Shown here: positions 1 to 64,000 of the stretch, piece after piece | How the letters are laid out: each line of letters starts with the position of its first letter | Numbering within the stretch: the first letter of the stretch is position 1 | DNA from: Pseudonocardiaceae bacterium YIM PH 21723 | GTDB taxonomy: Bacteria; Actinomycetota; Actinomycetes; Mycobacteriales; Pseudonocardiaceae | Length of the DNA: 64,000 bases | Assembly (NCBI GenBank): GCA_003600225.1 | Contig: QZFT01000034.1 | Location: 62,001-126,000 of the forward strand | Direction: 5' to 3' | Notes under the pieces: generated by a model | Seen by the model: only the letters and a program-made list of their open reading frames with translations | Told to the model about the DNA's origin: nothing | The model's database searches: none | Program-made: the position numbers and the translations under genes

Positions 1-38
1 TCACCGGGGTGGTCACCGGCGCAAGGAGGACGCGATGA
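1..38 (+). CDS. 3' end of an upstream gene (partial)
   Basis: One frame is open from base 3 and ends at a TGA at 36-38. That stop overlaps the ATG of the VirB4-like gene at 35 as ATGA, the coupling seen throughout this operon. Only eleven codons are visible, so the product cannot be named. In conjugation loci of this kind the preceding gene is often a membrane or PrgI-like protein, but that is inference. Confidence 0.4.
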   Translation, partial: TGVVTGARRTR

Positions 39-1828
39 ACCTGCAGTCCCTGGTCCGACTGCTAGGTCGGACCCAGTCCGACTCCCAGGCCGTGACCGGT
101 CCGGACTCGGTCGAGGTCACCGCCCGCCACCTGCGGGTTGGCGCCGGCTACGCCGCGACCCTCACGGTCACCGGGTATCCGGCCGAGGTCGGGGCCGGGT
201 GGCTGGAGCCGCTGCTGTGCTACCCGGGCCGCCTGGACGTAGCGATGCACATCGACCCGATCCCTCCGGCGAAAGCCGCCGCACAGCTGAAGCGTCAGCG
301 CGGCCGGATGCAGTCCGACAGCTCCGCCTCCGGGCACCGGATCGAGGATCCCGAGCTGGAGGCCGCGATCGACGATGCCCGGGCCATGGCGCACGCGATC
401 GCCCGGGGCGAGTCCCGGCTGTTCGATGTCGGGCTCTACCTGACAGTGCACGCGCAGTCCAAAGAGGACCTGGACGCCGAGGTCGAGCAGGTCAAGGCGC
501 TGTGCTCCTCCATGCTGTTGGCCGCGCAACCAGCCTCGTTCCGGGCCCTGCAGGGCTGGATCACTACCTTGCCGCTGGGAGTCGACGCGCTGCGGATGCG
601 CCGGACCCTGGATACCCCGGCGCTGTCGGCGAGTTTCCCGTTCACCAGCCCCGACCTTCCAGCCCAGGACCTGACCCCGGGCGCGGCACCGACCGGGGTG
701 CTCTACGGGCAGAACTCCACCAGCTCCGGCCTGCTGTTCTGGGACCGATGGTCAGCGGACAACTACAACTCGGTCACCCTGGCCACCAGTGGCGCCGGCA
801 AGTCCTTCGCCACCAAGCTGGAGGTGCTGCGGAGCCTGTACGACCACCGGGACGGCGATCCGACCGGCCACGAAGGCGTCCAGGTCTGGGTGATCGACCC
901 GGAGGACGAGTACCGGCGTCTGTCGGACGCGGTCGGCGGCACCTACCTGTCGCTGGGCAGCACCGGTGTCAGGCTGAACCCGTTCGACCTGCCGGACAAC
1001 GCGGGCCCAGAGACGCTGATCCAGCGCAGCCTGTTCCTGCACACCCTCACGGCCGTCATGCTCGACGGCACGCTCACCCCACAACACCGTGCTGCCTTGG
1101 ACCGGACGGTCACCGCCACCTACGCGAGCGTGGGAATCACCGCGGATCCTCGTACCTGGCGGCGGCAGGCACCACTGCTGAGTGACCTGGTCGACATCCT
1201 CGCCGCCGATGATGACGAGGCAGCCAAAGATCTGGGTGCCCGCTTGGCGCCCTTCGCCACCGGCGCGTTCTCCGGGTTGTTCGCCGGTCAGACCACCCAC
1301 CTCCCACAGGGACACCTGGTGGTCTTCTCGCTGCGCAACCTCCCCGACGAACTCCGGCCCGTCGGCACCCTGCTGGCCCTGGACTCGATCTGGCGGCATG
1401 CCACCAACCCGCGCGCCAGACGCCGACGGCTGATCATCGTGGACGAGGCGTGGATGCTTATGCAGCAACCTGAGGCCGCCCGCTACCTGCTGCGCATGGC
1501 CAAGGGACTACGCAAGCACTGGGCCGGCCTCGCCTTCGTCTCCCAGGACGCCGCCGACGTCCTCGGATCCGACCTGGGCACAGCGATCGTCTCGAACGCC
1601 GCCACCCAGATCCTCATGCGCCAGGCACCTCAGGCGATCGGCGCCATCGCCAAGGCCTTCCGCCTCTCTATGGGCGAACGCGGCTACCTCCTGTCGGCCA
1701 GCCCGGGCGATGCACTGCTCGTCTCGGGCACCAACCGAATCGCCTTCACCTCCCTGGCCTCACCAACCGAAGCCAGGTTGATCACCACCAACCCCCAGGA
1801 ACTCGCCGAACTGGAGGAGCAATCATGA
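35..1828 (+). CDS. VirB4/TraC-like type IV secretion ATPase
   Basis: This is a 597-residue ATPase expected to power assembly or substrate transfer of a type IV secretion/conjugation machine at the inner face of the membrane. A Walker A motif (SGAGKS) lies near residue 250 and a Walker B motif (LIIVDEAW) near residue 467. The later sequence LAFVSQD followed by the NAATQILMRQ region is typical of VirB4/HerA-type ATPases. The N-terminal 200 residues match the divergent VirB4 N-domain in length. The start is supported by AAGGAGG seven bases upstream. The gene overlaps the next by 4 bases and is the first complete gene of the block at 35-6072. Confidence 0.85.
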   Translation: MNLQSLVRLLGRTQSDSQAVTGPDSVEVTARHLRVGAGYAATLTVTGYPAEVGAGWLEPLLCYPGRLDVAMHIDPIPPAKAAAQLKRQRGRMQSDSSASGHRIEDPELEAAIDDARAMAHAIARGESRLFDVGLYLTVHAQSKEDLDAEVEQVKALCSSMLLAAQPASFRALQGWITTLPLGVDALRMRRTLDTPALSASFPFTSPDLPAQDLTPGAAPTGVLYGQNSTSSGLLFWDRWSADNYNSVTLATSGAGKSFATKLEVLRSLYDHRDGDPTGHEGVQVWVIDPEDEYRRLSDAVGGTYLSLGSTGVRLNPFDLPDNAGPETLIQRSLFLHTLTAVMLDGTLTPQHRAALDRTVTATYASVGITADPRTWRRQAPLLSDLVDILAADDDEAAKDLGARLAPFATGAFSGLFAGQTTHLPQGHLVVFSLRNLPDELRPVGTLLALDSIWRHATNPRARRRRLIIVDEAWMLMQQPEAARYLLRMAKGLRKHWAGLAFVSQDAADVLGSDLGTAIVSNAATQILMRQAPQAIGAIAKAFRLSMGERGYLLSASPGDALLVSGTNRIAFTSLASPTEARLITTNPQELAELEEQS

Positions 1829-2988
1829 ATCCCAGACTCCGTCACCTGTGGGAACAGGTCATCCAGTTCTGGCACGACCACCAGCTCCCCATCGCCCTCA
1901 CCGCCTCGCTGGTCCTCGCCATCACGATGTCGATCCTGCGAAACCGGCAGATCGCCCGCCGCGAATGGCATCATTGCGCCCGGGTCCTGGAAGTCCTGCC
2001 GCCAGCGGATCTGACCGTCCGGGACACCCTGCACGGAGCTCAGCGCCTCTGGCGCGACCTGCACGCCACCACCCGATCCCGCCTGCAGCGCTTCCTGGAA
2101 GGCCACCCGCCCCTCGCCCTCGAATTCTGGCTGCTGCCCGGCGAAATCCACGCCCGTCTGTGGATCCCCGGCACCATCCCCGCAGGCCGAGCAGAAGCCG
2201 CCCTGCGCGCCGCGTGGCCCGGATGCAGCATCGAGCAGATCCCCGAAGATGCCCTATCGCCTCAAGCGACCACGGTCGGTGGAACGGTCGGGCTGCACCG
2301 CGCCGAGCAGTTTCCTTTGGATCTGGCCATGTCCACTGTGGACGCGGAGGTGTACCGCCCCTGGGAAGCACTGGCTGCGGGACTGGATCGCAACGAGTGT
2401 GCCGTCATCCAGGTCCTCACCCGGCCCGCCGCCGGCCACAGGCTCCGTCGCTATCGGACAGCGGTGCAGCGGCTGAATGCTGGACGCCAAGCCAGCAGCA
2501 ACGTGGTGTTGTCCGCGCTCAACAGCGTCGTGCGAGAGCTGATGGACATCATCACCGGCCACGGCCCATCCACGCCAAAGACACGAGCCGCTGGGCAATG
2601 GCGAGCACGTAGTCCGCAGGAGACCGCGTTGCTGCGACAGGTCAACCTCAAAGCCAGTGGCCAGCTGTGGGAGACCTCGATTCGCTACACCGTCGCCAGC
2701 AGCAACCGCGGCCGACAGACCCGAGCCCGACTCTCCGGACATACCGACACCCTATTCGGCGTATTCGCCCAGTTCAGCAGCCACAACTCCCTCACCCGCC
2801 GCCGAACCAGAAACCCCAGAGCCGTACTAGCCACCCGGCGATTGCGCCGTGGCGTACTGCTGTCCATCGACGAACTCGCCGCCCTCGCACATCTGCCGAC
2901 CCGCACACCGGCACTCGTCGACTACCGCGCGCGCTCGATCGCCGCCCCCGCCGCGGCCACCACATCGATCGAGAAGGAGCCCCGGTGA
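1825..2988 (+). CDS. T4SS-associated membrane protein, unknown function
   Basis: This 387-residue protein has one hydrophobic segment near the N-terminus (about residues 19-38: LPIALTASLVLAITMSI) followed by a long soluble, arginine-rich region. I recognise no named family or catalytic motif. It sits between the VirB4-like and TraD-like ATPases with 4-base overlaps on both sides (ATGA at 1825, GTGA at 2985), so its translation is coupled to both. A membrane-anchored structural or adaptor part of the conjugation machine is the natural inference. Similar actinobacterial loci carry a gene of this size in the same place. Confidence 0.65.
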   Translation: MNPRLRHLWEQVIQFWHDHQLPIALTASLVLAITMSILRNRQIARREWHHCARVLEVLPPADLTVRDTLHGAQRLWRDLHATTRSRLQRFLEGHPPLALEFWLLPGEIHARLWIPGTIPAGRAEAALRAAWPGCSIEQIPEDALSPQATTVGGTVGLHRAEQFPLDLAMSTVDAEVYRPWEALAAGLDRNECAVIQVLTRPAAGHRLRRYRTAVQRLNAGRQASSNVVLSALNSVVRELMDIITGHGPSTPKTRAAGQWRARSPQETALLRQVNLKASGQLWETSIRYTVASSNRGRQTRARLSGHTDTLFGVFAQFSSHNSLTRRRTRNPRAVLATRRLRRGVLLSIDELAALAHLPTRTPALVDYRARSIAAPAAATTSIEKEPR

Positions 2989-4307
2989 AACTCCGCCCAG
3001 CCAACGCCGCCAGCAGGAAACAACCATTCACCCTGGGACACACCAACGCCGGACCGAGCCGCAGGGTCGTCCTCCAGATCGCCGATGCCCGCCGGCACCT
3101 CCACATCCTGGGACCCACCGGACAAGGCAAAAGCACCCTGCTGCTCCACCTCGCACTGGACGCCATCCACGCCGGACGCGGCATCGCGGTGATCGAACCG
3201 CGAGGCGACCTCATCCGGGACATCCTCGATCGAATGCCCACCGAAGCCGGAGACCGGCTGGTGCTCATCGACCCCGACGAAACCCAGGCTCCCCCCGCGT
3301 TGAACGTGCTCGAAGGCACCGACGGCGATCACGTCGTCGAACAGCTGACCTCCACCCTGCGCCGCCTCTGGCACGCCAGCTGGGGGCAACGCATCGAGGA
3401 CACCCTCCGGCACGCCGCCCTCACCCTGGTCCGGCGACCCGGCAGCACCCTGGCCGATATCCCGAGCCTGCTCACCAACGACCGATTCCGCGCCGAAGCC
3501 ACCACAGGCCTGTCCCCACATGACCCGATCCACGGTTTCTGGGAGGCCTACAACCGGCTCAGCCTCAACGCCCAAGCGGCGTCCTGCGGCCCGGTGCTGT
3601 CCAAACTCCGGGCCATCACCTCAAGGCCCTTCGCCGCGGCTCTGTTCGGCACCGCACGATCCACCTTCCGGCCCGCCGACATCCTCGACGGCGGAGTCCT
3701 ACTGGCCAGACTGCCCAAAGGCCAACTCGGCGAAGACGGCTCAGCACTGGTCGGTTCACTACTGGTCTCCCAACTCTGGCAAGCCACCCTCGCCCGCATC
3801 AACAGACAGGAGACGGCCCGCCCGGACGCCACGGTGATGATCGACGAGGCCCAGAACTACCTGCACCTGCCCACACCACTCGACGATGCACTCGCCGAAT
3901 CCCGCGGCTATCGCACCGGCTGGATCCTGGCCCACCAGCATCTCGACCAACTCACCCCCAGCCTCCGCAAAGCCCTGTCCGCCAACGCGAAGAACAAGCT
4001 CTACTTCGGACTGTCCATAGAGGACGCCAAAGACCTGGCAGCGCATGTGGGCCCATACCTGGACGCCACCGACCTGGCCAACCTCGACAAGTACCACGCC
4101 GCCTGCCGGCTGACCGTCGACGGCAAGGACACCACCGGCTTCACCCTGCAGACCCTCCCCGCCCCACCGGCGATCCCAGGCCGCGCCAACGCCATGCGCC
4201 AGGCCGCCCGCCGGCACGGCCTCCCACGCTCCGAACGCCAGCACACCACCCGCCGTCGCCGAGCGATCCCATCGGCGCCGATATCGCCACCCATCAGCGA
4301 GTTGTAA
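2985..4307 (+). CDS. TraD/VirD4-like DNA-translocating ATPase
   Basis: The 440-residue protein is predicted to be the coupling ATPase that brings DNA or protein substrates to the secretion channel. It has Walker A GPTGQGKST near residue 43 and Walker B VMIDEAQNY near residue 285. It also has the ILAHQHLDQL segment typical of the TraD/TraG/HerA group, where a glutamine-rich sensor follows Walker B. No N-terminal membrane helices are seen, unlike classical VirD4; the preceding gene may supply the anchor. The GTG start at 2985 is preferred over longer in-frame extensions because it has AAGGAG upstream and overlaps the previous stop as GTGA. The C-terminus is basic. Confidence 0.82.
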   Translation: MKLRPANAASRKQPFTLGHTNAGPSRRVVLQIADARRHLHILGPTGQGKSTLLLHLALDAIHAGRGIAVIEPRGDLIRDILDRMPTEAGDRLVLIDPDETQAPPALNVLEGTDGDHVVEQLTSTLRRLWHASWGQRIEDTLRHAALTLVRRPGSTLADIPSLLTNDRFRAEATTGLSPHDPIHGFWEAYNRLSLNAQAASCGPVLSKLRAITSRPFAAALFGTARSTFRPADILDGGVLLARLPKGQLGEDGSALVGSLLVSQLWQATLARINRQETARPDATVMIDEAQNYLHLPTPLDDALAESRGYRTGWILAHQHLDQLTPSLRKALSANAKNKLYFGLSIEDAKDLAAHVGPYLDATDLANLDKYHAACRLTVDGKDTTGFTLQTLPAPPAIPGRANAMRQAARRHGLPRSERQHTTRRRRAIPSAPISPPISEL

Positions 4308-4320
4308 TCAGGAGGCACCC

Positions 4321-5133
4321 ATGCCCTGGCAACCCGGAGGAACCCGCCCAACTGCACCCAATGTCGTCGACATCCTCGGCCGGCTCAGCACCCGCGACCA
4401 CACCATCCTGACCCTGCTGCAAGAACACCAGGTCCTGACCACCGAGCACCTCGCCGCACTCGCACCCTTCCCCAGCCACGATCGTGCCCAGCAGCGCCTG
4501 CGCACCCTGTTCCAACTCCACCTGCTCGACCGCTTCCGCCACCGCGGACTCGACGGCATCAACACCCCCTGGCGCTACCTGCTCGGCGCGGCAGGAGCAG
4601 AACTCCTCGCTGCCGCGCAGGGCACCGAACCGCCTAAGAAAGCCACCCTGCGCCGTCGCCAGCTGCGCATCGCTGCTCACCCCGCACTGAACCATTTGCT
4701 GGGCGTGAACGGGTTCTTCGCCGACCTTGCCCGCCATCAGCCAGTGGTCTGGCTGTCCGAGCGCAGCGCCACCGCAGCTTGCGACGCCCTCGCCCGCCCA
4801 GACGCCCTGGGCATGGTCGGTGGCCTGGTGTTCTGCCTGGAATACGACACCGGCACCGAGTCCCTCACCACCCTGGTGAACAAGCTCGACGGGTACCGGG
4901 AGCTGTCTGCCTCCGGCGGCCCCGAAATCCCCGGCCACACCGCCGTAGACGCCCAGGTGCTGTTCCTGCTGCCCAACACACAACGCGAACGCAACCTCCG
5001 AAATCGCCTGACAACACCTGGATGCCAGGTCGCCACAACCCACTCCGACCTGGTCCAACGACACTCGCCCGCCGGTCCCATCTGGCTCCCTGCCAGCTCA
5101 ACAACGCGCCACGACATCACCCAGCTCGACTGA
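4321..5133 (+). CDS. Replication-relaxation family protein
   Basis: The 270-residue protein resembles the actinobacterial replication-relaxation family found on conjugative plasmids and integrative elements. The N-terminal third forms a predicted winged helix (LSTRDHTILTLLQEHQVLT, then the LAAL region and RLRTLFQLHLLDRF). The middle includes HPALNHLLGVNGFFADLA, typical of the family. The start follows AGGAGGCACCC, and the gene lies 13 bases after the TraD-like gene. The family name comes from plasmid loci; its biochemical role is not well defined. Its presence supports a mobile-element origin for the 0-6 kb block. Confidence 0.75.
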   Translation: MPWQPGGTRPTAPNVVDILGRLSTRDHTILTLLQEHQVLTTEHLAALAPFPSHDRAQQRLRTLFQLHLLDRFRHRGLDGINTPWRYLLGAAGAELLAAAQGTEPPKKATLRRRQLRIAAHPALNHLLGVNGFFADLARHQPVVWLSERSATAACDALARPDALGMVGGLVFCLEYDTGTESLTTLVNKLDGYRELSASGGPEIPGHTAVDAQVLFLLPNTQRERNLRNRLTTPGCQVATTHSDLVQRHSPAGPIWLPASSTTRHDITQLD

Positions 5134-5154
5134 GATAACCGAAGGAGCAGCAGC

Positions 5155-6072
5155 ATGTCGACCACAGCCAAACTCTCCATAGGTGGCTTGATCGGTGTGC
5201 TGCTGCTCAGCGTGTTGTTCATCGGAAGCTCCACCAGCACAAGCCGCCCCGTCTGCGCACCCACTGGAGGCACAAGCAGCTATCAACCAAACCAGCTAGC
5301 GAATGCCGCACTGATCGTCAGTCTCGGTCAGCAGTACGGCATTCCTGAACGCGGACAGGTCATCGCCCTGGTCACTGCTCTGCAGGAATCCGGTCTACGC
5401 AACCTCGACCACGGCGACCGAGACAGCCTCGGCCTGTTCCAGCAACGCCCCTCGCAGGGCTGGGGAACTCGAGAACAGATCATGAACCCGATCTACTCCA
5501 CCACCACGTTCTATCGGCATCTGCTCGCCGTCCCCGACTGGCAGAAGCTGACCATCAACGACGCTGCCCAAACTGTCCAGCGCTCCGGCACCCCCACTGC
5601 CTACGGCCAACATGAACAAGCCGCCCGCCAGCTGCTCGGCGCCGGATGCTCTGCGGGGAACCTGGCGCCCGAGCTGACCAGCATTCCTGATCCGACCGGA
5701 ACAAATGGGAAGCTCACGCTGCGGATGTACCGGCTCTATCGCGCTGTCCAAGCCACCGGAGCCATCCATCGCGGTGCTACCTGTGTCGGGCCACGCCCCG
5801 CAGGAGTCGACGACGACCACGCCGCCGGCCGGGCCTGCGACATCTTCTTCAACCACAGAGACCCGAGCGACGTCGCCCGCGGCTGGCAACTCGCCCGCTG
5901 GCTCGTCAGCGTGCAGGCCATGTACGGCCTCCATTACCTGATCTGGCAGGGACAACAGTGGTCCACGGAGTACCCGTACTGGCAGCCGTACGTGTCCACC
6001 ACCTACGGATGCCCCAGCCCAGCTGTGATCACCGGCTGCCACTACGACCACATCCACATCAGCGTGCACTGA
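5155..6072 (+). CDS. Secreted/anchored cell-wall hydrolase (transglycosylase-like plus M15-like)
   Basis: This 305-residue protein probably opens peptidoglycan locally for the secretion machine. Residues about 8-25 form a hydrophobic signal anchor (LSIGGLIGVLLLSVLFIGSS). The first extracellular domain has ALQESGLRNLDHGDRDSLG and LFQQRPSQGWG, the catalytic-Glu region of an actinobacterial lytic-transglycosylase-like fold. The C-terminal domain, from about residue 185, has DDDHAAGRACDIFF and HYDHIHISV, resembling the D-Ala-D-Ala carboxypeptidase-like (ARB_07466-type) C-terminal domain. GAAGGAG precedes the ATG. It is the last gene of the conjugation block and is followed by an inverted repeat at 6211. 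Confidence 0.78.
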   Translation: MSTTAKLSIGGLIGVLLLSVLFIGSSTSTSRPVCAPTGGTSSYQPNQLANAALIVSLGQQYGIPERGQVIALVTALQESGLRNLDHGDRDSLGLFQQRPSQGWGTREQIMNPIYSTTTFYRHLLAVPDWQKLTINDAAQTVQRSGTPTAYGQHEQAARQLLGAGCSAGNLAPELTSIPDPTGTNGKLTLRMYRLYRAVQATGAIHRGATCVGPRPAGVDDDHAAGRACDIFFNHRDPSDVARGWQLARWLVSVQAMYGLHYLIWQGQQWSTEYPYWQPYVSTTYGCPSPAVITGCHYDHIHISVH

Positions 6073-6541
6073 GGTCGTTTTAGTCTTGCTTGATTGCTCA
6101 ATTAATGATGCGCCAGAATTGCAATGATCAGGTCGAATTTTGAGTCGACGAGCCGCCATGTAGGGCCCTGGCCCAGAAGTCTGATTGATCATGTGTAAGA
6201 TCATCGACTCGTCAGCCCAGATTCATGCCGGGCTGACGTCAGCGCACCGCTTCGGATACACCGACTCGGGCACAGCGGAGCCAAAACCGCCGTGTTACGG
6301 ATCGGTCGGCGTCACCATAATCACGATGGTGAAGTTCGGGCCTCGACTCGACTCGACCGACTGACCTCCCGCTTAGGTCTAATGCCGGACGACGTGGACG
6401 TCCCGAGCAACAGAGCTAGGGAATGAACGCGACGGCGCTCGTTGCCTCCTCGGTGGCAGCAAGCAGCGGGTACGTCGATCGGATATTGACGCCCTAGACC
6501 ACGCTTGGTCGTGTGCTGCTAGCCGAGAGAAGAGCACTCAA
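6073..6541. other. Intergenic region, 469 bp
   Basis: No gene is supported here. The stretch is less GC-rich than its flanks near 6085-6200 and holds one terminator-like inverted repeat (6211-6237). The rest presumably carries the promoter of the 731-residue gene at 6542. No repeats, tRNA or attachment-site signature were seen. Confidence 0.5.
6211..6237 (+). terminator. Terminator-like hairpin after the conjugation block
   Basis: GTCAGCCC (6211-6218) pairs perfectly with GGGCTGAC (6230-6237) across an 11-base loop. No T tract follows, as is common for actinomycete terminators. It lies 139 bases after the hydrolase gene and could end the operon. Confidence 0.4.
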
Positions 6542-8737
6542 ATGGATTTCGCCAGCGACTTCCCGGACGAATTGATCGATCCGAAGTTGCCCGCCTTGCT
6601 ACGTCGACCTGCACCAGTCCCTAATCCCGAACCCGTCAACAGACTCCGATCTGCGCGAACCGCACTGCTGCGAAACTCGCACACGAGCCTCGATGATGAC
6701 GGAGCCAATGCTGTGACTATTGGCGCGGTCGACATAGGGCTGCTGCATGCTCTTGTGGATGAGCCAGTAGCGGGCAAAGGCACACCTGCCGAACGCAAGA
6801 TCAATCTACTAAACGCCCGCCAGACTGCCGCTGGGACGTTGTATCAGATTGGCGCCCATCTGAGGTATCTCGACCTTGCCGTGCTTCCCGATATCGTCGC
6901 TGTGCGTGCCGGCCACCGACAGCCAAGTCAGATGGCGATTAATCCCGGCTCACTTCCACCAGAGTATGAAACTTTAGCTTCAAAAGACCCCGCTACTGAC
7001 ACCATCAGGCACCATGCGATGTTCGAGATTCGAATCCGGGACCGTGAGGCACTTGCCGATGCAGTCCATACATCAATTCGCATGACACTTCAACTGGAAA
7101 AAGACAGAGAAGAAAAGGAAGACAAGAAGGCCAAAGACTCAGACAGGGCTGCGAACGACTACACAGAGTCCATCCTCCAGCAAGGGGTGAAGGAGCCGAT
7201 CACCCTCTTCGTCGTACGAGTCGTATTCGCTGATGGAACATCAGAGACCTATCTGATGGCAGGCGACGGCAATAGTCGCCTAGCCAGCATGTGGCTGGCT
7301 AGGACCGGCGGGGACGTGGATCAGGCAGCAGAAGCTTGCGTCAGCACCGTGATCGGCCCGCGCGGGCGCGACAAGAAGCGTCGCCCTGCCGATCGGCGCG
7401 AAGCGCGTAAACGTGTCGGGGAAATGGCGGCTCGTGTCCGCCTTGGCCTCGCCGAAGCGGTGTGCACGGAAGCGACCCGGCGAGAGGGGCACACCCTCAC
7501 CGTGCCAGCCGTCGTGATTGTAGGCGCTAAGACCGATGACGGGCTCCCGGTCAGTGACCTGCTCGCCTGCCGTGACGACCTCGTTGCCAGCCTCCACGTT
7601 AATGTCACGCCTTGGGTATCAGAGGCCCAATATGACCAAGGAATGCGACGGGTGTACCGACGCGCTCTCAAAGAGAAGCTGATCAGCACTGACTACTACC
7701 GGGTCCTGTGCGGCTTGTGTAGCGCGCAGGAGATGCATGAGATGTTCTCATTTCCACCCCACCGACTTTGGTCAGCTGCCCTGCATCAGCAAGTGGTGCT
7801 CTCCGCCCCTCACTATATTCGGTTCCGCGAATTGATCATGGAGGAGTTTGTTCTTCGCCAGGGGGATCGACTACAGGTTGGCGCCCGACTGGGGACCATG
7901 GCTCTGGCCGCCTACCGAAAAGATCCGCACCATGCGGTCATGCTGAATGCGTTCAAGGACGGCGGTCCAATTACGAATTTGGTCTGGCGGCAGCACTGGT
8001 CGCTCACCAAGGGCGCCAATCCTTTGGATGTACTTGATCAGATACTAGATCGTGCTCTCAACGACCAGGAGTTCACGAAAGACGAAAATATTTCCGCGAA
8101 AGCCGAATTGACGGTGCTGGGCGGAACGGCCGCTATTATTGATGGCCTACTCACGCGCGAGCGCGGCTCAAAAAAGGGCACAACCCGGGCGGTCCTGAAA
8201 ACCCCATATCGTTTGAAAACCCATAGCCTTTTGTCCAAACTCGCGCAAACGTCCGGTGGACTGAAGATGCTGCACTCGATCGCCAAGTCACACGTCGCTC
8301 AGAGTGCGGGCGTAAGACCAAAGCTCTTCCACACGATGTCAACAGAGATCAATGGCCGCATCGTGCATGACGGCGACCCGGTTATTGACCAAGCCGGCGC
8401 ACAGGCAACCATCGAACTCGAATGGGATCTCTTCGCTGCGGCAGACCCTATAGAGACCGCGCAAGAGCTGGCCGCAAGTCAGTCGGAAGAAGCCCAGACT
8501 ACTGGATCGCAGGATGTATTTCAGCGAGCCAAGTTGGCGAAGGGAGCAGACGAAGCATTCCAGGCAGTGAAAGCACTGCATCGGATGCCGAAAGACCCGG
8601 GGAGCGCACTGAGCGTATTCGGCAGCCCTGAAAGCCTCAACACAATCCGGAAGAAGCTCACGACGACCGCAGACGTTCTGCTACTCAACATGCCTGTGAA
8701 CACCGGACTTGCCAGCGACCTGGATGAGGACGAATAA
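6542..8737 (+). CDS. Large protein with a ParB/sulfiredoxin-like motif, unknown function
   Basis: The 731-residue protein is not one I can name. Residues about 215-245 read as KEPITLFVVRVVF, a turn, then YLMAGDGNSRLASMW. This has the shape of the ParB-like nuclease core (strand, GxGxxR-type loop with NSR, helix). The segment just before it (about residues 180-205) is very rich in Lys, Asp and Glu and is probably a flexible or coiled linker. The C-terminal 300 residues look helical with no motif I recognise, and the last residues are acidic. Codon use is less GC-biased than in the flanking genes, suggesting a separate history. A DNA-binding or partition-like role for a plasmid or a defence function are both possible. 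Confidence 0.6.
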   Translation: MDFASDFPDELIDPKLPALLRRPAPVPNPEPVNRLRSARTALLRNSHTSLDDDGANAVTIGAVDIGLLHALVDEPVAGKGTPAERKINLLNARQTAAGTLYQIGAHLRYLDLAVLPDIVAVRAGHRQPSQMAINPGSLPPEYETLASKDPATDTIRHHAMFEIRIRDREALADAVHTSIRMTLQLEKDREEKEDKKAKDSDRAANDYTESILQQGVKEPITLFVVRVVFADGTSETYLMAGDGNSRLASMWLARTGGDVDQAAEACVSTVIGPRGRDKKRRPADRREARKRVGEMAARVRLGLAEAVCTEATRREGHTLTVPAVVIVGAKTDDGLPVSDLLACRDDLVASLHVNVTPWVSEAQYDQGMRRVYRRALKEKLISTDYYRVLCGLCSAQEMHEMFSFPPHRLWSAALHQQVVLSAPHYIRFRELIMEEFVLRQGDRLQVGARLGTMALAAYRKDPHHAVMLNAFKDGGPITNLVWRQHWSLTKGANPLDVLDQILDRALNDQEFTKDENISAKAELTVLGGTAAIIDGLLTRERGSKKGTTRAVLKTPYRLKTHSLLSKLAQTSGGLKMLHSIAKSHVAQSAGVRPKLFHTMSTEINGRIVHDGDPVIDQAGAQATIELEWDLFAAADPIETAQELAASQSEEAQTTGSQDVFQRAKLAKGADEAFQAVKALHRMPKDPGSALSVFGSPESLNTIRKKLTTTADVLLLNMPVNTGLASDLDEDE

Positions 8738-8867
8738 GACGAAACAACGGCTGGCGGCCAAATATCGGACCAAGCTACACGCCCACCTAACAAGCACTCC
8801 CATGGGAATTTATCCATCGCAATGGCGGAGTGCGTAGCGGAGCAGGACCTTGAGGCAGGAAAAGCAG

Positions 8868-9167
8868 GTGACCACACCTCCACTCGCCAGCACGCATTCG
8901 GCACGCGATGCTGCCGACACTTGCGCGCGTTGGGTGGGTGTCTTGCTGATCGCGCTTCTCGGACTCGTTCTACTCGCAGCGCTGGTCATTTCGATTATTC
9001 AAGCCGCCATATCCCCGTGGTATGGAACGGCAATCAAAGCAGGCGCCTGCACAGGCTCACTTATGGCGCTGATCACTCTGACATTCAAAGTCAGCAGTGA
9101 TCAGCGCAAGCCGTCACAGCGATCGGCGTCACCCAAGAACCGTGCGAGACAGGAGTCGTCGACCTGA
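8868..9167 (+). CDS. Small two-helix membrane protein
   Basis: This open frame of 99 codons starts at a GTG with AGGAAAAG upstream. It encodes two hydrophobic segments (WVGVLLIALLGLVLLAALVI and a second around GACTGSLMALITLTF), separated by a short loop and followed by a basic, Ser-rich tail. No family is recognised. It lies 130 bases after the ParB-like gene on the same strand and may be its partner. The size and topology resemble small membrane proteins paired with soluble effectors, but nothing decides this. Confidence 0.45.
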   Translation: MTTPPLASTHSARDAADTCARWVGVLLIALLGLVLLAALVISIIQAAISPWYGTAIKAGACTGSLMALITLTFKVSSDQRKPSQRSASPKNRARQESST

Positions 9168-9391
9168 CATTCGAGGAAGATTTCAAGGTCAGACCCAGCC
9201 TGAATGCACCCTGAGTAACGACGTGCTGGCGATGGTCTAGCCCTGGGTCAGCGTTCCCGCAATGGGCACCGCCGGATGGTTCGCCGCACTTGGCAGCAAT
9301 AAGCAGGCGGAGGTGGGTGGCACTCTCCAGCCCAAGACGCCGCCCACCTTCCGAGCGTCTCCGGCCGGGTCACCCTTGTCAGCCACTAGCC

Positions 9392-10186
9392 CTACTTCTC
9401 CGTCGTCGTCCAGGTTTTCGTGGTCGAGTCCCATTGGATCGAAATCATCTGGACCTTGCGGCGCTTGGCATCGTCTGTGAGAGCGACTATGTCGAGGTCG
9501 CCGAGCGCACGCAAGGCGGCATCGGGCGTATCCGTCCCTAGATGCAGTGCGAGCCCCAGATCTTTTCCCGGATCTCGCACGATCAACAACTTCGAATGCC
9601 CACCGGGACGCTGTCCGGCCTTACGACCTGATCGAAATAGCCGCGCTACCAATGCCCGAGCTGCGCTGTAGGAGTCCTCGGCAGCCTTGGTCACCAAGGT
9701 CTTGATGAACGGTGCCAGCGCCGACGTGATAACCGCGGCAGCTGCTGCGGTTCCCCAGGAGAGGTCACCACCGAGCACAGATGTGTACTGTCCGAGGTCG
9801 TCTTCGCCCATCCAGTCGATCTCGTCATCGAACCGGTGGTCTGGATCCAGGATCAGGATGACGGACTTGAGCCAGTCCAGTGCCTCTTCGTACGTTTCCT
9901 GATCAAAGTGACCAAGCTCGGGAGCGGCGTCATAGAAAGCGCGGTAGGCACCGGCTATCGGGGCTCTGGGGTTCCGTGTCTCTTCGGCCTGCCATTGTTC
10001 TTTGAACGGCGCGATCTCGTAATCCAGCCGACTCAAGACCGCTGCGAGGACCATCCGACTGGTCTCGGATTTCTCCGCGTCAGTGGCTTGGGAACTCCGC
10101 ATGCCTCTCTCGTGCTCGCGGAGCGAGTCGTACATATCGTCGATGATGCCTAGCGCCAACCTGCGCACACGATCACGATCATCCAC
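9392..10186 (-). CDS. Hypothetical protein with a central hydrophobic helix
   Basis: The 264-residue protein has an acidic helical N-terminal half (residues 1-130) containing FDDEIDWMGEDDLGQY. A hydrophobic alanine-rich segment follows around residue 145 (WGTAAAAAVITSALAPFI), then a basic stretch and a short alpha/beta tail (SKLLIVRDPGKDLGLALHLG). I know no family. The layout of the last 120 residues (helix, basic linker, beta-strand pair, short helix) resembles small effector-associated adaptors such as EACC1, but this is a weak impression. No strong ribosome-binding site precedes the ATG, so the start is uncertain. Confidence 0.5.
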   Translation of the reverse strand: MDDRDRVRRLALGIIDDMYDSLREHERGMRSSQATDAEKSETSRMVLAAVLSRLDYEIAPFKEQWQAEETRNPRAPIAGAYRAFYDAAPELGHFDQETYEEALDWLKSVILILDPDHRFDDEIDWMGEDDLGQYTSVLGGDLSWGTAAAAAVITSALAPFIKTLVTKAAEDSYSAARALVARLFRSGRKAGQRPGGHSKLLIVRDPGKDLGLALHLGTDTPDAALRALGDLDIVALTDDAKRRKVQMISIQWDSTTKTWTTTEK

Positions 10187-10243
10187 AACAGGTCACAGTA
10201 GCGGTATACCCGCAAGCGTCATACCCACATCAGCGATGAGGCA

Positions 10244-10690
10244 TTAGCCGTGCTTCGCCGGGTCGTATTCCTCAACGTCACAGCCCTCCAGGCTGAAACG
10301 CTGGAAGACCTGCAGCGCCTGCTCCGAAACCACCAGCCGCGCCTTCCCGGAGAGCCCGATGTGGTCCTGCCCCGCCGTACCGGTGACGTCGAACCACCTA
10401 AAATCGGGAACGCCGTCCAGGTTGAGCTGCGCGACGAGCTCCAGCGCTTCCGGTTCGATGGTCACCTGAGCGTCTCGCAACTCGAACGCACGCAACCCCG
10501 ACTCGACCATCGCCGCAGCCAGCGGCTCGGTGACGAGGTGCACCGGGAAGAGCTTGATGACGTCTTCGCCGAACCAGTTGTCGATGGCGATGTGCAGGCG
10601 CTCAACTCGCGGCGGGTGAACGGAGGTGTCCAGGACGGCGTTCTCGCCGAGGTCGCCGGGGATGTTCGGGGTGAGCGTGTAAAAGGGCAT
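10244..10690 (-). CDS. Putative immunity protein of the adjacent toxin
   Basis: This 148-residue acidic soluble protein starts at the ATG at 10690 with AAGGTGAT upstream, 5 bases after the stop of the toxin gene. It has two segments of mixed alpha/beta character, including VERLHIAIDNWFGEDVIKLF and EALELVAQLNLDGVPDF. I do not recognise the family. Its position directly downstream of, and co-directional with, a polymorphic toxin is the standard place for an immunity gene. The immunity function is inferred only from that position. Confidence 0.55.
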   Translation of the reverse strand: MPFYTLTPNIPGDLGENAVLDTSVHPPRVERLHIAIDNWFGEDVIKLFPVHLVTEPLAAAMVESGLRAFELRDAQVTIEPEALELVAQLNLDGVPDFRWFDVTGTAGQDHIGLSGKARLVVSEQALQVFQRFSLEGCDVEEYDPAKHG

Positions 10691-10695
10691 CGGAA

Positions 10696-11835
10696 TCACC
10701 TTGGTGGGTTGAACTGGCTGCCGTACTTCGCGTCGAGCTTCGTGGCGTGTTCCAGCAGCTGGTCCTTCGTCGCGGCTGGGTTGTTTTCGTAGAACTCGTT
10801 CCACTCTTTGCGCAGGTCCCGCAGATGAAGGTGGCGGTTCATCTCGTTGGGGATTCCGCGGAGGTTCTCCAGCGAGTGCATTTCTTCGGGGGTGATGCCA
10901 GCCGCAGGATACCGCTTGACCGCGCCCTGTTCGACGGCGTGGTGGACCACCACCTGGCCTTCAAGGTCGGGGTGGGCTTCGAAGAAGGTCTTGCGGTAGT
11001 CCTTGCGGACGGCCTTGCCGAACCGGGCCGCTCGCGCGCCTTCCTCGCCGGCTTTGGCGATCTTCTCGACGGTCTTGGCGACCTTGCCCGCACCGGCACC
11101 CCAACCGAGGAAGGGGATGGCGGCTCCCGCGGTAATCGCCGCTTCGGTTGTTCGTCCTTCGAGGGCGTACCAGCCGGCGTGGGCCAGGTCGATGGCATCG
11201 CCGATGCCGGGAACGAAGCCGACCGCGTCGAGCACCGTGTGGCCGATCATGGCAGCGGTGCTTTCCTTGTACTGCGGAGCGCCTGCAGCCAGGTCGCGGA
11301 GCTGCTGGACGGTCTCGTCCCCGACGCTCTGGAGCTGATCCCGGGCCCGGGTCAGCAGTTCCTGCGCCGCTTCTCGGTAGGCCGCACCGGGGTCGTTGAA
11401 CGGTGGCGGTACGTCGAGGGTGATGCTGCCCGGGTCGTGCCTGGCTTGTTGCTCGGCCACGGCCTCGTCGTCGGCCGCTTTGGCCTGCTGGGTAAGTTTC
11501 TGGCCCTTGTCGTACAGGGCTATCGCTTCGATCGCCTGTCGCTGCGCCCAGATCAGGGTGTTGGCGTACAGGTCCAGGGCTTGGGCGCCGGCGGCCATTC
11601 CGTCACCCGTGTCCAGCCATCTCGGCACCTCTGACTGGTGTCTGCTCGACCACGCGTCGTGTGCCGTGCCGCGCCAGTAGCCGGTGTCGATGCGTTTCAG
11701 AGTTTCGCCGCTGGCGATGATGTCGGTGGCGCGATCCCGGACTACCCGGGCGTTTTCGAAGATGGCTTCCGGGTCACCCGGGATCAGGGCCTTGGGATCG
11801 TCGGTCTGACCTAATTCGGCTCGGTCCATACTCAT
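10696..11835 (-). CDS. Polymorphic toxin: WXG-type N-terminus, HNH-like C-terminal nuclease
   Basis: The 379-residue protein has an N-terminal helical domain (residues 1-120) with YWRGTAHDAW, a WXG-style turn typical of type VII secretion substrates. A middle region follows (about 180-255) with a Gly/Ala-rich stretch (VGFVPGIGDAIDLAHAGWYA) common in pre-toxin regions. The C-terminal toxin (about 270-379) contains VVVHHAVEQ, EMHSLENLRGIP and NRHLHLRDLRKEWNEFY. These match the shape of HNH/LHH-type nuclease toxins, with the HH pair and the later N and H residues as likely metal-site and catalytic residues. It is flanked by a small helical partner upstream and a putative immunity gene downstream. 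Target (DNA or RNA) is unknown. Confidence 0.8.
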   Translation of the reverse strand: MSMDRAELGQTDDPKALIPGDPEAIFENARVVRDRATDIIASGETLKRIDTGYWRGTAHDAWSSRHQSEVPRWLDTGDGMAAGAQALDLYANTLIWAQRQAIEAIALYDKGQKLTQQAKAADDEAVAEQQARHDPGSITLDVPPPFNDPGAAYREAAQELLTRARDQLQSVGDETVQQLRDLAAGAPQYKESTAAMIGHTVLDAVGFVPGIGDAIDLAHAGWYALEGRTTEAAITAGAAIPFLGWGAGAGKVAKTVEKIAKAGEEGARAARFGKAVRKDYRKTFFEAHPDLEGQVVVHHAVEQGAVKRYPAAGITPEEMHSLENLRGIPNEMNRHLHLRDLRKEWNEFYENNPAATKDQLLEHATKLDAKYGSQFNPPR

Positions 11836-11841
11836 CGGAGA

Positions 11842-12171
11842 TCAGCTGTCCTCCGCGATCTGGACTGCTGGATCACTGAATCCTCGGGTGCTGGAGTGCT
11901 CGGCTTCCCGGTATACCTTGGCGACGGAGACCAAGCTGTCCCTCATGTCGTCGACCTTGTCGCACAACAGTTCCACGCTGGTGTCAAAGCTGTCGCAGAA
12001 GTCGATGAAGGCCTCCTGCACACCCTCATGTCCGTACATGTGAGCAGGCCCCGGTAGATCTTCGAGCTCGAAGTCGTCCTGCTTCCGCGCGATCTCGTCC
12101 ATCGCTTTGGCGGCGTCTTCCAGTACCGGGATTTCAACGTGATAGCCGGGCCCGTCCAAGGACATGCTCAT
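11842..12171 (-). CDS. Small WXG100/EspC-like helical partner of the toxin
   Basis: The protein is about 109 residues; starts at 12171 or 12165 are both possible after GGGGGT. It is acidic and helical, with the C-terminal helix DMRDSLVSVAKVYREAE resembling EspC/WXG100-like type VII secretion proteins, where the VAxxYrxxE pattern is common. It lies 6 bases before the toxin gene, so the pair probably forms a co-secreted heterodimer or a loading unit for an ESX system encoded elsewhere. No ESX machinery is visible in this window. Confidence 0.65.
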   Translation of the reverse strand: MSMSLDGPGYHVEIPVLEDAAKAMDEIARKQDDFELEDLPGPAHMYGHEGVQEAFIDFCDSFDTSVELLCDKVDDMRDSLVSVAKVYREAEHSSTRGFSDPAVQIAEDS

Positions 12172-12226
12172 CAACCCCCAACGCGAGCGATTCTGCTGAC
12201 GTGCCAACCGGATTCGAAAATTTTGA

Positions 12227-13360
12227 TCATCGTAGGGGAAGCTTCGTCGCCGTAGTCGGCTTTGACACGACGGCCCGCAATGACCGTGCGGCCAGATCTA
12301 CGGATTCAAGGAGGCTTTGGCGGAGATGACCCGGAATCGCTCCGGCACCCAACCCTGCACGCGCGACAAGATCAGAGAGTGCTGAGCGCTGCGATTCCGT
12401 TGCTCGGGACTGTGTTTCGCCGAATCTCAACACTTCCCTGGCCACGTAACCGTCGCCGGATTCAATCGCTTCGCTGATGTTCTGGCTGAGTACTCGTGCT
12501 GCGGCGTCTTGGTCGACGCGATCCGCGAGCGCAGCTACCGATAGCCCCAGTTGCGCGCGAAAGAACGCGTAGCCGACGACTGGTCGATGCTCGTGAAACC
12601 GGGTGATCATCGCGTCCACGCTGGCGTCCGGCCCGGCACTCAGGACGGACAGGCACTCTGCGACCGGCCGCTCCCATGGCTGGCTGGGGGTGCTGTCCTT
12701 CAACGCGGCTTGAGCCCGACCGAAGTCCTCCCTGATCACGGACGCGAGAATCTTGGCCTGGCGTCCCTCCATGAGGTGTAGTCCGATCCCGTTGTAGGCC
12801 TGGGCATGCACAACGGCGTCATCCCATCGGCCAGCGAGTACCAGGGCTCGGACGCCATCTCCCACCAGCTGAAGCCAGGTCCACTCCTGAAGCTTGCGGA
12901 ACTCGGCTCGAGTGCCGGCGAGGTCGGTCAGCGGCAGCCTCCGCTCGCCCAGCACCAGTTCGGTCCTGTTCCTGACGGCGTGAAAGAGGTCGATCAACAG
13001 TTGCAGTGCGTGGTCAGTGTCGCGTGCCCGTAGGGCGAGTCTGGCCAGATTGATCACGGGCTCAAGTAGGTGGCGTGCTTGCAGTGTCGTCAGTGGGCTG
13101 CCGCTGTCCAGATAGAGGTCGATGTGCCGCCAGCAGAGTTCGCGCGCTAGGTCCGGCAATCCGCAGTCGCTGCTGATCAAAGCGGCCATGTTGAGAATGT
13201 GGGCGCTGTCGTTCAAGGGATCGGCAGGGGCATCGTCGAGCTCATCGGCGGCATGGGCGAGGTTCTGAATTCTTTCGGTCAGTGCCGGGCACGGTGGCCG
13301 CGGCCGTCCGAGAAGTGGGAACCGGCGAAGCACGGCGGCCATCGCTGAAGTGGTCGTCAT
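12227..13360 (-). CDS. Helical-repeat (TPR-like) protein of the lanthipeptide operon
   Basis: The protein is 377 residues, almost entirely helical, with repeated Ala/Leu-rich helix pairs that suggest TPR-like scaffolding; no catalytic motif is seen. The ATG at 13360 lies one base after the stop of the elimination-domain gene, so it belongs to the same transcript as LanB and LanC. A role in regulating or scaffolding lanthipeptide production is inferred from position. Unlinked helical-repeat regulators are frequent beside actinobacterial RiPP genes. The long gap of 55 bases to the toxin partner downstream leaves it open whether the transcript continues. Confidence 0.55.
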   Translation of the reverse strand: MTTTSAMAAVLRRFPLLGRPRPPCPALTERIQNLAHAADELDDAPADPLNDSAHILNMAALISSDCGLPDLARELCWRHIDLYLDSGSPLTTLQARHLLEPVINLARLALRARDTDHALQLLIDLFHAVRNRTELVLGERRLPLTDLAGTRAEFRKLQEWTWLQLVGDGVRALVLAGRWDDAVVHAQAYNGIGLHLMEGRQAKILASVIREDFGRAQAALKDSTPSQPWERPVAECLSVLSAGPDASVDAMITRFHEHRPVVGYAFFRAQLGLSVAALADRVDQDAAARVLSQNISEAIESGDGYVAREVLRFGETQSRATESQRSALSDLVARAGLGAGAIPGHLRQSLLESVDLAARSLRAVVSKPTTATKLPLR

Positions 13361-13361
13361 G

Positions 13362-14294
13362 TCAGCTCCGCGGCAGTAGGGCGTTGTGCGCGGCATGAGC
13401 CAGAACGCCTTGCGTTGTTGCCGACAGGCCGAGCCGGTTCCAGTGGAAGATCACGACGTGGGTCAGAACCGCGCGTAAGCCGCGGTACAACCGGCCCTGT
13501 GCTGCGGCATGGCCCAGTCGTGCGGCATGGCAGGACAGCTCCTCTAGCCATGTTGCGGCACGTTCCGCTGATCCACCTGGTGCGAACAGCTCGCTGCCTC
13601 TGATGTCAGGGAGCACGAGGCCACGTAGCTGGTCGGTCAACTTCGCGACCCGACCACCATCGGTGTTCGCGGGCGGTGGCCGGAGCTGGGACACCCGATG
13701 GTAGACATCGCCAGCTTCGAAGGCGTCCAGACCAGCGGCGCGCATGGTCGCGTTCAGCAGCAGGATCGAGAGTTCCCTTCTGCCTATTTCAGAGGAGCCT
13801 TCGCGCAGGTAGGCGAGCGCGCCGACGGTATCGGCGCAGAAAAGGTCATGTACGAGCTCCATGGTGGCCGGGCCTCCGAAGGCTGCGGTTTCGGGTTCGT
13901 ACACCGTCGGCCACCAGCGTTGGATCACACGGTCGTCAACGAGACCGTCCAGCGTGGAATTGACGGCCGCAGTGTCTGCGCTCAACAGCCGCAGTCGCCA
14001 GCAGGGGTACTTCCGCAGGAACCACCAGTTCACAGCGGATCCCTGGAAGATCAGCTGATCCAGGGCCGGTCCCAGAACCGTGGCGCCGGCGTTCTCGGTT
14101 GCTGTCCAGTCACGGAACTGGACACGCACCTCATACCAAGCCGAATCGGCACGTTGCTGCAGCGCGGTAAGCCCGGCCGTCCGGTAGGTGCTCACCGCGT
14201 CGTCAAGGTCTTCGGGAGAGAGGCCAAGCCTGTCGGCGACCGTATCCGTCGGAGTACCGCCGAGCACAGCCTGCACGCCTTCGGCGACCGTCAT
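13362..14294 (-). CDS. Stand-alone SpaB_C-type (thiopeptide-type) elimination domain protein
   Basis: The 310-residue protein matches the lantibiotic-dehydratase C-terminal family that removes glutamate from glutamylated Ser/Thr to give dehydroalanine or dehydrobutyrine. Visible family marks are EVRVQFRDW, then NWWFLRKYPCWRLRL, which corresponds to the family WxFiRYxdPxxHLRLR strand, and a late VIFHWNRLGL segment. The ATG at 14294 overlaps the LanC stop as ATGA, which decides the start over a longer in-frame ATG at 14318. It sits in an operon whose LanB already has a C-terminal domain, so it may supply the active elimination function or act on a second intermediate. Confidence 0.82.
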   Translation of the reverse strand: MTVAEGVQAVLGGTPTDTVADRLGLSPEDLDDAVSTYRTAGLTALQQRADSAWYEVRVQFRDWTATENAGATVLGPALDQLIFQGSAVNWWFLRKYPCWRLRLLSADTAAVNSTLDGLVDDRVIQRWWPTVYEPETAAFGGPATMELVHDLFCADTVGALAYLREGSSEIGRRELSILLLNATMRAAGLDAFEAGDVYHRVSQLRPPPANTDGGRVAKLTDQLRGLVLPDIRGSELFAPGGSAERAATWLEELSCHAARLGHAAAQGRLYRGLRAVLTHVVIFHWNRLGLSATTQGVLAHAAHNALLPRS

Positions 14295-15457
14295 GTGATC
14301 AACAAGCATGCGTCCCATCCCGTAATCGGCGGTGCGTTGGTGCGCGCGGTTTCCCTGGCCAACCCGATGCCTGCGGATCCGGTCAGCAGGCCGATGGGTG
14401 CTCCCTCGTGGAAAACCAGCCCAGAGGTAAACCGCGAGATGACTGCAGGAAGCCTCTCCGCGATGGCTAGGTTGCGGGCATCCCGAGCAGCACGGAAAGC
14501 CGTTTGGTACACGCCGGCCGCGCCGTGGCAGAGACTTGAGTCGGTGAGACGGTCGAGCTGGGCGTCGGCCAGGTTCGCTGCCATTGCCAGCTCAGCGAGT
14601 TCTTGCCGCTGGGTATCGTCGGTTGCCAATGCGGCCAGCTGTTGAGCCCGGGCGATACCCACTGCTCCGTAGCACCAGGACGGTCGGCCGGGCTGGGCCT
14701 GGCTGGTCTGGCCGGAGCGAATCTCGTCTCGGGTAAGCCACTGCGGCCACCATGGAACTTCGGAGTCCTCCTGGCGCCACCGGTCGAACCACTGAGTAAG
14801 CTTGGAGATCGCCTCAAGTTGACCTTCGACCATTAGCCCGCGTAAGGCAGCCAGCGAGAGCATGGCCAGCAGCCCAGCTGCACCGTGAGCCATTCCGAGG
14901 TTCGCGTGACCGCCTGGCGTCGGCACGCTGACATCGGGGTCGTGATCAACCCACCAGCCCGGCAGCTCAAGGTCATCCTCACAGTGTGAGCTGACTGCCA
15001 ATGCGCTCAGATAGCGGAGGATGTCAGCGAGCTCCTCGCATCCCGGATGGAGCCGCAGGAGCAGAGCCCCGATACCGGTCAACCCGCGGAACAGGTCGAA
15101 TTCGGCGAACGTGATGGACTGCGGGCGTTCCGTCGCGCCGATCAGGCGGCGACGAGCCAGGTGCAGTACATGCCGATCGAGTGTCCGGCCAGCCGCTCGA
15201 TACCGGGGATGCCGGTCGGCGACCGAGTGCAGGAGGAACGCGACAGCCGGCGCCCCGTAGTAGAGCCTGGCGTGCTCGGCGGCGTCGACTGGACCTGCGG
15301 TGACCGAGCGGATGGACTGCTGGGCCATTGCCCAGGCGCCGGTGCCGTTCCAGGCTCGTTCGGCGTGGAGCAACGCCGTGCCGATCATGCCGCGCCCCAG
15401 GGATTGCCCGGCAGCCTCGTCCACCGTCAAGGTGACGGCATCCAGGAGTCGGCTCAT
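14291..15457 (-). CDS. lanC: LanC-like lanthionine cyclase
   Basis: The 388-residue protein is a LanC-type zinc cyclase that adds cysteine thiols to dehydrated residues. Zinc ligands are visible in PSWCYGAVG (about residue 260) and SLCHGAAG (about 305), and an LanC-type glycine-rich motif NLGMAHGAAG precedes them. Length fits LanC (about 400). The ATG at 15457 overlaps the LanB stop as ATGA. Together with LanB and the FxLD precursor it makes a class I lanthipeptide system. Confidence 0.88.
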   Translation of the reverse strand: MSRLLDAVTLTVDEAAGQSLGRGMIGTALLHAERAWNGTGAWAMAQQSIRSVTAGPVDAAEHARLYYGAPAVAFLLHSVADRHPRYRAAGRTLDRHVLHLARRRLIGATERPQSITFAEFDLFRGLTGIGALLLRLHPGCEELADILRYLSALAVSSHCEDDLELPGWWVDHDPDVSVPTPGGHANLGMAHGAAGLLAMLSLAALRGLMVEGQLEAISKLTQWFDRWRQEDSEVPWWPQWLTRDEIRSGQTSQAQPGRPSWCYGAVGIARAQQLAALATDDTQRQELAELAMAANLADAQLDRLTDSSLCHGAAGVYQTAFRAARDARNLAIAERLPAVISRFTSGLVFHEGAPIGLLTGSAGIGLARETARTNAPPITGWDACLLIT

Positions 15458-18400
15458 CACGCACCTGCCACGGCGAGTGAGCGCTGGGCGACGGCGCGGG
15501 CCAGGCGGCCGGTGACCGCCTCCAGGTCCGGGTCGATGCCGACAGCTCGCATGTGGTGCTCGTGCAGCAGCGTGCGCAGAACAGCATTCGGTGGATGTTG
15601 CTGCTCGATGAGAGCCTGGTAGTAGTGCCGTAGCGATTCGTCTCGGGCCTGCCAGGCGTCGGCGACCGCCTCTCCACCCGGCACAGCCTGCAGACTGCTC
15701 GCGGTCAAGCTGAGCGCCTGCTCCCGCAGTCCTCTCTCCAGGGGGCCGTAAGCCCGAGGCAGACAGTCCAGCAGGGCCAGATAGCCGGAACGCGGATCGG
15801 GAGCGAAGGCTGCGGCCAGGTGCGCCATCGAGGTCGCGGCCAACGCCTGCGCCGAGATGCCTGCCGACCGCGTCACCGCTTGTTGCGCGATGGCGGCAGC
15901 GGTATCCGTGGCGAACACACGTCGCGCTGCTGAATGGGCTTCGCCATCGCCGTACCGAGCGCGGTGCTGGGGCGTCGCAGCGAAGGAGATCTGAGCTGGA
16001 AGTCCGTCGGTTTCCAAACCAGCGGTGAACGTAGCCAGGTGGGCCGCGACCGCTCCGAAGTGCTGGGGGCTGGTCAGCTGCAGGAAGAGCGCGAGGTGTT
16101 GATCGGAGTCGGGATGGATCAGGTCGCGGTACCGCCGCACCCACCAGGATTCGACCAGATTCTCCTGGCGCAGGGATTCAGCCAGGCTCGGCACGTGGCC
16201 GGTGAGTATGTCATCGAACCGGGCTGGATCACCGATGATCTGCGCGTGCACGATGTCCGAGTCGCCGGGCCGTTCGAGGCGGCCAGGCGCAGCGGTGATC
16301 GGCAGTCGCTGCGGCTGCGGGGCGAGCAGGGTCAGCGGAATCAGGAACTCCGCAGGGCGCCCGATCCAGCCCTGACAATCGGCCGAGCCGTCTTCCTGCA
16401 GTTCGAGTCGTTCACCGCGATCGAGCCGGGCGAACAACAACGAGCGATCCAGCTCTAGATCGAGGTCTAAAGGCAGCCGGGCTCCGGAGCTGACCATGAC
16501 AACCCTGCTCGGCACGCGCCATCGATCACGCCATTCCGGTAGCGCACACCGGCGTCTAGGAGCGAGATCGGCCGGGTTCACCAGCCATCGCGCGGCTGAC
16601 AGAACGGTGTGCCGATAGCGGATGCGCGGCACGTAGGGCAGAGCACGAGCGGCACCCAGGTCGAAGGCACGGAACGCCGCGCTGCGCGCCGAGGCGACCT
16701 CCGCGATGAACCGGGCCAACGGCGGAGTCTGCACGGTGGTTTCCAGCGCGTGTGGAATCTGGGGAACGACTCGGCGTCCGGTGGATCGCTGCACCAGGTA
16801 CAGCTGTTCGGCGTCACAGGTGACCGCGAGGTCGTCGATGCCGATCGCCCCAGCGACCGGGTGCTCAGACAACGACACCACGTCCGGATGCACCGGCGCT
16901 ACCCGCGCCACGTTCTCGTTACGAGGCCGCCGGGACGGAAACGACAGGTGTGCTTCGACGACGTCTTCCGACTGTTCAGCGGAGTAGGTCGCCCTCAGCA
17001 GGCGCTGGTCGGGTTCGGTGAGCAGATGGGCGAATCGACCGACCATGCTGGTGTGTGCCAGCGGCGTGGCACTGACCCGCAGTAGGTAACGGCCACGGTC
17101 GAGTGCCTCGGTCGACTCAGCGTCGATCTCCACGCCCAGCTCGATCCGCTGCGGTAGGACCGCCTCCTGGTGCTCCCCGACCGTCAAGGCCTCGACGTCG
17201 GCGTCGGTCAGCTCTATCTCGTCTGCCCCTGCCATGATCGCCTGCTGGATCATGGCGCCAAGCGCGGCATCCCTGTCGGTCAGGACTCGCCAGGTAGGCC
17301 GGGGACGGGACGCACCGAGGTATCCGGCCGGGTAACCAAGACCGGAGTCCGCCACCAGTTCGCGTACCGGCACCAAGGTCCCCGGGCCGTACCGCGTGCG
17401 GAAACGCGCGTGGTAGTCGAGCCAGGCGCTGGATCCGAAGGGCCGGGTGGTCGTCCGCAGGAGCACGGTGGCTGCGCGAGCGACCTCGATGAGTACCTGC
17501 TCCGGGATGGTGATCTTCGCATCGAGGAGCGTGTCGATTGCCAGTGAGTGCTTTGCCTCGGGCACCAGGCCGGACATCTGCGCATTGAGAACGGCTCGGT
17601 TGGCCCGGGCATGTTCGATGTCATCGACGTGGTTGTGCCAGCTCAGACCAGAGTGGATCTCCTCCAGCTGCCGCAGGCCCGCGGCGATGTCAGGCGGCAG
17701 ATTCACGGTGGAGGAGTGGAGTTCTCCGATCAGATACGACAGTCCGTCCGGGCACGTCATGGGTGGCCGCAGGTTCGTGACCAGCACTCCGGCTTCGACC
17801 AGACCGCGCACCAACGAATCGATCTTGTTCACTGGCGCCGAGGGAAACCTGGTGACCAGGAGGCCGATGAGCGCACCGAACCGGATGGGCACACCTGCGG
17901 TTTCCAGCACGAACCGCACCGGGCCGGTAAGCCGAACCGAGGACTCCTGCGGCAACCCCGCGGTGAGCGCCTCGGCCTCCGCTCGGCGCTGCACACGGAC
18001 TCGTCCGTCCCGGATGACCAGCGCGTTTTCGACGATCACGGTGAGCTGTCCGAGCAGTTCAGTGTGCCGTTCGAAGCGGTCGATCAGACCGGTAAGCCAT
18101 CCGCCATCCGCTCGGGCAATCGCTCTGTGTCGGTTACCGAACTTGACGGCTGCAGGTCCGACGCCGGCAGCCGTGACTCCGGCGAACAGCCCGAACGGGG
18201 TGGCTCTACGTTGCCAGCGCAGCAGGTAGGACGCCAGGGAGACGACGGCGCTGCGCAGGACCTTGAGCGGCTGCGGGTCGGCCGATTCGTCGAGGATCTG
18301 ATCAACGCGCGCAGCGAGATCCGGGCTTGCCAGGAGCACCGCATCCTGGAACTCCGGCCGGCCCCATACCTTCGCCAGCCACGCCCGGCCTTCCTGTTCG

Positions 18401-18498
18401 ATTGTGTCCAGGTGCGCGGGTAAGTCCAGGTCCCCTGGAACTGTGGTGGCTCGGGCCAGGACGAATCCGGTGTGCGTGTAGCGGGTGGACACGGTCAT
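15457..18498 (-). CDS. lanB: Class I lanthipeptide dehydratase LanB
   Basis: This 1013-residue full-length LanB uses glutamyl-tRNA to activate Ser/Thr of the precursor and then eliminates glutamate. The N-terminal glutamylation domain contains the family block RWQRRATPFGLFAGV near residue 95. A middle block has RYRHTVLSAARWL. The C-terminal part, from about residue 765, has ESWWVRRYRDLIHPDSD followed by HLALFLQL, an elimination-like domain. It starts at the ATG at 18498, 76 bases after the precursor gene. Presence of both this C-terminal domain and a separate elimination protein downstream is unusual. No LanT transporter or LanP protease follows. Confidence 0.9.
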   Translation of the reverse strand: MTVSTRYTHTGFVLARATTVPGDLDLPAHLDTIEQEGRAWLAKVWGRPEFQDAVLLASPDLAARVDQILDESADPQPLKVLRSAVVSLASYLLRWQRRATPFGLFAGVTAAGVGPAAVKFGNRHRAIARADGGWLTGLIDRFERHTELLGQLTVIVENALVIRDGRVRVQRRAEAEALTAGLPQESSVRLTGPVRFVLETAGVPIRFGALIGLLVTRFPSAPVNKIDSLVRGLVEAGVLVTNLRPPMTCPDGLSYLIGELHSSTVNLPPDIAAGLRQLEEIHSGLSWHNHVDDIEHARANRAVLNAQMSGLVPEAKHSLAIDTLLDAKITIPEQVLIEVARAATVLLRTTTRPFGSSAWLDYHARFRTRYGPGTLVPVRELVADSGLGYPAGYLGASRPRPTWRVLTDRDAALGAMIQQAIMAGADEIELTDADVEALTVGEHQEAVLPQRIELGVEIDAESTEALDRGRYLLRVSATPLAHTSMVGRFAHLLTEPDQRLLRATYSAEQSEDVVEAHLSFPSRRPRNENVARVAPVHPDVVSLSEHPVAGAIGIDDLAVTCDAEQLYLVQRSTGRRVVPQIPHALETTVQTPPLARFIAEVASARSAAFRAFDLGAARALPYVPRIRYRHTVLSAARWLVNPADLAPRRRCALPEWRDRWRVPSRVVMVSSGARLPLDLDLELDRSLLFARLDRGERLELQEDGSADCQGWIGRPAEFLIPLTLLAPQPQRLPITAAPGRLERPGDSDIVHAQIIGDPARFDDILTGHVPSLAESLRQENLVESWWVRRYRDLIHPDSDQHLALFLQLTSPQHFGAVAAHLATFTAGLETDGLPAQISFAATPQHRARYGDGEAHSAARRVFATDTAAAIAQQAVTRSAGISAQALAATSMAHLAAAFAPDPRSGYLALLDCLPRAYGPLERGLREQALSLTASSLQAVPGGEAVADAWQARDESLRHYYQALIEQQHPPNAVLRTLLHEHHMRAVGIDPDLEAVTGRLARAVAQRSLAVAGA

Positions 18499-18574
18499 GG
18501 TCGTTCGCGCTCCTCACACGGTCCGGAGCTGTCGCCGACGACCGAGGGAGTGATCGCCGGCGACAGATGGCAGG

Positions 18575-18754
18575 TCAGGATGGGTCGTTCGAACCAGAGG
18601 CGCATGCGCTGGTGTTGCAGGTGGAACCGCAACCGTCGTCCGTCTGGCACATCATGATCACCAGCGGGGTGGTCGCCTCCACCACACGCATGTCCAGCAC
18701 GAACTCGTCCTCGAATTCGGCGTCCACGAGGTCATCGTTGAGTACTGCGGTCAT
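18575..18754 (-). CDS. FxLD-family lanthipeptide precursor, 59 residues
   Basis: The start is an ATG with AAGGAG seven bases upstream. The leader carries the family motif FVLD at residues 18-21, followed by MRVVEATTPLV. The core (about residues 31-59) contains four cysteines (C36, C42, C46, C51) among Ser/Thr residues (T38, S44, T45, T48, S49, S53, S55), enough for several lanthionine rings, and the acidic pair D39-D40 followed by glycine. D40-G41 is a favourable succinimide/isoaspartate site, fitting the adjacent PCMT-like methyltransferase. It lies between that methyltransferase and LanB, all on one strand. Confidence 0.92.
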   Translation of the reverse strand: MTAVLNDDLVDAEFEDEFVLDMRVVEATTPLVIMMCQTDDGCGSTCNTSACASGSNDPS

Positions 18755-18798
18755 TCGGATTCACTCCTTAATTTGCTGGGTTGTGCGGAGCACTCTGG

Positions 18799-20031
18799 TC
18801 AGTCCTTGATCGGCCAGGAGATCGTGACCACGCCATGCTTCTTGGCCAATACAGCCGTGCCTGCGCCGAATTCGGGGAGCCGACTACCGGTCGGCCAGTA
18901 GCCGAACACTGGCTCCGCATCGCGAGCAGCGCGATCCCAAGCCTGGATCTGCTCGACCATCGCGTCGGCGGCCGACTGCCCGTGATCGCCATAGGCGTGC
19001 GCGCCGAACTCCACCCCGCTTCCCTCGGGAAGCGGCCGGACAGCCAGGTAGGCGAACGAGTCGTCCAGGACAGACCCGAAGGGGAACCAGTGTTTGCGCT
19101 CGCCGGCCAAGTCGGTGCCTTCATCGACCGCCATACGACAGAAACCAGGAAGGAAGGCCGCGAACCAGAGATGCAGCTCGGCGAAGGACACACCGAGGGG
19201 AATCGTGGCCCCTGACCACACGGTCGAGCGGTCGGTCGCCAGTACGTTGTCCAGCCGGTTGATGTCCTGCGGCGCATCCGCATCGAAGATGAGCCGGACA
19301 TGGTTGCCCAGTTTGTCGGGCAGCTCGAAGACCCGGCCGTCGTGGGCACCGTCGCCCTGCATCGGGACGAACCCGCAGACCTCGGCCGAGGTGCTCACCC
19401 AATGATCGCCTTCACGCCGGAATCCGATGCTTCGGGTGACACCGTTCATCCGCAGCGGGACTATAATCCTGCCGTCGGTCGCCAGTCGGTCCAGCCAGGC
19501 AGGTGCCAGATCCCAGGCACCCGCAGTCACCAGGATGGCGTCGACCGAATCGGGCAACTCCGGCAGAGGTTCACCGGCATCGGCCTGCAGCACGGTGACC
19601 CGGTCGCCGTATCCGGTCGCATCGAGCCGCTCCAAGGCGAGGTCGGTGACCTCACGGTCGATGTCCACGCTGAACACGCGTCCCTGCGGGCCGACGACTT
19701 CGGCTAGCAGGGCGGCGTTGTATCCACCGGAGCCGATCTCCAACACGGTCGCACCCGGGCGAAGCTCGGCCTGTTCGATCATCCGCGCCTGGATGAACGT
19801 CGCACTGGTGGACGACAGGGTCACGCCGTTGACGGACTTCTTGATCGCGACCGAGTTGTCGACGCTGTACGTGACCTCCAACGGCGTGCCGGCGGGTACG
19901 AACGCATGCCGCGGCACCGTTCGAAATGCCCGTTCAACTGCCGGCTGAACGATCATCTTTTGTTTGAGGAGCTCGTCGACCAGAGCGTCTCGGTGGTCGC
20001 CGGGGCTTGCGGTAGTGGGGAGTGAGTTCAC
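18799..20031 (-). CDS. FxLD-system O-methyltransferase (PCMT-like)
   Basis: The 410-residue protein belongs to the protein-L-isoaspartate O-methyltransferase-like enzymes specific to FxLD lanthipeptide clusters. The AdoMet motif VLEIGSGGYNAALLAEV lies near residue 125, preceded by the PCMT segment QARMIEQAELRPG, and RAFRTVPRHAFVP near residue 45 is characteristic. The C-terminal 200 residues form the extra domain of this family. The GTG at 20031 is chosen because GGAAAGAG lies seven bases upstream; the frame stays open further but without a good site. It is the first gene of the lanthipeptide operon and probably methylates an aspartate of the core, giving aspartimide or isoaspartate. Confidence 0.88.
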   Translation of the reverse strand: MNSLPTTASPGDHRDALVDELLKQKMIVQPAVERAFRTVPRHAFVPAGTPLEVTYSVDNSVAIKKSVNGVTLSSTSATFIQARMIEQAELRPGATVLEIGSGGYNAALLAEVVGPQGRVFSVDIDREVTDLALERLDATGYGDRVTVLQADAGEPLPELPDSVDAILVTAGAWDLAPAWLDRLATDGRIIVPLRMNGVTRSIGFRREGDHWVSTSAEVCGFVPMQGDGAHDGRVFELPDKLGNHVRLIFDADAPQDINRLDNVLATDRSTVWSGATIPLGVSFAELHLWFAAFLPGFCRMAVDEGTDLAGERKHWFPFGSVLDDSFAYLAVRPLPEGSGVEFGAHAYGDHGQSAADAMVEQIQAWDRAARDAEPVFGYWPTGSRLPEFGAGTAVLAKKHGVVTISWPIKD

Positions 20032-20156
20032 TTGGTTGCTCTTTCCACGGGGGTGGGCCGACTCAGCTTGTCGCAGCCCCTGATGATCGACTAGCTCATC
20101 CCTTATCCGTGTTGCTGCCCAGCTCCTGGACCACTGGACATATCCTGGACAACGTG
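20032..20156. promoter_or_regulatory. Divergent promoter region of the lanthipeptide locus
   Basis: About 125 bases separate the methyltransferase GTG (minus strand) from the likely start of the putative regulator (plus strand), so both promoters must lie here. The sequence is GC-rich and no convincing -35/-10 pair or palindrome was found by eye. Confidence 0.4.
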
Positions 20157-21338
20157 GTGTCCAGTCCGTCACTGTCCGCAGGCGAGGTCAAAGCCTGCCT
20201 GAAGCGCGCCCGCCAAGGTCACGGCCTGGCGCGTCCGACAAGCCTGCTGACGGTCTTCTCTCCGGCAGTCCGCGCACACCTGCACGACTCATCCGGCGAG
20301 TCTGGCTCGGCTGGTGAGGTCACGGCGTTGGTCGGTGCCCTGCGGCGCGCGATCGAGCAACTGGGCGATGACGAGCGGCTATACGTGGAGGCCGATTTCA
20401 ATCTGGTTCCCGAGCACCGGTATCCCACGCTTACCGAGCGGCAGGAGTCTCTGGCGCGGCAGCAGAAGTGCGCTGCCAAGACCGTTCGCCGGCATGCTGA
20501 TCGAGCGCTCGACACCCTCGCCTATCTCCTGCTCGCCGACCAGCCGGCCACACCCAGTCCTGCGGCTTCGGAAGACCGTGCCGTCCGTACAGATGTCTGG
20601 GGTGAAGACCTGCGTCGGTTCTGGCGGCTCGCCGAAGGCGCCCGCATCGACATCGTCTGTTCGGAGATCCCCCAGGACGAGCGGCCGGAGTACGCCTGGC
20701 CGACCGATCGGAACTACCTGCGCTACGCCAAGTTCGCCGACCTGGACACGCTGATCTACCTGCGTACCAGGATGGCACAGCTGGCACCCCAGGTGACGGT
20801 GCGGGACTTCGCGCCGTCGGAGTACTACGACACCCAAGCCGATGTGATGGTCGTGGTGGGTGGCCCGCCGTGGAACGCCAAGTACCGCGAGTTCCTGCCA
20901 CAGCTGCCCTACTTCTTCCAGCCGAACGAGCTGGGCGAGGACGATCCGCTGGTCGTCCCGTCGCTGGGCGGGCTGACGCTCGGGCCGCGGTGGACCGAGC
21001 GGCATGAGCTGCTTGAAGACCTGGCTGTGGTCACCCGGCTGACGCTCGCGCAGGGCACCACGGTGTTCCTGCTCGGCGGTTGCCTGACTCTGGGTGTGCT
21101 CGCCTCGGCCCGGTGCCTGCTGGAGGCCGAACGTGGGGCTCGAAGCGTCGGGTACCTAACTGAGCAGGTCGGCGATGCTGACTTTGTGCTCGTCACGGAG
21201 GCCCGGCGGATCGGTGGCTTCACCGATGTCGCAGACCTGACGATGGTGGAACCGCTGCTGCTGCTCGCCCGGAGCAACAACAAGCCATTCGCCACGGTCG
21301 TCGACAACTCCACTCGGTACGGGCAAGGCGTCCAGTGA
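20157..21338 (+). CDS. Putative HTH-containing regulator divergent from the lanthipeptide operon
   Basis: The protein is about 393 residues if it starts at one of two consecutive GTG codons at 20154/20157; the start is uncertain. Residues about 90-125 (RQESLARQQKCAAKTVRRH) look like a helix-turn-helix of the kind found in actinobacterial regulators. The C-terminal half is alpha/beta with several hydrophobic strands (DVMVVVGGPPWN, TTVFLLGGCLTLGVLASAR, DADFVLVTEARR), suggesting a Rossmann-like sensory domain. I know no named family. It overlaps the family 25 glycosyltransferase by 4 bases (GTGA). Control of the lanthipeptide genes is inferred from the divergent position. Confidence 0.5.
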   Translation: MSSPSLSAGEVKACLKRARQGHGLARPTSLLTVFSPAVRAHLHDSSGESGSAGEVTALVGALRRAIEQLGDDERLYVEADFNLVPEHRYPTLTERQESLARQQKCAAKTVRRHADRALDTLAYLLLADQPATPSPAASEDRAVRTDVWGEDLRRFWRLAEGARIDIVCSEIPQDERPEYAWPTDRNYLRYAKFADLDTLIYLRTRMAQLAPQVTVRDFAPSEYYDTQADVMVVVGGPPWNAKYREFLPQLPYFFQPNELGEDDPLVVPSLGGLTLGPRWTERHELLEDLAVVTRLTLAQGTTVFLLGGCLTLGVLASARCLLEAERGARSVGYLTEQVGDADFVLVTEARRIGGFTDVADLTMVEPLLLLARSNNKPFATVVDNSTRYGQGVQ

Positions 21339-22081
21339 TCACGGCGGCCGACTTACGAACCTACGTGATCAACCTTCCTCGCCGACCTGATCGACGAGCG
21401 TGGATCAGCCGGACCCTGCCGCCGGAGCTGAAGGTCACCTTCACTTCGGACTGGACCGGTCCGTACGACGGCCGCGACCTCACCGTCGAGGCGCTCCATG
21501 ACGCCGGCTACGCCCTCTTTCCCTGGCAGATCGACTCGGACAATCCGTGGTGGAACCGGCCGCTCAAGTTCGGCGAGATCGGCTGCACGTTAGCCCACCT
21601 GGCCTGCTGGCAGGATGCGGAAGTGGCTGGCGACGAGCGGTTCATCGTGGTTCTTGAGGACGACGCCGTGCTGCCAACCAACTTCGATGTTGAGTTGATC
21701 GCAGGGCTAAATCGAGCGCCCGCCTTCGATCTGCTCTATCTGGGAAGAGTGCCGCTAGAGCCGGACCTCCGACAGATCGATGGATTCGCCGTTCCCGGCT
21801 ACAGCCACTGCACCTATGGCTACGTCGTGAGCCGCGCCGGACTACGCCGGTTACTCAGAACGGGCATAAGCCAAGCGCTCGTGCCGGTGGACGAATTCCT
21901 ACCAGCGATGTACGTCCACCATCCGCGGCCAGACCTACAGGCACAGTTTCCGCAGCAACTCACCGCGCTGGCCTTCGACCCGCCGCTCGTGAAACAGCGA
22001 CCGAAGGAGGAAGCCGGAAGCGACACGGAGGACTCCGAGTTCGCGCAGCTGCCATCTCGTCAGACGCGACTGCCCTCCTAG
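21335..22081 (+). CDS. Glycosyltransferase family 25 protein
   Basis: The 248-residue protein matches the LPS-type glycosyltransferase family 25. The N-terminal segment is YVINLPRRPDRRAW, a central block reads GEIGCTLAHLACWQ, and the acidic metal motif is RFIVVLEDDAVLP. These are the standard family blocks in the standard order. It starts at the GTG at 21335, overlapping the preceding stop. In this context it may glycosylate the lanthipeptide or a cell-surface acceptor; no evidence in the sequence chooses between them. The acidic C-terminal tail after residue 225 appears unstructured. Confidence 0.8.
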   Translation: MITAADLRTYVINLPRRPDRRAWISRTLPPELKVTFTSDWTGPYDGRDLTVEALHDAGYALFPWQIDSDNPWWNRPLKFGEIGCTLAHLACWQDAEVAGDERFIVVLEDDAVLPTNFDVELIAGLNRAPAFDLLYLGRVPLEPDLRQIDGFAVPGYSHCTYGYVVSRAGLRRLLRTGISQALVPVDEFLPAMYVHHPRPDLQAQFPQQLTALAFDPPLVKQRPKEEAGSDTEDSEFAQLPSRQTRLPS

Positions 22082-22147
22082 CCTCACAGAGTGTCGGACT
22101 CCTGTGAAACCATCCCGGACTATGCCGATCGATCACTGTGAGCTCGC

Positions 22148-23227
22148 GTGACTAGGGTCAGAAGGCTGGTCTCCGCACGAGATCTGGATCTCTTTGCCAG
22201 AAACAACAGCGATGCGCCCGACCTACTTCACCGACTGGTACGCCAACTGCTCCTCGCCAGACGCGAGGTGCAGCTATGCGAGGGATTCCGGTCCGCCGAA
22301 GGACTCAGGCTCAAAGGCTGGGATGGGCGAACCGAAGCACGACCGGGATTCGCTCTGCTCCCCGAAGGCCTCGCTGGTTGGGAACTGAGTTGCGCGAAGG
22401 ACATCCGGGGCAAGGCCAACCGCGACTTCGCGGCACGCAGTCGCGGCACATGCGAAGCAGACCGTGACGCCATGACCTACGTTGCCGTCACGCTTCGGCG
22501 TTGGCCGGCTAAAGAGTCGTGGGTGCGGCAAATGAGTGAAGACGGGCTGTGGCGGGAGGTTCGCGCGCTCGACGCAGACGACCTGGAAGCATGGCTTGAG
22601 TTAGGCCCGCCGGAACTCTGGGAATGGCTCACGGATCATGTTGAGCGAATAGTCCGCGGCAGACCGGCTGACGCTCAAATGACTTCCTCGAACTCGCCAG
22701 CGGCCACATCCGAACCGGCAGATGATCAATTTCGGGCCAGAACCGAGCTTACACATGCGCTTGCTGTCGATCGTCCACAGGGTGAATTCAGCTACGCGCT
22801 GACCAATGTCGTCGATCTCGTACGCAGCGCAAACAAGCTTGGCCTATCTGATTCTGTTCCAGTGGCATGCATCGGCAGCAACGACGGGCATATATTCAGT
22901 TTCATGACAAAGCTCCATAATTCGGCAGATCTAACTTCCGGCACCCCTTTGCCTCCCCCACGGACTATTACCCGTCGACGCCGGGGCAAAGCCCTGGTGG
23001 AGGTAGGTCAGACCGCGACCGGTGAAGTGGCGAGCTTCCGCAAGTGGTTTCGCACCAGGCACGCCCAGGAGCTGACCCTCGGCGACCTTCGCCACTTGCT
23101 GGAGAAGATGTACGAGCTAACACTTCCGGTCCCGGACTACATCGTCAAAGCAATCTTCGTATCGCGCGGCTTTCCATACTATGTCTACAGGGTTTACGCC
23201 GAACCTCGCCCAGGCAGCGCAGAATGA
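22148..23227 (+). CDS. Protein with an REase-like N-terminal domain
   Basis: This 359-residue protein starts at a GTG. The N-terminal 150 residues have KGWDGRTEA, then FALLPEGLAGWELSCAKDI and a KANRDFAARSRG stretch. This layout recurs in proteins with a restriction-endonuclease-like fold, in which WEL-x3-K would be the E-x-K active site; this is inference from pattern. The C-terminal half is different, with helical segments and a basic block (RTITRRRRGKALVEV). It ends before a 260-base gap. A defence or conflict role is plausible. Confidence 0.5.
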   Translation: MTRVRRLVSARDLDLFARNNSDAPDLLHRLVRQLLLARREVQLCEGFRSAEGLRLKGWDGRTEARPGFALLPEGLAGWELSCAKDIRGKANRDFAARSRGTCEADRDAMTYVAVTLRRWPAKESWVRQMSEDGLWREVRALDADDLEAWLELGPPELWEWLTDHVERIVRGRPADAQMTSSNSPAATSEPADDQFRARTELTHALAVDRPQGEFSYALTNVVDLVRSANKLGLSDSVPVACIGSNDGHIFSFMTKLHNSADLTSGTPLPPPRTITRRRRGKALVEVGQTATGEVASFRKWFRTRHAQELTLGDLRHLLEKMYELTLPVPDYIVKAIFVSRGFPYYVYRVYAEPRPGSAE

Positions 23228-23486
23228 ACATTAACCTGCCAGGTAGCCTAAGTTGGATACGGCCGCGAATTTGGACACCGGTTTTCGGTGAATCTCGACA
23301 ACCTTGCATAATTCGAATAAGTGGTTGCCCCGTTCGTTACCGAGAGAGCGCTAAGCAGTCCGCTGAATCAGTGCGCGTCGTCACGTAGCCGGGTGATGTC
23401 ATTTGGCGAGCTGATCTCTTGTAGGGAACCAGAACTTGTGATGAATGACCTGAACCGTGGGTAAAACCAGAGCTGAAAGCGAACAC

Positions 23487-24137
23487 TCATGGCCAAGAAC
23501 GAATCAACGGCTGAAGCCGTCGGCCTTTCCAGTTAGCAGCAGGCGTGTGCACGTTTACCCCAGTGACGATGTGTTCTGGTGGCACGTCCTTTGTCACGAT
23601 CGCGCCGGCAGCGACGTAGCTCCGCGGGCCGATCCGCACACCACCGATCACCCGGGCCCCGTAGCCGACAACCGAATCCGGCTCGATCACCGGTGGCGCT
23701 TCGTCGACCTCCCACCAGTCCCGGTGCGGTGCGCTGTACTCATGCACCAACTCTCCCATCACTGTGGATCTGGCGCCGATCACAGCCCCATCGCAAACAA
23801 AACCAGCGATGCACGCGTCCGACCCGATCTCAACCCGATCGCAGATGTAGGCACCGTAGGCGAGGCGGGTGCGTTCGCCGATCGCGCAGTCGTACCCGAC
23901 CCGCACCCGGTCCTCCACGACACAGTCCGCGCCGATCCGAACACCTTCGTAGATCACCACATGGTTCGCCAGCAGACTGCGCGGTCCGATGACGATCGGG
24001 CTGCCAGCCGACATTGACCCCGGTTGCTGCTGCTCGGCCCTTATCCGCTGCTCTTTGGGATAGCCGAGTACACAGTGCTCACCGAGTACGACGCTGTCGT
24101 CGAAAGTGGCGGGACCATACAAACTGGCGATGTTCAT
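23487..24137 (-). CDS. Left-handed beta-helix (hexapeptide) acyltransferase
   Basis: The 216-residue protein shows repeated hexapeptide steps such as VVIYEGVRIGADCVVEDRVR and VIGARSTVMGELVH, then VRIGPRSYVAAGAIVTKDVP at the end. This is the acetyl/succinyl-transferase trimer fold. The acceptor is unknown. Its ATG at 24137 overlaps the stop of the alpha/beta hydrolase as ATGA, so it is the last gene of the operon at 23487-28212. A sugar, amino-acid or small-molecule acyl transfer is expected. Confidence 0.8.
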   Translation of the reverse strand: MNIASLYGPATFDDSVVLGEHCVLGYPKEQRIRAEQQQPGSMSAGSPIVIGPRSLLANHVVIYEGVRIGADCVVEDRVRVGYDCAIGERTRLAYGAYICDRVEIGSDACIAGFVCDGAVIGARSTVMGELVHEYSAPHRDWWEVDEAPPVIEPDSVVGYGARVIGGVRIGPRSYVAAGAIVTKDVPPEHIVTGVNVHTPAANWKGRRLQPLIRSWP

Positions 24138-24907
24138 CTACGCGGCCCGGTGAGCCAGTCGACCGTTACCGCGATGGCCTCGTCCTCACGCTCCCGGCTG
24201 TCGAATCCGTGGTCGGATCCGAGCACAGTGTGGATCTCCGTGTTGGGCTTCTGGGCAGCCGCGTTCTTGGCAATGTCGTAGGACACTGCACTGTCCTGAT
24301 CACCATGCACGACCAGAGTCGGGACCGAGCTAGCGAGCAGGTTGTCCAGCGGCCGGTAGCGCTCGAACTCCTCGAACAGCACTCGGCCGGCCTCGAAGCC
24401 GTCGTCGATCTTCAGGAAACCCTGGGTTCCCAGAAGCTCTTGCTGCACGGGACTGAAGTTCTCCAGCCCCCACGGCAGTTCCGGCTCGACAAAGGTTCGC
24501 CGCAGGTCCAGCACGGGGTTCCAGAGAACAAGCCGTACCAGTCTCGTCCCGAGCCAGGGCAAAGACAGCGCAGTGGAAACCGCTCCGAAGCTGGACCCGA
24601 TGATGGTCAGCGGGCCCGGTAGATGTTCGGCGGCGTACTCGACCGCGGCCTGCAGGTCCAGGAGTTCACCGGCGATGGTCATCCCCCGCTGGGTACCGCC
24701 GCTATTGCCGTGGCCGCGGAAGGAGAACCGCAGAACGGCGAAACCCGAGCCGGCCAATTGGTCGGCGAGCCGGACGAACATACCGCCTTCGTCCAGGTCC
24801 ACGGTGATCCCGTGCAGCTGAACCACGGTGCCCCGGGGATCTGCCGCTCGATGCACTGCGGCGTCCAACAGCACACCATCGACCGACGTCAGCTGTACCT
24901 GTTCCAT
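24134..24907 (-). CDS. Alpha/beta hydrolase
   Basis: The 257-residue protein has the alpha/beta hydrolase fold. It shows the oxyanion region VVQLHGITVDLDEGG, then RFSFRGHGNSGG, and the nucleophile elbow IGSSFGAVS (GxSxG). TLVVHGDQDSAVSY gives the acidic residue, and a late GSDHGF gives the histidine. It resembles serine aminopeptidase/lysophospholipase (S33-like) esterases and lacks a signal peptide. An AGGAG precedes the ATG at 24907, inside the SARP gene. The substrate is probably an ester or thioester connected with the adjacent acyltransferase. Confidence 0.82.
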   Translation of the reverse strand: MEQVQLTSVDGVLLDAAVHRAADPRGTVVQLHGITVDLDEGGMFVRLADQLAGSGFAVLRFSFRGHGNSGGTQRGMTIAGELLDLQAAVEYAAEHLPGPLTIIGSSFGAVSTALSLPWLGTRLVRLVLWNPVLDLRRTFVEPELPWGLENFSPVQQELLGTQGFLKIDDGFEAGRVLFEEFERYRPLDNLLASSVPTLVVHGDQDSAVSYDIAKNAAAQKPNTEIHTVLGSDHGFDSREREDEAIAVTVDWLTGPRR

Positions 24908-25692
24908 GTGATCCGCTCCTGCACGCGGTGGGCTGATCGTGACGAGATCTCATCGTAGAAGCGTGCCGCTTGGCCGACGAACGCCCGACCCGAAGCACTT
25001 CGGTAATGCTCCGCGTAGTCCAGGTACTCCCGCCGGAGGTCATCAGTTCGTCCCAACCCATGCAAGCCTCGCAGACGCAGGTGGAGCAGGTCTGGGTCCC
25101 GTCCGCGGTCAGCGCTAAGCCGGTCAACTTCACGAAGCACGTCAGCGAACTGCTGAAGTTCAATCTGGCTGGAGAGCAGCCCGAGGCGCATCCGGAACTG
25201 GATCTCATCTACGCGACGGCGGAGTTGGATACCCGGATCTGTATCGAGATCGGGAAGCACGACGCCACCCCAGGAGTCCAGCGCCGTGCGGTACAGGCTG
25301 ACTGCCGGCAGATACATGGTCATCTTCGCCATGCACGCAGCACGTTCGCCAAGTCGCCTCGATCTATGGAAGTCGATGTCCCGGGCCTGCACGTTCAGTC
25401 GGAACCCTGTGCGGGAGCCTATGAGCGCTGTGGAGATGCCGATCTGGCGCAGGAGGGCACGGGCCCGATGAGCGTGCGTGTTCAGCGTTTTGTTTACTCC
25501 ACGCGGGCGTTCATCCGGGTTCCAGATGAGCTCGGCCAGTCTGCTCCGAGAAACCTCCTTCCCCACATTGAGCAACAGGACGGACAACATGGCTCGTGGA
25601 GTCGGCGAGAGTTCGATCGGACAGTACTCTTCGCCGTTCAGGACTTGTGTGCCGCCCAAGATTCGGAATCGCGGCAGATCCGGCTGCGTCAT
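24889..25692 (-). CDS. SARP-type regulator (OmpR-like HTH plus BTAD)
   Basis: The 267-residue protein has the arrangement of Streptomyces antibiotic regulatory proteins. The N-terminal winged helix has LSPTPRAMLSVLLLNVGK and SRSRLAELIWNPDERPRG, then NTHAHRARALL. A bacterial transcriptional activator domain of helical repeats follows, from about residue 115. It contains no NB-ARC domain, so it is the small SARP form. It overlaps the upstream TPR-HTH gene by 4 bases (ATGA). It probably activates a biosynthetic or stress operon, possibly its own. Confidence 0.8.
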   Translation of the reverse strand: MTQPDLPRFRILGGTQVLNGEEYCPIELSPTPRAMLSVLLLNVGKEVSRSRLAELIWNPDERPRGVNKTLNTHAHRARALLRQIGISTALIGSRTGFRLNVQARDIDFHRSRRLGERAACMAKMTMYLPAVSLYRTALDSWGGVVLPDLDTDPGIQLRRRVDEIQFRMRLGLLSSQIELQQFADVLREVDRLSADRGRDPDLLHLRLRGLHGLGRTDDLRREYLDYAEHYRSASGRAFVGQAARFYDEISSRSAHRVQERITWNRYS

Positions 25693-27131
25693 CGGACTAC
25701 TTCGTGGACAGGCTGCCGCCCGCGAGGCTTGAGCTCAGCTCCAGCTTCACAAAGCATGGTGCGCACGAACCCGAATGAGCGATCACACTCGCTCGCGAGG
25801 TTCCGGATGGACACCCCCTGGTCGTACCGCTCACGGAGGAGCCGCCCCATAGCCGACCGTTCGGCCCCGCTGATCGTGATTCCCCACGGAAGCTGAGGGA
25901 GGCCACCGGCGAGCTCCTGGCGGAGGCGCCATGCCTCGGCGTCGGCGCCCGGGCCGACGCCGCTGAAGATTCGAAGCGCCTCCTCCCACGACTCGTGCGC
26001 CAGATAGACCTGGTGGCTGGCGGCGTACGCCTGCCCCTGGACTACCAGTGCCCGAGCGATTTGGGCCGGCGCACCGTGCTCGAACAACGTGCGCAGCACA
26101 GGTGCCAGTTCAAGGAGCGCAGCAGTAGGTTCGCCGGCGTCGATGCGCACCTTCGCGAGGCAGCACACAGCTCGGGCGTGTCCGACGCCGTCGTCTGTCT
26201 CCGCCAACAGGTCGACTGCCGTCTGGAGGTGCTCGACCGACAGGTCATGGTTGTAGATCGCACGGTCCCCGTACAGCTCACCCAACCGCCGGTGGACGTT
26301 GGCGATCTCGTGGTGATCACCGGCCGCGGTTCGCAACCGCAGTGCGTAGTGGAGGTCCTCTAGCGCACCCTGCGGATCCCTGGAGCGACGGCCACGAGCC
26401 CTCGTCGCCAGGCCGGTAGCCACGAGCCAATCGAGTCCGAGAGCAGAAGCTTGAGCGATCGCATCCGTGCTGATCCGCTCGGCGGCCGAGCGGTCGTTCA
26501 GGTCGATGTGGCCGAAGGCCATCCGGATGAGACATCCAAGCTCGGCCATGACATTGCCCTCTTCCGCAGCTGCACGGGCACCACGGCGTTGGCTGTCGAC
26601 GAGTTCGCGTGGCAGACATGAACGGCGCAGACCGTTCCACATCGCCTCGGCCAGTCGATGGCTGTTCTCGTGCAGGTCGTGCTGCATCGCCAGCTGCTGG
26701 CATCCCAGGAGATTGCCGAGTTCTCGTGCGAACCAGGCTCTGGCCTCGCGTGCATCGGTGAACTCGTGATCAGTCGATACGACAACCGAGGCGCACCGCT
26801 GCTGGAACGGATTGAGAGCCAGATCCGCCGCAACAGCACGGTCGACGTACCAGTTCAACATTCGCCGCACGACCAGGTCGCGTTCGATGAAGCTGTCGTG
26901 CCTCATAAACAGGTTCTGCGCGTGCTCCCGGACCAGGTAGTAGAACAGGTACTCCCCAGGATTGAGCTCCTCAAGCAGGTAGTCCGACAGCAGTTCATCA
27001 ATCGCCTGCTGCACGTCCGGCTCGGAGCACCCGACGATCGTGGCAGCCGTGGCTGCCGAGAACGAGCCCGGGTGCACCGACAGTGCGCGGAAACAACGCT
27101 GAGCGTGTGTTGACAGGGTCGAGTAGCTCAT
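25689..27131 (-). CDS. AfsR-like effector lacking the NB-ARC ATPase: wHTH, TPR and C-terminal HTH
   Basis: The 480-residue protein starts at the ATG at 27131, overlapping the sigma-factor stop as ATGA with GAGGAAG upstream. The N-terminal 70 residues (AQRCFRALSVHPGSFSAATA, then a DYLLEE strand) match the winged helix that follows the NB-ARC in AfsR/LuxR STAND regulators. A long TPR region follows (about residues 90-400). The last 45 residues (RYDQGVSIRNLASECDRSFG, then FVRTML and EAGAELKPRGR) form a small HTH common in actinobacteria. No Walker motif is present. It looks like the C-terminal part of a split AfsR protein whose SARP part is the next gene. Confidence 0.7.
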   Translation of the reverse strand: MSYSTLSTHAQRCFRALSVHPGSFSAATAATIVGCSEPDVQQAIDELLSDYLLEELNPGEYLFYYLVREHAQNLFMRHDSFIERDLVVRRMLNWYVDRAVAADLALNPFQQRCASVVVSTDHEFTDAREARAWFARELGNLLGCQQLAMQHDLHENSHRLAEAMWNGLRRSCLPRELVDSQRRGARAAAEEGNVMAELGCLIRMAFGHIDLNDRSAAERISTDAIAQASALGLDWLVATGLATRARGRRSRDPQGALEDLHYALRLRTAAGDHHEIANVHRRLGELYGDRAIYNHDLSVEHLQTAVDLLAETDDGVGHARAVCCLAKVRIDAGEPTAALLELAPVLRTLFEHGAPAQIARALVVQGQAYAASHQVYLAHESWEEALRIFSGVGPGADAEAWRLRQELAGGLPQLPWGITISGAERSAMGRLLRERYDQGVSIRNLASECDRSFGFVRTMLCEAGAELKPRGRQPVHEVVR

Positions 27132-27862
27132 GGCGACCACTTCCTCGGTGAAGACGTCGTGTCCGCAGTGAGCTGACGTCGGTCGACGCTGCGCGGATGT
27201 ACTCGGACAAGTTGGGGGTTGGTGGCCGCTACATCACAGAAGGCGTCCCAGCAGTTCTGACAGCTGGCCAGATGGCCATCGACCGCTGTTGTCTGGCCTA
27301 GCGCGAGGCGCCCACGAAGCCAGTCGCCAGCCCGTCGCAGGAACTGGCCACAGCCCGGTAAAACAGGCTCTGGCGCCTGGACCTGGAGATAAGCAGCGCG
27401 CAGACCCTCTCTCGCCCGATACGCCTGCGCGGACACGGTGTTACCGGAGCAACCTGCGGCTTCGGCGAGAATTGATGCGCTCTGATCCAGCACGGCGGTC
27501 TGCCACAGCACCTGTCGCCAGCTCGCCGGTAGCTGGGCCAGGGCCTTTCCCGTGAGGGTCAGTTCTTCGGCATCCAGGAGCCACTCAGCAGGGCCACAAT
27601 CGCTACTGATCGATTCGTGGTCCGCTGACCAGTCAAGCCGGCGTTCCGCGTTCGATCGGTCGTAGGCGAGGTGTCGAACGCAGGTGAGCAGATAACTGCG
27701 AAACCGGGTCGGCAACTGTCCGGTCTGGCGGTTCCGTTCGAAGGTGCGGCAGAACGCTTCGGACACCAGGTCGTCAGCGTCGGCATCGCAGCGCGAGACT
27801 CGTTTCGCCTGCCGATACGCGGCGACCCGGTGCTCTTGGAACAACTCCAGCTCGCGGTTCAC
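27128..27862 (-). CDS. ECF-type sigma factor with a C-terminal zinc-finger-like tail
   Basis: The 244-residue protein has sigma region 2 (DADADDLVSEAFCRTFERNR, then SYLLTCVRHLAYDR) and region 4 (LAQLPASWRQVLWQT, ILAEAAGCSGNTVSAQAYRA). It carries a C-terminal extension with GHLASCQNCWDAF, an H-x3-C-x2-C pattern typical of anti-sigma zinc fingers (zf-HC2). The fused finger suggests self-inhibition or redox control instead of a separate anti-sigma gene. The ATG at 27862 overlaps the stop of the small membrane protein by 4 bases. Confidence 0.82.
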   Translation of the reverse strand: MNRELELFQEHRVAAYRQAKRVSRCDADADDLVSEAFCRTFERNRQTGQLPTRFRSYLLTCVRHLAYDRSNAERRLDWSADHESISSDCGPAEWLLDAEELTLTGKALAQLPASWRQVLWQTAVLDQSASILAEAAGCSGNTVSAQAYRAREGLRAAYLQVQAPEPVLPGCGQFLRRAGDWLRGRLALGQTTAVDGHLASCQNCWDAFCDVAATNPQLVRVHPRSVDRRQLTADTTSSPRKWSP

Positions 27863-28212
27863 CGGAGGCCTCCAGGAACACGCTGTGGACCGGTCGTACA
27901 GCCATGGGGGTAGCGACGGAGCCGCGCGCTCAGCGGGCGCGGGTCGATAGCCGAGCCGCCCTGGAACCAGGGATCGTCTACTACGTCGCTACCCGGTGGG
28001 CTGACCGAATCCGGGCCGGGGGCCACATGGCGCCCGGATATCGAGGTCAGCCCACGTTGCAGGCACGTCATCAGGTATTCGTCGCGTCGGTGTTTCCCCT
28101 GGACACCGGCCAGTTCGCAGCTGAGGCAGGGACTGTTTCCCGCCCACCACAGGCCGCCATAGACGGCCATCACCAGCAGCGCGATCGCCGCTGAGAACCA
28201 GAGCCAGCCCAT
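27859..28212 (-). CDS. Small membrane protein at the head of the ECF operon
   Basis: About 117 residues (ATG 28212 or GTG 28215, both after GGGAGG). One transmembrane segment (WLWFSAAIALLVMAVYGG) is followed by CLSCEL, a CxxC pair, and then a polar, Pro/Gly-rich tail with two further cysteines. I recognise no family. It overlaps the sigma-factor start by 4 bases. A membrane sensor or anti-sigma-like partner is a reasonable inference from the position and the CxxC. Confidence 0.5.
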   Translation of the reverse strand: MGWLWFSAAIALLVMAVYGGLWWAGNSPCLSCELAGVQGKHRRDEYLMTCLQRGLTSISGRHVAPGPDSVSPPGSDVVDDPWFQGGSAIDPRPLSARLRRYPHGCTTGPQRVPGGLR

Positions 28213-28336
28213 CACGACCCGCCTCCCGCATATACGCAGCCGACGTGGACCGAGGAAGCTCCGACGATCCGGCTCGCGTACCGACCATCAACCGAAACCA
28301 CCGCAATGCCTCCTCGATCTAGATCATGAAGTGTTC

Positions 28337-28370
28337 GTGATAACTATCACGGTAATCTGATACTTATCAG
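28337..28370. promoter_or_regulatory. Tandem operator palindromes (NTGATA-N2-TATCAN)
   Basis: Two perfect 14-base palindromes with a 2-base centre lie in tandem: GTGATA-AC-TATCAC (28337-28350) and CTGATA-CT-TATCAG (28357-28370). Their centres are 20 bases apart, about two helical turns. They sit 73 bases before the XRE gene and about 125 bases before the ECF operon start on the other strand, so one regulator could control both. They are probably binding sites of a dimer-forming regulator. Confidence 0.65.
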
Positions 28371-28442
28371 AGAGGTATTGCCCGATCGGGTTCAGTTATC
28401 TCGCTACTCTGCGTACTGCAGATCTTGATGACGGAGGTGGCA

Positions 28443-29315
28443 ATGGCAGCGAAGGCGACGTCGAGCACCGTGATGGCCTGGGAACTCGGCCTGCGCCTGC
28501 GGCAGCACCGAGAACGTCTCGGGCTGACTGCGGCCTCTGTCGGGAAGTCGACTGGCATCGGCGGGACGAACATGTCCGCGATCGAAGCCGCGAAGCGCCG
28601 GCTCACCGACACCAAGCTGGCAGACCTGGCGAACCTGTACGAACTGCCGACCGACGAGCGGTCCGAGTTGGAGGCGCTGCGCACCGGCGCGGACGCGCAC
28701 TCCTGGTGGGACGACTACGGCAACCTGTTCAGCGAGGACTTCAAGCGGCTCATCGGCTTGGAGGCCGGCGCTTCAGGGCTCCGCGAATACGCACCAACGA
28801 TCATCCCCGGACTGTTGCAAACACCGGACTACGCCCGCGCGATGATCAAAGCCGGTTCGCCGTACATTAAGCCGGTCGACGTAGGCCCTCGGCTAGAGAC
28901 CCGGCTTGCCCGGCAGGACGTCTTCAATCGCGAACCGAGCCTGAGCTATTCGGCCATCATCTGCGAGGCCGCCCTTCGGCAGGAGGTCGGCGGGCCGGAC
29001 GTGATGCACCGGCAACTGGACCACCTGGTGCGCGTCATCGAGAGCCGACGCCCGCTGTTCGGGATCCGGGTGATCACCAGTCAGCAGGGTGCCTACCCGC
29101 TCATCGGATCGCAGTTGCGGATCATGTCGTTCGAGTCAGCCTGTCTGCCGGATCTGCTCTGGCAGGAGACGGCGGTCAGTGGATTGTTGGTCGACAAGCG
29201 CCAGGTGATAATCGAATCGGCCGCCAGCTACGAGGCGACCTTCGAGTTGGCTAAGGACGAGCAGGAATCGCTGGCGATCATTCGCCAAATCCGTCAGGAG
29301 ATGGAGCAGCGTTGA
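28443..29315 (+). CDS. XRE-family regulator with DUF5753 domain
   Basis: The 290-residue protein has an N-terminal lambda-repressor-like HTH (WELGLRLRQHRERLGLTAAS, VGKST, MSAIEAAKRR). The C-terminal DUF5753 domain includes the family marks YAPTIIPGLLQTPDYARAMI and YSAIICEAALRQEVGGPD. The ATG at 28443 is chosen over TTG 28425 and ATG 28428 because GGAGG lies five bases upstream. The stop overlaps the next gene by one base. Such regulators with a DUF397 partner are widespread in actinomycete chromosomes. Confidence 0.9.
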   Translation: MAAKATSSTVMAWELGLRLRQHRERLGLTAASVGKSTGIGGTNMSAIEAAKRRLTDTKLADLANLYELPTDERSELEALRTGADAHSWWDDYGNLFSEDFKRLIGLEAGASGLREYAPTIIPGLLQTPDYARAMIKAGSPYIKPVDVGPRLETRLARQDVFNREPSLSYSAIICEAALRQEVGGPDVMHRQLDHLVRVIESRRPLFGIRVITSQQGAYPLIGSQLRIMSFESACLPDLLWQETAVSGLLVDKRQVIIESAASYEATFELAKDEQESLAIIRQIRQEMEQR

Positions 29316-29491
29316 TGCCGGACACCGGCTGGTTCAAGAGCAGCAAGAGCTCGCCGTCCCAGGAATGCGTCGAGGTCCGCATGACGGGCGGCACGGTGTG
29401 GGTTCGGGACAGCAAGCGGCCGGAGGCAGGCATGCTGCGGTTCCGCGTCGGCAACTGGACGACGTTCATATCGGACGCCAAGAACGACTGA
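29315..29491 (+). CDS. DUF397 protein, partner of the XRE regulator
   Basis: The 58-residue protein begins at the ATG overlapping the preceding stop (TGATG). It shows the DUF397 pattern GWFKSSKSSPSQECVEV, then VWVRDSKRPEAG, and ends with NWTTFISDAKND. DUF397 proteins are known as small partners or antagonists of the adjacent XRE/DUF5753 regulators. Confidence 0.88.
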   Translation: MPDTGWFKSSKSSPSQECVEVRMTGGTVWVRDSKRPEAGMLRFRVGNWTTFISDAKND

Positions 29492-29729
29492 GGTCCACTG
29501 CTCGCACTCCCTGCCATGGCTCGGGCACAAAACGTTGCCAGCGCGCGAGTCTCGTTCCGCTGCGGGGAAATCTGCGGCCGCTAGCGGACGCGGTTCTGCA
29601 ATTCCCCTGCGCGCCGACCGGTGTCGACCTAGGCTGCCGCCGGAAGCACGTGGCCGGGAGTGAACTGGGGTCGATCACGTGTCGCGTTGAGCGCCTGAAA
29701 CTCAGGTTCCAACCCTGACAGGGGGATCC

Positions 29730-31151
29730 GTGCAACGCTCTATTCGGCGTGCCTTGATTCTGTTAACCGCCACCGCTGTCGTCTGTAGTGGCCTGGGGTC
29801 CGCGGCGGCAGCGACATCCAGTCCGACCCTGAACGGCGAATACGACGCCGTGCGAAGTGTGCCGCTCACCAAAGACAATGCCCACGCGTCACTAGACCAG
29901 ATGTTCGCCGCTCACCCTGCACCGCGATCAGCCGCAGCGCTCGCTGGCGGCGCAGAACGACCGGAGTTCAGCGAGAAGAGCCGGGCGCAGCAGCAGGAGA
30001 TCGCCAGGCCTGGTAAGTACATCCAAGGTGCGCGGCAGGTCAGCAGCGCGAATCGAAGTGCGCTCGCCAGTGGTGTCGACGACAAGGTGACGCCAGAAGA
30101 ATGCCGGCAGAAGTTCCTGGATGACGACCTCAAGGGAGCGGTGTGGTTCAAGAACCACTTCTCCGCCTGCCACGCCAGGATCCTGCTGTTCGACCACTAC
30201 CAGTGCAAGGGCAAAGACTGCGTACTGACCGGCCGGGCAATGGCCGACGCCGTCTTCTTCACGACCATGAACAAGAACGAGCGGGCCGCCGATCTGGCCG
30301 TGAAGCTGTGGGACTTCAAGGAGCAGAACTACCCGAACGAACGCCGGATCAACTTCGCCGTAGGTTGCTGGGGAGCCCAGAGCGGAGTGCGGTGCGACCC
30401 AACGACCTCTGAAGTGACGGGCACCTTCGGCGAGTGGAAGAACTACGGCACCGTGTATCGCCCGGTGAAGTACATCGGCACGGGGACCGAGACGCCGAAT
30501 GATCCGGCTCTCAATGAGAAGCGCACCTACTTCGAACTGAACCCGTACTTCTACGTCGAGAGCGGCAACAAGGACGGCTCCCCCGCCTTCGTGACGTTCC
30601 CACCCGTCTACCTGCGCTGCGACATCGCGCGGACCGCGGTCAACCCGCAGTACGCACGTGGCAGTGACTGCATCTTCCATGAGCTGGCCGGCAGCTTCCA
30701 GGTCAGCGCCTCGGACCCGGCCATCGCCGAGTCCGCTCAGTTCATCCGCCGAGCACAGGAACACATCGAGCAGACCAAGCCGGGCACCCCAGGTACCTAC
30801 GTTCCAGGCAGGTACGGGTCCGGCCAGGCCTTGACTCGCATGTACTACGACCAGGCGGCGATCGACACCAACCGCTCGACCTCGATCGCTAAGTGCGTGG
30901 AGTTCTTCGGACCGGACTACACCAAGCGGAACGACCCGAAGAACCCGTCGGACACGAACGACTGCGACGAGTACCCGTTCGCCAAAACCCATCAGGGCAC
31001 CTACTCGGTCAAGGGCAACACACCCCGTAGCTACGCCGTCCAACCGCTACTCAGCCAGCACAACCAGAAGCTGGGCAGCATGCTGGGAATCTGGATGGGC
31101 GAGGACCACATCCTCGAAGAGGACCCGTTCTACGTGATCATCACCGACTAG
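29730..31151 (+). CDS. Secreted protein with a NucA/NucB-type deoxyribonuclease domain
   Basis: The 473-residue protein begins at GTG after AGGGGGA. It has a signal peptide (ALILLTATAVVCSGLGSAAA, cleavage near residue 27) and a pre-region with a conserved VRSVPLTKDNAHASLDQMFA segment. A large Tyr-rich middle domain follows, then a C-terminal NucA/NucB-like segment (about residues 360-473) with CDEYPFAKTHQGTYSV and later HNQKLGSMLG and DPFYVIITD. CDEYPFA is the hallmark. Cysteines suggest disulfides outside the cell. It may be a secreted nuclease toxin or scavenging enzyme. A strong terminator follows directly. Confidence 0.82.
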   Translation: MQRSIRRALILLTATAVVCSGLGSAAAATSSPTLNGEYDAVRSVPLTKDNAHASLDQMFAAHPAPRSAAALAGGAERPEFSEKSRAQQQEIARPGKYIQGARQVSSANRSALASGVDDKVTPEECRQKFLDDDLKGAVWFKNHFSACHARILLFDHYQCKGKDCVLTGRAMADAVFFTTMNKNERAADLAVKLWDFKEQNYPNERRINFAVGCWGAQSGVRCDPTTSEVTGTFGEWKNYGTVYRPVKYIGTGTETPNDPALNEKRTYFELNPYFYVESGNKDGSPAFVTFPPVYLRCDIARTAVNPQYARGSDCIFHELAGSFQVSASDPAIAESAQFIRRAQEHIEQTKPGTPGTYVPGRYGSGQALTRMYYDQAAIDTNRSTSIAKCVEFFGPDYTKRNDPKNPSDTNDCDEYPFAKTHQGTYSVKGNTPRSYAVQPLLSQHNQKLGSMLGIWMGEDHILEEDPFYVIITD

Positions 31152-31157
31152 CACTTA

Positions 31158-31190
31158 GGCTGGGTGCGGGCCAGACGCCCGCACCCAGCC
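31158..31190 (+). terminator. Strong intrinsic terminator after the nuclease gene
   Basis: A perfect 14-base stem, GGCTGGGTGCGGGC (31158-31171) with GCCCGCACCCAGCC (31177-31190), encloses a 5-base loop. It begins 7 bases after the TAG of the nuclease gene. No U tract follows, which is normal for high-GC actinomycete terminators. Confidence 0.8.
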
Positions 31191-31215
31191 GCCCGTCTGC
31201 GATGTGGAGGTCCAG

Positions 31216-31665
31216 ATGGCGAACGAGCCGCTCTGGGTTGTCGAGGCGCGCGTCTCGACCGACTTCAACCAGTTCATGCTCTTCGACGTCGAAAGCGAGC
31301 TCCGCTACGACGAGCTACAACTGCCCGCCGGCGCCTGGCTGGGAGTCTCGGGGCCTGGTGGGGCGTTGTTCCACACCCACGAGGGCAACTTCAAGGCCGA
31401 TGTCCGGCTTGAGTTCTGGCCACGCCCATCACCCGACCTCGCGGCGCAGACCCAGAACGCCTTCTTCGGCGAGTTCACGGCGCCCACTGGCGGCGTCATG
31501 CTCGGTTCCGTTACGGGCTCACCGTCAGACCGATTCGTTCAACTCCCCGGACCGGGCACCTACCAGGTGCGAGCCGAGCGGGTGGCCGATCGGCTCGTCC
31601 AGGACTCAGTCGACCAGATCGATTCCGCCGAGGGCTGGCTTCTCCAGGTCGCACCCGCCGGATGA
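31216..31665 (+). CDS. Small protein downstream of the secreted nuclease
   Basis: The 149-residue protein starts at ATG 31216 with GGAGG five bases upstream. It is soluble with beta-rich segments (LWVVEARVSTDFNQFMLFDV, DVRLEFWPRP, GVMLGSVTGSPSDRFVQLPG, GTYQVRAERVADRL). I do not recognise the family. It lacks a signal peptide and lies between two genes that share the same secreted leader motif, so a cytoplasmic immunity or accessory role for the nuclease is possible. The terminator between the two argues for at least partly separate transcription. Confidence 0.5.
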   Translation: MANEPLWVVEARVSTDFNQFMLFDVESELRYDELQLPAGAWLGVSGPGGALFHTHEGNFKADVRLEFWPRPSPDLAAQTQNAFFGEFTAPTGGVMLGSVTGSPSDRFVQLPGPGTYQVRAERVADRLVQDSVDQIDSAEGWLLQVAPAG

Positions 31666-31722
31666 GCCGGTAGGCGAGATACCTTGGTTCGGCAGAACTG
31701 TCTGCTCCGGGAGGTCGGCATC

Positions 31723-31947
31723 ATGAAGCAGTCCAGATGGTCGGTTCCGCTGTTAGCGGGTCTGGCCGCGGTGCTCTGCGCGCTGGTCACTTCCGCGGGC
31801 GCCGCTGGCGACAGTCCGGCCATGTACAGCAGGGACGACGTACGCAGTGTGCCGATGAACCGTGAGAACCTCGATGCCACGCTAGACGAGCTTTTCGCCA
31901 AGTATCCGCCGCAGGCGCCTTATCCAACGGTCGTACCGACTCGCTAG
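31723..31947 (+). CDS. Small secreted protein resembling the nuclease leader
   Basis: The open frame of 74 codons starts with ATG after GGAGG. The signal peptide (VPLLAGLAAVLCALVTSAGA) is followed by a mature part that matches the segment after the nuclease signal peptide. DDVRSVPMNRENLDATLDEL here corresponds to DAVRSVPLTKDNAHASLDQM in the nuclease at 29730. It stops where the nuclease continues, so it is either an orphan pre-region (a chaperone or inhibitor-like propeptide) or the remnant of a second nuclease. Confidence 0.65.
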   Translation: MKQSRWSVPLLAGLAAVLCALVTSAGAAGDSPAMYSRDDVRSVPMNRENLDATLDELFAKYPPQAPYPTVVPTR

Positions 31948-32000
31948 ACGGTGTGGCCACACCCGCCGGCAAGCCCTGGGACACCTCTTGGTGTTCAAGA

Positions 32001-32040
32001 CGCAGGTTGGCAGTACGGCTACCCGCTTGACCAACCTGCG
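32001..32040 (+). terminator. Terminator-like hairpin before the Tad locus
   Basis: CGCAGGTTGG (32001-32010) pairs perfectly with CCAACCTGCG (32031-32040) across a 20-base loop. It separates the nuclease block from the prepilin peptidase gene starting at 32072. Confidence 0.5.
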
Positions 32041-32071
32041 GAGTTAAACGATCAAGGCTAGGTTTGCAGAT

Positions 32072-32716
32072 GTGCCAGTTCAGGCTGTACTGATCGGTAC
32101 CAGCGTCTCCTGTCTGCTGAGTCCATTCCTGGCAGCGGTCACCATCCGGATGCCGCGTTCGCAGCGATTGTTCGGCGATGGCGGATGGCATGGACGAGGC
32201 ACGTCAGCATCCCGTGTCGGACTCCTAGCCACCGTCAGTGTTCTCCTGACCGTGGCCATCGCCAACCGCGTCCCCTTTGCGCTCTGCGTCCCCATCTGGG
32301 GAGTAGCGCTGTGCGGCGTGGTGCTTTCGGTGATCGACTATGAGCATCGTCGGCTACCTAACCAACTGGTGTTGATCGTTGGTTCGCTCGGTCTGCTCAC
32401 GGTGGTCACGAGGTGCAGCGTCGACGCGTTCCTGAGCAGCGCAGTAGCTGCGACGAGCACAGCACTAGCGTTCGGCACTGTCGCTCTGGCCTCACAGCGA
32501 TCGTTCGGTACCGGTGATGCCAAGATCGCGGCGAGTTTGGCACTCACAACCGGCGCGCTGGGCTGGAGTACCTGGCTGCAGAGCCTCCTTTTCGCGGCCC
32601 TGTTCAATGCGGTCGCCGCAGTCGTCATTCTGGCCGTCTACCGATCAGGTTCCCGAAAGTTTGCCGCAGGACCCGGCATTATCGCCGGCGCACTACTGGC
32701 CATCTGCCTGAATTGA
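32072..32716 (+). CDS. Type IV prepilin peptidase (A24, TadV-like)
   Basis: The 214-residue membrane protein has the two aspartates of the A24 peptidase family: VIDYEHRRLPNQL (first Asp) and FGTGDAKIAASLAL (GxGD second Asp). Several hydrophobic helices surround them, and FAAGPGIIAGALL near the C-terminus corresponds to the family FGP block. It lacks the N-methyltransferase domain, as expected for TadV-type enzymes. It probably cleaves the Flp and TadE-like pilins encoded at 38896-40322. The GTG start has no strong ribosome-binding site. Confidence 0.85.
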   Translation: MPVQAVLIGTSVSCLLSPFLAAVTIRMPRSQRLFGDGGWHGRGTSASRVGLLATVSVLLTVAIANRVPFALCVPIWGVALCGVVLSVIDYEHRRLPNQLVLIVGSLGLLTVVTRCSVDAFLSSAVAATSTALAFGTVALASQRSFGTGDAKIAASLALTTGALGWSTWLQSLLFAALFNAVAAVVILAVYRSGSRKFAAGPGIIAGALLAICLN

Positions 32717-32979
32717 GTAGACCAATGTCTTGAATTAGACATGCACGTGCAGCCACCCTGCGCGATTTTGGATCGCCGACTAATGGATCTGGGTGAGGCG
32801 TATGAGCACCCAATGTGATGGACAGGTACGGCCATGAGTAGCGCGCCGTGTCCGCTGCTGATCCATTGTGGTGTTGTAAGCCGAGGACCGTTGCGAGACC
32901 AATCCGCAACGGAGTCAACTGTGTCTCTGTTGCCTGCAAGTCATGGTTTGAGCAGGTCGAAACGAGAGGGACGTGCGTA

Positions 32980-33534
32980 ATGGGACTGGGCGGAACACCA
33001 ACAAGGTTGCATTGGTCTAGCAGACTGGCAGCTCTTGTCGGCGTGGCACTACTCGGCTCAGGCTGCTCCAATCCTCCGGTTGCCGACAAGCAACCGAGCA
33101 CGTCGCCTGCTCTGCCCGCCAGTACGTCAGTTAAGCCGCAGGACGAAATAGAAGCGGCATATCGCGAGTTCTGGGCGGTGTCCTGGCCGCTGATCAAACA
33201 GCCCCAGCAAACGTGGCGCGAGAAATTGGGCACGGTGGCTATGGAGCCGGAGTTGACGCGTCTGATTCGCGGTTACGAACAACTCCAGCAATCGGGTACC
33301 ACCCTCTACGGCACTGTGGAGCCACACCTGAAATCGGTAGAGGTCGTGACCAACGGCAGTGCCGCCAAGGTGATCGACTGCCAGGACGCTGGTCATTCCG
33401 GTCAGGCGGACGCCGCCTCCAACAAGGCGAAGAACGTCGGCGTCGCTCGGAATCCAGTGAATGCCCTCGTCAAACGAGACTCTGACGGGCATTGGAAGGT
33501 CGCCGACATCGCCTATCCGGGAGGCGAATGCTGA
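32980..33534 (+). CDS. Lipoprotein of the Tad locus, unknown function
   Basis: The 184-residue protein starts at ATG 32980 with GAGAGGG upstream. It has a signal peptide ending in a lipobox (VALLGSGC), so it is a predicted lipoprotein at the outer face of the membrane. A low-complexity Ser/Pro linker follows, then a domain around residues 50-180 (AAYREFWAVSWPLI, later HWKVADIAYPGGEC) that looks like small NTF2/SnoaL-like folds by pattern only. It overlaps the next gene's start and is a Tad-locus component by position. Confidence 0.6.
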   Translation: MGLGGTPTRLHWSSRLAALVGVALLGSGCSNPPVADKQPSTSPALPASTSVKPQDEIEAAYREFWAVSWPLIKQPQQTWREKLGTVAMEPELTRLIRGYEQLQQSGTTLYGTVEPHLKSVEVVTNGSAAKVIDCQDAGHSGQADAASNKAKNVGVARNPVNALVKRDSDGHWKVADIAYPGGEC

Positions 33535-34421
33535 TGTTCGCCGTCGCTCTCGTGATTGCGGTCCTGGCCACCACGTCCGGATCCATCGCTCATGCGGAGG
33601 AGCCGCCGATCGTAGTTGCGCCGGGTGACCATGGCGGGGTTTTCGGGCATCCGACAGTCGATCTCGGAGCTCACCTACCCGGACGACCGGGACAACCGGA
33701 CTCGATCTCCGAATCGCAGGGCGGATCTACCGCGTCTTGTCTGTACGACCAGGTCAGCGATACCCCTCCACCTGGTTACGAAGGTCCATGGGAACCAGGC
33801 ATGCAGGCGGGCCATCAGGTCGGGTCCAGCCTAGGGCCGGGAGTGGATTGGGGATCCTGCCAGGTCGGCTGGGTAGTCAATCGGACCGAGCCGAATACTC
33901 CGGGGCCATCAGCTGCAGTGCTGGCTCAGCAGGCGTATCGGCAGCTCGTATTGCCCTTGCCGGTGCCGCGGCACTCACCGGATCTGCGGCTTGCCGATGG
34001 CCGGCCCGCGACCGTGGTCGGTGAGCACACCTGGCTGTGGACAGAACCGGTCGCCTGGTCCCCACAACGTAAGCGGCTAGATGTGGGCCCGGTTTGGGCC
34101 GAGGTGATCGCGACTCCGGTCGCTATGGAGTTCACACCCGGCGACGGCAGCCAGGCGATCCGGTGCGCCGGCCCAGGAACGGCGTTCGACCGAGTTCGGT
34201 TCGGAGTGCACGCCGCATCACCGGATTGCGACTACGTCTATCAGCGCTCGTCCTTCGGCAAGCCCGATGACCAGGTGACCGCGGAATACGCGATCACCTG
34301 GCAGGTCACCTGGACAGGTTCGACCGGTGCCGCGCCGGCGGGCGGCACCTTGGCGCCGCTGACTTCGCGGGCCACGGCGCGGTTCGCGGTCGCCGAGATC
34401 CAGGCGTTGCGCGCCGGATGA
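33528..34421 (+). CDS. Secreted protein of the Tad locus
   Basis: The 297-residue protein starts at ATG 33528, inside the last codons of the lipoprotein gene, after GGGAGG. A short signal peptide (MFAVALVIAVLATTSGSIAHA) precedes a Pro/Gly-rich extracellular region with two cysteines (ASCLYDQ, GSCQVGW) and a C-terminal beta-rich region. No family is recognised. Its place between the peptidase and the CpaB-like gene suggests an extracytoplasmic pilus-assembly protein. Confidence 0.6.
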   Translation: MLMFAVALVIAVLATTSGSIAHAEEPPIVVAPGDHGGVFGHPTVDLGAHLPGRPGQPDSISESQGGSTASCLYDQVSDTPPPGYEGPWEPGMQAGHQVGSSLGPGVDWGSCQVGWVVNRTEPNTPGPSAAVLAQQAYRQLVLPLPVPRHSPDLRLADGRPATVVGEHTWLWTEPVAWSPQRKRLDVGPVWAEVIATPVAMEFTPGDGSQAIRCAGPGTAFDRVRFGVHAASPDCDYVYQRSSFGKPDDQVTAEYAITWQVTWTGSTGAAPAGGTLAPLTSRATARFAVAEIQALRAG

Positions 34422-34436
34422 ACTGGGAGAACAGCC

Positions 34437-35060
34437 ATGCTGATTTCGGAGAAGCGAGCTACCGCACAACGACCGGCGGTGCCGCGTAAACGCCGTTGGT
34501 GGGTCGTGGGGCTGGGAGTCGCGCTGGTCGGCGCGTCGGTGCTGGGAACACAGACGTACCTCTCCGCCCGCGATGCTCGGGTGCCGGTTGTACTGGTCGT
34601 CCGGGATGTGTCGTGGGGACATGCGATCACCGCGGCTGATCTCGGGACCACCGACGTGGTCACCGGTCCGGAGCTGAAGGTCATCCGTGCCGCGGATCGG
34701 GATCAGTTGATCGGCCGTACGGCCAAGACCGGACTGGTTGGCGGGTCGCTCCTGACGACGGACCAGCTCCAGGATCAACCCGTCCCCGGCCCCAGGCAGG
34801 TTCTCGTCGGGATCCCGGCAAAGCCTGGACAACTTCCGGCGAGGGGCCTGCGGGCCGAGGAACCGGTGATGGTCACCCCTATCGGCAACTCCGTCGCGAA
34901 CACCAGCGGAACCTCGGTGTCCGCGACGGTGTTCGAGGTGAGCGCACCGGACGCGAACGGGGTGGTCATCGTGGACATCGTTGTTCCCGCCGAGCTGGCA
35001 GGGACCGTCACTCCGGCTGCCGCAGGCGGCGCGGTGCTCGCGCTCGTGGGCCCGAGGTAG
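34437..35060 (+). CDS. SAF-domain protein (CpaB/RcpC-like)
   Basis: The 207-residue protein has one transmembrane helix (RRWWVVGLGVALVGASVLG) followed by a SAF domain (VPVVLVVRDVSWGHAITAAD, LGTTDVV). Flp pilus assembly proteins of the CpaB/RcpC type have this organisation. It starts 15 bases after the previous gene, with a weak ribosome-binding site (GGGAGAA). Confidence 0.75.
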   Translation: MLISEKRATAQRPAVPRKRRWWVVGLGVALVGASVLGTQTYLSARDARVPVVLVVRDVSWGHAITAADLGTTDVVTGPELKVIRAADRDQLIGRTAKTGLVGGSLLTTDQLQDQPVPGPRQVLVGIPAKPGQLPARGLRAEEPVMVTPIGNSVANTSGTSVSATVFEVSAPDANGVVIVDIVVPAELAGTVTPAAAGGAVLALVGPR

Positions 35061-35072
35061 GGGTGTACGGCG

Positions 35073-35867
35073 ATGGCGATGATCGCGTTCGTATCGGCCA
35101 AAGGCTCTCCAGGCGCTACCTCGACGGTGGCGGCGCTGGCCTCCAGCTGGCCGGCTCCGCTGCTGGTGGTGGACGCTGATCCGGCCGGCGGTGATCTCGC
35201 ACCGGGATGGTTGTCCGCGTGGCTTCCCAGCGGACATGTACGGCTGGACCGGGGCGTCGTGTCCTTCACCGCCGCGACACGTCGGTTTGCGCGGGTGACG
35301 GCCGCCGAGCTGACTCCGCATCTGCAGCAGGTGCCGGACTTGGATTCGGTGAAGGTGCTGGTCGGGCTGACCGATCCCGCGCAGAACGTGGTCATCGGCC
35401 GAGATGGTTGGCAGCGACTGGCCCAGGCCGTGACCGGCGCCGGGGTGGATGTGCTGGTGGACGTGGGCAGGCTCGGACCGGACACGCCCTGGTCCTTGCT
35501 TCAGGGCGCACAGCTGGTTCTGCTGTCGGTGCGCTCCACCCAGCGCTCCGTGCTCGCCGGGCGGGTTGCCCTGTCGGCGCTTGCCACGCAGGTCGATCAG
35601 TCCCTGCTTGGATTGTCGGTCTCGGCAAGCACACCGAGCAGGGCGGATGAGGTCGGGCGCGCGCTGGGCATGACCGTTGGTGTGCGCCTGCCGGTGGACC
35701 CGGTGGGCGCGACGGTGTTCTCCGACGGAAGCGAACCCCGCGCTGGTAAAAGGCCGCTGGCGCAGGTCGCCGCACGGGAAGCAATCCGGTTGCAGGCCAG
35801 CCTGAACCGACCCGCACCGCGCAGTCCGCTGCAGCTGGCCCTGCATCGAGCGGGGGCCGGCAGATGA
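35073..35867 (+). CDS. TadZ/CpaE-like MinD-family ATPase
   Basis: The 264-residue protein has a deviant Walker A (KGSPGATSTVAAL) near residue 10 and VVDADPAGGD near residue 35, typical of MinD/CpaE-like localisation factors. In Tad systems this protein places the pilus machine. It overlaps the CpaF gene by 4 bases (ATGA). Confidence 0.8.
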   Translation: MAMIAFVSAKGSPGATSTVAALASSWPAPLLVVDADPAGGDLAPGWLSAWLPSGHVRLDRGVVSFTAATRRFARVTAAELTPHLQQVPDLDSVKVLVGLTDPAQNVVIGRDGWQRLAQAVTGAGVDVLVDVGRLGPDTPWSLLQGAQLVLLSVRSTQRSVLAGRVALSALATQVDQSLLGLSVSASTPSRADEVGRALGMTVGVRLPVDPVGATVFSDGSEPRAGKRPLAQVAAREAIRLQASLNRPAPRSPLQLALHRAGAGR

Positions 35868-37216
35868 GCCATTTCAACAAACAGTGGGTACCGGCACCGG
35901 CTGCCGAGCACGTGGTCGTGCAGGAGATCCGGAAGCGGGTGGTGGATCGCCTACGGAATGCCGGACCAGTGATTTCCGCCGAACATCAGGCCATCGTGCG
36001 GTCCGAAGTGGACTCCTGGGTGGCCCGGCGAGCGCAGGCCGGGCACGTGTTGCCGCCGGTTGAGCTGGAAACCCAGCTGGCCGCTGCGGTCTTGGCGGAG
36101 ATGTCCGGGGTCGGACGCCTGGAACCGCTGCTGGAACGGCCCGACGTGGAGAACATCCACATCCATGGCCATGACCGGGTGTTCCTGGAGCTGTCCACCG
36201 GGGAGATCGAACGGCATCCGTATCCGGTGGCTGATTCGGACGCTGATCTGATCGAGCGGCTGTCGGCGATGTTCGCTCAGCTCGGGCAGACCGCCCGCGA
36301 GTTCTCCCGCGCGAACCCGATCGGGAACCTGCATCTGCCGATGGGTGGTCCGCTCGGGTCACGGTTGGCCGCGGTGATCGAGGTCAGTGGCAGGCCGAAC
36401 GTGGCGATCCGTCGCTATCGACTCACCGACACCACCCTGGAAGACCTCGTCCGCGAGGGCACGGTGGACGGGCTGCTGGTCGAGGTGCTGCGGGGTGCCA
36501 TCAACGCGGGCTGCAACATCGTCGTCTCCGGCGGGCCTGCGGCGGGTAAGACCACGCTGCTGCGGACCTTGTGCCAGGAGATCAGTCCTGCCGAGCACCT
36601 GCTCACCGTCGAAGACGAGCGGGAACTGGGGCTGGAGCTGTTCGCGCAGCATCCGATGGTCACCGCCTGGGAGGCCCGGCTACCGAACGCCGAAGGCGCC
36701 GGTTCGATCACCATGGACGAGCTACTCAAGCAGGCTCTCCGGCACTCGCCGCATCGGGTGATCGTCGGCGAGGTGCGCGGCGGTGAGGTCACCAGCATGC
36801 TGCGCGCACTGGGCAACGGCGCCTACGGCGGCATGTGCACCTTGCACGCCACCAGCGCACACGCCGTGCTGGACCGGATCGCGTCGCTGGGAACTCTCGC
36901 GGATCCGCCGATGCCGATCGAGGCCGCCTACCGGTGGACCGCCGCCGCGGTGGACCTCGTCGTCCACGCGCGGAAACGCGACACCCGGCAGGGCCGGGAA
37001 CGGTTCATTTCCGAGATCGTGGAGATCGGCCAGGTCGGCGAGAACGGCCGCCCGGACACCACCACGCTGTTCAGCCCGCGCCCGGCCGATGGGCGCGCCG
37101 TGCCGTCCTATCCACCGAGTCCAGCACTTCTGGCACGGCTGCGGGAACACGGAGTGGATCCGCGTATCTGGAGCGAGTTCCCAGACGGCACCTGGCAACC
37201 GGGGGTGCTGCGATGA
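35864..37216 (+). CDS. cpaF: Pilus-assembly ATPase TadA/CpaF
   Basis: This 450-residue hexameric secretion ATPase powers Flp pilus extension. It shows Walker A SGGPAAGKTTLLRTL near residue 222, an Asp box (LLTVEDERELGLEL), Walker B HRVIVGEVRGGEV near residue 297 and the His box GGMCTLHATSA. The N-terminal domain carries the VENIHIHGHDRVFLEL segment of the family. It is ATGA-coupled to the neighbours on both sides. Confidence 0.92.
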   Translation: MSHFNKQWVPAPAAEHVVVQEIRKRVVDRLRNAGPVISAEHQAIVRSEVDSWVARRAQAGHVLPPVELETQLAAAVLAEMSGVGRLEPLLERPDVENIHIHGHDRVFLELSTGEIERHPYPVADSDADLIERLSAMFAQLGQTAREFSRANPIGNLHLPMGGPLGSRLAAVIEVSGRPNVAIRRYRLTDTTLEDLVREGTVDGLLVEVLRGAINAGCNIVVSGGPAAGKTTLLRTLCQEISPAEHLLTVEDERELGLELFAQHPMVTAWEARLPNAEGAGSITMDELLKQALRHSPHRVIVGEVRGGEVTSMLRALGNGAYGGMCTLHATSAHAVLDRIASLGTLADPPMPIEAAYRWTAAAVDLVVHARKRDTRQGRERFISEIVEIGQVGENGRPDTTTLFSPRPADGRAVPSYPPSPALLARLREHGVDPRIWSEFPDGTWQPGVLR

Positions 37217-38037
37217 CGCCGTGGTTGCTCGGCCTCCTGCTCGGTGCCGGTCTGCTCCTGATCACGTGCGGCCTCTACGGCGGCCACCTGACGATCGATG
37301 TGTCCCGGCTACGCCGGTTGCCGGTAGGCCTCCTGGTGGGCGCGGTGATTCTCGGAGCACTGGGTTGGCTGGTGACTGGCTGGCCGGTGGCCGGTTTCTG
37401 TATGGCTGCAGCCGTGTTCGGGCTCCGACCGGTCCTGCGCGCTTCGGCCGCCGCGCAGCAGATCGAGCGTCTGGAGGCCTTGGCCGACTGGTGTACCCGA
37501 CTCGCTGAGCTGCTGCGCTCCGGTGCGGGCGGCCTGCATCACGCGTTGGTCGCCAGCGCCCGTACCGCGCCTCCTCAACTCGCCGAGCCACTCACCACCC
37601 TGGCGGGCCGGCTGCGCGCGGAGGGCATCGACAAGGCCCTGCGCGAGTTCGCCGACTTGCTGGCGGACCCGGACGCTGACGCGGTGGTCGCGTCGCTGCT
37701 CCTGCGGGCCACGGCGGGCGGTTCCGGTCTGGTCGCCGTGCTGGACGGGCAGGTGGCGGCTCTGCGGCGGACCGCGTCCGACCGGCGGGACATCGAGTCC
37801 GACCGGGCGAAACCCCGTACCCAGGCCAAAATCGTGCTACTGATCGTCTCGACCGTCCTGGCGATCCTGATCGCGACCTCCGGCCCGCTCATGGCCACCT
37901 ACGACACCACCACCGGCCAGGTCTGGCTCGCGGGCATCGCCGGGATCTTCGCCGCGGCGATCTACTGGATGCACCGGCTCACCAGCCAGCCACCGACTCT
38001 GCGACTGTTCACCTCCCCTCCGCGGGGTGGTTCCTGA
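37213..38037 (+). CDS. tadB: TadB-like membrane platform protein
   Basis: The 274-residue protein has N-terminal membrane helices (LLGLLLGAGLLLITCGLYGG and a second pair) and a T2SSF-like cytoplasmic domain (LADWCTRLAELLRSGAGGLH). Two C-terminal helices close it (IVLLIVSTVLAILIATSGPL). It starts at ATG 37213, overlapping the CpaF stop. With TadC it should form the inner-membrane platform of the pilus. Confidence 0.85.
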   Translation: MTPWLLGLLLGAGLLLITCGLYGGHLTIDVSRLRRLPVGLLVGAVILGALGWLVTGWPVAGFCMAAAVFGLRPVLRASAAAQQIERLEALADWCTRLAELLRSGAGGLHHALVASARTAPPQLAEPLTTLAGRLRAEGIDKALREFADLLADPDADAVVASLLLRATAGGSGLVAVLDGQVAALRRTASDRRDIESDRAKPRTQAKIVLLIVSTVLAILIATSGPLMATYDTTTGQVWLAGIAGIFAAAIYWMHRLTSQPPTLRLFTSPPRGGS

Positions 38038-38885
38038 TGGCCATACTGCTCGGGCTACTCCTTGGCCTGGGGTTGATTCTGATCTGCTGGGCTCTGCTCC
38101 CTGCGGCTCCGGTGGATCTCGTCGCGGTCCTGTCCCGGATCGATGCTCACCAGCAGCCCAGTCAACCGCCGCAATCCCATCCGCTGGTGCGCGGAGCCAC
38201 CGCCTATGTGAGCCGCTCCGAGCACCGGCTGTTGCGGTTGCCCACGGCAGATCTGGCCCTGCTGGGCCAAGAGCCCACCCAGTTCGTGGCCCGTCGGCTG
38301 AGTTTCCTGCTCGCGGGGTCCGTGCTCGGCGCGGTCATCGCACTACGCGCTGGGACACCGCTGCTGATCATCCCGCTCGTGATCGGACTGGGAGTCGCGG
38401 CGTCCCTGGTTCCCGGCCGAGTAACGGCGGCCGCCGCGATGCGGATGCGCCGCGATGTCCGCGCACAGGTGGCGACAGCGTTCGATCTGGTCGCACAGGA
38501 ACGCGACGCCGGCCGGGCCCCGGCCCAGGCCCTGCAGACGGCGACCGAGATCGCCGACAGTCCGGTCTTCACCCGCCTCGCCGCCACGCTGCGCGAAGCC
38601 CGTCACCGTGGTGTCCCAGCCTGGCAGGCCCTGTCCGAGCTGGGCCGGCAGATCGAGGTCCGTGAGCTGACAGATCTGTCCGAGGTCATGGCCACGGCGG
38701 CCGATGGCGCCGCCGTCAGTACGGGCCTGCGAGACAAGGCCGCCGCGCTGCGCTCCGCGACGCGCAGCGACGAGCGAGCCGCGGCCAACCGTCGCAGCGA
38801 ACTCCTGGTCGGCCCTGTCGCACTGCTGGTGGTCGGGTTCCTCGTCCTGCTTCTGCACGCTGTCCTGGCTTACACACCGATCTAG
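38037..38885 (+). CDS. tadC: TadC-like membrane platform protein
   Basis: This 282-residue T2SSF-family protein has N-terminal helices (LLGLLLGLGLILICWALLP), a second pair (LLIIPLVIGLGVAASLV), a central helical domain (AFDLVAQERDAGRAPAQALQ) and a C-terminal helix (VALLVVGFLVLLLHAVLAY). It shares one base with the TadB stop (TGATG). Organisation and order match actinobacterial Tad loci. Confidence 0.85.
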   Translation: MAILLGLLLGLGLILICWALLPAAPVDLVAVLSRIDAHQQPSQPPQSHPLVRGATAYVSRSEHRLLRLPTADLALLGQEPTQFVARRLSFLLAGSVLGAVIALRAGTPLLIIPLVIGLGVAASLVPGRVTAAAAMRMRRDVRAQVATAFDLVAQERDAGRAPAQALQTATEIADSPVFTRLAATLREARHRGVPAWQALSELGRQIEVRELTDLSEVMATAADGAAVSTGLRDKAAALRSATRSDERAAANRRSELLVGPVALLVVGFLVLLLHAVLAYTPI

Positions 38886-38895
38886 GAGCACCACC

Positions 38896-39102
38896 ATGAA
38901 CAAGACCAACGCCTGGTTGATGAGCACACTCCTGCACCTCGGCGATCAGCTCCGCCGAGCGGCCCGCGACGAGGACGGCGCCGAAACCGTCGAGGTCGCC
39001 GTCTGGATCGGCCTGATCGCCCTGGTGGCCATCGTGCTGCTCTATCCCAAGATCGAGAGCTACATCAATTCGGTGTCCAGCACCTGGAAGACCGGGCCGT
39101 GA
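38896..39102 (+). CDS. flp: Flp-type major pilin (prepilin)
   Basis: The 68-residue protein has a 32-residue basic leader and the junction EDGAETVEVAVWIG, which fits prepilin-peptidase cleavage after Gly with Glu at mature position +5. A hydrophobic helix (VAVWIGLIALVAIVLLY) and a short polar tail follow. Length and motif fit actinobacterial Flp pilins (DUF4244 group). It follows TadC by 10 bases. Confidence 0.85.
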   Translation: MNKTNAWLMSTLLHLGDQLRRAARDEDGAETVEVAVWIGLIALVAIVLLYPKIESYINSVSSTWKTGP

Positions 39103-39497
39103 TCCGCCGCCGGTGGCAGCAGGACGACGGAGCGTCCACGGTGGAATGGGCCATCTGGGCCGTGCCCGCCGTGGTCGCGCTGCTGGCGATCCTGCAGGCC
39201 GGGATCTGGTGGTACGACCGGGACGTCTGCACCGAAGCCGCGCAGCAGGGCATGGATGCCGCCCGCATCACCACGGGCACCGAAGCCGCCGCACAGCACG
39301 CGGCGAGCAGGTTCCTGACCCATACCAACGCCCCGCTGTCCGACCACGCCGTGACCGCCTCGCGGTCGGCGACCACCGCGCGCGTCCAGGTCTCCGGCAC
39401 CGTCATGCAGATCATCCCGATCCCCGGCTTCGTCTGGCGCATCAGCCAGAGCAGCGAAGGAGCCGTCGAACGCTTCACGGTCCCCGGTGGATCATGA
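39099..39497 (+). CDS. TadE-like pseudopilin 1
   Basis: The 132-residue protein starts at GTG 39099 and overlaps the pilin stop. The prepilin-like junction is QDDGASTVEWAIW, with Gly before Ala and Glu at +5. After one helix comes a soluble domain with WWYDRDVCTEAAQQGMDAAR, typical of TadE. It is likely a minor pilin at the tip or base. Confidence 0.8.
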   Translation: MIRRRWQQDDGASTVEWAIWAVPAVVALLAILQAGIWWYDRDVCTEAAQQGMDAARITTGTEAAAQHAASRFLTHTNAPLSDHAVTASRSATTARVQVSGTVMQIIPIPGFVWRISQSSEGAVERFTVPGGS

Positions 39498-39928
39498 AGC
39501 AGCTCGAGGACGACGAGGGCGCGGTGACCGTGGAGGTCGCCGTCTGGCTCCTGCCCATCGTCATCCTGGGCCTGCTGCTGTGGGCCTTCGGCCGCCTCGA
39601 ACTCGCCCACAGCGCCGTCCAACACGTCACCATCAGCGCGGCCAGGCAGGCCTCCATCGCTCGCACACCCGGCGAAGCCCGTACCCAGGCCACCGCGGTC
39701 GCCCAGCGGGTGCTCGCCGAACAACACGCCCGCTGTTCCAGCACGTCCGTCACGGTGGACACCAGCGGTTTCTCCGCGCCGCCCGGACAACCCGCGACGG
39801 TCCGCGTCGAGGTCACCTGCGTCCTGGACGTCTCGGACCTGATCAGCGTTCCGGGCCTACCCGGCAGCAAAACGATCACCGATTCGTTCAGCAGCCCCCT
39901 AGATCCCTATCGAGGCAGGAGCGGGTGA
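39494..39928 (+). CDS. TadE-like pseudopilin 2
   Basis: The 144-residue protein has the junction DDEGAVTVEVAVW, a hydrophobic helix (LLPIVILGLLLWAFG), and the TadE pattern VTISAARQASIARTPGEA. Two cysteines (ARCSSTSV, EVTCVLDV) may form a disulfide. It is ATGA-coupled to the previous gene. Confidence 0.8.
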   Translation: MKQLEDDEGAVTVEVAVWLLPIVILGLLLWAFGRLELAHSAVQHVTISAARQASIARTPGEARTQATAVAQRVLAEQHARCSSTSVTVDTSGFSAPPGQPATVRVEVTCVLDVSDLISVPGLPGSKTITDSFSSPLDPYRGRSG

Positions 39929-39932
39929 GGAC

Positions 39933-40322
39933 ATGCTGTGCGACGAGAACGGCTCGATGTCGGTCTACATGGCCCTGCTGATCCCGATCTTTTTGCTGAT
40001 CCTGGCACTGGTCGTCAACGGCCACGGCTACCTCCAAGCCGTCGCCAAGGCCGACGCGGTCGCCGCCGAGGCTGCCCGTGCCGCGGTGTCGGCCGTGGAC
40101 ACCCGCGGCGCCACCGCGACCGTCGACCTCAACGACGCGGTGAACGCCGGACGTGCCTACCTGAGCCAGGCCCGTGTGGCCGGCTCGGTCACCGTGCAGG
40201 ACCGCAACAAGGTCCAGGTGGACGCCACTGTCGATGAGCCGGCGCTTCTGCCGCTCCTGATCACCCGCTATCACGCGAGCGGTCACGCCACCGCGGTACT
40301 CCAGATCGGCACACGGCCATGA
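39933..40322 (+). CDS. TadE/TadG-like pseudopilin 3
   Basis: The 129-residue protein has the junction DENGSMSVYMALLIPIFLL. The glycine is kept but Tyr replaces the +5 Glu of the other three pilins. The soluble part contains AVAKADAVAAEAARAAVSAV, typical of the TadE/TadG type. It is followed with a 4-base overlap by the LysM-BTAD gene. Confidence 0.75.
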   Translation: MLCDENGSMSVYMALLIPIFLLILALVVNGHGYLQAVAKADAVAAEAARAAVSAVDTRGATATVDLNDAVNAGRAYLSQARVAGSVTVQDRNKVQVDATVDEPALLPLLITRYHASGHATAVLQIGTRP

Positions 40323-42853
40323 CTCGTGGACAAATCATCCTGCGCGGCCTCGCCGCTCTGACCGGTTTGATGGCCATCCTCGTGGGGATCCCAGCCCTCG
40401 CGTTCACGCTGGGCGCGACACCGGAGAGCCTCATTCCGCCGCTGCACGGAGACCTGCTCATCGCCCTGCACTGGGCCTGGCAAGACGGCAGCCTCCTGAC
40501 CTGGCTGTTCCGCGTCCTGCTGTGGGCCGGCTGGCTGATTCTGGTCGCCCAGATCGCGCGGGAAGTATTCGCCCACCTCCGGTACGGCGCCGCCGTACTG
40601 CACCAGCGTCTGGCCGCCACTGGCCCCCGCGCGTGGATCGCCAGTCTGGTCTCCTCGGTCATTCTCATGGCAGGTACCACCAGCAACGCCGCCCCCGCGA
40701 CGCCCACAACCATCGTGGCCACCGCCCAAGCCGACCCATCCCCAGCGACCCCCAACGGAGACGGCGCACAGGTGACCGTGGCACACGGCGACAGCCTCTG
40801 GTCACTAGCCGAAACCCACCTCGGCGACGGAAACCGTTACCCGGAGATCCTCGAGCTCAACCGACACGACATCCAGAACCCAAACCAGCTTCGACCCGGC
40901 CAACAACTCCGCTTGCCGACTGACGCCGTCCAACTCCCGGCTCGGAGTCCGCTGGCCTACCAGATCGACGTTCAGCCTGGCGACAGCGCCTCCACCATCG
41001 CGCAACGCGAGTACGGAGACCCCGCACACTGGCACCGGATCTGGGAGATCAACCACCACCGCCCACAGCCCGACGGCCGCGTCTGGCGCAACCCGCAGAT
41101 CATCCTGCCTGGCTGGAAACTCTGGATCGAACCCGCTCACAACGCCCCGGAATCAGCGCACACCACGCCCCGACCCACTGACAACACACGCACACCAGCA
41201 CCACCACCATCTGCGGACAATGACCATCACGCGAGTCCGTCAACAGTGACCTTGCCCTCGGGCGCCGTGGTGGGCATCGGCCTGGCAACGGCAGTCACCG
41301 CACTGCTGATAATCGGCCGACGCCGACGCCGAGCCCGCCGGAAACTGCCCGGCACCTTGCACGGCCGATCCGAACCGCGCAGCTCCAGCCCCACCCTCCG
41401 AGCTCTCGAATACGCGGCGCTGCAAGCCCCGGCAGCAGAAGAACGCCGATGGACCTGGCCGCCGAACAACGCCCAGCTGACCGCGCACACCACGGCAGGC
41501 CGACCAGTCAGCCTGGATCTCGCCGCCAACGCCGGCATCGGTCTCACAGGGCCCGGCGCCCCTTCGGCGGCACGGGCAATCATCGCCGGACTGCTGACCA
41601 CCGATTCCCTTCATCCTGGCCAGGTGATCATCGCCAGCGAACTGCTCGCGGACGTCATCGGGATCAGTGACTCACAAGGCATCACCATCACCGACACCAT
41701 CGATGACGCCCTCACCACGCTGGAAACCGAACTGGCCCGCCGCTCCCGCCTGCTGGCCGAGTTTGAGCCCGATCTCGGAGACGACACCGCACTGTGGCGG
41801 GCCTACCAGGACAGCGATCCCGCCGAAGCCCTACCCGAGATCCTGCTGTACATAGCACCGTCCCGACGGGCAAACCTCCGTCTGGAGGTCATCCTCACCC
41901 TGGGACGCACCCGCGGTATCCACGGCCTACTCCACGGCCCGTGGCCCACCCGCCTGGAGATCGACGACTCCGGCACCATCACCGGGGCAACGGGCCATGA
42001 TCTCCTCGGCGCCCGCCTGGAGACCCTCGGCCCGCTCGAAGCAGCCGACATTCTTGCCACCGTCAACGCCGCCCGCGCAGAGAGCCCAGCAGAGCCCGAC
42101 GAAGAGCTACCCCCAGCTCCGCCTCCGCCCAGCCTGCCGGCTGCCGCTCCGGTCAGACTGGCCGTCTTCGGCCCGTTCCGCATCTACGTGAACGGCAAGG
42201 AACTGGACAGCGGCCTACGAAAACTCAGTCGCGAGCTCATGGCTTACCTGGCCACCCATCCAGGCGGTACGACACTCGACACCCTGCAGGATCAGATCCT
42301 GCCGAATACACCGTTCGACAAGGCCAAATCCCAGATACAGACCGCCGTCAGCGCTCTACGCGCCCAGCTTCGCAGCCTTACGGGTGACGCGGACGCCGCG
42401 TTCATCACCTACCGGGTGGAGCGCTATCAACTCGATCCGGAGACCGTCACAACCGACCTCATCGAACTGGATCACCTCATAGCCAGCGATGAGCCCTCCA
42501 CGAGCCTGATCGAGCTATGCCGCCCCGGCGAACCCCTGGCAGACGACCTCTACTCCTGGGCCGAACCAGTCCGGGAATCCATCCGGCAGCAAGCCCTCAA
42601 CGCCCTGCTGCACCTGTCCCGAAATACCGAAGGCCACCAGGCCATCGACGCACTCGACACCGCCGTTCACCTCGATCCGTACGCCGAGCCGGTTTATCAG
42701 CGGCTCATCCAGTTGCACACCGACTCCGGGAATCCAAACGCTGCCTTCGCCGTCTACCGGCAACTGCGTGCCAAGCTGGCCGACATCGACTCCGAACCGA
42801 CCGCAGAAACAGATGCCCTGCTCCCGATCCGACGACCAAGACCCCACCGGTAA
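40319..42853 (+). CDS. Large LysM membrane protein with a C-terminal SARP (BTAD) domain
   Basis: The 844-residue protein has two N-terminal membrane helices (LRGLAALTGLMAILVGIPAL; WLFRVLLWAGWLILVAQIA) and two LysM-type modules. The first (about 140-200) has GDSLWSLAETHLGDGNRYPE; the second (about 218-275) has GDSASTIAQREYGDPAHWHR. A further helix (GIGLATAVTALLII) ends in a strongly basic stop-transfer stretch. A cytosolic part follows, ending in a BTAD/OmpR-type domain from about residue 615 (VRLAVFGPFRIYVNGKEL onward). It is the last gene of the Tad operon. The arrangement links a cell-wall-binding outside to a transcription-factor-like inside; surface sensing is inferred. Confidence 0.85.
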   Translation: MTRGQIILRGLAALTGLMAILVGIPALAFTLGATPESLIPPLHGDLLIALHWAWQDGSLLTWLFRVLLWAGWLILVAQIAREVFAHLRYGAAVLHQRLAATGPRAWIASLVSSVILMAGTTSNAAPATPTTIVATAQADPSPATPNGDGAQVTVAHGDSLWSLAETHLGDGNRYPEILELNRHDIQNPNQLRPGQQLRLPTDAVQLPARSPLAYQIDVQPGDSASTIAQREYGDPAHWHRIWEINHHRPQPDGRVWRNPQIILPGWKLWIEPAHNAPESAHTTPRPTDNTRTPAPPPSADNDHHASPSTVTLPSGAVVGIGLATAVTALLIIGRRRRRARRKLPGTLHGRSEPRSSSPTLRALEYAALQAPAAEERRWTWPPNNAQLTAHTTAGRPVSLDLAANAGIGLTGPGAPSAARAIIAGLLTTDSLHPGQVIIASELLADVIGISDSQGITITDTIDDALTTLETELARRSRLLAEFEPDLGDDTALWRAYQDSDPAEALPEILLYIAPSRRANLRLEVILTLGRTRGIHGLLHGPWPTRLEIDDSGTITGATGHDLLGARLETLGPLEAADILATVNAARAESPAEPDEELPPAPPPPSLPAAAPVRLAVFGPFRIYVNGKELDSGLRKLSRELMAYLATHPGGTTLDTLQDQILPNTPFDKAKSQIQTAVSALRAQLRSLTGDADAAFITYRVERYQLDPETVTTDLIELDHLIASDEPSTSLIELCRPGEPLADDLYSWAEPVRESIRQQALNALLHLSRNTEGHQAIDALDTAVHLDPYAEPVYQRLIQLHTDSGNPNAAFAVYRQLRAKLADIDSEPTAETDALLPIRRPRPHR

Positions 42854-43162
42854 CCCCACCGTTGGATGTCCGGTAGGGCATGGCCTTAAGACCGGCGCCC
42901 TACCGGATACCCATCAGAAGCCATATGCCCTTTTCAGCAGCATGATCAGACTCACGCACACTGGCCAGACTGCCTACGGCACTCTGCGTTCATGTCGATG
43001 TGGCCGACATTCAGCAAATCGACCATGAAAGCAACATGATCTTGGCCGAAGGTTCACGATCATGAGGCACTCAGCCCATCAACCCTGGTCTCAATTACAA
43101 GATCGTGATTACCCGTGTGGCAGCCCTCGTTCAAGGTCAATGCCGCATGAATTCGACCAAGA
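42854..43162. other. Intergenic region, 309 bp
   Basis: Apart from the hairpin at 42870-42906, the region holds no gene or repeat that I can support. It contains several scattered short AT-richer stretches (42907-43140). The right boundary is the stop of a minus-strand gene. Confidence 0.5.
42870..42906 (+). repeat. Hairpin copy 1 with conserved loop (after the LysM-BTAD gene)
   Basis: CCGGTAGGGC (42870-42879) and GCCCTACCGG (42897-42906) pair perfectly over a 17-base loop containing GCCTTAAGACCGGC. The stop codon lies 14 bases upstream and is followed by CCCACCGTTGG. Copy 2 at 49139 has the same loop and flank but a different, equally perfect stem. It could be a terminator or a protein-binding/recombination site. 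Confidence 0.75.
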
Positions 43163-44649
43163 TCAGTCCAGTGAAACCCGACCGGAGTCCATCTTTCGCA
43201 GGCCCATGACCGCGCCGTTGGTATCCATGTAAATCACTCCTCCCCAGTCTGCCCGGATATCTGGTTCGCGGTCGTGCCACAGTTCCCGAAGGATTGGCAG
43301 TATGTCGTGGCGCGCATGGAGATCAGGTTCACCTCTGAGCACTTCATGGAGTGCCTGCGGTATGCCGGAGAAGACCTCCATGCGCTGTGACTCCAACCGG
43401 AACACATGATCAGTCCCGATCAGCGGAATGCCGGCCAGTTCAACTGCGGTATCGAAAGCGACATGGCCGGGTCCGCTGTCTTGCTCAGCCCCAAGTCTGG
43501 CTTGCTGCCGGGGAGTAAGCAGGCTTCCCGCAGTTCGCCGGTCACCCGCGAAGGCAAGCAGCCCGGCGCTGGCAGTCCGGGCGAGCACCCTGGTGAACCA
43601 TTCGGTCCGGTCGGCTGAGATGTAGAAACCCGGCCGACGATCGCGTTCCTTGCGGCGGCTGATCACCGGAATCCCGGGGAAATCATGAAACTGCTCGACT
43701 GGTCCGTTGAGCCAGGGACCACCATCCGCGCCATCGTGCAGGGCGAGCGTCCCATCACCTGGTGGATCAAGGATCCTCATCTGGATGCCACCTCGATCCA
43801 CCAGGGCCGTAGACATCATCAGGCCAGGTGGAGTCGAGTCCCCTTGCTTGGGATCGCCGATGACCACAGCGTTGACCTGCGCGGCTGCTTTCGCCAGCTG
43901 TCTGTGCTGCGCGTCAGCGCTGCCATGGGAGCCCTTGCACTCCACGGCAATAACTCGTGCCGCGCGCTGTCCTTGAGACCGAACAAGAAGTAGTCAGGCC
44001 TCAGCCGAGTGTGCGGCTTCGCTTTCACCTGATTTCCACGGAGCGCCCATCCAGCTTCCAGCGCGACGTCGGCATCGACGATCTCGAACCGATAATCCGG
44101 ATGGCGTCGCTGCGCGATCCGCAACGCCGCAGCCAAGGCAAACGCTATTCCCAAATCCTCGGCTTGCACCGAGCGTCGGTGGTACCTGGGGTCCTTGCCA
44201 TCCGGCGAAAGTTCCATCCGCCCGTGGGGGTTGGATTGGAGCGTGGTGATGTACTTCAGGCAACTCCAATGCTGCGCTAACGCTCGTGATGATCCATGCC
44301 CGGACAACACGGTCGCTCGCCCCAGCAAGTGAAGCAACTCCCACGGCATGACGTGCATGTTCTTCTGATGCTCGTCGTCAGGAACGGGGATGAGCCGAGG
44401 CTTGACCTGGTCGATCTCCTGACCGTTTTCACGCCGTTCCTCGGCTAGCTTCGTTACTTTCCGGCGGACATTTCCTGCCAGATAGTCGCTGGATTGGATC
44501 GGCACGTCAGCAGGCTGAAAGAGCCTCGCGATTGCTTCATCAACGTCCATCCCCAGCTCTCCCAAGGTAGGAGGAATTCCGCTCACCTCGCCGATCGACC
44601 GCAAGTCCACGAGGACAGACGCAGCCAGCCGCTCGGCCGTGGGTACCAA
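43163..44649 (-). pseudogene. PD-(D/E)XK-type nuclease-like gene broken by a frameshift
   Basis: Two overlapping frames (44649-43819 and 43945-43163) read as one protein of about 495 residues if a single G is restored near 43971. The first frame reads RLRPDYFLFGLK and then drifts into unrelated sequence. The second, open from about 43974, reads GQRAARVIAVECKGSHGSAD. Joined, they give PDYFLFG followed by VIAVECKG, a classical PD-(D/E)XK active-site pair. The likely lost base is in a G run (AAGGGACAG changed to AAGGACAG). Real inactivation and a sequencing error cannot be told apart. The C-terminal part has no further motif. The gene belongs to the conflict island. Confidence 0.7.
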
Positions 44650-44783
44650 TTCACCGCATCCAGGTGGACCTTGTCAGCCGTCAGAAGAGTGGATCAAGGA
44701 GTACCTTCGACCACGTTCCGTACCCAACGCCCTAGCCCCACCGCCAGACAGGTCACGGACAACCGCCGCACTATAGATCTGAG

Positions 44784-45899
44784 TCAAGCAACTGCCCGAG
44801 TTGTCATTTCCTCGTCAAGCCAATACAACAGCGAGCAAGCGAACATCAGGGCCTGCACCGCATTGCGGCGGGTGTACTGACGACGACCTACGGTGTGGGC
44901 AGTCGCGTGCCGGCTAAACGTAGTTGGCACAGGATCACCGTTATTCACCCAGTACTGCTGGTACGTCTGCCACATAGGAGCAAGCACGATGTATTGCCTG
45001 ACCGTGAACTTTCCATAGGCGTCCTTGGTGTTCTTACCTTTTGAATCGGGTGTGAATTTATGCCAGTTCCTGAAGGACGCGCGCACGATAGTGTCGACGA
45101 GCGAACCTGCTAGCGCCTGGGCGGCCGCCGTATGGCCGGCGTCGAGAGCATCCAGTGCAGCTACGGCGAAAACGATGTATGGCGCGACACGTGTTGTTTT
45201 ACAGACCGTCACGGCCTCGCGGCAATCCCGCGAGATGGTCCTCCACCGTCTGCCAAGAATGTCTCTACGCATACCCGCGCTGTCGGCATTGACCAAGGCT
45301 TCGGCCGTAGCAGCTCGTGGCAATCCGTAGAGTGGGATGCCATCGTCCATAACGACCTGCTTCACCTGCGCCAGCCTCAGGCCTCTGATGTCCTGGAGGT
45401 TAGGTGGATAGAACGCCGCTTTGAAGTTGACGACAGCGGGGCCGATAGCACTCAGCCACCAGGCAGTCTGCTGTTTGGCGAACCGAGAAACAGCAGTTCT
45501 CATCGCCTCGCCGACGCCTAAGTCGATGTTCTTGGCCACCTCTGAGGTAAAGAAGCTGAGCTTGGAGTGGGGTAGCGTGGAAGCCTTGAAGAGATCGCTG
45601 CCGAAGGCTGAGATCATCCCCTGCCGAAAGACATGCGATGCGAGGAATGGCTTGAGGGCGTTGCTAATGATGGCTTGTTGCCCCTCAGTAAACGCGGACA
45701 ATGCCGAGCTGGTCGTGAGGACCGATTCGGGGATCAACTGTGCCAAGCTGGGAAGCTGGCGATTAAGGTCCGGGTCCAGCGACCGGCGGACCTGATTGAT
45801 CTTCTCCCGGAGTGATTCCTGATCATCAGCAGTCAGCTCTCCCCTCTCGTCACCCAAGGGATCTCCCTGCGACTCGGGGCCATGTTCACCATTCACCAT
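44784..45899 (-). CDS. HEPN-like protein with a C-terminal RHxxxH motif
   Basis: The protein is about 371 residues (ATG 45899 preferred; the frame is open further upstream). It is almost all helical. The C-terminal 50 residues contain SRHATAH (R-x4-H), followed by TVGRRQYTRRNAVQALM and a final LDEE. R-x4-6-H is the catalytic motif of HEPN ribonucleases, and this C-terminal arrangement recurs in bacterial abortive-infection-like proteins. It lies between the broken PD-(D/E)XK gene and the caspase gene. RNase activity is inferred. Confidence 0.55.
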   Translation of the reverse strand: MVNGEHGPESQGDPLGDERGELTADDQESLREKINQVRRSLDPDLNRQLPSLAQLIPESVLTTSSALSAFTEGQQAIISNALKPFLASHVFRQGMISAFGSDLFKASTLPHSKLSFFTSEVAKNIDLGVGEAMRTAVSRFAKQQTAWWLSAIGPAVVNFKAAFYPPNLQDIRGLRLAQVKQVVMDDGIPLYGLPRAATAEALVNADSAGMRRDILGRRWRTISRDCREAVTVCKTTRVAPYIVFAVAALDALDAGHTAAAQALAGSLVDTIVRASFRNWHKFTPDSKGKNTKDAYGKFTVRQYIVLAPMWQTYQQYWVNNGDPVPTTFSRHATAHTVGRRQYTRRNAVQALMFACSLLYWLDEEMTTRAVA

Positions 45900-46168
45900 G
45901 CGGTGAAGATTAACCCTCCGGACTGACAGCATGAACCAAGTCAATCCACTTCGAAACCAGAAATAATACAGGAATGTAATCCTGGCGACCTGCATAGTTG
46001 GTCAACGACTTACGTACCGCTCAACAGTGCAAATCCCTGGCAGCCATCGTGGATCACCAGCTACTCTACCTACCTGGCCTTACTGACGCAGCCTGAGCGC
46101 AGCATACCTACACCTAGGACTTCATCGATATGACATCGATAGCTGTTGGTGAAACCAGATAATGCCGG

Positions 46169-47503
46169 TCATAGCTGATTCTGACAAAATGGACAGTCTG
46201 ACCCATGCACGAGACTCTGCCGATGCCGTCGACTAGTAATCCGACTTGAAGTCCCCGACATTCCTTCGCGCATCAACAGCTCGGCCACAGTTATTCTTTC
46301 CGAGATATTTCGTCGTCCTTCTTGCCGCACCTTCTCTGCCGCCCGCTGCAAAAGACCAGACAAAGGCGGGAGCACCGCAGGACTTGAAGCACCATTCCGA
46401 TACACCGGACGGAGGTCCGGAGGCGCATCCGGCAGCCATGGATACGGCGGGAGCCTAAAGCTTGCCGACGACTGCGAAACGGTTCCGAAAGGCTCAACAG
46501 GCCCTGACACTGACCCCTCCCCCAGAACCTGGGGTGATCGCTGTCGAGCCCGCAAGCCGAACAGATTCACCGTGCTCAACACGGATTGCGCCGCACCCGT
46601 ATCGTAAGGAAGTTCCAGCAACGCATCCTTGGCCAGCCGAGCCTCCGCAGGCGAGCCGTGCTGAATCTGCTCGATAAGCAGGTCAACCCCATGCTCCCGC
46701 GCCTTCGGCCGGCTGCTCGTCACCATGATCCGGATATCATCAGGGAGCTTGGCGATACTGCTGGCGGTACCAGGGCTACTGGCGACGTACAGCGTCCCCT
46801 CCAGATCGACCGTCTTCCCGGGTGTTTGATGCTTAACCTTTGCCCTGACCTGGTCAAAGACATACTCGTAGAGCTCGTCGACATCGATCAGACCGTCGCG
46901 GTTCCGATCGGCCTCACCGGAACGAAGACCTCGCACCAATGCACTGGTAAAGATGGAAGGACCCAGCGGGCCATCAGCCTCTTCAAAGGCCAGCTCAAGT
47001 TCACTCGACGCTGTGATGATGGCGCGGCCTCGCCCCTTGAATCGGGGCAGAACATCGAGCTTTGCACCCGACCGATGATTGATATTCGCCTTGAACGCCC
47101 CCGCGTAACAACAGTCCAGAAGAAGCAAAATGCGCTGGGAGCTGGATTGCGTCATCTGATCATGAATATATGCAGCTGGAACCGCTGTGGACCCCAACCG
47201 GTTGGCCCGAGAGTCTTTCATGATCAAATGCAGTTGTCCGCGGTCATCCCGGTATCCGTGCCCAGATATATAGAGCACAAGTTGATCATCACGGTGAGAA
47301 TCAGCCAACAGATCCTCGATGGCCATGCGCACTGCGTGTGCGGACTCGTTGTGCATCGCCCGGACGCGATAGTTGCCGATCGCCGGGTCACTGAGCACTG
47401 CTCCCAGGGCCTTGATATCGGCACTCGGCGCACGCAACCGACTGAACGCCTCATCGGCGTAGGTGTCGGTGGCGATAAGAAGCGCCGCCCGCTGCTGCAT
47501 CAT
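46169..47503 (-). CDS. Caspase-family peptidase (C14)
   Basis: The 444-residue protein has the caspase-hemoglobinase fold. ALLIATDTYADEAF comes first, then QLVLYISGHGYRDDRG with the catalytic His and ILLLLDCCYAGAF with the catalytic Cys. The domain covers about residues 1-240 and ends at GTLYVASSP. DRNRDGLIDVDELYEYVF adds the typical Asp-rich helical block. The C-terminal 200 residues form an unknown region, possibly an effector-associated domain that recruits the partner. It lies 184 bases from the divergent EACC1 gene, which matches known caspase-centred conflict systems. Confidence 0.88.
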   Translation of the reverse strand: MMQQRAALLIATDTYADEAFSRLRAPSADIKALGAVLSDPAIGNYRVRAMHNESAHAVRMAIEDLLADSHRDDQLVLYISGHGYRDDRGQLHLIMKDSRANRLGSTAVPAAYIHDQMTQSSSQRILLLLDCCYAGAFKANINHRSGAKLDVLPRFKGRGRAIITASSELELAFEEADGPLGPSIFTSALVRGLRSGEADRNRDGLIDVDELYEYVFDQVRAKVKHQTPGKTVDLEGTLYVASSPGTASSIAKLPDDIRIMVTSSRPKAREHGVDLLIEQIQHGSPAEARLAKDALLELPYDTGAAQSVLSTVNLFGLRARQRSPQVLGEGSVSGPVEPFGTVSQSSASFRLPPYPWLPDAPPDLRPVYRNGASSPAVLPPLSGLLQRAAEKVRQEGRRNISERITVAELLMREGMSGTSSRITSRRHRQSLVHGSDCPFCQNQL

Positions 47504-47687
47504 CCCCCGCTTCCAGATCTTCCTCTTCGCTTCGCCGTGAACGTCCCGTCAGAACGATCCAGCGAAGCGGCCAGGCTACCCGTTTTGCCTAGGCGACCTT
47601 CGATAAGGTGGCGGTTAGTGGATCACCGCACGTTGGGGCCGCGTCGGCTCCCGCAGCACTCAGTTCGCCTGCCTGGGAGGCGCTCCA

Positions 47688-48092
47688 ATGGTCATCATTG
47701 AGATCGAGCTCGACGTAGTTGATGAGAGCCCCGAAATCATCGACCGACTGACGCGCCAGCTACGCACAGAGCTCTCACAAATCCCGGTCGAAAGCGCACA
47801 GCTTCGAAGAGAACCCGGACCGATCGCTTCCAAAGGGGATCTGGTCACCGTTGGTTCGATCGTTGTCGCGGTAGCCAACTCCGCGCTGGTGGGCGGAGTG
47901 GTCGCCGTCCTCCGAACATGGATCAACCGTCACAGGAAGCGCAGCATCACCGTCCAGATCAACGACCAGAAGCTCGAGCTGTCAGGGGGCACCCCTGCAG
48001 AACATCAGCAAGTCATCGACGGCTTCCTACGAGCAACAGAGACACTCTCCAATCCCAAGGATCCCAGGGAAGGTAAGGCGATCGATAGTTGA
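47688..48092 (+). CDS. EACC1-like adaptor (effector-associated constant component 1)
   Basis: The 134-residue protein starts at ATG 47688. It has an N-terminal alpha/beta part (LTRQLRTELSQIPVESAQL), a hydrophobic helix (LVTVGSIVVAVANSALVGGV) followed by basic residues (NRHRKR), and a C-terminal strand pair (ITVQINDQKLELSGG) with a closing helix. This matches the EACC1 constant component of actinobacterial ternary conflict systems, in which it joins an effector such as a caspase. The assignment is from pattern and context. Confidence 0.75.
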   Translation: MVIIEIELDVVDESPEIIDRLTRQLRTELSQIPVESAQLRREPGPIASKGDLVTVGSIVVAVANSALVGGVVAVLRTWINRHRKRSITVQINDQKLELSGGTPAEHQQVIDGFLRATETLSNPKDPREGKAIDS

Positions 48093-48093
48093 G

Positions 48094-48387
48094 TCATACC
48101 GTCTGCAGTTGGTCACTCATCGCAGGCGCGGCAGCGATTCGAGAAGGGTCGGTCGACCGCACCGACTTCACCAGTTCCCGAGCCTGCGCTGCTCCGATAC
48201 AGAGCACCTGCCGAACAGTGTCCGAGGAGACCGGCCGACCATATTTGGCCAAGTGATCGTTATTGAGCTCCATCGCGCGACGATGCCGCTCAGCCCGATC
48301 CGCCACAGTAAGGCGCCCAGAGATCAGCGGGCTCGGCTGATCACCATCTGCATGCTGCGGCGCCCGGCCGACATCGGCTGCCACCAC
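48094..48387 (-). CDS. Small HTH protein, probably a remnant
   Basis: The 97-residue product starts at GTG. It carries AMELNNDHLAKYGRPVSSDT, then VRQVLCIGAAQARELVK, a small HTH found at the C-terminus of actinobacterial plasmid and element proteins (often DUF2637-type). No membrane part is present, so it may be a truncated copy. It ends two bases after the EACC1 stop on the opposite strand. Confidence 0.45.
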   Translation of the reverse strand: MVAADVGRAPQHADGDQPSPLISGRLTVADRAERHRRAMELNNDHLAKYGRPVSSDTVRQVLCIGAAQARELVKSVRSTDPSRIAAAPAMSDQLQTV

Positions 48388-48550
48388 AGACTACTGAAGC
48401 GATGCCAGCACCTCGGTTAACTCGACACCGTTCCGGATTTTCCAGAGCAGCTCTCCTGGAATGTGCCGCTGCCACTCACCGCCGTGGACACCGTGCCGAA
48501 TGGTGACGACCCGGCTGAGGATAAGCTCCGCCTCCGCCGCTTCGGTGTAG

Positions 48551-49123
48551 CAACTCCTGCCCAACACCCCTCCGGAGGCGGCTCGACACCAGCTGAACAC
48601 CGCGATCAGTGGAACCCGCTCCCTGCTACGCGCAGCTACAGGTGATTCAGGCGCCCACTTCATCACGCACCGCGCCAACCGCTACCGGCTGGATCTTGAA
48701 CTGGCCACCTCCGACCTGCTCGAACTTGAGGCCGCCATCGCCGATGCCTACGCCAAGGCCACGGACTTCCGCCGGATCATCGAGCTCTGCCGCCCCGGTG
48801 AACTGCTGCACTCCGCCGCATACAGCTGGGCCGAACCAGTCCGCGAAGTCATCCGGCACCAGGCCCTCAACGCCCTGTTCCACGTAGCTCACACGGCCGA
48901 GGACACCATGGCTGTCGAGGCCCTGCAGGTTGCTGTCCGCCTCGACCCGTACGCCGAGCAGATCTACCAGCACCTCATCCGCCGCCACACCGACGCAGGC
49001 CGGCCAGACGCCGCCATCGCGATCTACAGGCAGCTGCGGGCCAGGCTGGCCGAGATCGATGCGGAGCCCACCAACGAGACCGAGGCGCTGCTGCCGATCC
49101 CACGATCCAGGCCCCGCCGTTAA
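48551..49123 (+). pseudogene. Remnant of a second LysM-BTAD gene (3' end)
   Basis: An open stretch of 190 codons without a start follows an in-frame TAG at 48548. Its product parallels the C-terminus of the 40319 gene step by step. QLLPNTPPEAARHQLNTAIS matches QILPNTPFDKAKSQIQTAVS. Then IELCRPGELLHSAAYSWAEP matches IELCRPGEPLADDLYSWAEP, and RLDPYAEQIYQHLIRRHTD matches HLDPYAEPVYQRLIQLHTD. The resemblance continues past the stop into the CCCACCGTTGG flank and hairpin 2. It is the debris of an older duplicate. Confidence 0.85.
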
Positions 49124-49138
49124 GCCCACCGTTGGCCC

Positions 49139-49179
49139 CACCGTCCGGACACCGCCTTAAGACCGGCGCCCGGACGGTG
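49139..49179 (+). repeat. Hairpin copy 2 with conserved loop
   Basis: CACCGTCCGG (49139-49148) and CCGGACGGTG (49170-49179) pair perfectly over a 21-base loop that holds the same GCCTTAAGACCGGC as copy 1. Both arms differ from copy 1, so pairing is kept by compensating changes. A second small hairpin (CCGCT-aac-AGCGG, 49180-49192) follows. Confidence 0.75.
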
Positions 49180-49341
49180 CCGCTAACAGCGGAATCGGTG
49201 CAGCTCACAGCCCTTATGGGCAACCTTGACGCCGGCCATAGTGACCCTCACTCATGTAGCTATCCCTTGTTCGTCGAGAGCAATCGATACCCGAACCGGT
49301 GATCGATGCCGTCGGCCCAGCCTTCGCTCTTCCTAAGGGAA

Positions 49342-49752
49342 TTAGCCGCGCACTGGCTGATCGAGAAGTTCAGCCAGCAGACCGCGTACCCGGCGGTCGA
49401 TGTCATCGCGGATGGGCCGCACGTGCTCCACTCCCAGCCCCGCCGGGTCATCCAGCTTCCAGTCCAGGTAACGCTTGCCGGGGAAGACCGGGCAAGTGTC
49501 ACCGCAGCCCATGGTGATCACCACATCGGAGGCCTCGACGTCGTCGTAGGACAACTTCGTCGGGATCTCCGCGGTGATGTCCAGGCCCCACTCGGCCAAT
49601 GCCTCGGCAGCAGCCGGGTTGACCGCCTCCGCCGGCTCCGATCCGGCTGAGCGGACGACGATGCGGCCCATCGAGTGATGCGCCAGCAGCGCGGCGGCCA
49701 TCTGGGAGCGACCGGCGTTGTGCACGCAGACGAACAGCACTTCCGGAGTCAT
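49342..49752 (-). CDS. arsC: Arsenate reductase (low-molecular-weight phosphatase type) 1
   Basis: This 136-residue ArsC reduces arsenate to arsenite, in actinomycetes probably through mycothiol or thioredoxin. The P-loop VLFVCVHNAGRSQMA lies at residues 4-18, with the nucleophilic Cys in CxxxxxR and a GCGDTCPVFPGKRYLDW block. It is the last gene of the ars operon, ATGA-coupled to the second arsC. Confidence 0.9.
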   Translation of the reverse strand: MTPEVLFVCVHNAGRSQMAAALLAHHSMGRIVVRSAGSEPAEAVNPAAAEALAEWGLDITAEIPTKLSYDDVEASDVVITMGCGDTCPVFPGKRYLDWKLDDPAGLGVEHVRPIRDDIDRRVRGLLAELLDQPVRG

Positions 49753-50198
49753 CGAGCCTCCTGCACGAGGTTCAAATCCTCGGCCAGCAGGCGAACTCGC
49801 CGGTCGATGTCATCGCGGATCGTCCGCACCTGCTCTAGGGAGGCACCTGCCGGGTCGGCGACGTCCCAGTCCAGGTAACGGTTGCCGGGATAGGTCGGGC
49901 ATGTGTCCCCGCAACCCATGTTGACGACCACGTCGGCCGCGCGCACCACCTCATCGCTGAGGGGCTTGGGATAGGCCGCCGGCAAGAGGACACCCAGCTC
50001 GGACAGGGCTAATACGCAGTTGGCGTCCAGCTCCTCGGTCGGGCGAGAACCCGCCGAGCGCACCACCGCCTGCCCGCCGGTGTGCTGCTCCAGCAGCGCT
50101 GCGGCCATCTGGGAACGACCGGCGTTGCGCACACAGACGAACAGCACCTGCGGTGAGACGCGTGGAACGATCCCGGAGGCCAGTGCGTGTGCCTCCAA
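49749..50198 (-). CDS. arsC: Arsenate reductase (low-molecular-weight phosphatase type) 2
   Basis: The 149-residue paralogue of the previous gene has P-loop VLFVCVRNAGRSQMA, GCGDTCPTYPGNRYLDWDV, and a 15-residue N-terminal extension. It is coupled to the three-helix gene (3 bases upstream) and to arsC 1 downstream. Two tandem reductases with somewhat different sequences may use different reductants or support higher flux. Confidence 0.9.
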   Translation of the reverse strand: MEAHALASGIVPRVSPQVLFVCVRNAGRSQMAAALLEQHTGGQAVVRSAGSRPTEELDANCVLALSELGVLLPAAYPKPLSDEVVRAADVVVNMGCGDTCPTYPGNRYLDWDVADPAGASLEQVRTIRDDIDRRVRLLAEDLNLVQEAR

Positions 50199-50201
50199 CC
50201 G

Positions 50202-50381
50202 TTATTTGGCGAATTTGCCGGTCAGCGCGACCAGGTGGGTGTTGATGGTCGCGCCGTCTTTGAGCACCGAGTAGCTGTCATGGACGAATCGGCTCACCGT
50301 CTCGGCGTTGAACGTGCCGTGGTAACGGGCGGCAAGGTCTTCACAGATCCGTTCCAGCTCACGGAGGACGGTGTCGTTCAC
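50202..50381 (-). CDS. Three-helix bundle domain protein of the ars operon
   Basis: The 59-residue protein starts at GTG 50381 with GGGAG upstream and overlaps the acr3 stop as GTGA. The sequence (RELERICEDLAARYHGTF, then ETVSRFVHDSYSVLKDG) matches the small helical domain usually fused to the N-terminus of actinobacterial ArsC proteins. Here a stop and 3 bases separate it from ArsC 2, so it is a split version. Confidence 0.75.
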   Translation of the reverse strand: MNDTVLRELERICEDLAARYHGTFNAETVSRFVHDSYSVLKDGATINTHLVALTGKFAK

Positions 50382-51463
50382 TGCTGGCTCCCGGGGGATG
50401 AGGCGGGGAAACGGCGGCGCAGGAGCAGAGAGACGTAGACCAGGGCAACCAGCACCGGAACCTCGATGAGCGGTCCGACCACACCCGCGAGGGCCTGGCC
50501 GCTGGTGGCGCCGAAAGTCGCGATGGCGACGGCGATGGCGAGCTCGAAATTGTTGCCCGCCGCCGTGAACGCCAGGGTCGTGGTGCGTTCGTAGTTCAAG
50601 CCCAAACCGCGGCCCAGGGCGTAGGAACCCGCCCACATCACGGCGAAGTAGGCCAGCAGCGGCAAGGCGATCCGGGCGACATCCCAGGGGTGACCGATGA
50701 TCTGGTCGCCCTGCAGACTGAACAACACCACGATGGTGAACAGCAGCCCGTACAGGGCGGCCGGACCCACCTTGGGCAGGAACTTCTCCTCGTACCACTG
50801 GCGGCCCTTGGCACGTTCACCGAGCCGACGGGACAGGTACCCGGCCAGCAGCGGAATGCCCAGGAAGATCAGCACGCTCTTGACGATCTGCCAGCTGGAC
50901 ACCGCGAGCTCGGCCTGCGGCAGGCCCAGCCAGTGCGGCAGAACCGACAGGTAGAACCAGCCGAGGGTGCCGAAGGCGATGACCTGGAAGATCGAGTTCA
51001 GGGCGACCAGTACGGCGGCGGCCTCCCGGTCACCACAGGCGAGATCGTTCCAGATGATGACCATGGCGATGCAGCGCGCGAGCCCGACGATGATCAGTCC
51101 GGTGCGGCACTCGGGCAGATCCGGCAGCAATAGCCAGGCCAGGGCGAACATGAGCGCCGGACCCAGTATCCAGTTCAGGAACAGGGAGGACCACAACAGA
51201 CGCCGATCGCTGGTCACGGTGTCCAGCCGGTCATAACGCACCTTCGCCAGCACCGGATACATCATGATCAGCAGACCGATGGCGATCGGCAGCGAGATGC
51301 CGTCCACCGTCACCGAGGTCAGCACGCCGTTCAGGCCCGGGATGAGGCGCCCCGCCAACAGACCCAGCACCATGGCTGCGCCGATCCACAGCGGCAGATA
51401 TCGGTCCAAAGTCGACAACTTGCCGACGACTCCGGCCTGAGGAGAAGCGTTGGTTGTTGTCAC
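50378..51463 (-). CDS. acr3: ACR3-family arsenite efflux permease
   Basis: The 361-residue membrane protein has about ten helices. It shows the ACR3 marks LPLWIGAAMVLGLLAGRLIP at the start and LPECRTGLIIVGLARCIAM with the conserved Cys, then VIIWNDLACGD. It exports arsenite (and probably antimonite) using the proton gradient. It is GTGA-coupled to arsR. Confidence 0.92.
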   Translation of the reverse strand: MTTTNASPQAGVVGKLSTLDRYLPLWIGAAMVLGLLAGRLIPGLNGVLTSVTVDGISLPIAIGLLIMMYPVLAKVRYDRLDTVTSDRRLLWSSLFLNWILGPALMFALAWLLLPDLPECRTGLIIVGLARCIAMVIIWNDLACGDREAAAVLVALNSIFQVIAFGTLGWFYLSVLPHWLGLPQAELAVSSWQIVKSVLIFLGIPLLAGYLSRRLGERAKGRQWYEEKFLPKVGPAALYGLLFTIVVLFSLQGDQIIGHPWDVARIALPLLAYFAVMWAGSYALGRGLGLNYERTTTLAFTAAGNNFELAIAVAIATFGATSGQALAGVVGPLIEVPVLVALVYVSLLLRRRFPASSPGSQQ

Positions 51464-51822
51464 GCGCCTGCCCCCATAGGAACCGCTTCTCCCGGGGCCA
51501 GAACGAGCGAAAGCCTATACAGCACCTTGGCGTCCACCTTGTACATCACCCAGGTTCCCTTCTTCGAACTGGTGACCAGGCCCGCTTCACGCAGGACCTT
51601 GAGATGGTGCGAGATCGTCGGGCCGGTCAGCTCGAAGGCATCCGTCAGGTCGCACACGCACGCCTCGCCGCCCTCATGCGAGGCGATCAACGACAGCAGC
51701 CGCAAGCGCACCGGGTCGCCAAGAGCCTTGAAGACCCTGGCAAGCTCTCCGGCTTGATCAGCAGATAGCGGTTCGCGAGCCAAGGATGTCTCGCAGGCCT
51801 CCAGCACCAGTTCCTTCGACAT
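51460..51822 (-). CDS. arsR: ArsR-family As(III)-responsive repressor 1
   Basis: The 120-residue protein has FKALGDPVRLRLLSLIAS and the metal motif EACVCDLTDAF (CxC in helix 3), then TGPTISHHLKVLREAG. It heads the operon arsR-acr3-three-helix-arsC-arsC. No Shine-Dalgarno precedes the ATG; the upstream palindrome at 51843 is the likely operator. Its sequence is close to that of the second ArsR at 57529. Confidence 0.9.
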   Translation of the reverse strand: MSKELVLEACETSLAREPLSADQAGELARVFKALGDPVRLRLLSLIASHEGGEACVCDLTDAFELTGPTISHHLKVLREAGLVTSSKKGTWVMYKVDAKVLYRLSLVLAPGEAVPMGAGA

Positions 51823-51842
51823 GTGTCTATATTTACAGCTGT

Positions 51843-51854
51843 CTATCTAGATAG
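51843..51854. promoter_or_regulatory. Putative ArsR operator
   Basis: CTATCTAGATAG is a perfect 12-base palindrome 21 bases before the arsR start. On the arsR strand, TAGACA half-sites follow on both sides (GATAGACAG, ATATAGACAC). The same TAGACA half-site is found before the second arsR (57514-57527). Confidence 0.6.
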
Positions 51855-51910
51855 CAATCGAAGTAACGTGGTCGTTGCCTCTGTCATGTGTGAAACGAAA
51901 CGGATGAGGA

Positions 51911-52168
51911 GTGACCGTGAACTGTCTGGACTGCGCCCTGAGGGGGCAGGGCAGCGTCGCCATCGGCGTATGTCTCGACTGCGGCGCGGCGACATGCGGC
52001 GATCACGCTGTCATTGGCTGCCAGGACCTCGGCCGACCCGTTTCCTTCGGGCTGGGAACCACCCATCGACCACGATGGGTGAGGGCGGTTCGGTGCCGAG
52101 CCTGCGCCACCAGCGCCCCATCTGTGCCGGCCGACGTATCCACGAATATGGATGTCAGCTGTTGCTGA
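51911..52168 (+). CDS. Cys-rich small protein (DUF2180-like)
   Basis: The 85-residue protein begins with VNCLDCALRGQGSVAIGVCL, then DCGAATCGDHAV and a late RCRAC pair. Regularly spaced CxxC pairs suggest zinc or metalloid binding. Small proteins of this kind sit beside metal-resistance genes in many actinomycetes. It is divergent from the ars operon and its GTG follows GAGGA. Confidence 0.65.
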   Translation: MTVNCLDCALRGQGSVAIGVCLDCGAATCGDHAVIGCQDLGRPVSFGLGTTHRPRWVRAVRCRACATSAPSVPADVSTNMDVSCC

Positions 52169-52186
52169 ACCTTCGTGCCGCACTTT

Positions 52187-52867
52187 TCAGCAACAGGCCT
52201 GGCCGCGCCAGGCGTCCCGGCCTTCTTTGGCTGCCACGGCTGCGATGCACAGCGCGACGATCGGGTCGGCCCACCACCAGGCGAGCGTGGAGTTGAGTAG
52301 CAGGCCGGCCAGGAGCACGCCGGACAGGTAGGTGCACAGCAAGGTCTGCTTCGAGTCGGCCACGGCGCTGGCCGAGTTCAGTTCCCGGCCCGCACGCCGC
52401 TGAGCAGCGGACAGGAAGGGCATGACCAGCAGCGAAACGGCGGCCAGCACGATGCCGGTCGTGGAGTGCTCGGCTTGTTCGCCACTGAGCAGGTTCCGGA
52501 TCGACTCGATGGAGACGTAGGTGGCCAGGGCGAAGAAGGACACCGCGATGACCTTGAGTGCGGCGCGTTCCCGGCTGCGATGGTCGGCGGCGGAGAACTG
52601 CCAGCTGACCGCCACGGCGGAGGCGACCTCGATGATCGAGTCCAGGCCGAATCCGATCAGTGCGGTGGAGGAGGCGATCGTGCCCGCGGTGATGGCCACA
52701 ATGGCTTCGATGATGTTGTAGGTGATCGTCGCGGCTACCAGGAGCCGGACGCGGCGGACCAGGACGGACTGCCGGGATGCGTCCGGCTCGGCGGTCGGTC
52801 GCATGGTCGGGCAGCAGGCCGCCGAGCAGCCGCTGACACGGATCCGGTCGGAGTCGCTGTCGACCAT
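52187..52867 (-). CDS. Cation diffusion facilitator (CDF) family transporter
   Basis: The 226-residue membrane protein starts at ATG 52867 with AGGAGA upstream. It has about six helices and a Cys-rich N-terminus (GCSAACCPTM) and C-terminus (GQACC). The metal-site segment LIGFGLDSIIEVASAV and the AVADSKQTLLCTYLSG segment fit CDF proteins. It is shorter than typical CDF (about 300) because the cytoplasmic C-terminal domain is missing. It is regulated with the CmtR-type gene upstream. Confidence 0.82.
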   Translation of the reverse strand: MVDSDSDRIRVSGCSAACCPTMRPTAEPDASRQSVLVRRVRLLVAATITYNIIEAIVAITAGTIASSTALIGFGLDSIIEVASAVAVSWQFSAADHRSRERAALKVIAVSFFALATYVSIESIRNLLSGEQAEHSTTGIVLAAVSLLVMPFLSAAQRRAGRELNSASAVADSKQTLLCTYLSGVLLAGLLLNSTLAWWWADPIVALCIAAVAAKEGRDAWRGQACC

Positions 52868-52883
52868 GGGTATCTCCTGATCA

Positions 52884-53219
52884 TCAGGGAACCGCCGGTG
52901 ACGGCTCGTTGAGACAGGGCTGGGTGGTGTCGACCGCGAGCACGACCTGCACCAGCTCACTCAATGCCCGGTGCAGGTGCGCGTCGGCCAGCGCATAGCG
53001 GACCTGCCGTCCTTCGTGGGTGGCCACGACCAGCCCGCATCCGCGCAGGCAGGTGAGGTGGTTGGAGACGTTCGAACGGGTCAGGTCCAGCTTCTCCGCA
53101 AGTTGAGCCGGGTAGCTGACCCCGTCGAGCAAGGCCACCAGGATGCGACAGCGGGTGGGGTCGGCCAGCGCCCGCCCCAGCCTGGCCAAGGCGTCTTCTC
53201 TCGACTCACAGTTCAGCAC
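52884..53219 (-). CDS. CmtR-type Cd/Pb-sensing ArsR-family repressor
   Basis: The 111-residue protein has ArsR-type winged-helix blocks (RALADPTRCRILVALLDG, then LDLTRSNVSNHLTCLRGCGL). Cysteines in TCLRGC and in the C-terminal TTQPCLNE match the CmtR metal site (two in helix 4, one at the C-terminus). It precedes the CDF gene by 16 bases. The perfect palindrome at 53230 is its likely operator. Confidence 0.85.
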   Translation of the reverse strand: MLNCESREDALARLGRALADPTRCRILVALLDGVSYPAQLAEKLDLTRSNVSNHLTCLRGCGLVVATHEGRQVRYALADAHLHRALSELVQVVLAVDTTQPCLNEPSPAVP

Positions 53220-53229
53220 ACAATGAATC

Positions 53230-53247
53230 GTACAGCTTTAGCTGTAC
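53230..53247. promoter_or_regulatory. Operator palindrome upstream of cmtR-like gene
   Basis: GTACAGCT-TT-AGCTGTAC is a perfect palindrome of 18 bases, 11 bases before the CmtR-like start. It is the expected type of site for an ArsR/CmtR-family dimer. Confidence 0.7.
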
Positions 53248-53266
53248 TACAGCGACAGCTGAACTA

Positions 53267-54391
53267 TTACGAGTCGAACTCAATCACTCGCGCTTGACGT
53301 GGGCGCAGAACCTCATGTCTGCGCAGGGCCCACCACAGTTCGCGCGGAATCTCAGGGGCACGCAGATCGATGCCGGTGAAGTCCTGATAGCGCTTGAGGC
53401 GGTAGCGAATGGTGTTGGAGTGCACGATCAGCTTGGTTGCCGTCCGGTCCACGTTCTGGCCGGTTTCCAGGTAGGTGTGCAGAGTCGTGAGGATCGTGGC
53501 ATCGATCTCGGGGATGGACGGCAGGTAGCGGTGCACGAGCTGGTCGCCGGTGTCCGGGTCGGCCAGCACGGCGGGCAGCAGACCGAGATCGCCGAGGTTG
53601 TAGCTCCCTGACCTGTGAAATGTGATTGCGGTGCGCAGGGCGCGAGTGGCCAGCGCGAAGGAACCGGGCAGCTGATTCAGCCGGACGGCCGGGCCGTGGC
53701 CGATGGGCTGGTCGCCGGAGTGGGTGAGCGTGTCGGTGAAGCCGGCATGGTCACCGTCGATGGTCGTGGTGAACGTCAGGGCGCCATTGGCAGGAAGGGG
53801 CGCGATGGCCCGGAACGGCACGTAGGTGCGGTCCGGGTCGATCCCATGGTGCTGGGCGCGCAGAACCAGATGGGTCGATTCGAGTGAGCCGAGCAGGAGG
53901 GCACGGGTGAAGTCGGCTCGTTGCTGCTCATCCAGCCGTGCGTGGCTGAGTTCAGCTTGGCGATGACCGGCGGTGAAAGCCAGCATGAACTGGTCAGTGA
54001 GGTCCAGCATGTAATTGGTGGCGGTCAGAAGAAAGGCATCGGTGACATTGTGGATTCGTCCAATATCGATGATCTCGGCGAGTAGTTCCCGGCTCGCGAC
54101 CCGGCCGCCCTGCAGGAAGTCCTCAAGCCCGATTCCCTGGGTGGCGCGCAGCGCGCCGAACTCGCGCATGTGGGTGCGTTCCACTGCGGTCGGCATGCGG
54201 TACCCCTCGATGCTGCGCAGCAGAAACGCCATGTTCTCGGCGTGTGGGGCATCGAATTGGTCAACCGACAGCTCTGCGTATCCGGTGGCGCCACTGCGGA
54301 CCTTGAGCGCGATGCGCGCGGTGACGACCTGCTGGCGTTCGAGTAGCTCGACCGCGATGTCCCGCCAGCCTGCTGGTTCCACGCTGCTCAT
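53267..54391 (-). CDS. PucR/CdaR-type transcriptional regulator
   Basis: The 374-residue protein has a PucR-like C-terminal HTH (LHTYLETGQNVDRTATKLIV, HSNTIRYRLKRYQDFTGID). A central GGDEF-like domain fragment (RTYVPFRAIAPLPANG) and a helical N-terminal domain precede it. Divergent from the acyl-CoA ligase gene 132 bases away, so it probably controls the ligase-thiolase pair, perhaps in response to an organic acid. Confidence 0.85.
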   Translation of the reverse strand: MSSVEPAGWRDIAVELLERQQVVTARIALKVRSGATGYAELSVDQFDAPHAENMAFLLRSIEGYRMPTAVERTHMREFGALRATQGIGLEDFLQGGRVASRELLAEIIDIGRIHNVTDAFLLTATNYMLDLTDQFMLAFTAGHRQAELSHARLDEQQRADFTRALLLGSLESTHLVLRAQHHGIDPDRTYVPFRAIAPLPANGALTFTTTIDGDHAGFTDTLTHSGDQPIGHGPAVRLNQLPGSFALATRALRTAITFHRSGSYNLGDLGLLPAVLADPDTGDQLVHRYLPSIPEIDATILTTLHTYLETGQNVDRTATKLIVHSNTIRYRLKRYQDFTGIDLRAPEIPRELWWALRRHEVLRPRQARVIEFDS

Positions 54392-54523
54392 GGTTCACCA
54401 GCGTACGACGCCCATATTGGAGGTATCTCCAGTACTTCGCGAGAATTGTTCGTAGTCCCGCCCATAGCCCGCTGCCACGCGAGTCACCCATCCTTACTGG
54501 CATCGGCATGGAGGGGGCGGCTG

Positions 54524-56248
54524 GTGAGCACGATGTGCGCGAGTTTCCAGGCGACGGTGGCGGCACATCCCGAGGTGACGGCACTGCGGATCGCCGGTGA
54601 GCCGCAGGGCCTCACGTATCGGGAATACGGCGAGCGGGTCCGGCGGATCGCCGTCGGATTGGCGGGCTTGGGGGTTCGTCACGGCGACACGGTGGCGTTG
54701 ATGCTGCGCAACCGACCGGAGTTCAACCTGGTCGATATGGCCATCCTGCACCTGGGCGCGACGGCATTCTCCATCTACAACACCAGTTCGCCGGAGCAGA
54801 TGGAGTACCTGTTCGGGAACGGCGGCAACCGCGTGGTGGTCACCGAGCGAGAGTTTCTGGACCGGGTCCTTGAGGTGCGGAGCCGGACCGGGATCGAGCT
54901 GCTGATCTCGGTCGACGGCGGCGATGGTGCCGTCCCCCTGGACAAGGTCGAGACCACGTCCGGTGATCTCGATTTCGAGGCGTCCTGGCGTGCTGTGCGC
55001 CCCGAGGATCTGCTGACCATCATCTACACCTCTGGCACCACCGGCCCGCCGAAAGGTGTGGAGCTCACCCACGCCAATGTGGTGGCGAACAGCGAGATCG
55101 AGGCCGGACTGCTGCGGCCGGCGGTGGGTGCGCGGTTGCTGTCCTACTTGCCCTCGGCTCATGCCTTGGACCGCATTGGGATCAACTACTTCGCGGCAAG
55201 CGCCGGCCTGGAGCTCAACATCGTGCGGGATCCCAGGGAGGTGAACGCCGCATTGTTGCAGGTCCGGCCGGTAATGATGGCTGGAGTTCCCCGCATCTGG
55301 GAGAAGCTCCAGGCCATCATGGAAGCCGCCGTCGCTGCCGAGCCCGACCCGGCCAAGCAGGCTGCCATCCATGAGGCCATCGAACTGGGCCGAACCGTGG
55401 TCCGTTCCCAGCAGGCACGACTGACCACAGGTAGCGACGGCCCGGGACCTGAGCTGCTGCGCCGGTTCGAGATGGCCGAACAGCAGGTACTGCGGCCCTT
55501 GCGCGCCGTGGCCGGCCTGGACCAGACACGGATCACCCTGCTGGGCGCCGCGCCGTCGGCTCCGCACATGCTGGAGTTCTTCGCCGCGGTCGGACTGCCC
55601 CTATTGGAGGCCTGGGGAATGACCGAGCTGACCTGCCTCAGCACGATCAACTCTCCGGAGGCCCCCCGATTCGGCACCGTGGGACGTCCGATGCCGGGCA
55701 TCGAGGTGAAGCTGGCCGAGGACGGAGAGGTGCTGGCCCGCGGCCGGACCATGATGCGTGGCTACCGACATGACCCGGAGCGCACCGCGGAGACGATCGG
55801 CTCCGACGGGTGGCTCCGGACAGGCGACCTCGGGGTACTGGAGGACGGCCATCTGCGGATCATCGGCCGCAAGAAGGAGCTGATCATCAATTCGTCCGGG
55901 AAGAACATGTCACCGGTGAACATCGAGTGCGCGATCAAAGGCGCCAGCCCGCTCATCGGACAAGCGATCTGCATCGGTGACCGGCGCCCGTACAACGTGG
56001 CGCTGATCGTGCTCGACCCTCAGCTCGCGCCCCTCTACCCGGAACCCGAGCGGGAGATCGCCTCCGCCGTGCACCGGGCAAACACGCGGTTGTCCAGGGT
56101 CGAGCAGATCAAGCGGTACCTGGTGCTGGATACCGAGTGGCAGCCCGATTCCGACGAGCTGACCGCCACCTCGAAGCTACGGCGCACACCGATCGCCGAG
56201 AAGTACGCCGAGCAGATCGAGCAGCTCTACGCAGCCACTGACCAGTAA
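54524..56248 (+). CDS. AMP-forming long-chain acyl-CoA synthetase family enzyme
   Basis: The 574-residue adenylate-forming enzyme activates a carboxylic acid to acyl-CoA. The AMP motif TIIYTSGTTGPPKGVELTHA lies near residue 170, followed by LEAWGMTELTC and RTGDLGVLEDGHLRIIGRKK. The C-terminal lysine region is present. The GTG at 54524 follows GAGGGGG. It is followed after 9 bases by the thiolase gene. The natural substrate is not known; an organic acid precursor of the neighbouring arsenic cluster is possible. Confidence 0.85.
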   Translation: MSTMCASFQATVAAHPEVTALRIAGEPQGLTYREYGERVRRIAVGLAGLGVRHGDTVALMLRNRPEFNLVDMAILHLGATAFSIYNTSSPEQMEYLFGNGGNRVVVTEREFLDRVLEVRSRTGIELLISVDGGDGAVPLDKVETTSGDLDFEASWRAVRPEDLLTIIYTSGTTGPPKGVELTHANVVANSEIEAGLLRPAVGARLLSYLPSAHALDRIGINYFAASAGLELNIVRDPREVNAALLQVRPVMMAGVPRIWEKLQAIMEAAVAAEPDPAKQAAIHEAIELGRTVVRSQQARLTTGSDGPGPELLRRFEMAEQQVLRPLRAVAGLDQTRITLLGAAPSAPHMLEFFAAVGLPLLEAWGMTELTCLSTINSPEAPRFGTVGRPMPGIEVKLAEDGEVLARGRTMMRGYRHDPERTAETIGSDGWLRTGDLGVLEDGHLRIIGRKKELIINSSGKNMSPVNIECAIKGASPLIGQAICIGDRRPYNVALIVLDPQLAPLYPEPEREIASAVHRANTRLSRVEQIKRYLVLDTEWQPDSDELTATSKLRRTPIAEKYAEQIEQLYAATDQ

Positions 56249-56257
56249 GGAGCCGTC

Positions 56258-57454
56258 GTGAGCAACAGGGTCTTCGTCGCCGGGGTCGGTATGACCAAAT
56301 TCGAGAAGCCGGGCCGCCGGGCGGGGTGGGATTACCCGGACATGGCCAGGGAGTCGGGTACGAACGCACTGGCCGACGCCGGAATCGACTACGCGGAAAT
56401 CCAGTCCGTCTTCGCCGGGTACGTCTACGGCGAGTCCACCTCGGGTCAGCGTGCGGCCTACGAACTGGGGCTGACCGGCGTGCCGGTGATCAACGTGAAC
56501 AACAACTGCTCCACCGGGTCGACCGCGTTGTTCCTCGCGGTGCAGGCGGTGCGCGGTGGCACGGTGGACTGCGCACTGGCGCTGGGCTTCGAGAAGATGC
56601 AACCGGGTTCGCTTCCCACGATCTTCTCGGACCGCGAGCTACCCATCGCCCGGCATATGGCCGTGCAGAACACCCTCTACCCCAACACCGGAGCGCCCTT
56701 CGCGCCCTGGCTGTTCGGTGCCGCCGGTCGCGAACACATGGACCGGTACGGGAGCACCCCGGAACAGTTCGCCAAGATCGCGGAGAAGAACCACCGGCAC
56801 TCGGCGAGCAACCCGAATTCCCAGTTCCAGGACATCTACAGTCTTGAGGAGATCCTCGCGTCCCGGGAGATCTTCGCGCCGATCACCAAACTGCAGTGCT
56901 CCCCCACCTCGGACGGTTCCGCCGCAGCGGTCATCGTCAGCGAGCGCTTCGTCGAGCGGCATGGACTCGCCGCCCAGGCGGTGGAGGTGGTGGGGCAGTC
57001 CATGGTGACCGACATGCCCAGCACGTTCGCCGAGAACAGCGCGATCACCCTGGTCGGTGCCGATATGAGCAGGAAGGCGACCGAGGCGGTGTACCGGCAG
57101 GCCGAACTCGCCCCGGGCGATGTGGACGTCATCGAACTGCACGACTGCTTGTCGACGAATGAGCTGATCACATACGAGGCACTCGGACTGTGCCCGGAAG
57201 GCGAGGGCGGCAAGCTCGTCGACGCCGGTGACACGACCTACGGCGGCCGCTGGGTGGTCAACCCGTCCGGTGGACTGATCTCCAAGGGGCATCCGCTCGG
57301 AGCGACCGGCCTGGCCCAATGCGCCGAGCTGACCTGGCAGCTGCGTGGCACAGCCGGGCGGCGTCAGGTCCCCGGCGCGAAGGTGGCGTTGCAGCACAAC
57401 CTGGGCCTCGGCGGCGCGGCCGTGGTCACCGCCTACCGGCCCGCCGAACGCTGA
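56258..57454 (+). CDS. Thiolase family protein (SCP2/lipid-transfer type)
   Basis: The 398-residue protein is a thiolase-fold enzyme. The nucleophilic Cys lies in [15 protein letters not shown], and [14 protein letters not shown] and [17 protein letters not shown] are the His and second-Cys region. SCP2-type thiolases cleave or form beta-ketoacyl-CoA. It is transcribed with the ligase (GTG at 56258 after AAGGAG). Confidence 0.85.
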
Positions 57455-57513
57455 CGCCGGCCGCGAATTCATCAAATCAAGATCCTCGTCGGATTGTGGC
57501 CTATTTAGAGGTC

Positions 57514-57527
57514 TGTCAATCTAGACA
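57514..57527. promoter_or_regulatory. Putative operator of the second arsR
   Basis: TGTCAATCTAGACA carries inverted TGTC/GACA arms around a TCTAGA core. It ends one base before the ATG of the second arsR, leaving no room for a Shine-Dalgarno site, so the gene is probably autoregulated and may be leaderless. The TAGACA half-site is shared with the operator region at 51843. Confidence 0.6.
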
Positions 57528-57528
57528 T

Positions 57529-57912
57529 ATGCCAAAGCAACTACCGGTGATCACACCGGAGTCCATCCGCTGCTCGCCGCTGATGCGCGAACCGCTGAGC
57601 GAGCAGCAGTCGGCAGACCTGGCCAAGGCGTTCAAGGCGCTGGCCGACCCGGTTCGGCTACGACTGCTCTCCCTGATCGCCTCGCACGCAGGCGGAGAGG
57701 CGTGCGTGTGCGATGTGACCGATGCCTTCGACCTCACCGGGCCGACGATCTCCCACCACCTCAAGGTGCTGCGCGAGGCGGGAATCATCGATGGTGAGCG
57801 ACGCGGGACCTGGGTGTACTACCGCGTACTCCCGGACATGCTGCGGACCCTGTCCACCCTGCTGACCGCTCCAGAGGCGACTGAGGCGGAACCGGTACCC
57901 GCAGCAACCTGA
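57529..57912 (+). CDS. arsR: ArsR-family As(III)-responsive repressor 2
   Basis: The 127-residue protein is a close paralogue of ArsR 1. It has FKALADPVRLRLLSLIAS and EACVCDVTDAF with the CxC motif, then TGPTISHHLKVLREAG. Its N-terminal 25 residues are different and the C-terminus has an acidic Ala/Glu tail. It begins the second half of the arsenic region. Confidence 0.9.
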   Translation: MPKQLPVITPESIRCSPLMREPLSEQQSADLAKAFKALADPVRLRLLSLIASHAGGEACVCDVTDAFDLTGPTISHHLKVLREAGIIDGERRGTWVYYRVLPDMLRTLSTLLTAPEATEAEPVPAAT

Positions 57913-57941
57913 TCGACGACGCAGACCCAGTCTTGGGGGCT

Positions 57942-59207
57942 TTACAGCCGGGTGAGCGTCGGCTCCGCCGAGACGTTCGACCTGGGGGCTTCGGATCCGG
58001 AACGCCTCTGCCGTCCATCACGGAACTGGAACAACCACAACGCACCGGCTGCCATCAAGCAGGCGAGGATGACGACAAGCATCATCGGCAGGTAACCGCC
58101 GAAGGTAGCAAGCAGCAGGGCAGCACCCAGCGGCGCGAACGCCTTCGCCAAGATCATCGGTGCGGCCAGGACACCGGATACCGTGGCGAACACCGCGGTC
58201 GGATAACGCTCAGCCAACAGTACCGGGCGAGCGATGGTGGCGACGCCGAAACCCAGTCCGAACACGAGCACGCACACCGCCGCAGCCCAGATCGATCGGC
58301 CGGTGAATACCAATACGACGATCGCGACAGCCTGCAGAGCCATGATCACAGCGGTGAGCGTGGCGATGGGCAGCAGCGCACTGAGCCGGGTCACGAGAAG
58401 ACGGCCGGCCACGGACATCGCGCCGAACAATCCGGCCACCGCAGCGGACAACGTCGCCGGGTGACCCAGCGCGATCAGATAGGACACCGTGTGCACCGCG
58501 GCGATCGCGACCGCACCGCCGTGCACGGTGAATGCCAGCCCCAGCAGCCAGAATCCGGGATCTCGCAGGACCGTCGGGAGCAGCCTGCGGTCCGCGGCGG
58601 CGCGGCGCACGGCGGCCGATCGCCTGACTTGAGGAACGGCCAGGACGTGCAGCGGAATGACCACGGCTCCGAACAGCACCGCCAGCAGCAGAACGGCGAT
58701 GCGCCAGCCATAGAACTCGTTGAGCAACCCGGCAAGCGGGATGAAGATCGTCGATGCGAACCCGGCGACGACCGTCACCGCCAGGATCGCGGATTGCCGT
58801 CGTCGCGGCTCGACCACCTGAACGAGGACGGCGAACGCCACCTCGTACAGCACCATGGCGCCGGCGATCCCGATCGCCACCATCGCCAGGTACAGCTCCG
58901 CCAGGTTGCGCACCTGGGACCAGCCGGCCACGGCGACGACACCGAGCACGGCGCCGCCCACGAGCATCCCTCGCCCACCGCGCCGGTCGACCCACCGCCC
59001 TACCGGGACAGCGGCCACGGCCGTTGCCAGGACACCGGCGGCGAACGCGCCGGTGACCTGGGACGGATCGACGCCGAACTCGGCTGCGATCGCGGGCAGG
59101 AATACCGCGAACATGTAGTAGAGAACGCCGAACCCGACGGTCTGGGAGATGGCCAACGCCATGATCAGCGTTCCGGCCGCAGCTGGCCTACGCATCTCGC
59201 ACCTCAT
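57942..59207 (-). CDS. MFS transporter of the arsenic region
   Basis: The 421-residue protein is a 12-helix major facilitator. The loop 2-3 signature (GRWVDRRGGRGMLVGGAVLG), the YEVAFAVLVQVVEP segment and a matching second half support this. It is divergent from the ArsR-GNAT gene across two operator palindromes, so both are probably controlled by that protein. It may export an arsenical, possibly the N-acetylated or organic product. The ATG at 59207 could be preceded by an alternative in-frame start, but no better site was seen. Confidence 0.85.
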   Translation of the reverse strand: MRCEMRRPAAAGTLIMALAISQTVGFGVLYYMFAVFLPAIAAEFGVDPSQVTGAFAAGVLATAVAAVPVGRWVDRRGGRGMLVGGAVLGVVAVAGWSQVRNLAELYLAMVAIGIAGAMVLYEVAFAVLVQVVEPRRRQSAILAVTVVAGFASTIFIPLAGLLNEFYGWRIAVLLLAVLFGAVVIPLHVLAVPQVRRSAAVRRAAADRRLLPTVLRDPGFWLLGLAFTVHGGAVAIAAVHTVSYLIALGHPATLSAAVAGLFGAMSVAGRLLVTRLSALLPIATLTAVIMALQAVAIVVLVFTGRSIWAAAVCVLVFGLGFGVATIARPVLLAERYPTAVFATVSGVLAAPMILAKAFAPLGAALLLATFGGYLPMMLVVILACLMAAGALWLFQFRDGRQRRSGSEAPRSNVSAEPTLTRL

Positions 59208-59210
59208 TTA

Positions 59211-59255
59211 TCGATGCTCATCGATGATAAGCTGAACTCTATCGATGAGCATCGA
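59211..59255. promoter_or_regulatory. Two ArsR-type palindromes in the MFS/ArsR-GNAT divergent promoter
   Basis: TCGATG-CT-CATCGA (59211-59224) and TCGATG-AG-CATCGA (59242-59255) are perfect inverted repeats with the same arms and different 2-base centres. Their centres are 31 bases apart, close to three helical turns. They occupy almost the whole gap between the two divergent genes, so a single dimeric regulator can repress both. Confidence 0.75.
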
Positions 59256-59269
59256 TGGAGGCAACGACC

Positions 59270-60133
59270 GTGATGAGCGCCAAGGACATGCTGGACCCGG
59301 TTGACGCCGCAACCTACGCGGACTGGTTCGGCTGCCTGGCCGATTCGACCCGGGTCCGGGCTCTACACGCCGTCGCCGTGTCCGGAAGATCGATTCCGGT
59401 CGGCGAACTGGCGACCATGCTGGGGATCAGCCAGTCGACCTGCTCGCATCACGTGCGCAGGCTGGCCGACACCGGTTTCGTGGTGCTCCGAAAACAGGGC
59501 ACCGCCACGCTGGTGTCGGTGAACACCGCCTGCTGCACTGGTCTGCCGCACGCCGCCGATGTGGTGATGGGAGTGCTCGCCCCACGCCCCTGCTGCCCGA
59601 GCGACCTGCCGCCGGACGTGCTGATCCGGCAACTCCAGGACGCCGATTGGCCGGCGGTGCTGCGGATCTACGGAGAGGGAATCGCCAGCGGCGATGCCAC
59701 GTTCGAGACGAACGTGCCGGAGGCTTCCTCACTGGAGGAACGTTGGCTCCGGGACCACCAATGGGTCGCGGAGATCGCGGGTGAGGTGGCCGGGTGGGCG
59801 GCGGCCGCTCCGGTATCGAACCGCGCCTGCTATTCCGGTGTAGCCGAGACCTCGGTGTACGTCGGAGCCGGCTATCGCGGGCGCGGCGTGGGCAAAGCCC
59901 TGATCCACCGGCAGGTCACCGCCGCGGACGCCGGTGATCTATGGACACTACAGACCTCGATCTTCCCGGAGAACCGGGCAAGCCTGGCGCTGCACCATTC
60001 TGCCGGATTCCGCACCCTGGGTGTCCGGGAAAGAATCGCCCAACACCGGGGTATCTGGAGGGACACCGTCCTCCTGGAACGACGCCACCAGGATGCGGCT
60101 CGACCCCAGGCATCGGCCCTGCCCGAAGGTTGA
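59270..60133 (+). CDS. ArsR-GNAT fusion (ArsN-like arsinothricin/phosphinothricin acetyltransferase)
   Basis: The 287-residue protein starts at GTG 59270 after GGAGG. The N-terminal ArsR-type HTH is WFGCLADSTRVRALHAVAVS, then SQSTCSHHVRRLADTG. Vicinal cysteines follow in NTACCTGLPH and APRPCCPSDLP, which may bind As(III). From about residue 120 a GNAT domain resembles PAT/ArsN (LQDADWPAVLRIYGEGIASG, GYRGRGVGKALIHRQV, SIFPENRASLALHHSAGFR). Such enzymes N-acetylate phosphinothricin and arsinothricin. Fusion of a sensor to a resistance enzyme is the main feature. The two palindromes directly upstream are its likely sites. Confidence 0.85.
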   Translation: MMSAKDMLDPVDAATYADWFGCLADSTRVRALHAVAVSGRSIPVGELATMLGISQSTCSHHVRRLADTGFVVLRKQGTATLVSVNTACCTGLPHAADVVMGVLAPRPCCPSDLPPDVLIRQLQDADWPAVLRIYGEGIASGDATFETNVPEASSLEERWLRDHQWVAEIAGEVAGWAAAAPVSNRACYSGVAETSVYVGAGYRGRGVGKALIHRQVTAADAGDLWTLQTSIFPENRASLALHHSAGFRTLGVRERIAQHRGIWRDTVLLERRHQDAARPQASALPEG

Positions 60134-60345
60134 TCAAACAACCGAATTCAGCAGCCGTATTCATTGCCGATAGGAACACCCACCTGTCAGCATGGAATTG
60201 CCAAGGCTTGGGGGCTACCTGCGCTTTCCGCGAGGTGAAGGCATGTCTCGCGATCCCCCATGCCCTATGACGGCTACATCCATTCGCAAGGGGGATTCAT
60301 GCTGCACGTCGGTGGGGACCAGAACGACGACGGCGCAGGCTGGGA

Positions 60346-61359
60346 CTAACAGTCACAGTTGAGCCAGCCCTGCTGGGCGGCGCGCACTCCGGTTTCGAAG
60401 CGGCTGCGCGCCCCCAGCCGGTCGGTCAGATCGGCCATCATCCGTCGCACCGTGCGCACCGACAGCCCCAGTTTGCGGGCGGCCACCTCGTCGGTGGCAC
60501 CGGTGGTCAGCAAGCACAGCAGTTCTCGTTCCTGTGCCGTGATCCGCGCATCGCGGGGCCGCGGAATCAGCTCGGCTATCGGAGTGGCCGCAGACCACAC
60601 CTGATCGAACAACGCACCCATGGCCGTGACGAACCCGGACCCGTGCAGCAGCACAGCTCCGCGACGCGTGTTGTCCGGATCAAGCGGCACCATGACCGTG
60701 TCCCGATCGAACATCACCATCCGCAGCGGCAGCACCGGAACGGTACGCACTTCACCGCCCATGGCGGACAGCCAGTGGCTGTACTCCCAGGTGGCTGGAT
60801 CGTTGCGCACACTGTCCAGATAGACGGTCAATACGGCGACACCCCGGCTCAGCATCGACTCGTCCAACGGCCTGCTGGCGGCGAGGCTGCGCGCGGACTG
60901 CGCACCACCCGGCATCAGCGACAGGCATTCGCGCTCGACATTGCGGGCCAGGTGCTCCAGCCGGGACTGAATGGCATCGATGCCCTGGAGCGTCTCGACC
61001 TGATACGGCTCGGCATCCAGACTCAGCCTCGCGTATTCGGCGGCGAGCCTGGCGCTGGCCAGCTGGGACTCCGCGAAAGCCTGCTGCTGACGGAGCAGAA
61101 CGGCCCGCTGCCGCTCCAGCAACAGCTCGGCGGCCAGGTCCGGATGCACCGGCCGCAACTCCCCCGGGTTCGCCACCGACGCACGCAGCAAGGTCAGGTC
61201 CACCAGGTGCTGGATCGCCGAGCATGCGTCTTCAGCAGATATGCCGAGCAGGCCGGCGATGTCCTCGGTGGACAGATCGCGGCGGGTCAGCAGCAGCCGG
61301 TAGACCGACTCAGCTGTGGGATCGAAGCCCAGATGTTCGAGCAGCGTGTTCTCCAACAT
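60346..61359 (-). CDS. LuxR-type regulator with N-terminal TrmB-like winged helix
   Basis: The protein is about 337 residues (ATG 61359; the frame is open upstream). The N-terminus is a winged helix (SVYRLLLTRRDLSTEDIAGL, then LGISAEDACSAIQHLVDL), followed by a helical linker and a middle domain. The C-terminal LuxR HTH is ARITAQERELLCLLTTGATD, KLGLSVRTVRRMMADL. It is divergent from the aroA-like gene over a 200-base region. Regulators of this architecture control many actinomycete natural-product clusters. Confidence 0.85.
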   Translation of the reverse strand: MLENTLLEHLGFDPTAESVYRLLLTRRDLSTEDIAGLLGISAEDACSAIQHLVDLTLLRASVANPGELRPVHPDLAAELLLERQRAVLLRQQQAFAESQLASARLAAEYARLSLDAEPYQVETLQGIDAIQSRLEHLARNVERECLSLMPGGAQSARSLAASRPLDESMLSRGVAVLTVYLDSVRNDPATWEYSHWLSAMGGEVRTVPVLPLRMVMFDRDTVMVPLDPDNTRRGAVLLHGSGFVTAMGALFDQVWSAATPIAELIPRPRDARITAQERELLCLLTTGATDEVAARKLGLSVRTVRRMMADLTDRLGARSRFETGVRAAQQGWLNCDC

Positions 61360-61559
61360 GACGGCGCACCGGGGGGTCGGCGGTCTGGGAGATACCGACG
61401 CTACTGCGCTGCCGTATCCGCCAATGATCCAGTTCGTCTCAATCCCGTCACACTGACAGCTTCCTGCCACGTTCACCGGCTGCCACCGATTGTTGGTTTC
61501 CGCATGTCAGGGGCCATGACGATCATCAATCGTCCAGGCTCGCAGAAGGAGGCCATAGG
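61360..61559. promoter_or_regulatory. Divergent promoter region, LuxR-type gene and aroA-like gene
   Basis: The 200-base gap must hold both promoters. AGAAGGAGG precedes the GTG of the aroA-like gene. No clear palindrome was recognised by eye. Confidence 0.4.
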
Positions 61560-62840
61560 GTGAACAGCACCGACCAACTGACCGTGCAACCGCTATCGAC
61601 TGTGGACGCCACAGTGAGCGTGCTGGGTTCGAAGAGCTACACCAACCGGTACATCGGGCTGGCCTCGCTGGCGGGCACGACAACCCGGATCGAGAACGCC
61701 CTGCTGTCCGATGACACCCGCTACTTCTGCGCCGGCATCGAGAAGTTCGGCCACGTGCGGGTCAGCATCGACGAGCAGGCCAACGCCATCACGGTGGAGC
61801 CGACCGGTGAGCCGATGACCGCTCCCGCCGAGGAGATCTACGTCGGCGGTGCGGGTACCCCCATCCGGTTCCTGATCTCCCTGGCCGGTCTGGCCTCAGG
61901 CGACACGGTGCTCACCGGCAACGCCCGCATGCAGGAGCGGCCGATGGACGACCTGTTGGCCGCACTCGGCCCGCTAGGCGTGTCTGCGGTGAGCGTGAAG
62001 TCCAACGGCTCGCCGCCGATCTCGGTGGCCGGCGGCAGCTACCGCGGCGGCCGGACCACGATCAGCGGCGGGATCAGCAGCCAGTTCACCTCCAGCCTGC
62101 TGATCTCCGCTCTACGCGCCGAGCAGGACACCGAGATCACCGTCTCGGACGACATGGTGTCCAAGCCCTACATCAACATGACCGTCGCCGCTCTCGCCGA
62201 ACGCGGCATCAAGATCGAGCGGGACGGGCACAGCTGGTTCAAGGTGCCGGCCGGAGCAGCCATTGCGGGCGGCACGGCGGTCGTGGAGCCGGACGCCTCA
62301 GGCTTGTCCTATTTCCTGGCCGCCGCCGCGATCACCGGTGGCCGGATCACAATTCCCGGTATCGATCTGTCCTCGCACCAGGGCGATGTGGGACTGGCCA
62401 AGGTGCTGGAGTCGATGGGCTGTCAGGCCGAAGCCGGGCCGGACGGAATCACCTTGCGTGGCGGCGAACTGCGCGGCGTCGACGTGGACATGGAGAACAT
62501 GCCGGACGTGGTGCCCACGCTGGCGATCGTGGCCGCCTTCGCCGAGGGCAGTACGCACATCACCGGTATCGGAAATCTGCGGCTCAAGGAGTGCGACCGG
62601 ATCTCCGCCGTCGCCACCGAGCTCGGCAAGATGGGCATCCGGGTCGAGGAGTTCGCCGACGCCATGACGGTCCACGGCGGATCCCCCCAGGGCGCGGTGA
62701 TCGACACCTATGACGATCACCGGATCGCGATGTGCTTCGCCATCGCCGGCCTGCGCGCAGAGGGCACGGTGATCAACGATCCGGGCTGCGTCAGCAAGTC
62801 CTTCCCCACCTTCTGGAACACGCTGGACTCGCTGCGATGA
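61560..62840 (+). CDS. EPSP-synthase-like (AroA-like) enzyme, predicted arsenoenolpyruvate synthase
   Basis: The 426-residue protein has the full EPSP synthase fold. Visible marks are [29 protein letters not shown] (the family GNAGTxxR loop), [49 protein letters not shown] and TYDDHRIAM. The GTP/GAP-type loop here reads GGAGTPIR, differing from the usual GNAGTAMR. Housekeeping AroA would normally sit elsewhere; here the gene overlaps (ATGA) a phosphoglycerate-mutase-like gene and lies beside arsenic genes. That pair is known from streptomycete organoarsenical clusters, where the AroA-like enzyme is proposed to join arsenate to PEP. Function is inferred from context. Confidence 0.85.
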
Positions 62841-64000
62841 CCCCTGGCGTACTGCTGGTGCTGGACGGGTGGGGCTCCGCCCTGCCCGGTCCGGCCAACA
62901 TGATCGCGGCGGCCGCAACGCCGCACCTCGACCGGCTCGCGGCCAGCTGCCCGAGAACGCTGGCCGCGGCCTCCGGGGAAGCGGTCGGCCTAGCGGCCGG
63001 TGTGGTCGGTAACTCCGAGATCGGCCACATGGTGATCGGCGCGGGCCGGCCGCTTCCCTACGACAGCGTGCTGGTGGCTCAGGCCATCAACACCGGCAGG
63101 CTCCGCGAGTACGGCCTGCTGCGCAGCGCCTGCGAGGCCCTTGCCGTATCGGGCCGATCACTCCACCTCATCGGCCTCTGCTCCGACGGACAGATCCACG
63201 CAGATCTGCACCACAACGCGGAGCTGCTGCACGTGGCCGCGAGCGCCGGGGTCCGGCAGGTCCACCTGCACGCGATCACCGACGGCCGGGATGTGGCCAA
63301 CGGTTCGGCGGCCAAGTATCTGGATCAGCTGGCTGGGATCTGTGGCGCCGCGGGCATCGGCCGAATAGCCACCGTTGTCGGCCGGAATCTGGCGATGGAG
63401 AAGGGCGGCGACATCCGCCGCCTGCAGGCGGTGGTCGGCGCCATGGCCGACGGCGCGGCGACCCTGGCCAATGACTGGCGACCCTGGGTGACCGCCATCG
63501 AGCGGGACGGCGACGTGCCCCCCTTGGTGCTGACCGGCGCGGATGGCCGGATCCAGGCCGGGGACACGGTGCTGTTCACCAATTTCCGCAGCGACCGGAT
63601 CCAGGGCCTGGCAGATCTGCTGGTACAGCACCGCACCAAGGCCCACTTCCTGAGCCTTGCGCAGTACGACACCGAGGCGACCATCCCTGCCCTGGTGAAC
63701 AGGGCCGACGCCGGCGGTGGCCTGGCAGATCAACTCGAACGACACGGCGTGCGCTCCACGCGGATCGCGGAACCGGTGAAGTTCGACCACGTCACCTACT
63801 ACCTGAACGGCCGGAACGATCGCGTACGCGGGGTCGAGCAGTACCGGCGGATCGAAGCCGGATCCGGTCCGGCGATGAACGTCCGCGCGGTCGCCGAGGC
63901 GGTGGTGTCCGAAATGGACGATCCCGATACCGCGTTGATCGTGGCCAATCTGGCCAATATCGACGTCATCGGTCACACCGGGGACGCCGAAGCGACCCTC
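62837..64000 (+). CDS. 2,3-BPG-independent phosphoglycerate-mutase-like enzyme (partial), predicted C-As bond-forming mutase
   Basis: The first 388 codons of an iPGM-family gene are visible; family length is about 510. It starts at ATG 62837, overlapping the AroA-like stop. Metal-site and catalytic blocks are [31 protein letters not shown] (catalytic Ser), [26 protein letters not shown] and [14 protein letters not shown]. The usual family form of the last block is FANPDMVGHTG. In the streptomycete organoarsenical clusters an iPGM-like enzyme beside AroA-like is proposed to rearrange arsenoenolpyruvate to 3-arsonopyruvate, making the C-As bond. The remaining C-terminus and downstream genes lie outside the window. 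Confidence 0.88.

What the first reader, a model, noticed from the sequence alone, without database searches (positions are those of the whole stretch)
12227..20031. FxLD lanthipeptide cluster with a 59-residue precursor and an aspartate-targeting methyltransferase
The short precursor gene at 18575-18754 is easy to miss. It carries FVLD in the leader, four Cys, several Ser/Thr and an Asp-Asp-Gly site in the core. The adjacent PCMT-like enzyme suggests methylation and aspartimide or isoaspartate formation at D39/D40 in addition to lanthionine rings. Product and activity appear unpredicted by any known lantibiotic I recall.
Basis: partly seen in the sequence, partly recalled or inferred. Interest (0 to 1): 0.8.

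Follow-up and report, generated by a model that had tools for sequence, protein, structure and literature searches.

The report
Lanthipeptide cluster with swapped dehydration enzyme
This is a gene set for a small ring-bearing bacterial peptide of a known actinobacterial type, probably with one aspartate chemically isomerised, in which the main dehydrating enzyme seems to have lost one of its two activities and to depend on a separate helper enzyme that should change the handedness of the rings.

Summary
The cluster is real and belongs to the known FxLD class I lanthipeptides (coi/olv type). Precursor and methyltransferase match the curated models TIGR04363 (55.6 bits, cut-off 30) and TIGR04364 (478 bits, cut-off 320). 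Aspartimide/isoaspartate formation by such methyltransferases is published for OlvA, so that idea is right but not new. Of D39/D40 only D40 is invariant (74 of 74 aligned precursors). The new point: this LanB keeps its lyase domain but lacks the residues that hold the glutamate in NisB (R784, R786) and the conserved E823. LanBs without the Arg pair form one clade, and wherever the neighbourhood is complete a second lyase is present (38 of 38 in two samples); the 13 LanBs without a second lyase are all intact. Prediction: the syn-lyase does every elimination, so every MeLan ring should be the D-allo-L isomer. All of this is sequence inference; no chemistry was tested. New variant of a known kind.

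The parts
18799..20031 (-). FxLD-system aspartate O-methyltransferase (PAMT type): PCMT domain plus a C-terminal extension of about 185 aa
   Evidence: TIGR04364 478 bits (cut-off 320), residues 13-406; PF01135 100 bits, residues 14-225; SAM motif EIGSGGYNA shared with many relatives. The ORF opens as far up as 20172, so the start codon is not certain
18575..18754 (-). Lanthipeptide precursor, 59 aa, leader motif FVLD at 18-21, core with C36, T38, D40, C42, T45, C46, C51, S53
   Evidence: only match in the genome
18632..18640 (-). Codons of D39-D40-G41; D40 is the predicted methylation/aspartimide site, inside the predicted T38-C42 ring
   Evidence: D40 invariant in 74 of 74 distinct aligned precursors; D39 is D 49, S 16, G 7, N 1, E 1
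15457..18498 (-). LanB dehydratase, 1013 aa: glutamyl-transfer domain kept; C-terminal lyase domain without the NisB R784/R786/E823 equivalents (A, F, H here)
   Evidence: PF04738 667 bits and PF14028 77 bits; MibB alignment; family alignment; entropy test
14291..15457 (-). LanC cyclase, 388 aa
   Evidence: PF05147 131 bits; WCYG and CHG motifs
13362..14318 (-). Stand-alone glutamyl lyase, 318 aa, syn-type signature: Lys in RKYPCWRLR, both Arg and Glu kept, Ala at the R826 site, no His at the H961 site
   Evidence: PF14028 88.9 bits, TIGR03891 160 bits; family alignment
12227..13360 (-). Conserved protein of unknown function in the position of coiH; predicted all-helical TPR-like superhelix
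   Evidence: Same position in many related loci; AlphaFold mean pLDDT 89.9; TPR superhelices rank first structurally. ATG at 13360 directly after the lyase gene

Best explanation
A class I lanthipeptide cluster of the coi type in which dehydration is divided between two proteins. LanB transfers glutamate from Glu-tRNA to Thr/Ser of the core, but its own lyase pocket no longer holds glutamate. The stand-alone syn-type lyase removes the glutamate from every site, giving (E)-Dhb from Thr and Dha from Ser. LanC closes the rings; by alignment with CoiA1 these are T38-C42, T45-C51 and S53-C46, perhaps one more to C36. The methyltransferase then methylates D40 inside the first ring; the ester closes to an aspartimide and opens mostly to isoAsp. 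Shown here: gene content and order, residue losses, their phylogeny, D40 invariance. Inferred: all catalytic steps, ring pattern, stereochemistry. The activity of the product and its leader protease are unknown.
For: Family models over cut-off for precursor and methyltransferase. D40 invariant, D39 not. The window lyase has the Lys, both Arg and the Glu, an Ala for R826 and no H961-type His, the constellation reported for CoiSA and SptBb (PMC9486935, PMC9011353). LanB R784/R786 are A and F, E823 is H. Across 259 lyase-domain columns the entropy rise from intact to lost LanBs ranks R786 1st, R784 4th, E823 5th; in the transferase domain only 1 of 52 near-invariant columns is similarly loosened, against 6 of 23 in the lyase domain. 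The loss occurs once on the LanB tree (29 rows, support 100). A second lyase is present in 38 of 38 lost cases with a complete neighbourhood in two samples, one picked by precursor and one by LanB. CoiB with its lyase knocked out plus CoiSA(ED) gave full dehydration in E. coli (PMC9486935), so the division of labour is chemically possible.
Against: The lost LanBs mostly keep the H961 and R826 equivalents (H in 53 of 57, R in 47 of 57) and the domain is not decaying as a whole, so residual or altered lyase activity is possible. In CoiSA(ED) the Arg-to-Ala mutants were still active (PMC9486935), so loss of the Arg pair need not abolish elimination. Syn-lyases may prefer Thr, whereas position 53 here is Ser. 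The losses are one clade, so the Fisher value (p=0.0013) overstates independence.
Confidence: 0.72

Rival explanations
1. An ordinary coi-type pathway: the LanB lyase domain is still active on some sites by anti-elimination despite the substitutions, and the second lyase handles one ring, so the product has mixed MeLan stereochemistry like mCoiA1.
For: The His and Arg that act on the substrate in anti-lyases are mostly kept; the whole domain is kept at an identity close to that of the transferase domain; lyases tolerate various leaving groups (PMC9890492).
Against: R784, R786 and E823 are invariant in all 58 distinct intact LanBs and drift to six or more different residues each in the lost clade; R784/R786 are described as critical in NisB (PMC9486935); the second lyase is never missing where LanB has lost the pair.
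Confidence: 0.2
2. The LanB lyase domain has taken a non-lyase role, for example as a scaffold that docks the stand-alone lyase or the cyclase, or holds the core peptide. This is compatible with the best explanation and would explain why the domain is kept.
For: The domain is kept, with clade-specific conserved positions (763 P, 923 G, 1003 R in the ORF numbering), while the glutamate pocket is lost.
Against: No direct evidence of an interaction; another clade has dropped the domain altogether and has a lyase-methyltransferase fusion instead.
Confidence: 0.3
3. The cluster is a non-functional remnant.
For: Two catalytic arginines of LanB are missing.
Against: All six genes are open, and the same losses with the same gene set occur in 29 LanBs that form one clade and in named Pseudonocardiaceae, Streptosporangiales, Frankia and Streptomyces genomes.
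Confidence: 0.03

Closest known systems
coi cluster of Streptomyces coelicolor A3(2) (CoiA1, CoiB, CoiC, CoiSA, CoiH; PMC9486935)
   Same: Precursor with the same Thr/Cys spacing at the first ring and a TC pair, full-length LanB, LanC, syn-type lyase, aspartate methyltransferase and a further gene of unknown function.
   Different: Here the lyase is a separate protein, not fused to the methyltransferase; LanB has lost the glutamate-binding Arg pair that CoiB is reported to keep; a fourth Cys (C36) is present; the third ring position is Ser, not Thr.
olv cluster of Streptomyces olivaceus (OlvA, OlvB, OlvC, OlvSA; Acedo 2019, as described in PMC13001092)
   Same: Similar precursor, LanB, LanC and a methyltransferase that turns a core Asp into aspartimide/isoAsp.
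   Different: olv has no second lyase and an anti-type LanB.
spt cluster for SapT (split dehydratase SptBa/SptBb; PMC9011353, PMC9890492)
   Same: Glutamylation and syn-elimination lie on two polypeptides, giving (E)-Dhb and D-allo-L-MeLan.
   Different: SptBa has no lyase domain, whereas the window LanB retains a degenerate one; the spt cluster as described has no methyltransferase.
PAMT family (PMC10787088)
   Same: PCMT domain with a C-terminal extension of more than 100 aa next to a RiPP precursor.
   Different: No difference found in sequence features.

Membership tests
FxLD lanthipeptide precursor (TIGR04363) | Score above the curated cut-off | tested here: met
   55.6 bits, cut-off 30
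FxLD-system methyltransferase (TIGR04364) | Score above the curated cut-off | tested here: met
   478.4 bits, cut-off 320
PAMT (peptide L-aspartyl O-methyltransferase) | PCMT domain with C-terminal extension over 100 aa, beside a RiPP precursor | tested here: met
   PCMT 14-225 of 410 aa; precursor adjacent
PAMT (peptide L-aspartyl O-methyltransferase) | Methylates Asp and yields aspartimide/isoAsp | not testable with these tools
   Needs expression; only invariance of D40 is shown
coi-type cluster | Full-length LanB, LanC, methyltransferase and an additional glutamyl lyase in one cluster | tested here: met
coi-type cluster | LanB with a canonical anti-type lyase site (Arg pair, Arg, His) | tested here: not met
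   Arg pair replaced by A and F, E823 by H; R826 and H961 kept
syn-glutamyl lyase (CoiSA/SptBb type) | Lys in place of Tyr, Arg pair kept, non-Arg at the R826 site, no catalytic His | tested here: met
syn-glutamyl lyase (CoiSA/SptBb type) | Produces (E)-Dhb | not testable with these tools
   Needs NMR or MeLan stereochemistry
Class I lanthipeptide synthetase set | LanC with zinc-ligand motifs and LanB with a glutamylation domain | tested here: met
   WCYG and CHG motifs; PF04738 667 bits
TPR superhelix (the 12227-13360 protein) | Helical-repeat fold shared with solved TPR proteins | tested here: inconclusive
   Foldseek no match at E<=0.001; Z 10.8-14.5 to many TPR proteins, in the range that helical repeats can give without kinship

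The most novel reading that the evidence does not exclude
A widespread clade of full-length LanBs has given up its own lyase and depends on a syn-lyase in trans, so that every Thr-derived ring of the product is D-allo-L-MeLan, made by a LanC adapted to (E)-Dhb throughout. This would be the natural counterpart of the engineered CoiB lyase mutant, whose product CoiC could not fully cyclise, and would correct the published statement that full-length LanBs are all predicted to be anti-eliminating.
Probability: 0.55. Interest if true: 0.5.

Novelty: new variant of a known kind. Interest (0 to 1): 0.38.

Why it matters
The coi/olv comparison left open how ring stereochemistry and the cyclase co-evolve with the acquired syn-lyase. 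This clade offers natural clusters in which the anti-lyase appears to be switched off by evolution, so the LanC enzymes here should accept (E)-Dhb at all positions. It also tells genome miners that a full-length LanB does not guarantee an active lyase, and that expression without the stand-alone lyase will likely fail. The aspartate chemistry itself is already known.

Tried and rejected
Translation of the precursor on the plus strand gives nothing; the gene is on the minus strand. A class-wide LanB search over 400 genomes failed on the machine side and was repeated with 200. Foldseek on the 12227-13360 protein gave no match at E<=0.001 and the second look is not specific for one family, so no function is claimed. 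The Acedo 2019 paper on OlvSA is not held; its content is taken from the review PMC13001092. The 30 loci found through the stand-alone lyase all lack the Arg pair wherever a LanB is readable, but they were selected by that lyase and partly repeat genomes of the first sample, so they are not counted. No transporter or dedicated protease was found among the flanking genes scanned; the sister clusters are also reported to lack a protease (PMC9486935). The coi locus of S. coelicolor itself was not fetched; ring positions rest on the residue numbers in PMC9486935 and on the Streptomyces-like locus L110, whose core (TDDGCGSTCSSPCAT) has exactly that Thr/Cys spacing.

Full report
Observation. The six genes lie on the minus strand in the order methyltransferase, precursor, LanB, LanC, second lyase, unknown protein. 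The precursor is 59 aa with FVLD at 18-21, four Cys and D39-D40-G41. It scores 55.6 bits against TIGR04363 (cut-off 30), and the methyltransferase scores 478 bits against TIGR04364 (cut-off 320). The precursor model matches once in the 7.6-Mb genome and in none of 14 control genomes.

The finding is not unusual as a kind. Ninety-five of 297 genomes sampled from the same bacterial family carry a match to the precursor model. The literature describes the type: class I families I 1-4 of Walker 2020 (PMC7268733), OlvA with OlvSA (reviewed in PMC13001092), and CoiA1 with CoiB, CoiC and CoiSA (PMC9486935, PMC9011353).

Aspartate site. I took 20-kb regions around 80 precursor hits and read out the homologous genes and precursors. 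Among 74 distinct aligned precursors D40 is invariant; D39 is D 49, S 16, G 7, N 1, E 1; position 41 is G 55, N 18, E 1; T38 and C42 are invariant. The site is therefore D40, inside the predicted T38-C42 ring, in line with the published rule that the conserved Asp is usually followed by Gly (PMC13001092). The steps methyl ester, aspartimide, isoAsp are inferred from OlvSA; nothing was tested on this enzyme.

The missed lyase. The gene at 13362-14318 is a stand-alone Lant_dehydr_C protein. Aligned with some 65 other second lyases and with LanB lyase domains, it has Lys where anti-lyases have Tyr, both glutamate-binding Arg, the conserved Glu, Ala in place of R826 and no His at the H961 position. 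This is the constellation reported for CoiSA and SptBb, for which D-allo-L-MeLan or (E)-Dhb was shown experimentally (PMC9486935, PMC9890492). Stand-alone versions beside a full-length LanB were already noted in PMC9486935.

The degenerate LanB lyase. The window LanB reads HLALFL where MibB reads HLRVRF and most relatives HLRLR: both Arg are gone, and the Glu is His. In the first sample 29 LanBs lack the Arg pair and 40 keep it. On a tree of the glutamyl-transfer domain the 29 form one clade (SH-aLRT 100, one change); seven LanBs without any lyase domain form another clade. In a second sample, picked by LanB similarity in other families of the class, ten more LanBs lack the pair. Counting only loci with enough downstream sequence, a second lyase is present in 38 of 38 LanBs without the pair and in 45 of 58 with it; all 13 LanBs without a second lyase are intact. 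Because the loss is a single clade in the tree, this is one event that persisted rather than 38 independent ones. The drift is specific: of 259 lyase-domain columns R786, R784 and E823 rank 1st, 4th and 5th for rise in entropy, while R826 and H961 are mostly kept; 6 of 23 near-invariant lyase-domain columns rise by more than 1.5 bits against 1 of 52 in the transferase domain (Fisher p=0.003). The domain as a whole is not decaying, so it probably keeps a structural role. PMC9486935 states that full-length LanB proteins are all predicted to catalyse anti-elimination; two further literature searches found no report of this degenerate clade, though only open-licence papers are held.

Mechanism. 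Best reading: LanB glutamylates, the stand-alone syn-lyase eliminates at all sites, LanC closes rings, the methyltransferase acts last on D40. Ring positions by alignment to CoiA1 (T43/C47, T50/C55, C51/T57) are T38/C42, T45/C51, C46/S53; C36 is extra. In PMC9486935 a lyase-dead CoiB plus CoiSA(ED) gave full dehydration but CoiC could not complete cyclisation; the present clade looks like the same division of labour with, presumably, an adapted cyclase.

The last gene. The protein at 12227-13360 lies where coi has a gene of unknown function (coiH) and recurs in many of the clusters; homology to CoiH itself was not tested. Its AlphaFold model is confident (mean pLDDT 89.9) and all-helical; TPR superhelices, including peptide-binding Rap and NprR regulators, rank highest (Z up to 14.5 over about 250 residues), but helical repeats reach such values without kinship. 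A peptide-binding accessory role is a guess.

Verdict. Known kind of cluster, correctly recognised in outline, with an overlooked and apparently undescribed twist in the dehydration machinery.

Noticed in passing
10696-11835 (-), with 11842-12207 and 10244-10804 (-) beside it: A protein with a putative type VII secretion signal domain (PF21725, 133 bits, residues 4-188) directly beside the cluster, with small unassigned neighbours; possibly a secreted polymorphic protein with its partner genes.
   Followed up: no
20022-21338 (+) and 21335-22081 (+): Divergently transcribed pair next to the methyltransferase: a 438-aa protein without family hits and a glycosyltransferase family 25 protein (PF01755).
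   Followed up: no
L057, L058, L059, L060, L063, L064, L109: A separate clade of FxLD clusters with a LanB of about 680-770 aa that lacks the lyase domain and a lyase-methyltransferase fusion as the only lyase; their precursors read STGDGC or STGDNC.
   Followed up: partly
L086, L101, L105, L106, L114, L120: The second lyase and the TPR-like protein lie in one open frame, suggesting a lyase-H fusion, in a subgroup whose cores have a longer loop between the last two Cys.
   Followed up: partly
L144, L153, L154, L155: Relatives of the stand-alone lyase without a recognisable LanB in the fetched flanks; either remnants or lyases acting with an unlinked LanB.
   Followed up: no
24889-27862 (-): A run of likely regulators: an activator with a BTAD domain, a helix-turn-helix protein with weak TPR similarity, and a protein with sigma-70 region 2 and a zinc-finger-like match.
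   Followed up: no

Follow-up and report, generated by a model that had tools for sequence, protein, structure and literature searches.

A LysM protein with a predicted SARP-type cytoplasmic module ends the operon of one actinobacterial Tad pilus subtype

The window, that is, the whole stretch of DNA analysed here, comprises 64,000 nucleotides from Pseudonocardiaceae bacterium YIM PH 21723 (contig QZFT01000034.1, positions 62,001 to 126,000), and contains a complete Tad operon on its + strand. In 5' to 3' order, the operon begins with a prepilin peptidase identified by a Peptidase_A24 domain match (32072-32716), a CpaB/RcpC-like SAF protein found by Pfam and a further match (34437-35060), and a TadZ/CpaE-like gene assigned from a weak match and synteny (35073-35867). 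The TadA ATPase follows (35864-37216, Pfam and a further match), then TadB (37213-38037), for which Pfam matched T2SSF on the longer open reading frame 36835-38037 and we picked the start, and TadC, also T2SSF by Pfam (38037-38885). A Flp pilin candidate at 38896-39102 has a weak match under the cut-off (E 0.01). Three TadE/G-type genes come next: a TadE-like pseudopilin with a domain match (39099-39497), another whose match lies slightly under the cut-off (39494-39928), and a TadE/G-like protein recognized by Pfam (39933-40322). The last gene, at 40319-42853, is a single open reading frame starting with ATG; it encodes a LysM / FtsK-like / SARP membrane protein of 844 aa with LysM and BTAD domains, and its first 4 bases, ATG included, are shared with the end of the TadE/G-type gene before it, stop included. 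A preliminary description of the sequence had placed a LysM and BTAD fusion at these positions, at the end of a Tad operon, and this is borne out by the open reading frame, the Pfam domains and the neighbouring genes. The protein encoded at 29730-31151 (+), just upstream of the pilus genes, looks secreted and has a DNase domain of the NucA/NucB type (E 2e-6).

Pfam detects one LysM domain in the 844-aa protein (residues 153-200, E 7.9e-13, 48.6 bits against a cut-off of 20.9) and the BTAD domain (residues 740-834, E 1.2e-8, 35.9 bits against 22.1). A full-length AlphaFold2 model, built on an alignment of 63 sequences (mean pLDDT 79, pTM 0.44), is confident for the individual domains but not for their mutual arrangement. 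Its helices lie at residues 3-30, 58-89, 104-119 and 316-341. Residues 150-199 and 214-270 each form a small domain, an alpha/beta domain spans about 378-587, and from residue 612 on the chain forms a winged helix and helical repeats. Hydropathy places predicted transmembrane (TM) segments on the same helices: TM1 (residues 3-30, 40325-40408), TM2 (residues 58-89, 40490-40585), the weaker TM3 (residues 104-119, 40628-40675) and TM4 (residues 316-341, 41264-41341), the last followed by an arginine cluster; family hydropathy agrees for TM3 and TM4. The first LysM (residues 150-200, 40766-40918) is recognized by Pfam and by its fold. The second (residues about 214-270, 40958-41128) goes undetected by Pfam and is indicated by the alignment, the model and the fold; the two small domains match chains with LysM-like parts, with Z of 9.0 and 10.0, respectively. 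Residues 378-587 (41450-42079) adopt in the model an FtsK/EccC-like motor fold, found by Foldseek and by comparison with solved structures (FtsK motor, Z 17.1, rmsd 2.8 over 204 residues; EccC, Z 16.2; TcpA, Z 16.1). An OmpR/SARP-type winged helix at residues 609-712 (42143-42454; model, Foldseek and structure matches) and BTAD at 713-834 (42455-42820; Pfam and fold match) follow, all these features lying on the + strand. Residues 609-841 match EmbR (Z 15.9, rmsd 4.2, 225 residues) and AfsR (Z 15.8, rmsd 4.8, 222 residues), so that the modelled C-terminus is a complete SARP fold, cytoplasmic by prediction. PADLOC gave a TPR-model match to residues 609-709. Both the second LysM and the motor fold had been overlooked in the preliminary description.

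By hydropathy, all four TM segments are present in 62 of the 63 aligned members. The net charge after TM4 is positive in 63 of 63 members and that of the TM2-TM3 loop in 60 of 63, and the LysM region is strongly acidic (mean net charge -19.5 over the 63 members). Charge pattern and TM segments together predict that both ends lie inside the cell and the LysM domains outside. The orientation first suggested, LysM outside and BTAD inside, is therefore supported as far as prediction goes, with BTAD cytoplasmic and preceded by a real winged helix. A BTAD domain outside the cell was rejected on the predicted topology.

The family motif scan found Walker A in none of the 63 motor domains (0/63), one member having GKS elsewhere in the domain. 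Residues 378-587 thus share the fold of EccC, FtsK and TcpA and differ from them in this motif, and the domain is predicted to keep an FtsK/EccC-type fold without the catalytic loop, and to be dead as an ATPase. An active FtsK-type motor was rejected for lack of Walker A.

In the window protein, an OmpR-type winged helix is followed by BTAD, as judged from the EmbR and AfsR fold matches and Pfam, which is the SARP domain order. For the DNA contacts, we used the 12 positions of AfsR given in PMC10936776, the numbering of which agrees with the structure chain used. At these positions, the window protein has R46, L48, L74, F79, D80, K81, Q87, T88, S91, A92, R94 and A95 (AfsR numbering). It thus retains T88 and R94 alone (2/6) of the contacts Q48, W74, P79, T88, R94 and K95 described as conserved among SARPs (PMC10936776). 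In the recognition-helix region, T88, S91 and R94 are kept, W74, P79, R87, R92 and K95 are lost, and one of four basic contacts is left, against an average of 2.3 in SARPs and 2.0 in the family. Lysine or arginine occupies 214 of 696 contact positions in the family. In the control, which consisted of 26 of the 28 SARP loci of the same genome, those with the winged helix covered, the figure is 90 of 312. Elsewhere in the domain, the proportion is about 0.10 (416/4127 in the family, 163/1768 in SARPs), and random sets of 12 positions attain the observed net charge with frequencies of 0.0012 for the family and 0.0016 for SARPs. At the family level, the DNA-contact surface is as basic as in true SARPs. 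Shared ancestry is part of the reason for this; however, mean column identity in the family is 24%, and since Walker A was lost while the basic contact surface was retained, we argue that the latter does not persist by accident.

DNA binding by the SARP module is plausible: the domain looks able to bind DNA in most members, less surely in the window protein than in the family. Compared with AfsR and EmbR, which share the winged helix and BTAD fold and, at the family level, the basic contact surface, the window protein has its module at the C-terminal end, past a TM segment, and many contact residues differ. The module occupies residues 609-834, after four predicted TM segments, whereas that of SARPs is N-terminal and the protein soluble. 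Upstream, in 31700-34440 and four shorter stretches, direct repeats of the SARP operator kind, spaced by 11 or 22 bases, showed no excess over shuffles made by first-order Markov sampling; targets may lie elsewhere. A small stand-alone SARP-like protein of 267 aa is encoded at 24889-25692 (-), about 15 kb upstream of the LysM/BTAD gene.

A pattern scan of genome contigs gave 129 relatives, for which 80 loci were kept, 73 of them scoring above 200 bits against the family profile and 7 lower. Tad genes are found in the locus of 70 of these 73 relatives: TadA, TadB, TadC and two or more TadE/G genes in 67, TadA-C with fewer pilin-type genes in two, and TadE/G genes in one locus cut by a contig edge. 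The remaining three (L048, L056, L081) lie in a stretch without any Tad gene. Where the start could be measured, the overlap with the last pilin-type gene is exactly 4 bases in 46 of 68 cases, and the two genes lie within 30 bases of each other in 60 of 68. A match is also present in 136 of 72,556 plasmid records; the four plasmids opened (Rhodococcus, Microbacterium, Streptomyces and Glutamicibacter) all carry the operon with the LysM/BTAD gene, the Glutamicibacter one with two extra genes in between. Full-length, co-linear relatives across Actinomycetota in the same operon position rule out a chance open reading frame or a fusion artefact. A phage-borne family was rejected as well, the matches in phage records being short LysM ones, in five records. 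The alignment of 63 mentioned above contains the window protein and 62 of the 73 relatives, those with a usable start; near copies, truncated sequences and doubtful starts (L043, L048, L052, L053, L063, L078, L083, L096, L098, L099, L100) and four plasmid members were omitted.

At E up to 0.01, Pfam recognizes LysM in 48 of 48 members examined, BTAD in 22 and Trans_reg_C in five. To see whether ends unrecognized by Pfam are the same module, the C-terminus of a distant member was folded: L097 (its own BTAD status in Pfam aside), of the Cellulomonas-type group, in which the helix-turn-helix loop is shortened. The model (pLDDT 94, pTM 0.89) had AfsR (Z 15.7, rmsd 3.6, 219 residues) and EmbR as its best matches.

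The TadA matches of 60 relatives fall into two score groups, and the gap between them defines as high-scoring those of 190 bits or more. Of the 32 high-scoring loci outside the own genome, all 31 testable ones have the LysM gene downstream, adjacency being judged partly from coordinates, and the 32nd stops at a contig edge. One lower-scoring TadA (L205), split over two frames, also has the LysM gene. The second TadA of the own genome (121 bits, L186) has none in the fetched stretch, which ends at a contig edge. The consistent presence of the gene in high-scoring loci suggests that it marks one Tad subtype, and on sequence grounds the protein appears to be a regular part of one Tad (type IVc) pilus subtype of actinobacteria. 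The fusion, at first thought unusual, is not so within this type of operon, of which it is the standard last gene. The LysM, motor and SARP parts are each of a known kind; their combination is unusual in general and frequent in these operons.

The two halves of the protein also occur apart. In 12 of 12 fetched Tad operons from Micromonospora-like genomes (the genus being our guess), the last gene encodes a LysM/TM protein that lacks the motor and SARP parts and is 343-655 residues long from stop to stop; these loci were picked for N-terminal-only matches and are thus a non-random sample. For SARP copies elsewhere in the same genomes, scoring covered five candidates per genome. The last protein of the Tad operon of L203 (10661-14029) has LysM and motor parts and no SARP match. 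Conversely, five loci without Tad genes (L168, L169, L173, L177, L184) encode TM, motor and SARP parts without LysM, beside a longer relative. In L168 and L169, Pfam shows the adjoining gene to be HSP70-like; in L173 and L177, it is an HSP70 look-alike by eye. L056 also has an HSP70-like gene. The five LysM-less loci are possibly a separate system. A caspase-RCC1 gene lies upstream in L168. In a tree of the cytoplasmic part, non-Tad members are interspersed among Tad members, with seven label changes, at least five of them forced by starred branches; the tree took 97 of 101 sequences, four near copies being dropped, and describes relatives of the window protein, itself not included. A DUF2637 gene lies immediately 3' of the SARP membrane protein in both a non-Tad locus (L170, 13647-14657) and a plasmid Tad locus (L035, 18007-19464). 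The LysM-only versions closing 12 of 12 operons suggest that the anchor half accompanies the pilus, and, taken with the LysM-less versions outside Tad loci, that the SARP half is separable. Where the anchor is present without SARP (12 loci), the output seems dispensable for the pilus.

How could such a protein function? In the predicted arrangement, the N-terminus is inside, four TM segments cross the membrane, two LysM domains are outside, and about 500 cytoplasmic residues form the dead FtsK/EccC domain, the winged helix and BTAD. The LysM domains, to go by their name, would attach to peptidoglycan and fix the base of the pilus at the wall. Monoderm machines lack a secretin that could keep them in the envelope and, to our knowledge, no outer-membrane secretin is expected in the actinobacterial lineage; a wall anchor would fit a machine without an outer-membrane channel. 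To judge from operon position, coupling to the pilin-type gene and the LysM-only variants, the protein would be part of the machine, with an outer half that anchors the pilus base, and we consider it probable that it is both a component of the Tad machine and the machine's anchor to the peptidoglycan wall. We read the cytoplasmic half as an added module whose dead motor domain probably serves for docking; the fold suggests that this domain may dock on the cytoplasmic part of the Tad machine. The membrane-held SARP-type module would bind DNA in most lineages and tune expression to the state of the machine, assembled and attached to the wall or not. For this DNA-binding output taken by itself, arguments for and against are about evenly balanced, and the same even chance is given to the explanation as a whole, a Tad part anchored to the wall with a tethered SARP-type output in most lineages. 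More tentatively, the SARP module at the pilus base may bind DNA only when LysM is seated in the wall and the motor docked, the machine thereby reporting its assembly to the chromosome or plasmid; in Micromonospora-like genomes, the module would have been released for other uses, as in the LysM-less copies beside HSP70-like genes.

Alternatively, the protein may be a pure structural scaffold that anchors and organizes the Tad base, winged helix, BTAD and dead FtsK domain being protein-interaction modules that no longer touch DNA. We regard this as a serious possibility, though less than an even one. The 4-base overlap suggests machine-like co-expression, the catalytic motif is lost in 63 of 63 members, the window protein has lost most AfsR contacts, no operator signal was found upstream, BTAD resembles TPR repeats, and some Tad operons are served by LysM-only versions. 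A scaffold does not readily explain, however, why a contact surface of SARP-level basicity is kept at 24% mean column identity while the unused Walker A has fully decayed, nor why LysM-less SARP versions persist outside Tad loci, which implies that the SARP module has a use of its own.

Two other scenarios are considered. The order of outside sensor, TM segment and inside winged helix, and the basic contact surface, would also suit a dedicated tethered regulator, a one-component protein like ToxR or CadC, which would use LysM to sense the wall, control the tad operon and have no structural role in the pilus. It is unexpected, for a pure regulator, that the LysM/TM half is kept and the DNA-binding half lost in 12 Tad operons, or that its gene and a pilin-type gene share 4 bases at the start (46 of 68 cases), and we find this scenario unlikely. 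ToxR and CadC are defined by an N-terminal winged helix and a single TM segment; they share with the window protein a winged helix inside and another domain outside, whereas the window protein has its winged helix at the C-terminus, four predicted TM segments, and LysM in place of their sensor domains. Finally, the Tad operon could be a mating-pair device of actinobacterial plasmids, the protein coupling wall, motor and plasmid DNA. The 136 plasmid records with a match, the motor fold shared with FtsK, EccC and TcpA, the last a conjugation protein, and a Cutibacterium acnes plasmid whose tad locus is accompanied by conjugation genes (PMC5696575) fit this idea. Nevertheless many loci are on large genome contigs, the motor is dead, and megablast of the window operon against plasmids gave no match, so no plasmid DNA resembling it was found; we therefore tend to dismiss a role in conjugation as very improbable. 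The preferred reading remains the wall-anchored Tad part with a SARP-type output.

A similar protein is listed in Table 2 of PMC3666418: PAGK_2369, in the tad locus of a C. acnes plasmid, is described as 'LysM, BTAD' and follows three TadE genes, in a locus that also has SAF, TadZ/A, TadA and two TadB/C genes. The likeness is one of table description rather than of sequence, and its authors name the gene TadB, undiscussed in the portions of the paper drawn upon here. In plasmid-bearing C. acnes strains, cell appendages and a TadE-type protein are reported (PMC5696575). LysM does not occur in the main text of PMC6668835, and the searched literature, which leaves most subscription journals outside and where such table entries can hide, gave no description of a LysM/SARP Tad protein beyond the PMC3666418 entry. 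As to TsaP, the match with the window protein is confined to the LysM stretch, the link to pili being common to TsaP and other LysM pilus-associated proteins. In 2012, what Tad systems do in Actinobacteria was described as unexplored (PMC3316620). A conserved and widespread last gene is a direct candidate for the missing anchor and for signalling from assembly to expression, and if the proposal is true, gene expression may be informed by a pilus machine of that machine's own state. Versions with LysM only and versions without it occur naturally, which makes the two halves experimentally separable.

Further downstream in the window, 46169-47503 (-) encodes a protein with a caspase domain (Pfam, E 3.4e-12), next to which lies an EACC1 gene at 47688-48092 (+; E 1.6e-5), a pair that looks like an effector or conflict module; on the neighbouring genes, PADLOC gave caspase matches only. 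At 48551-49123 (+), a second copy of the LysM/BTAD gene survives as a relic that is truncated at the 5' end. It is 59% identical to residues 658-844, has a stop just upstream, and is devoid of the LysM/TM part.
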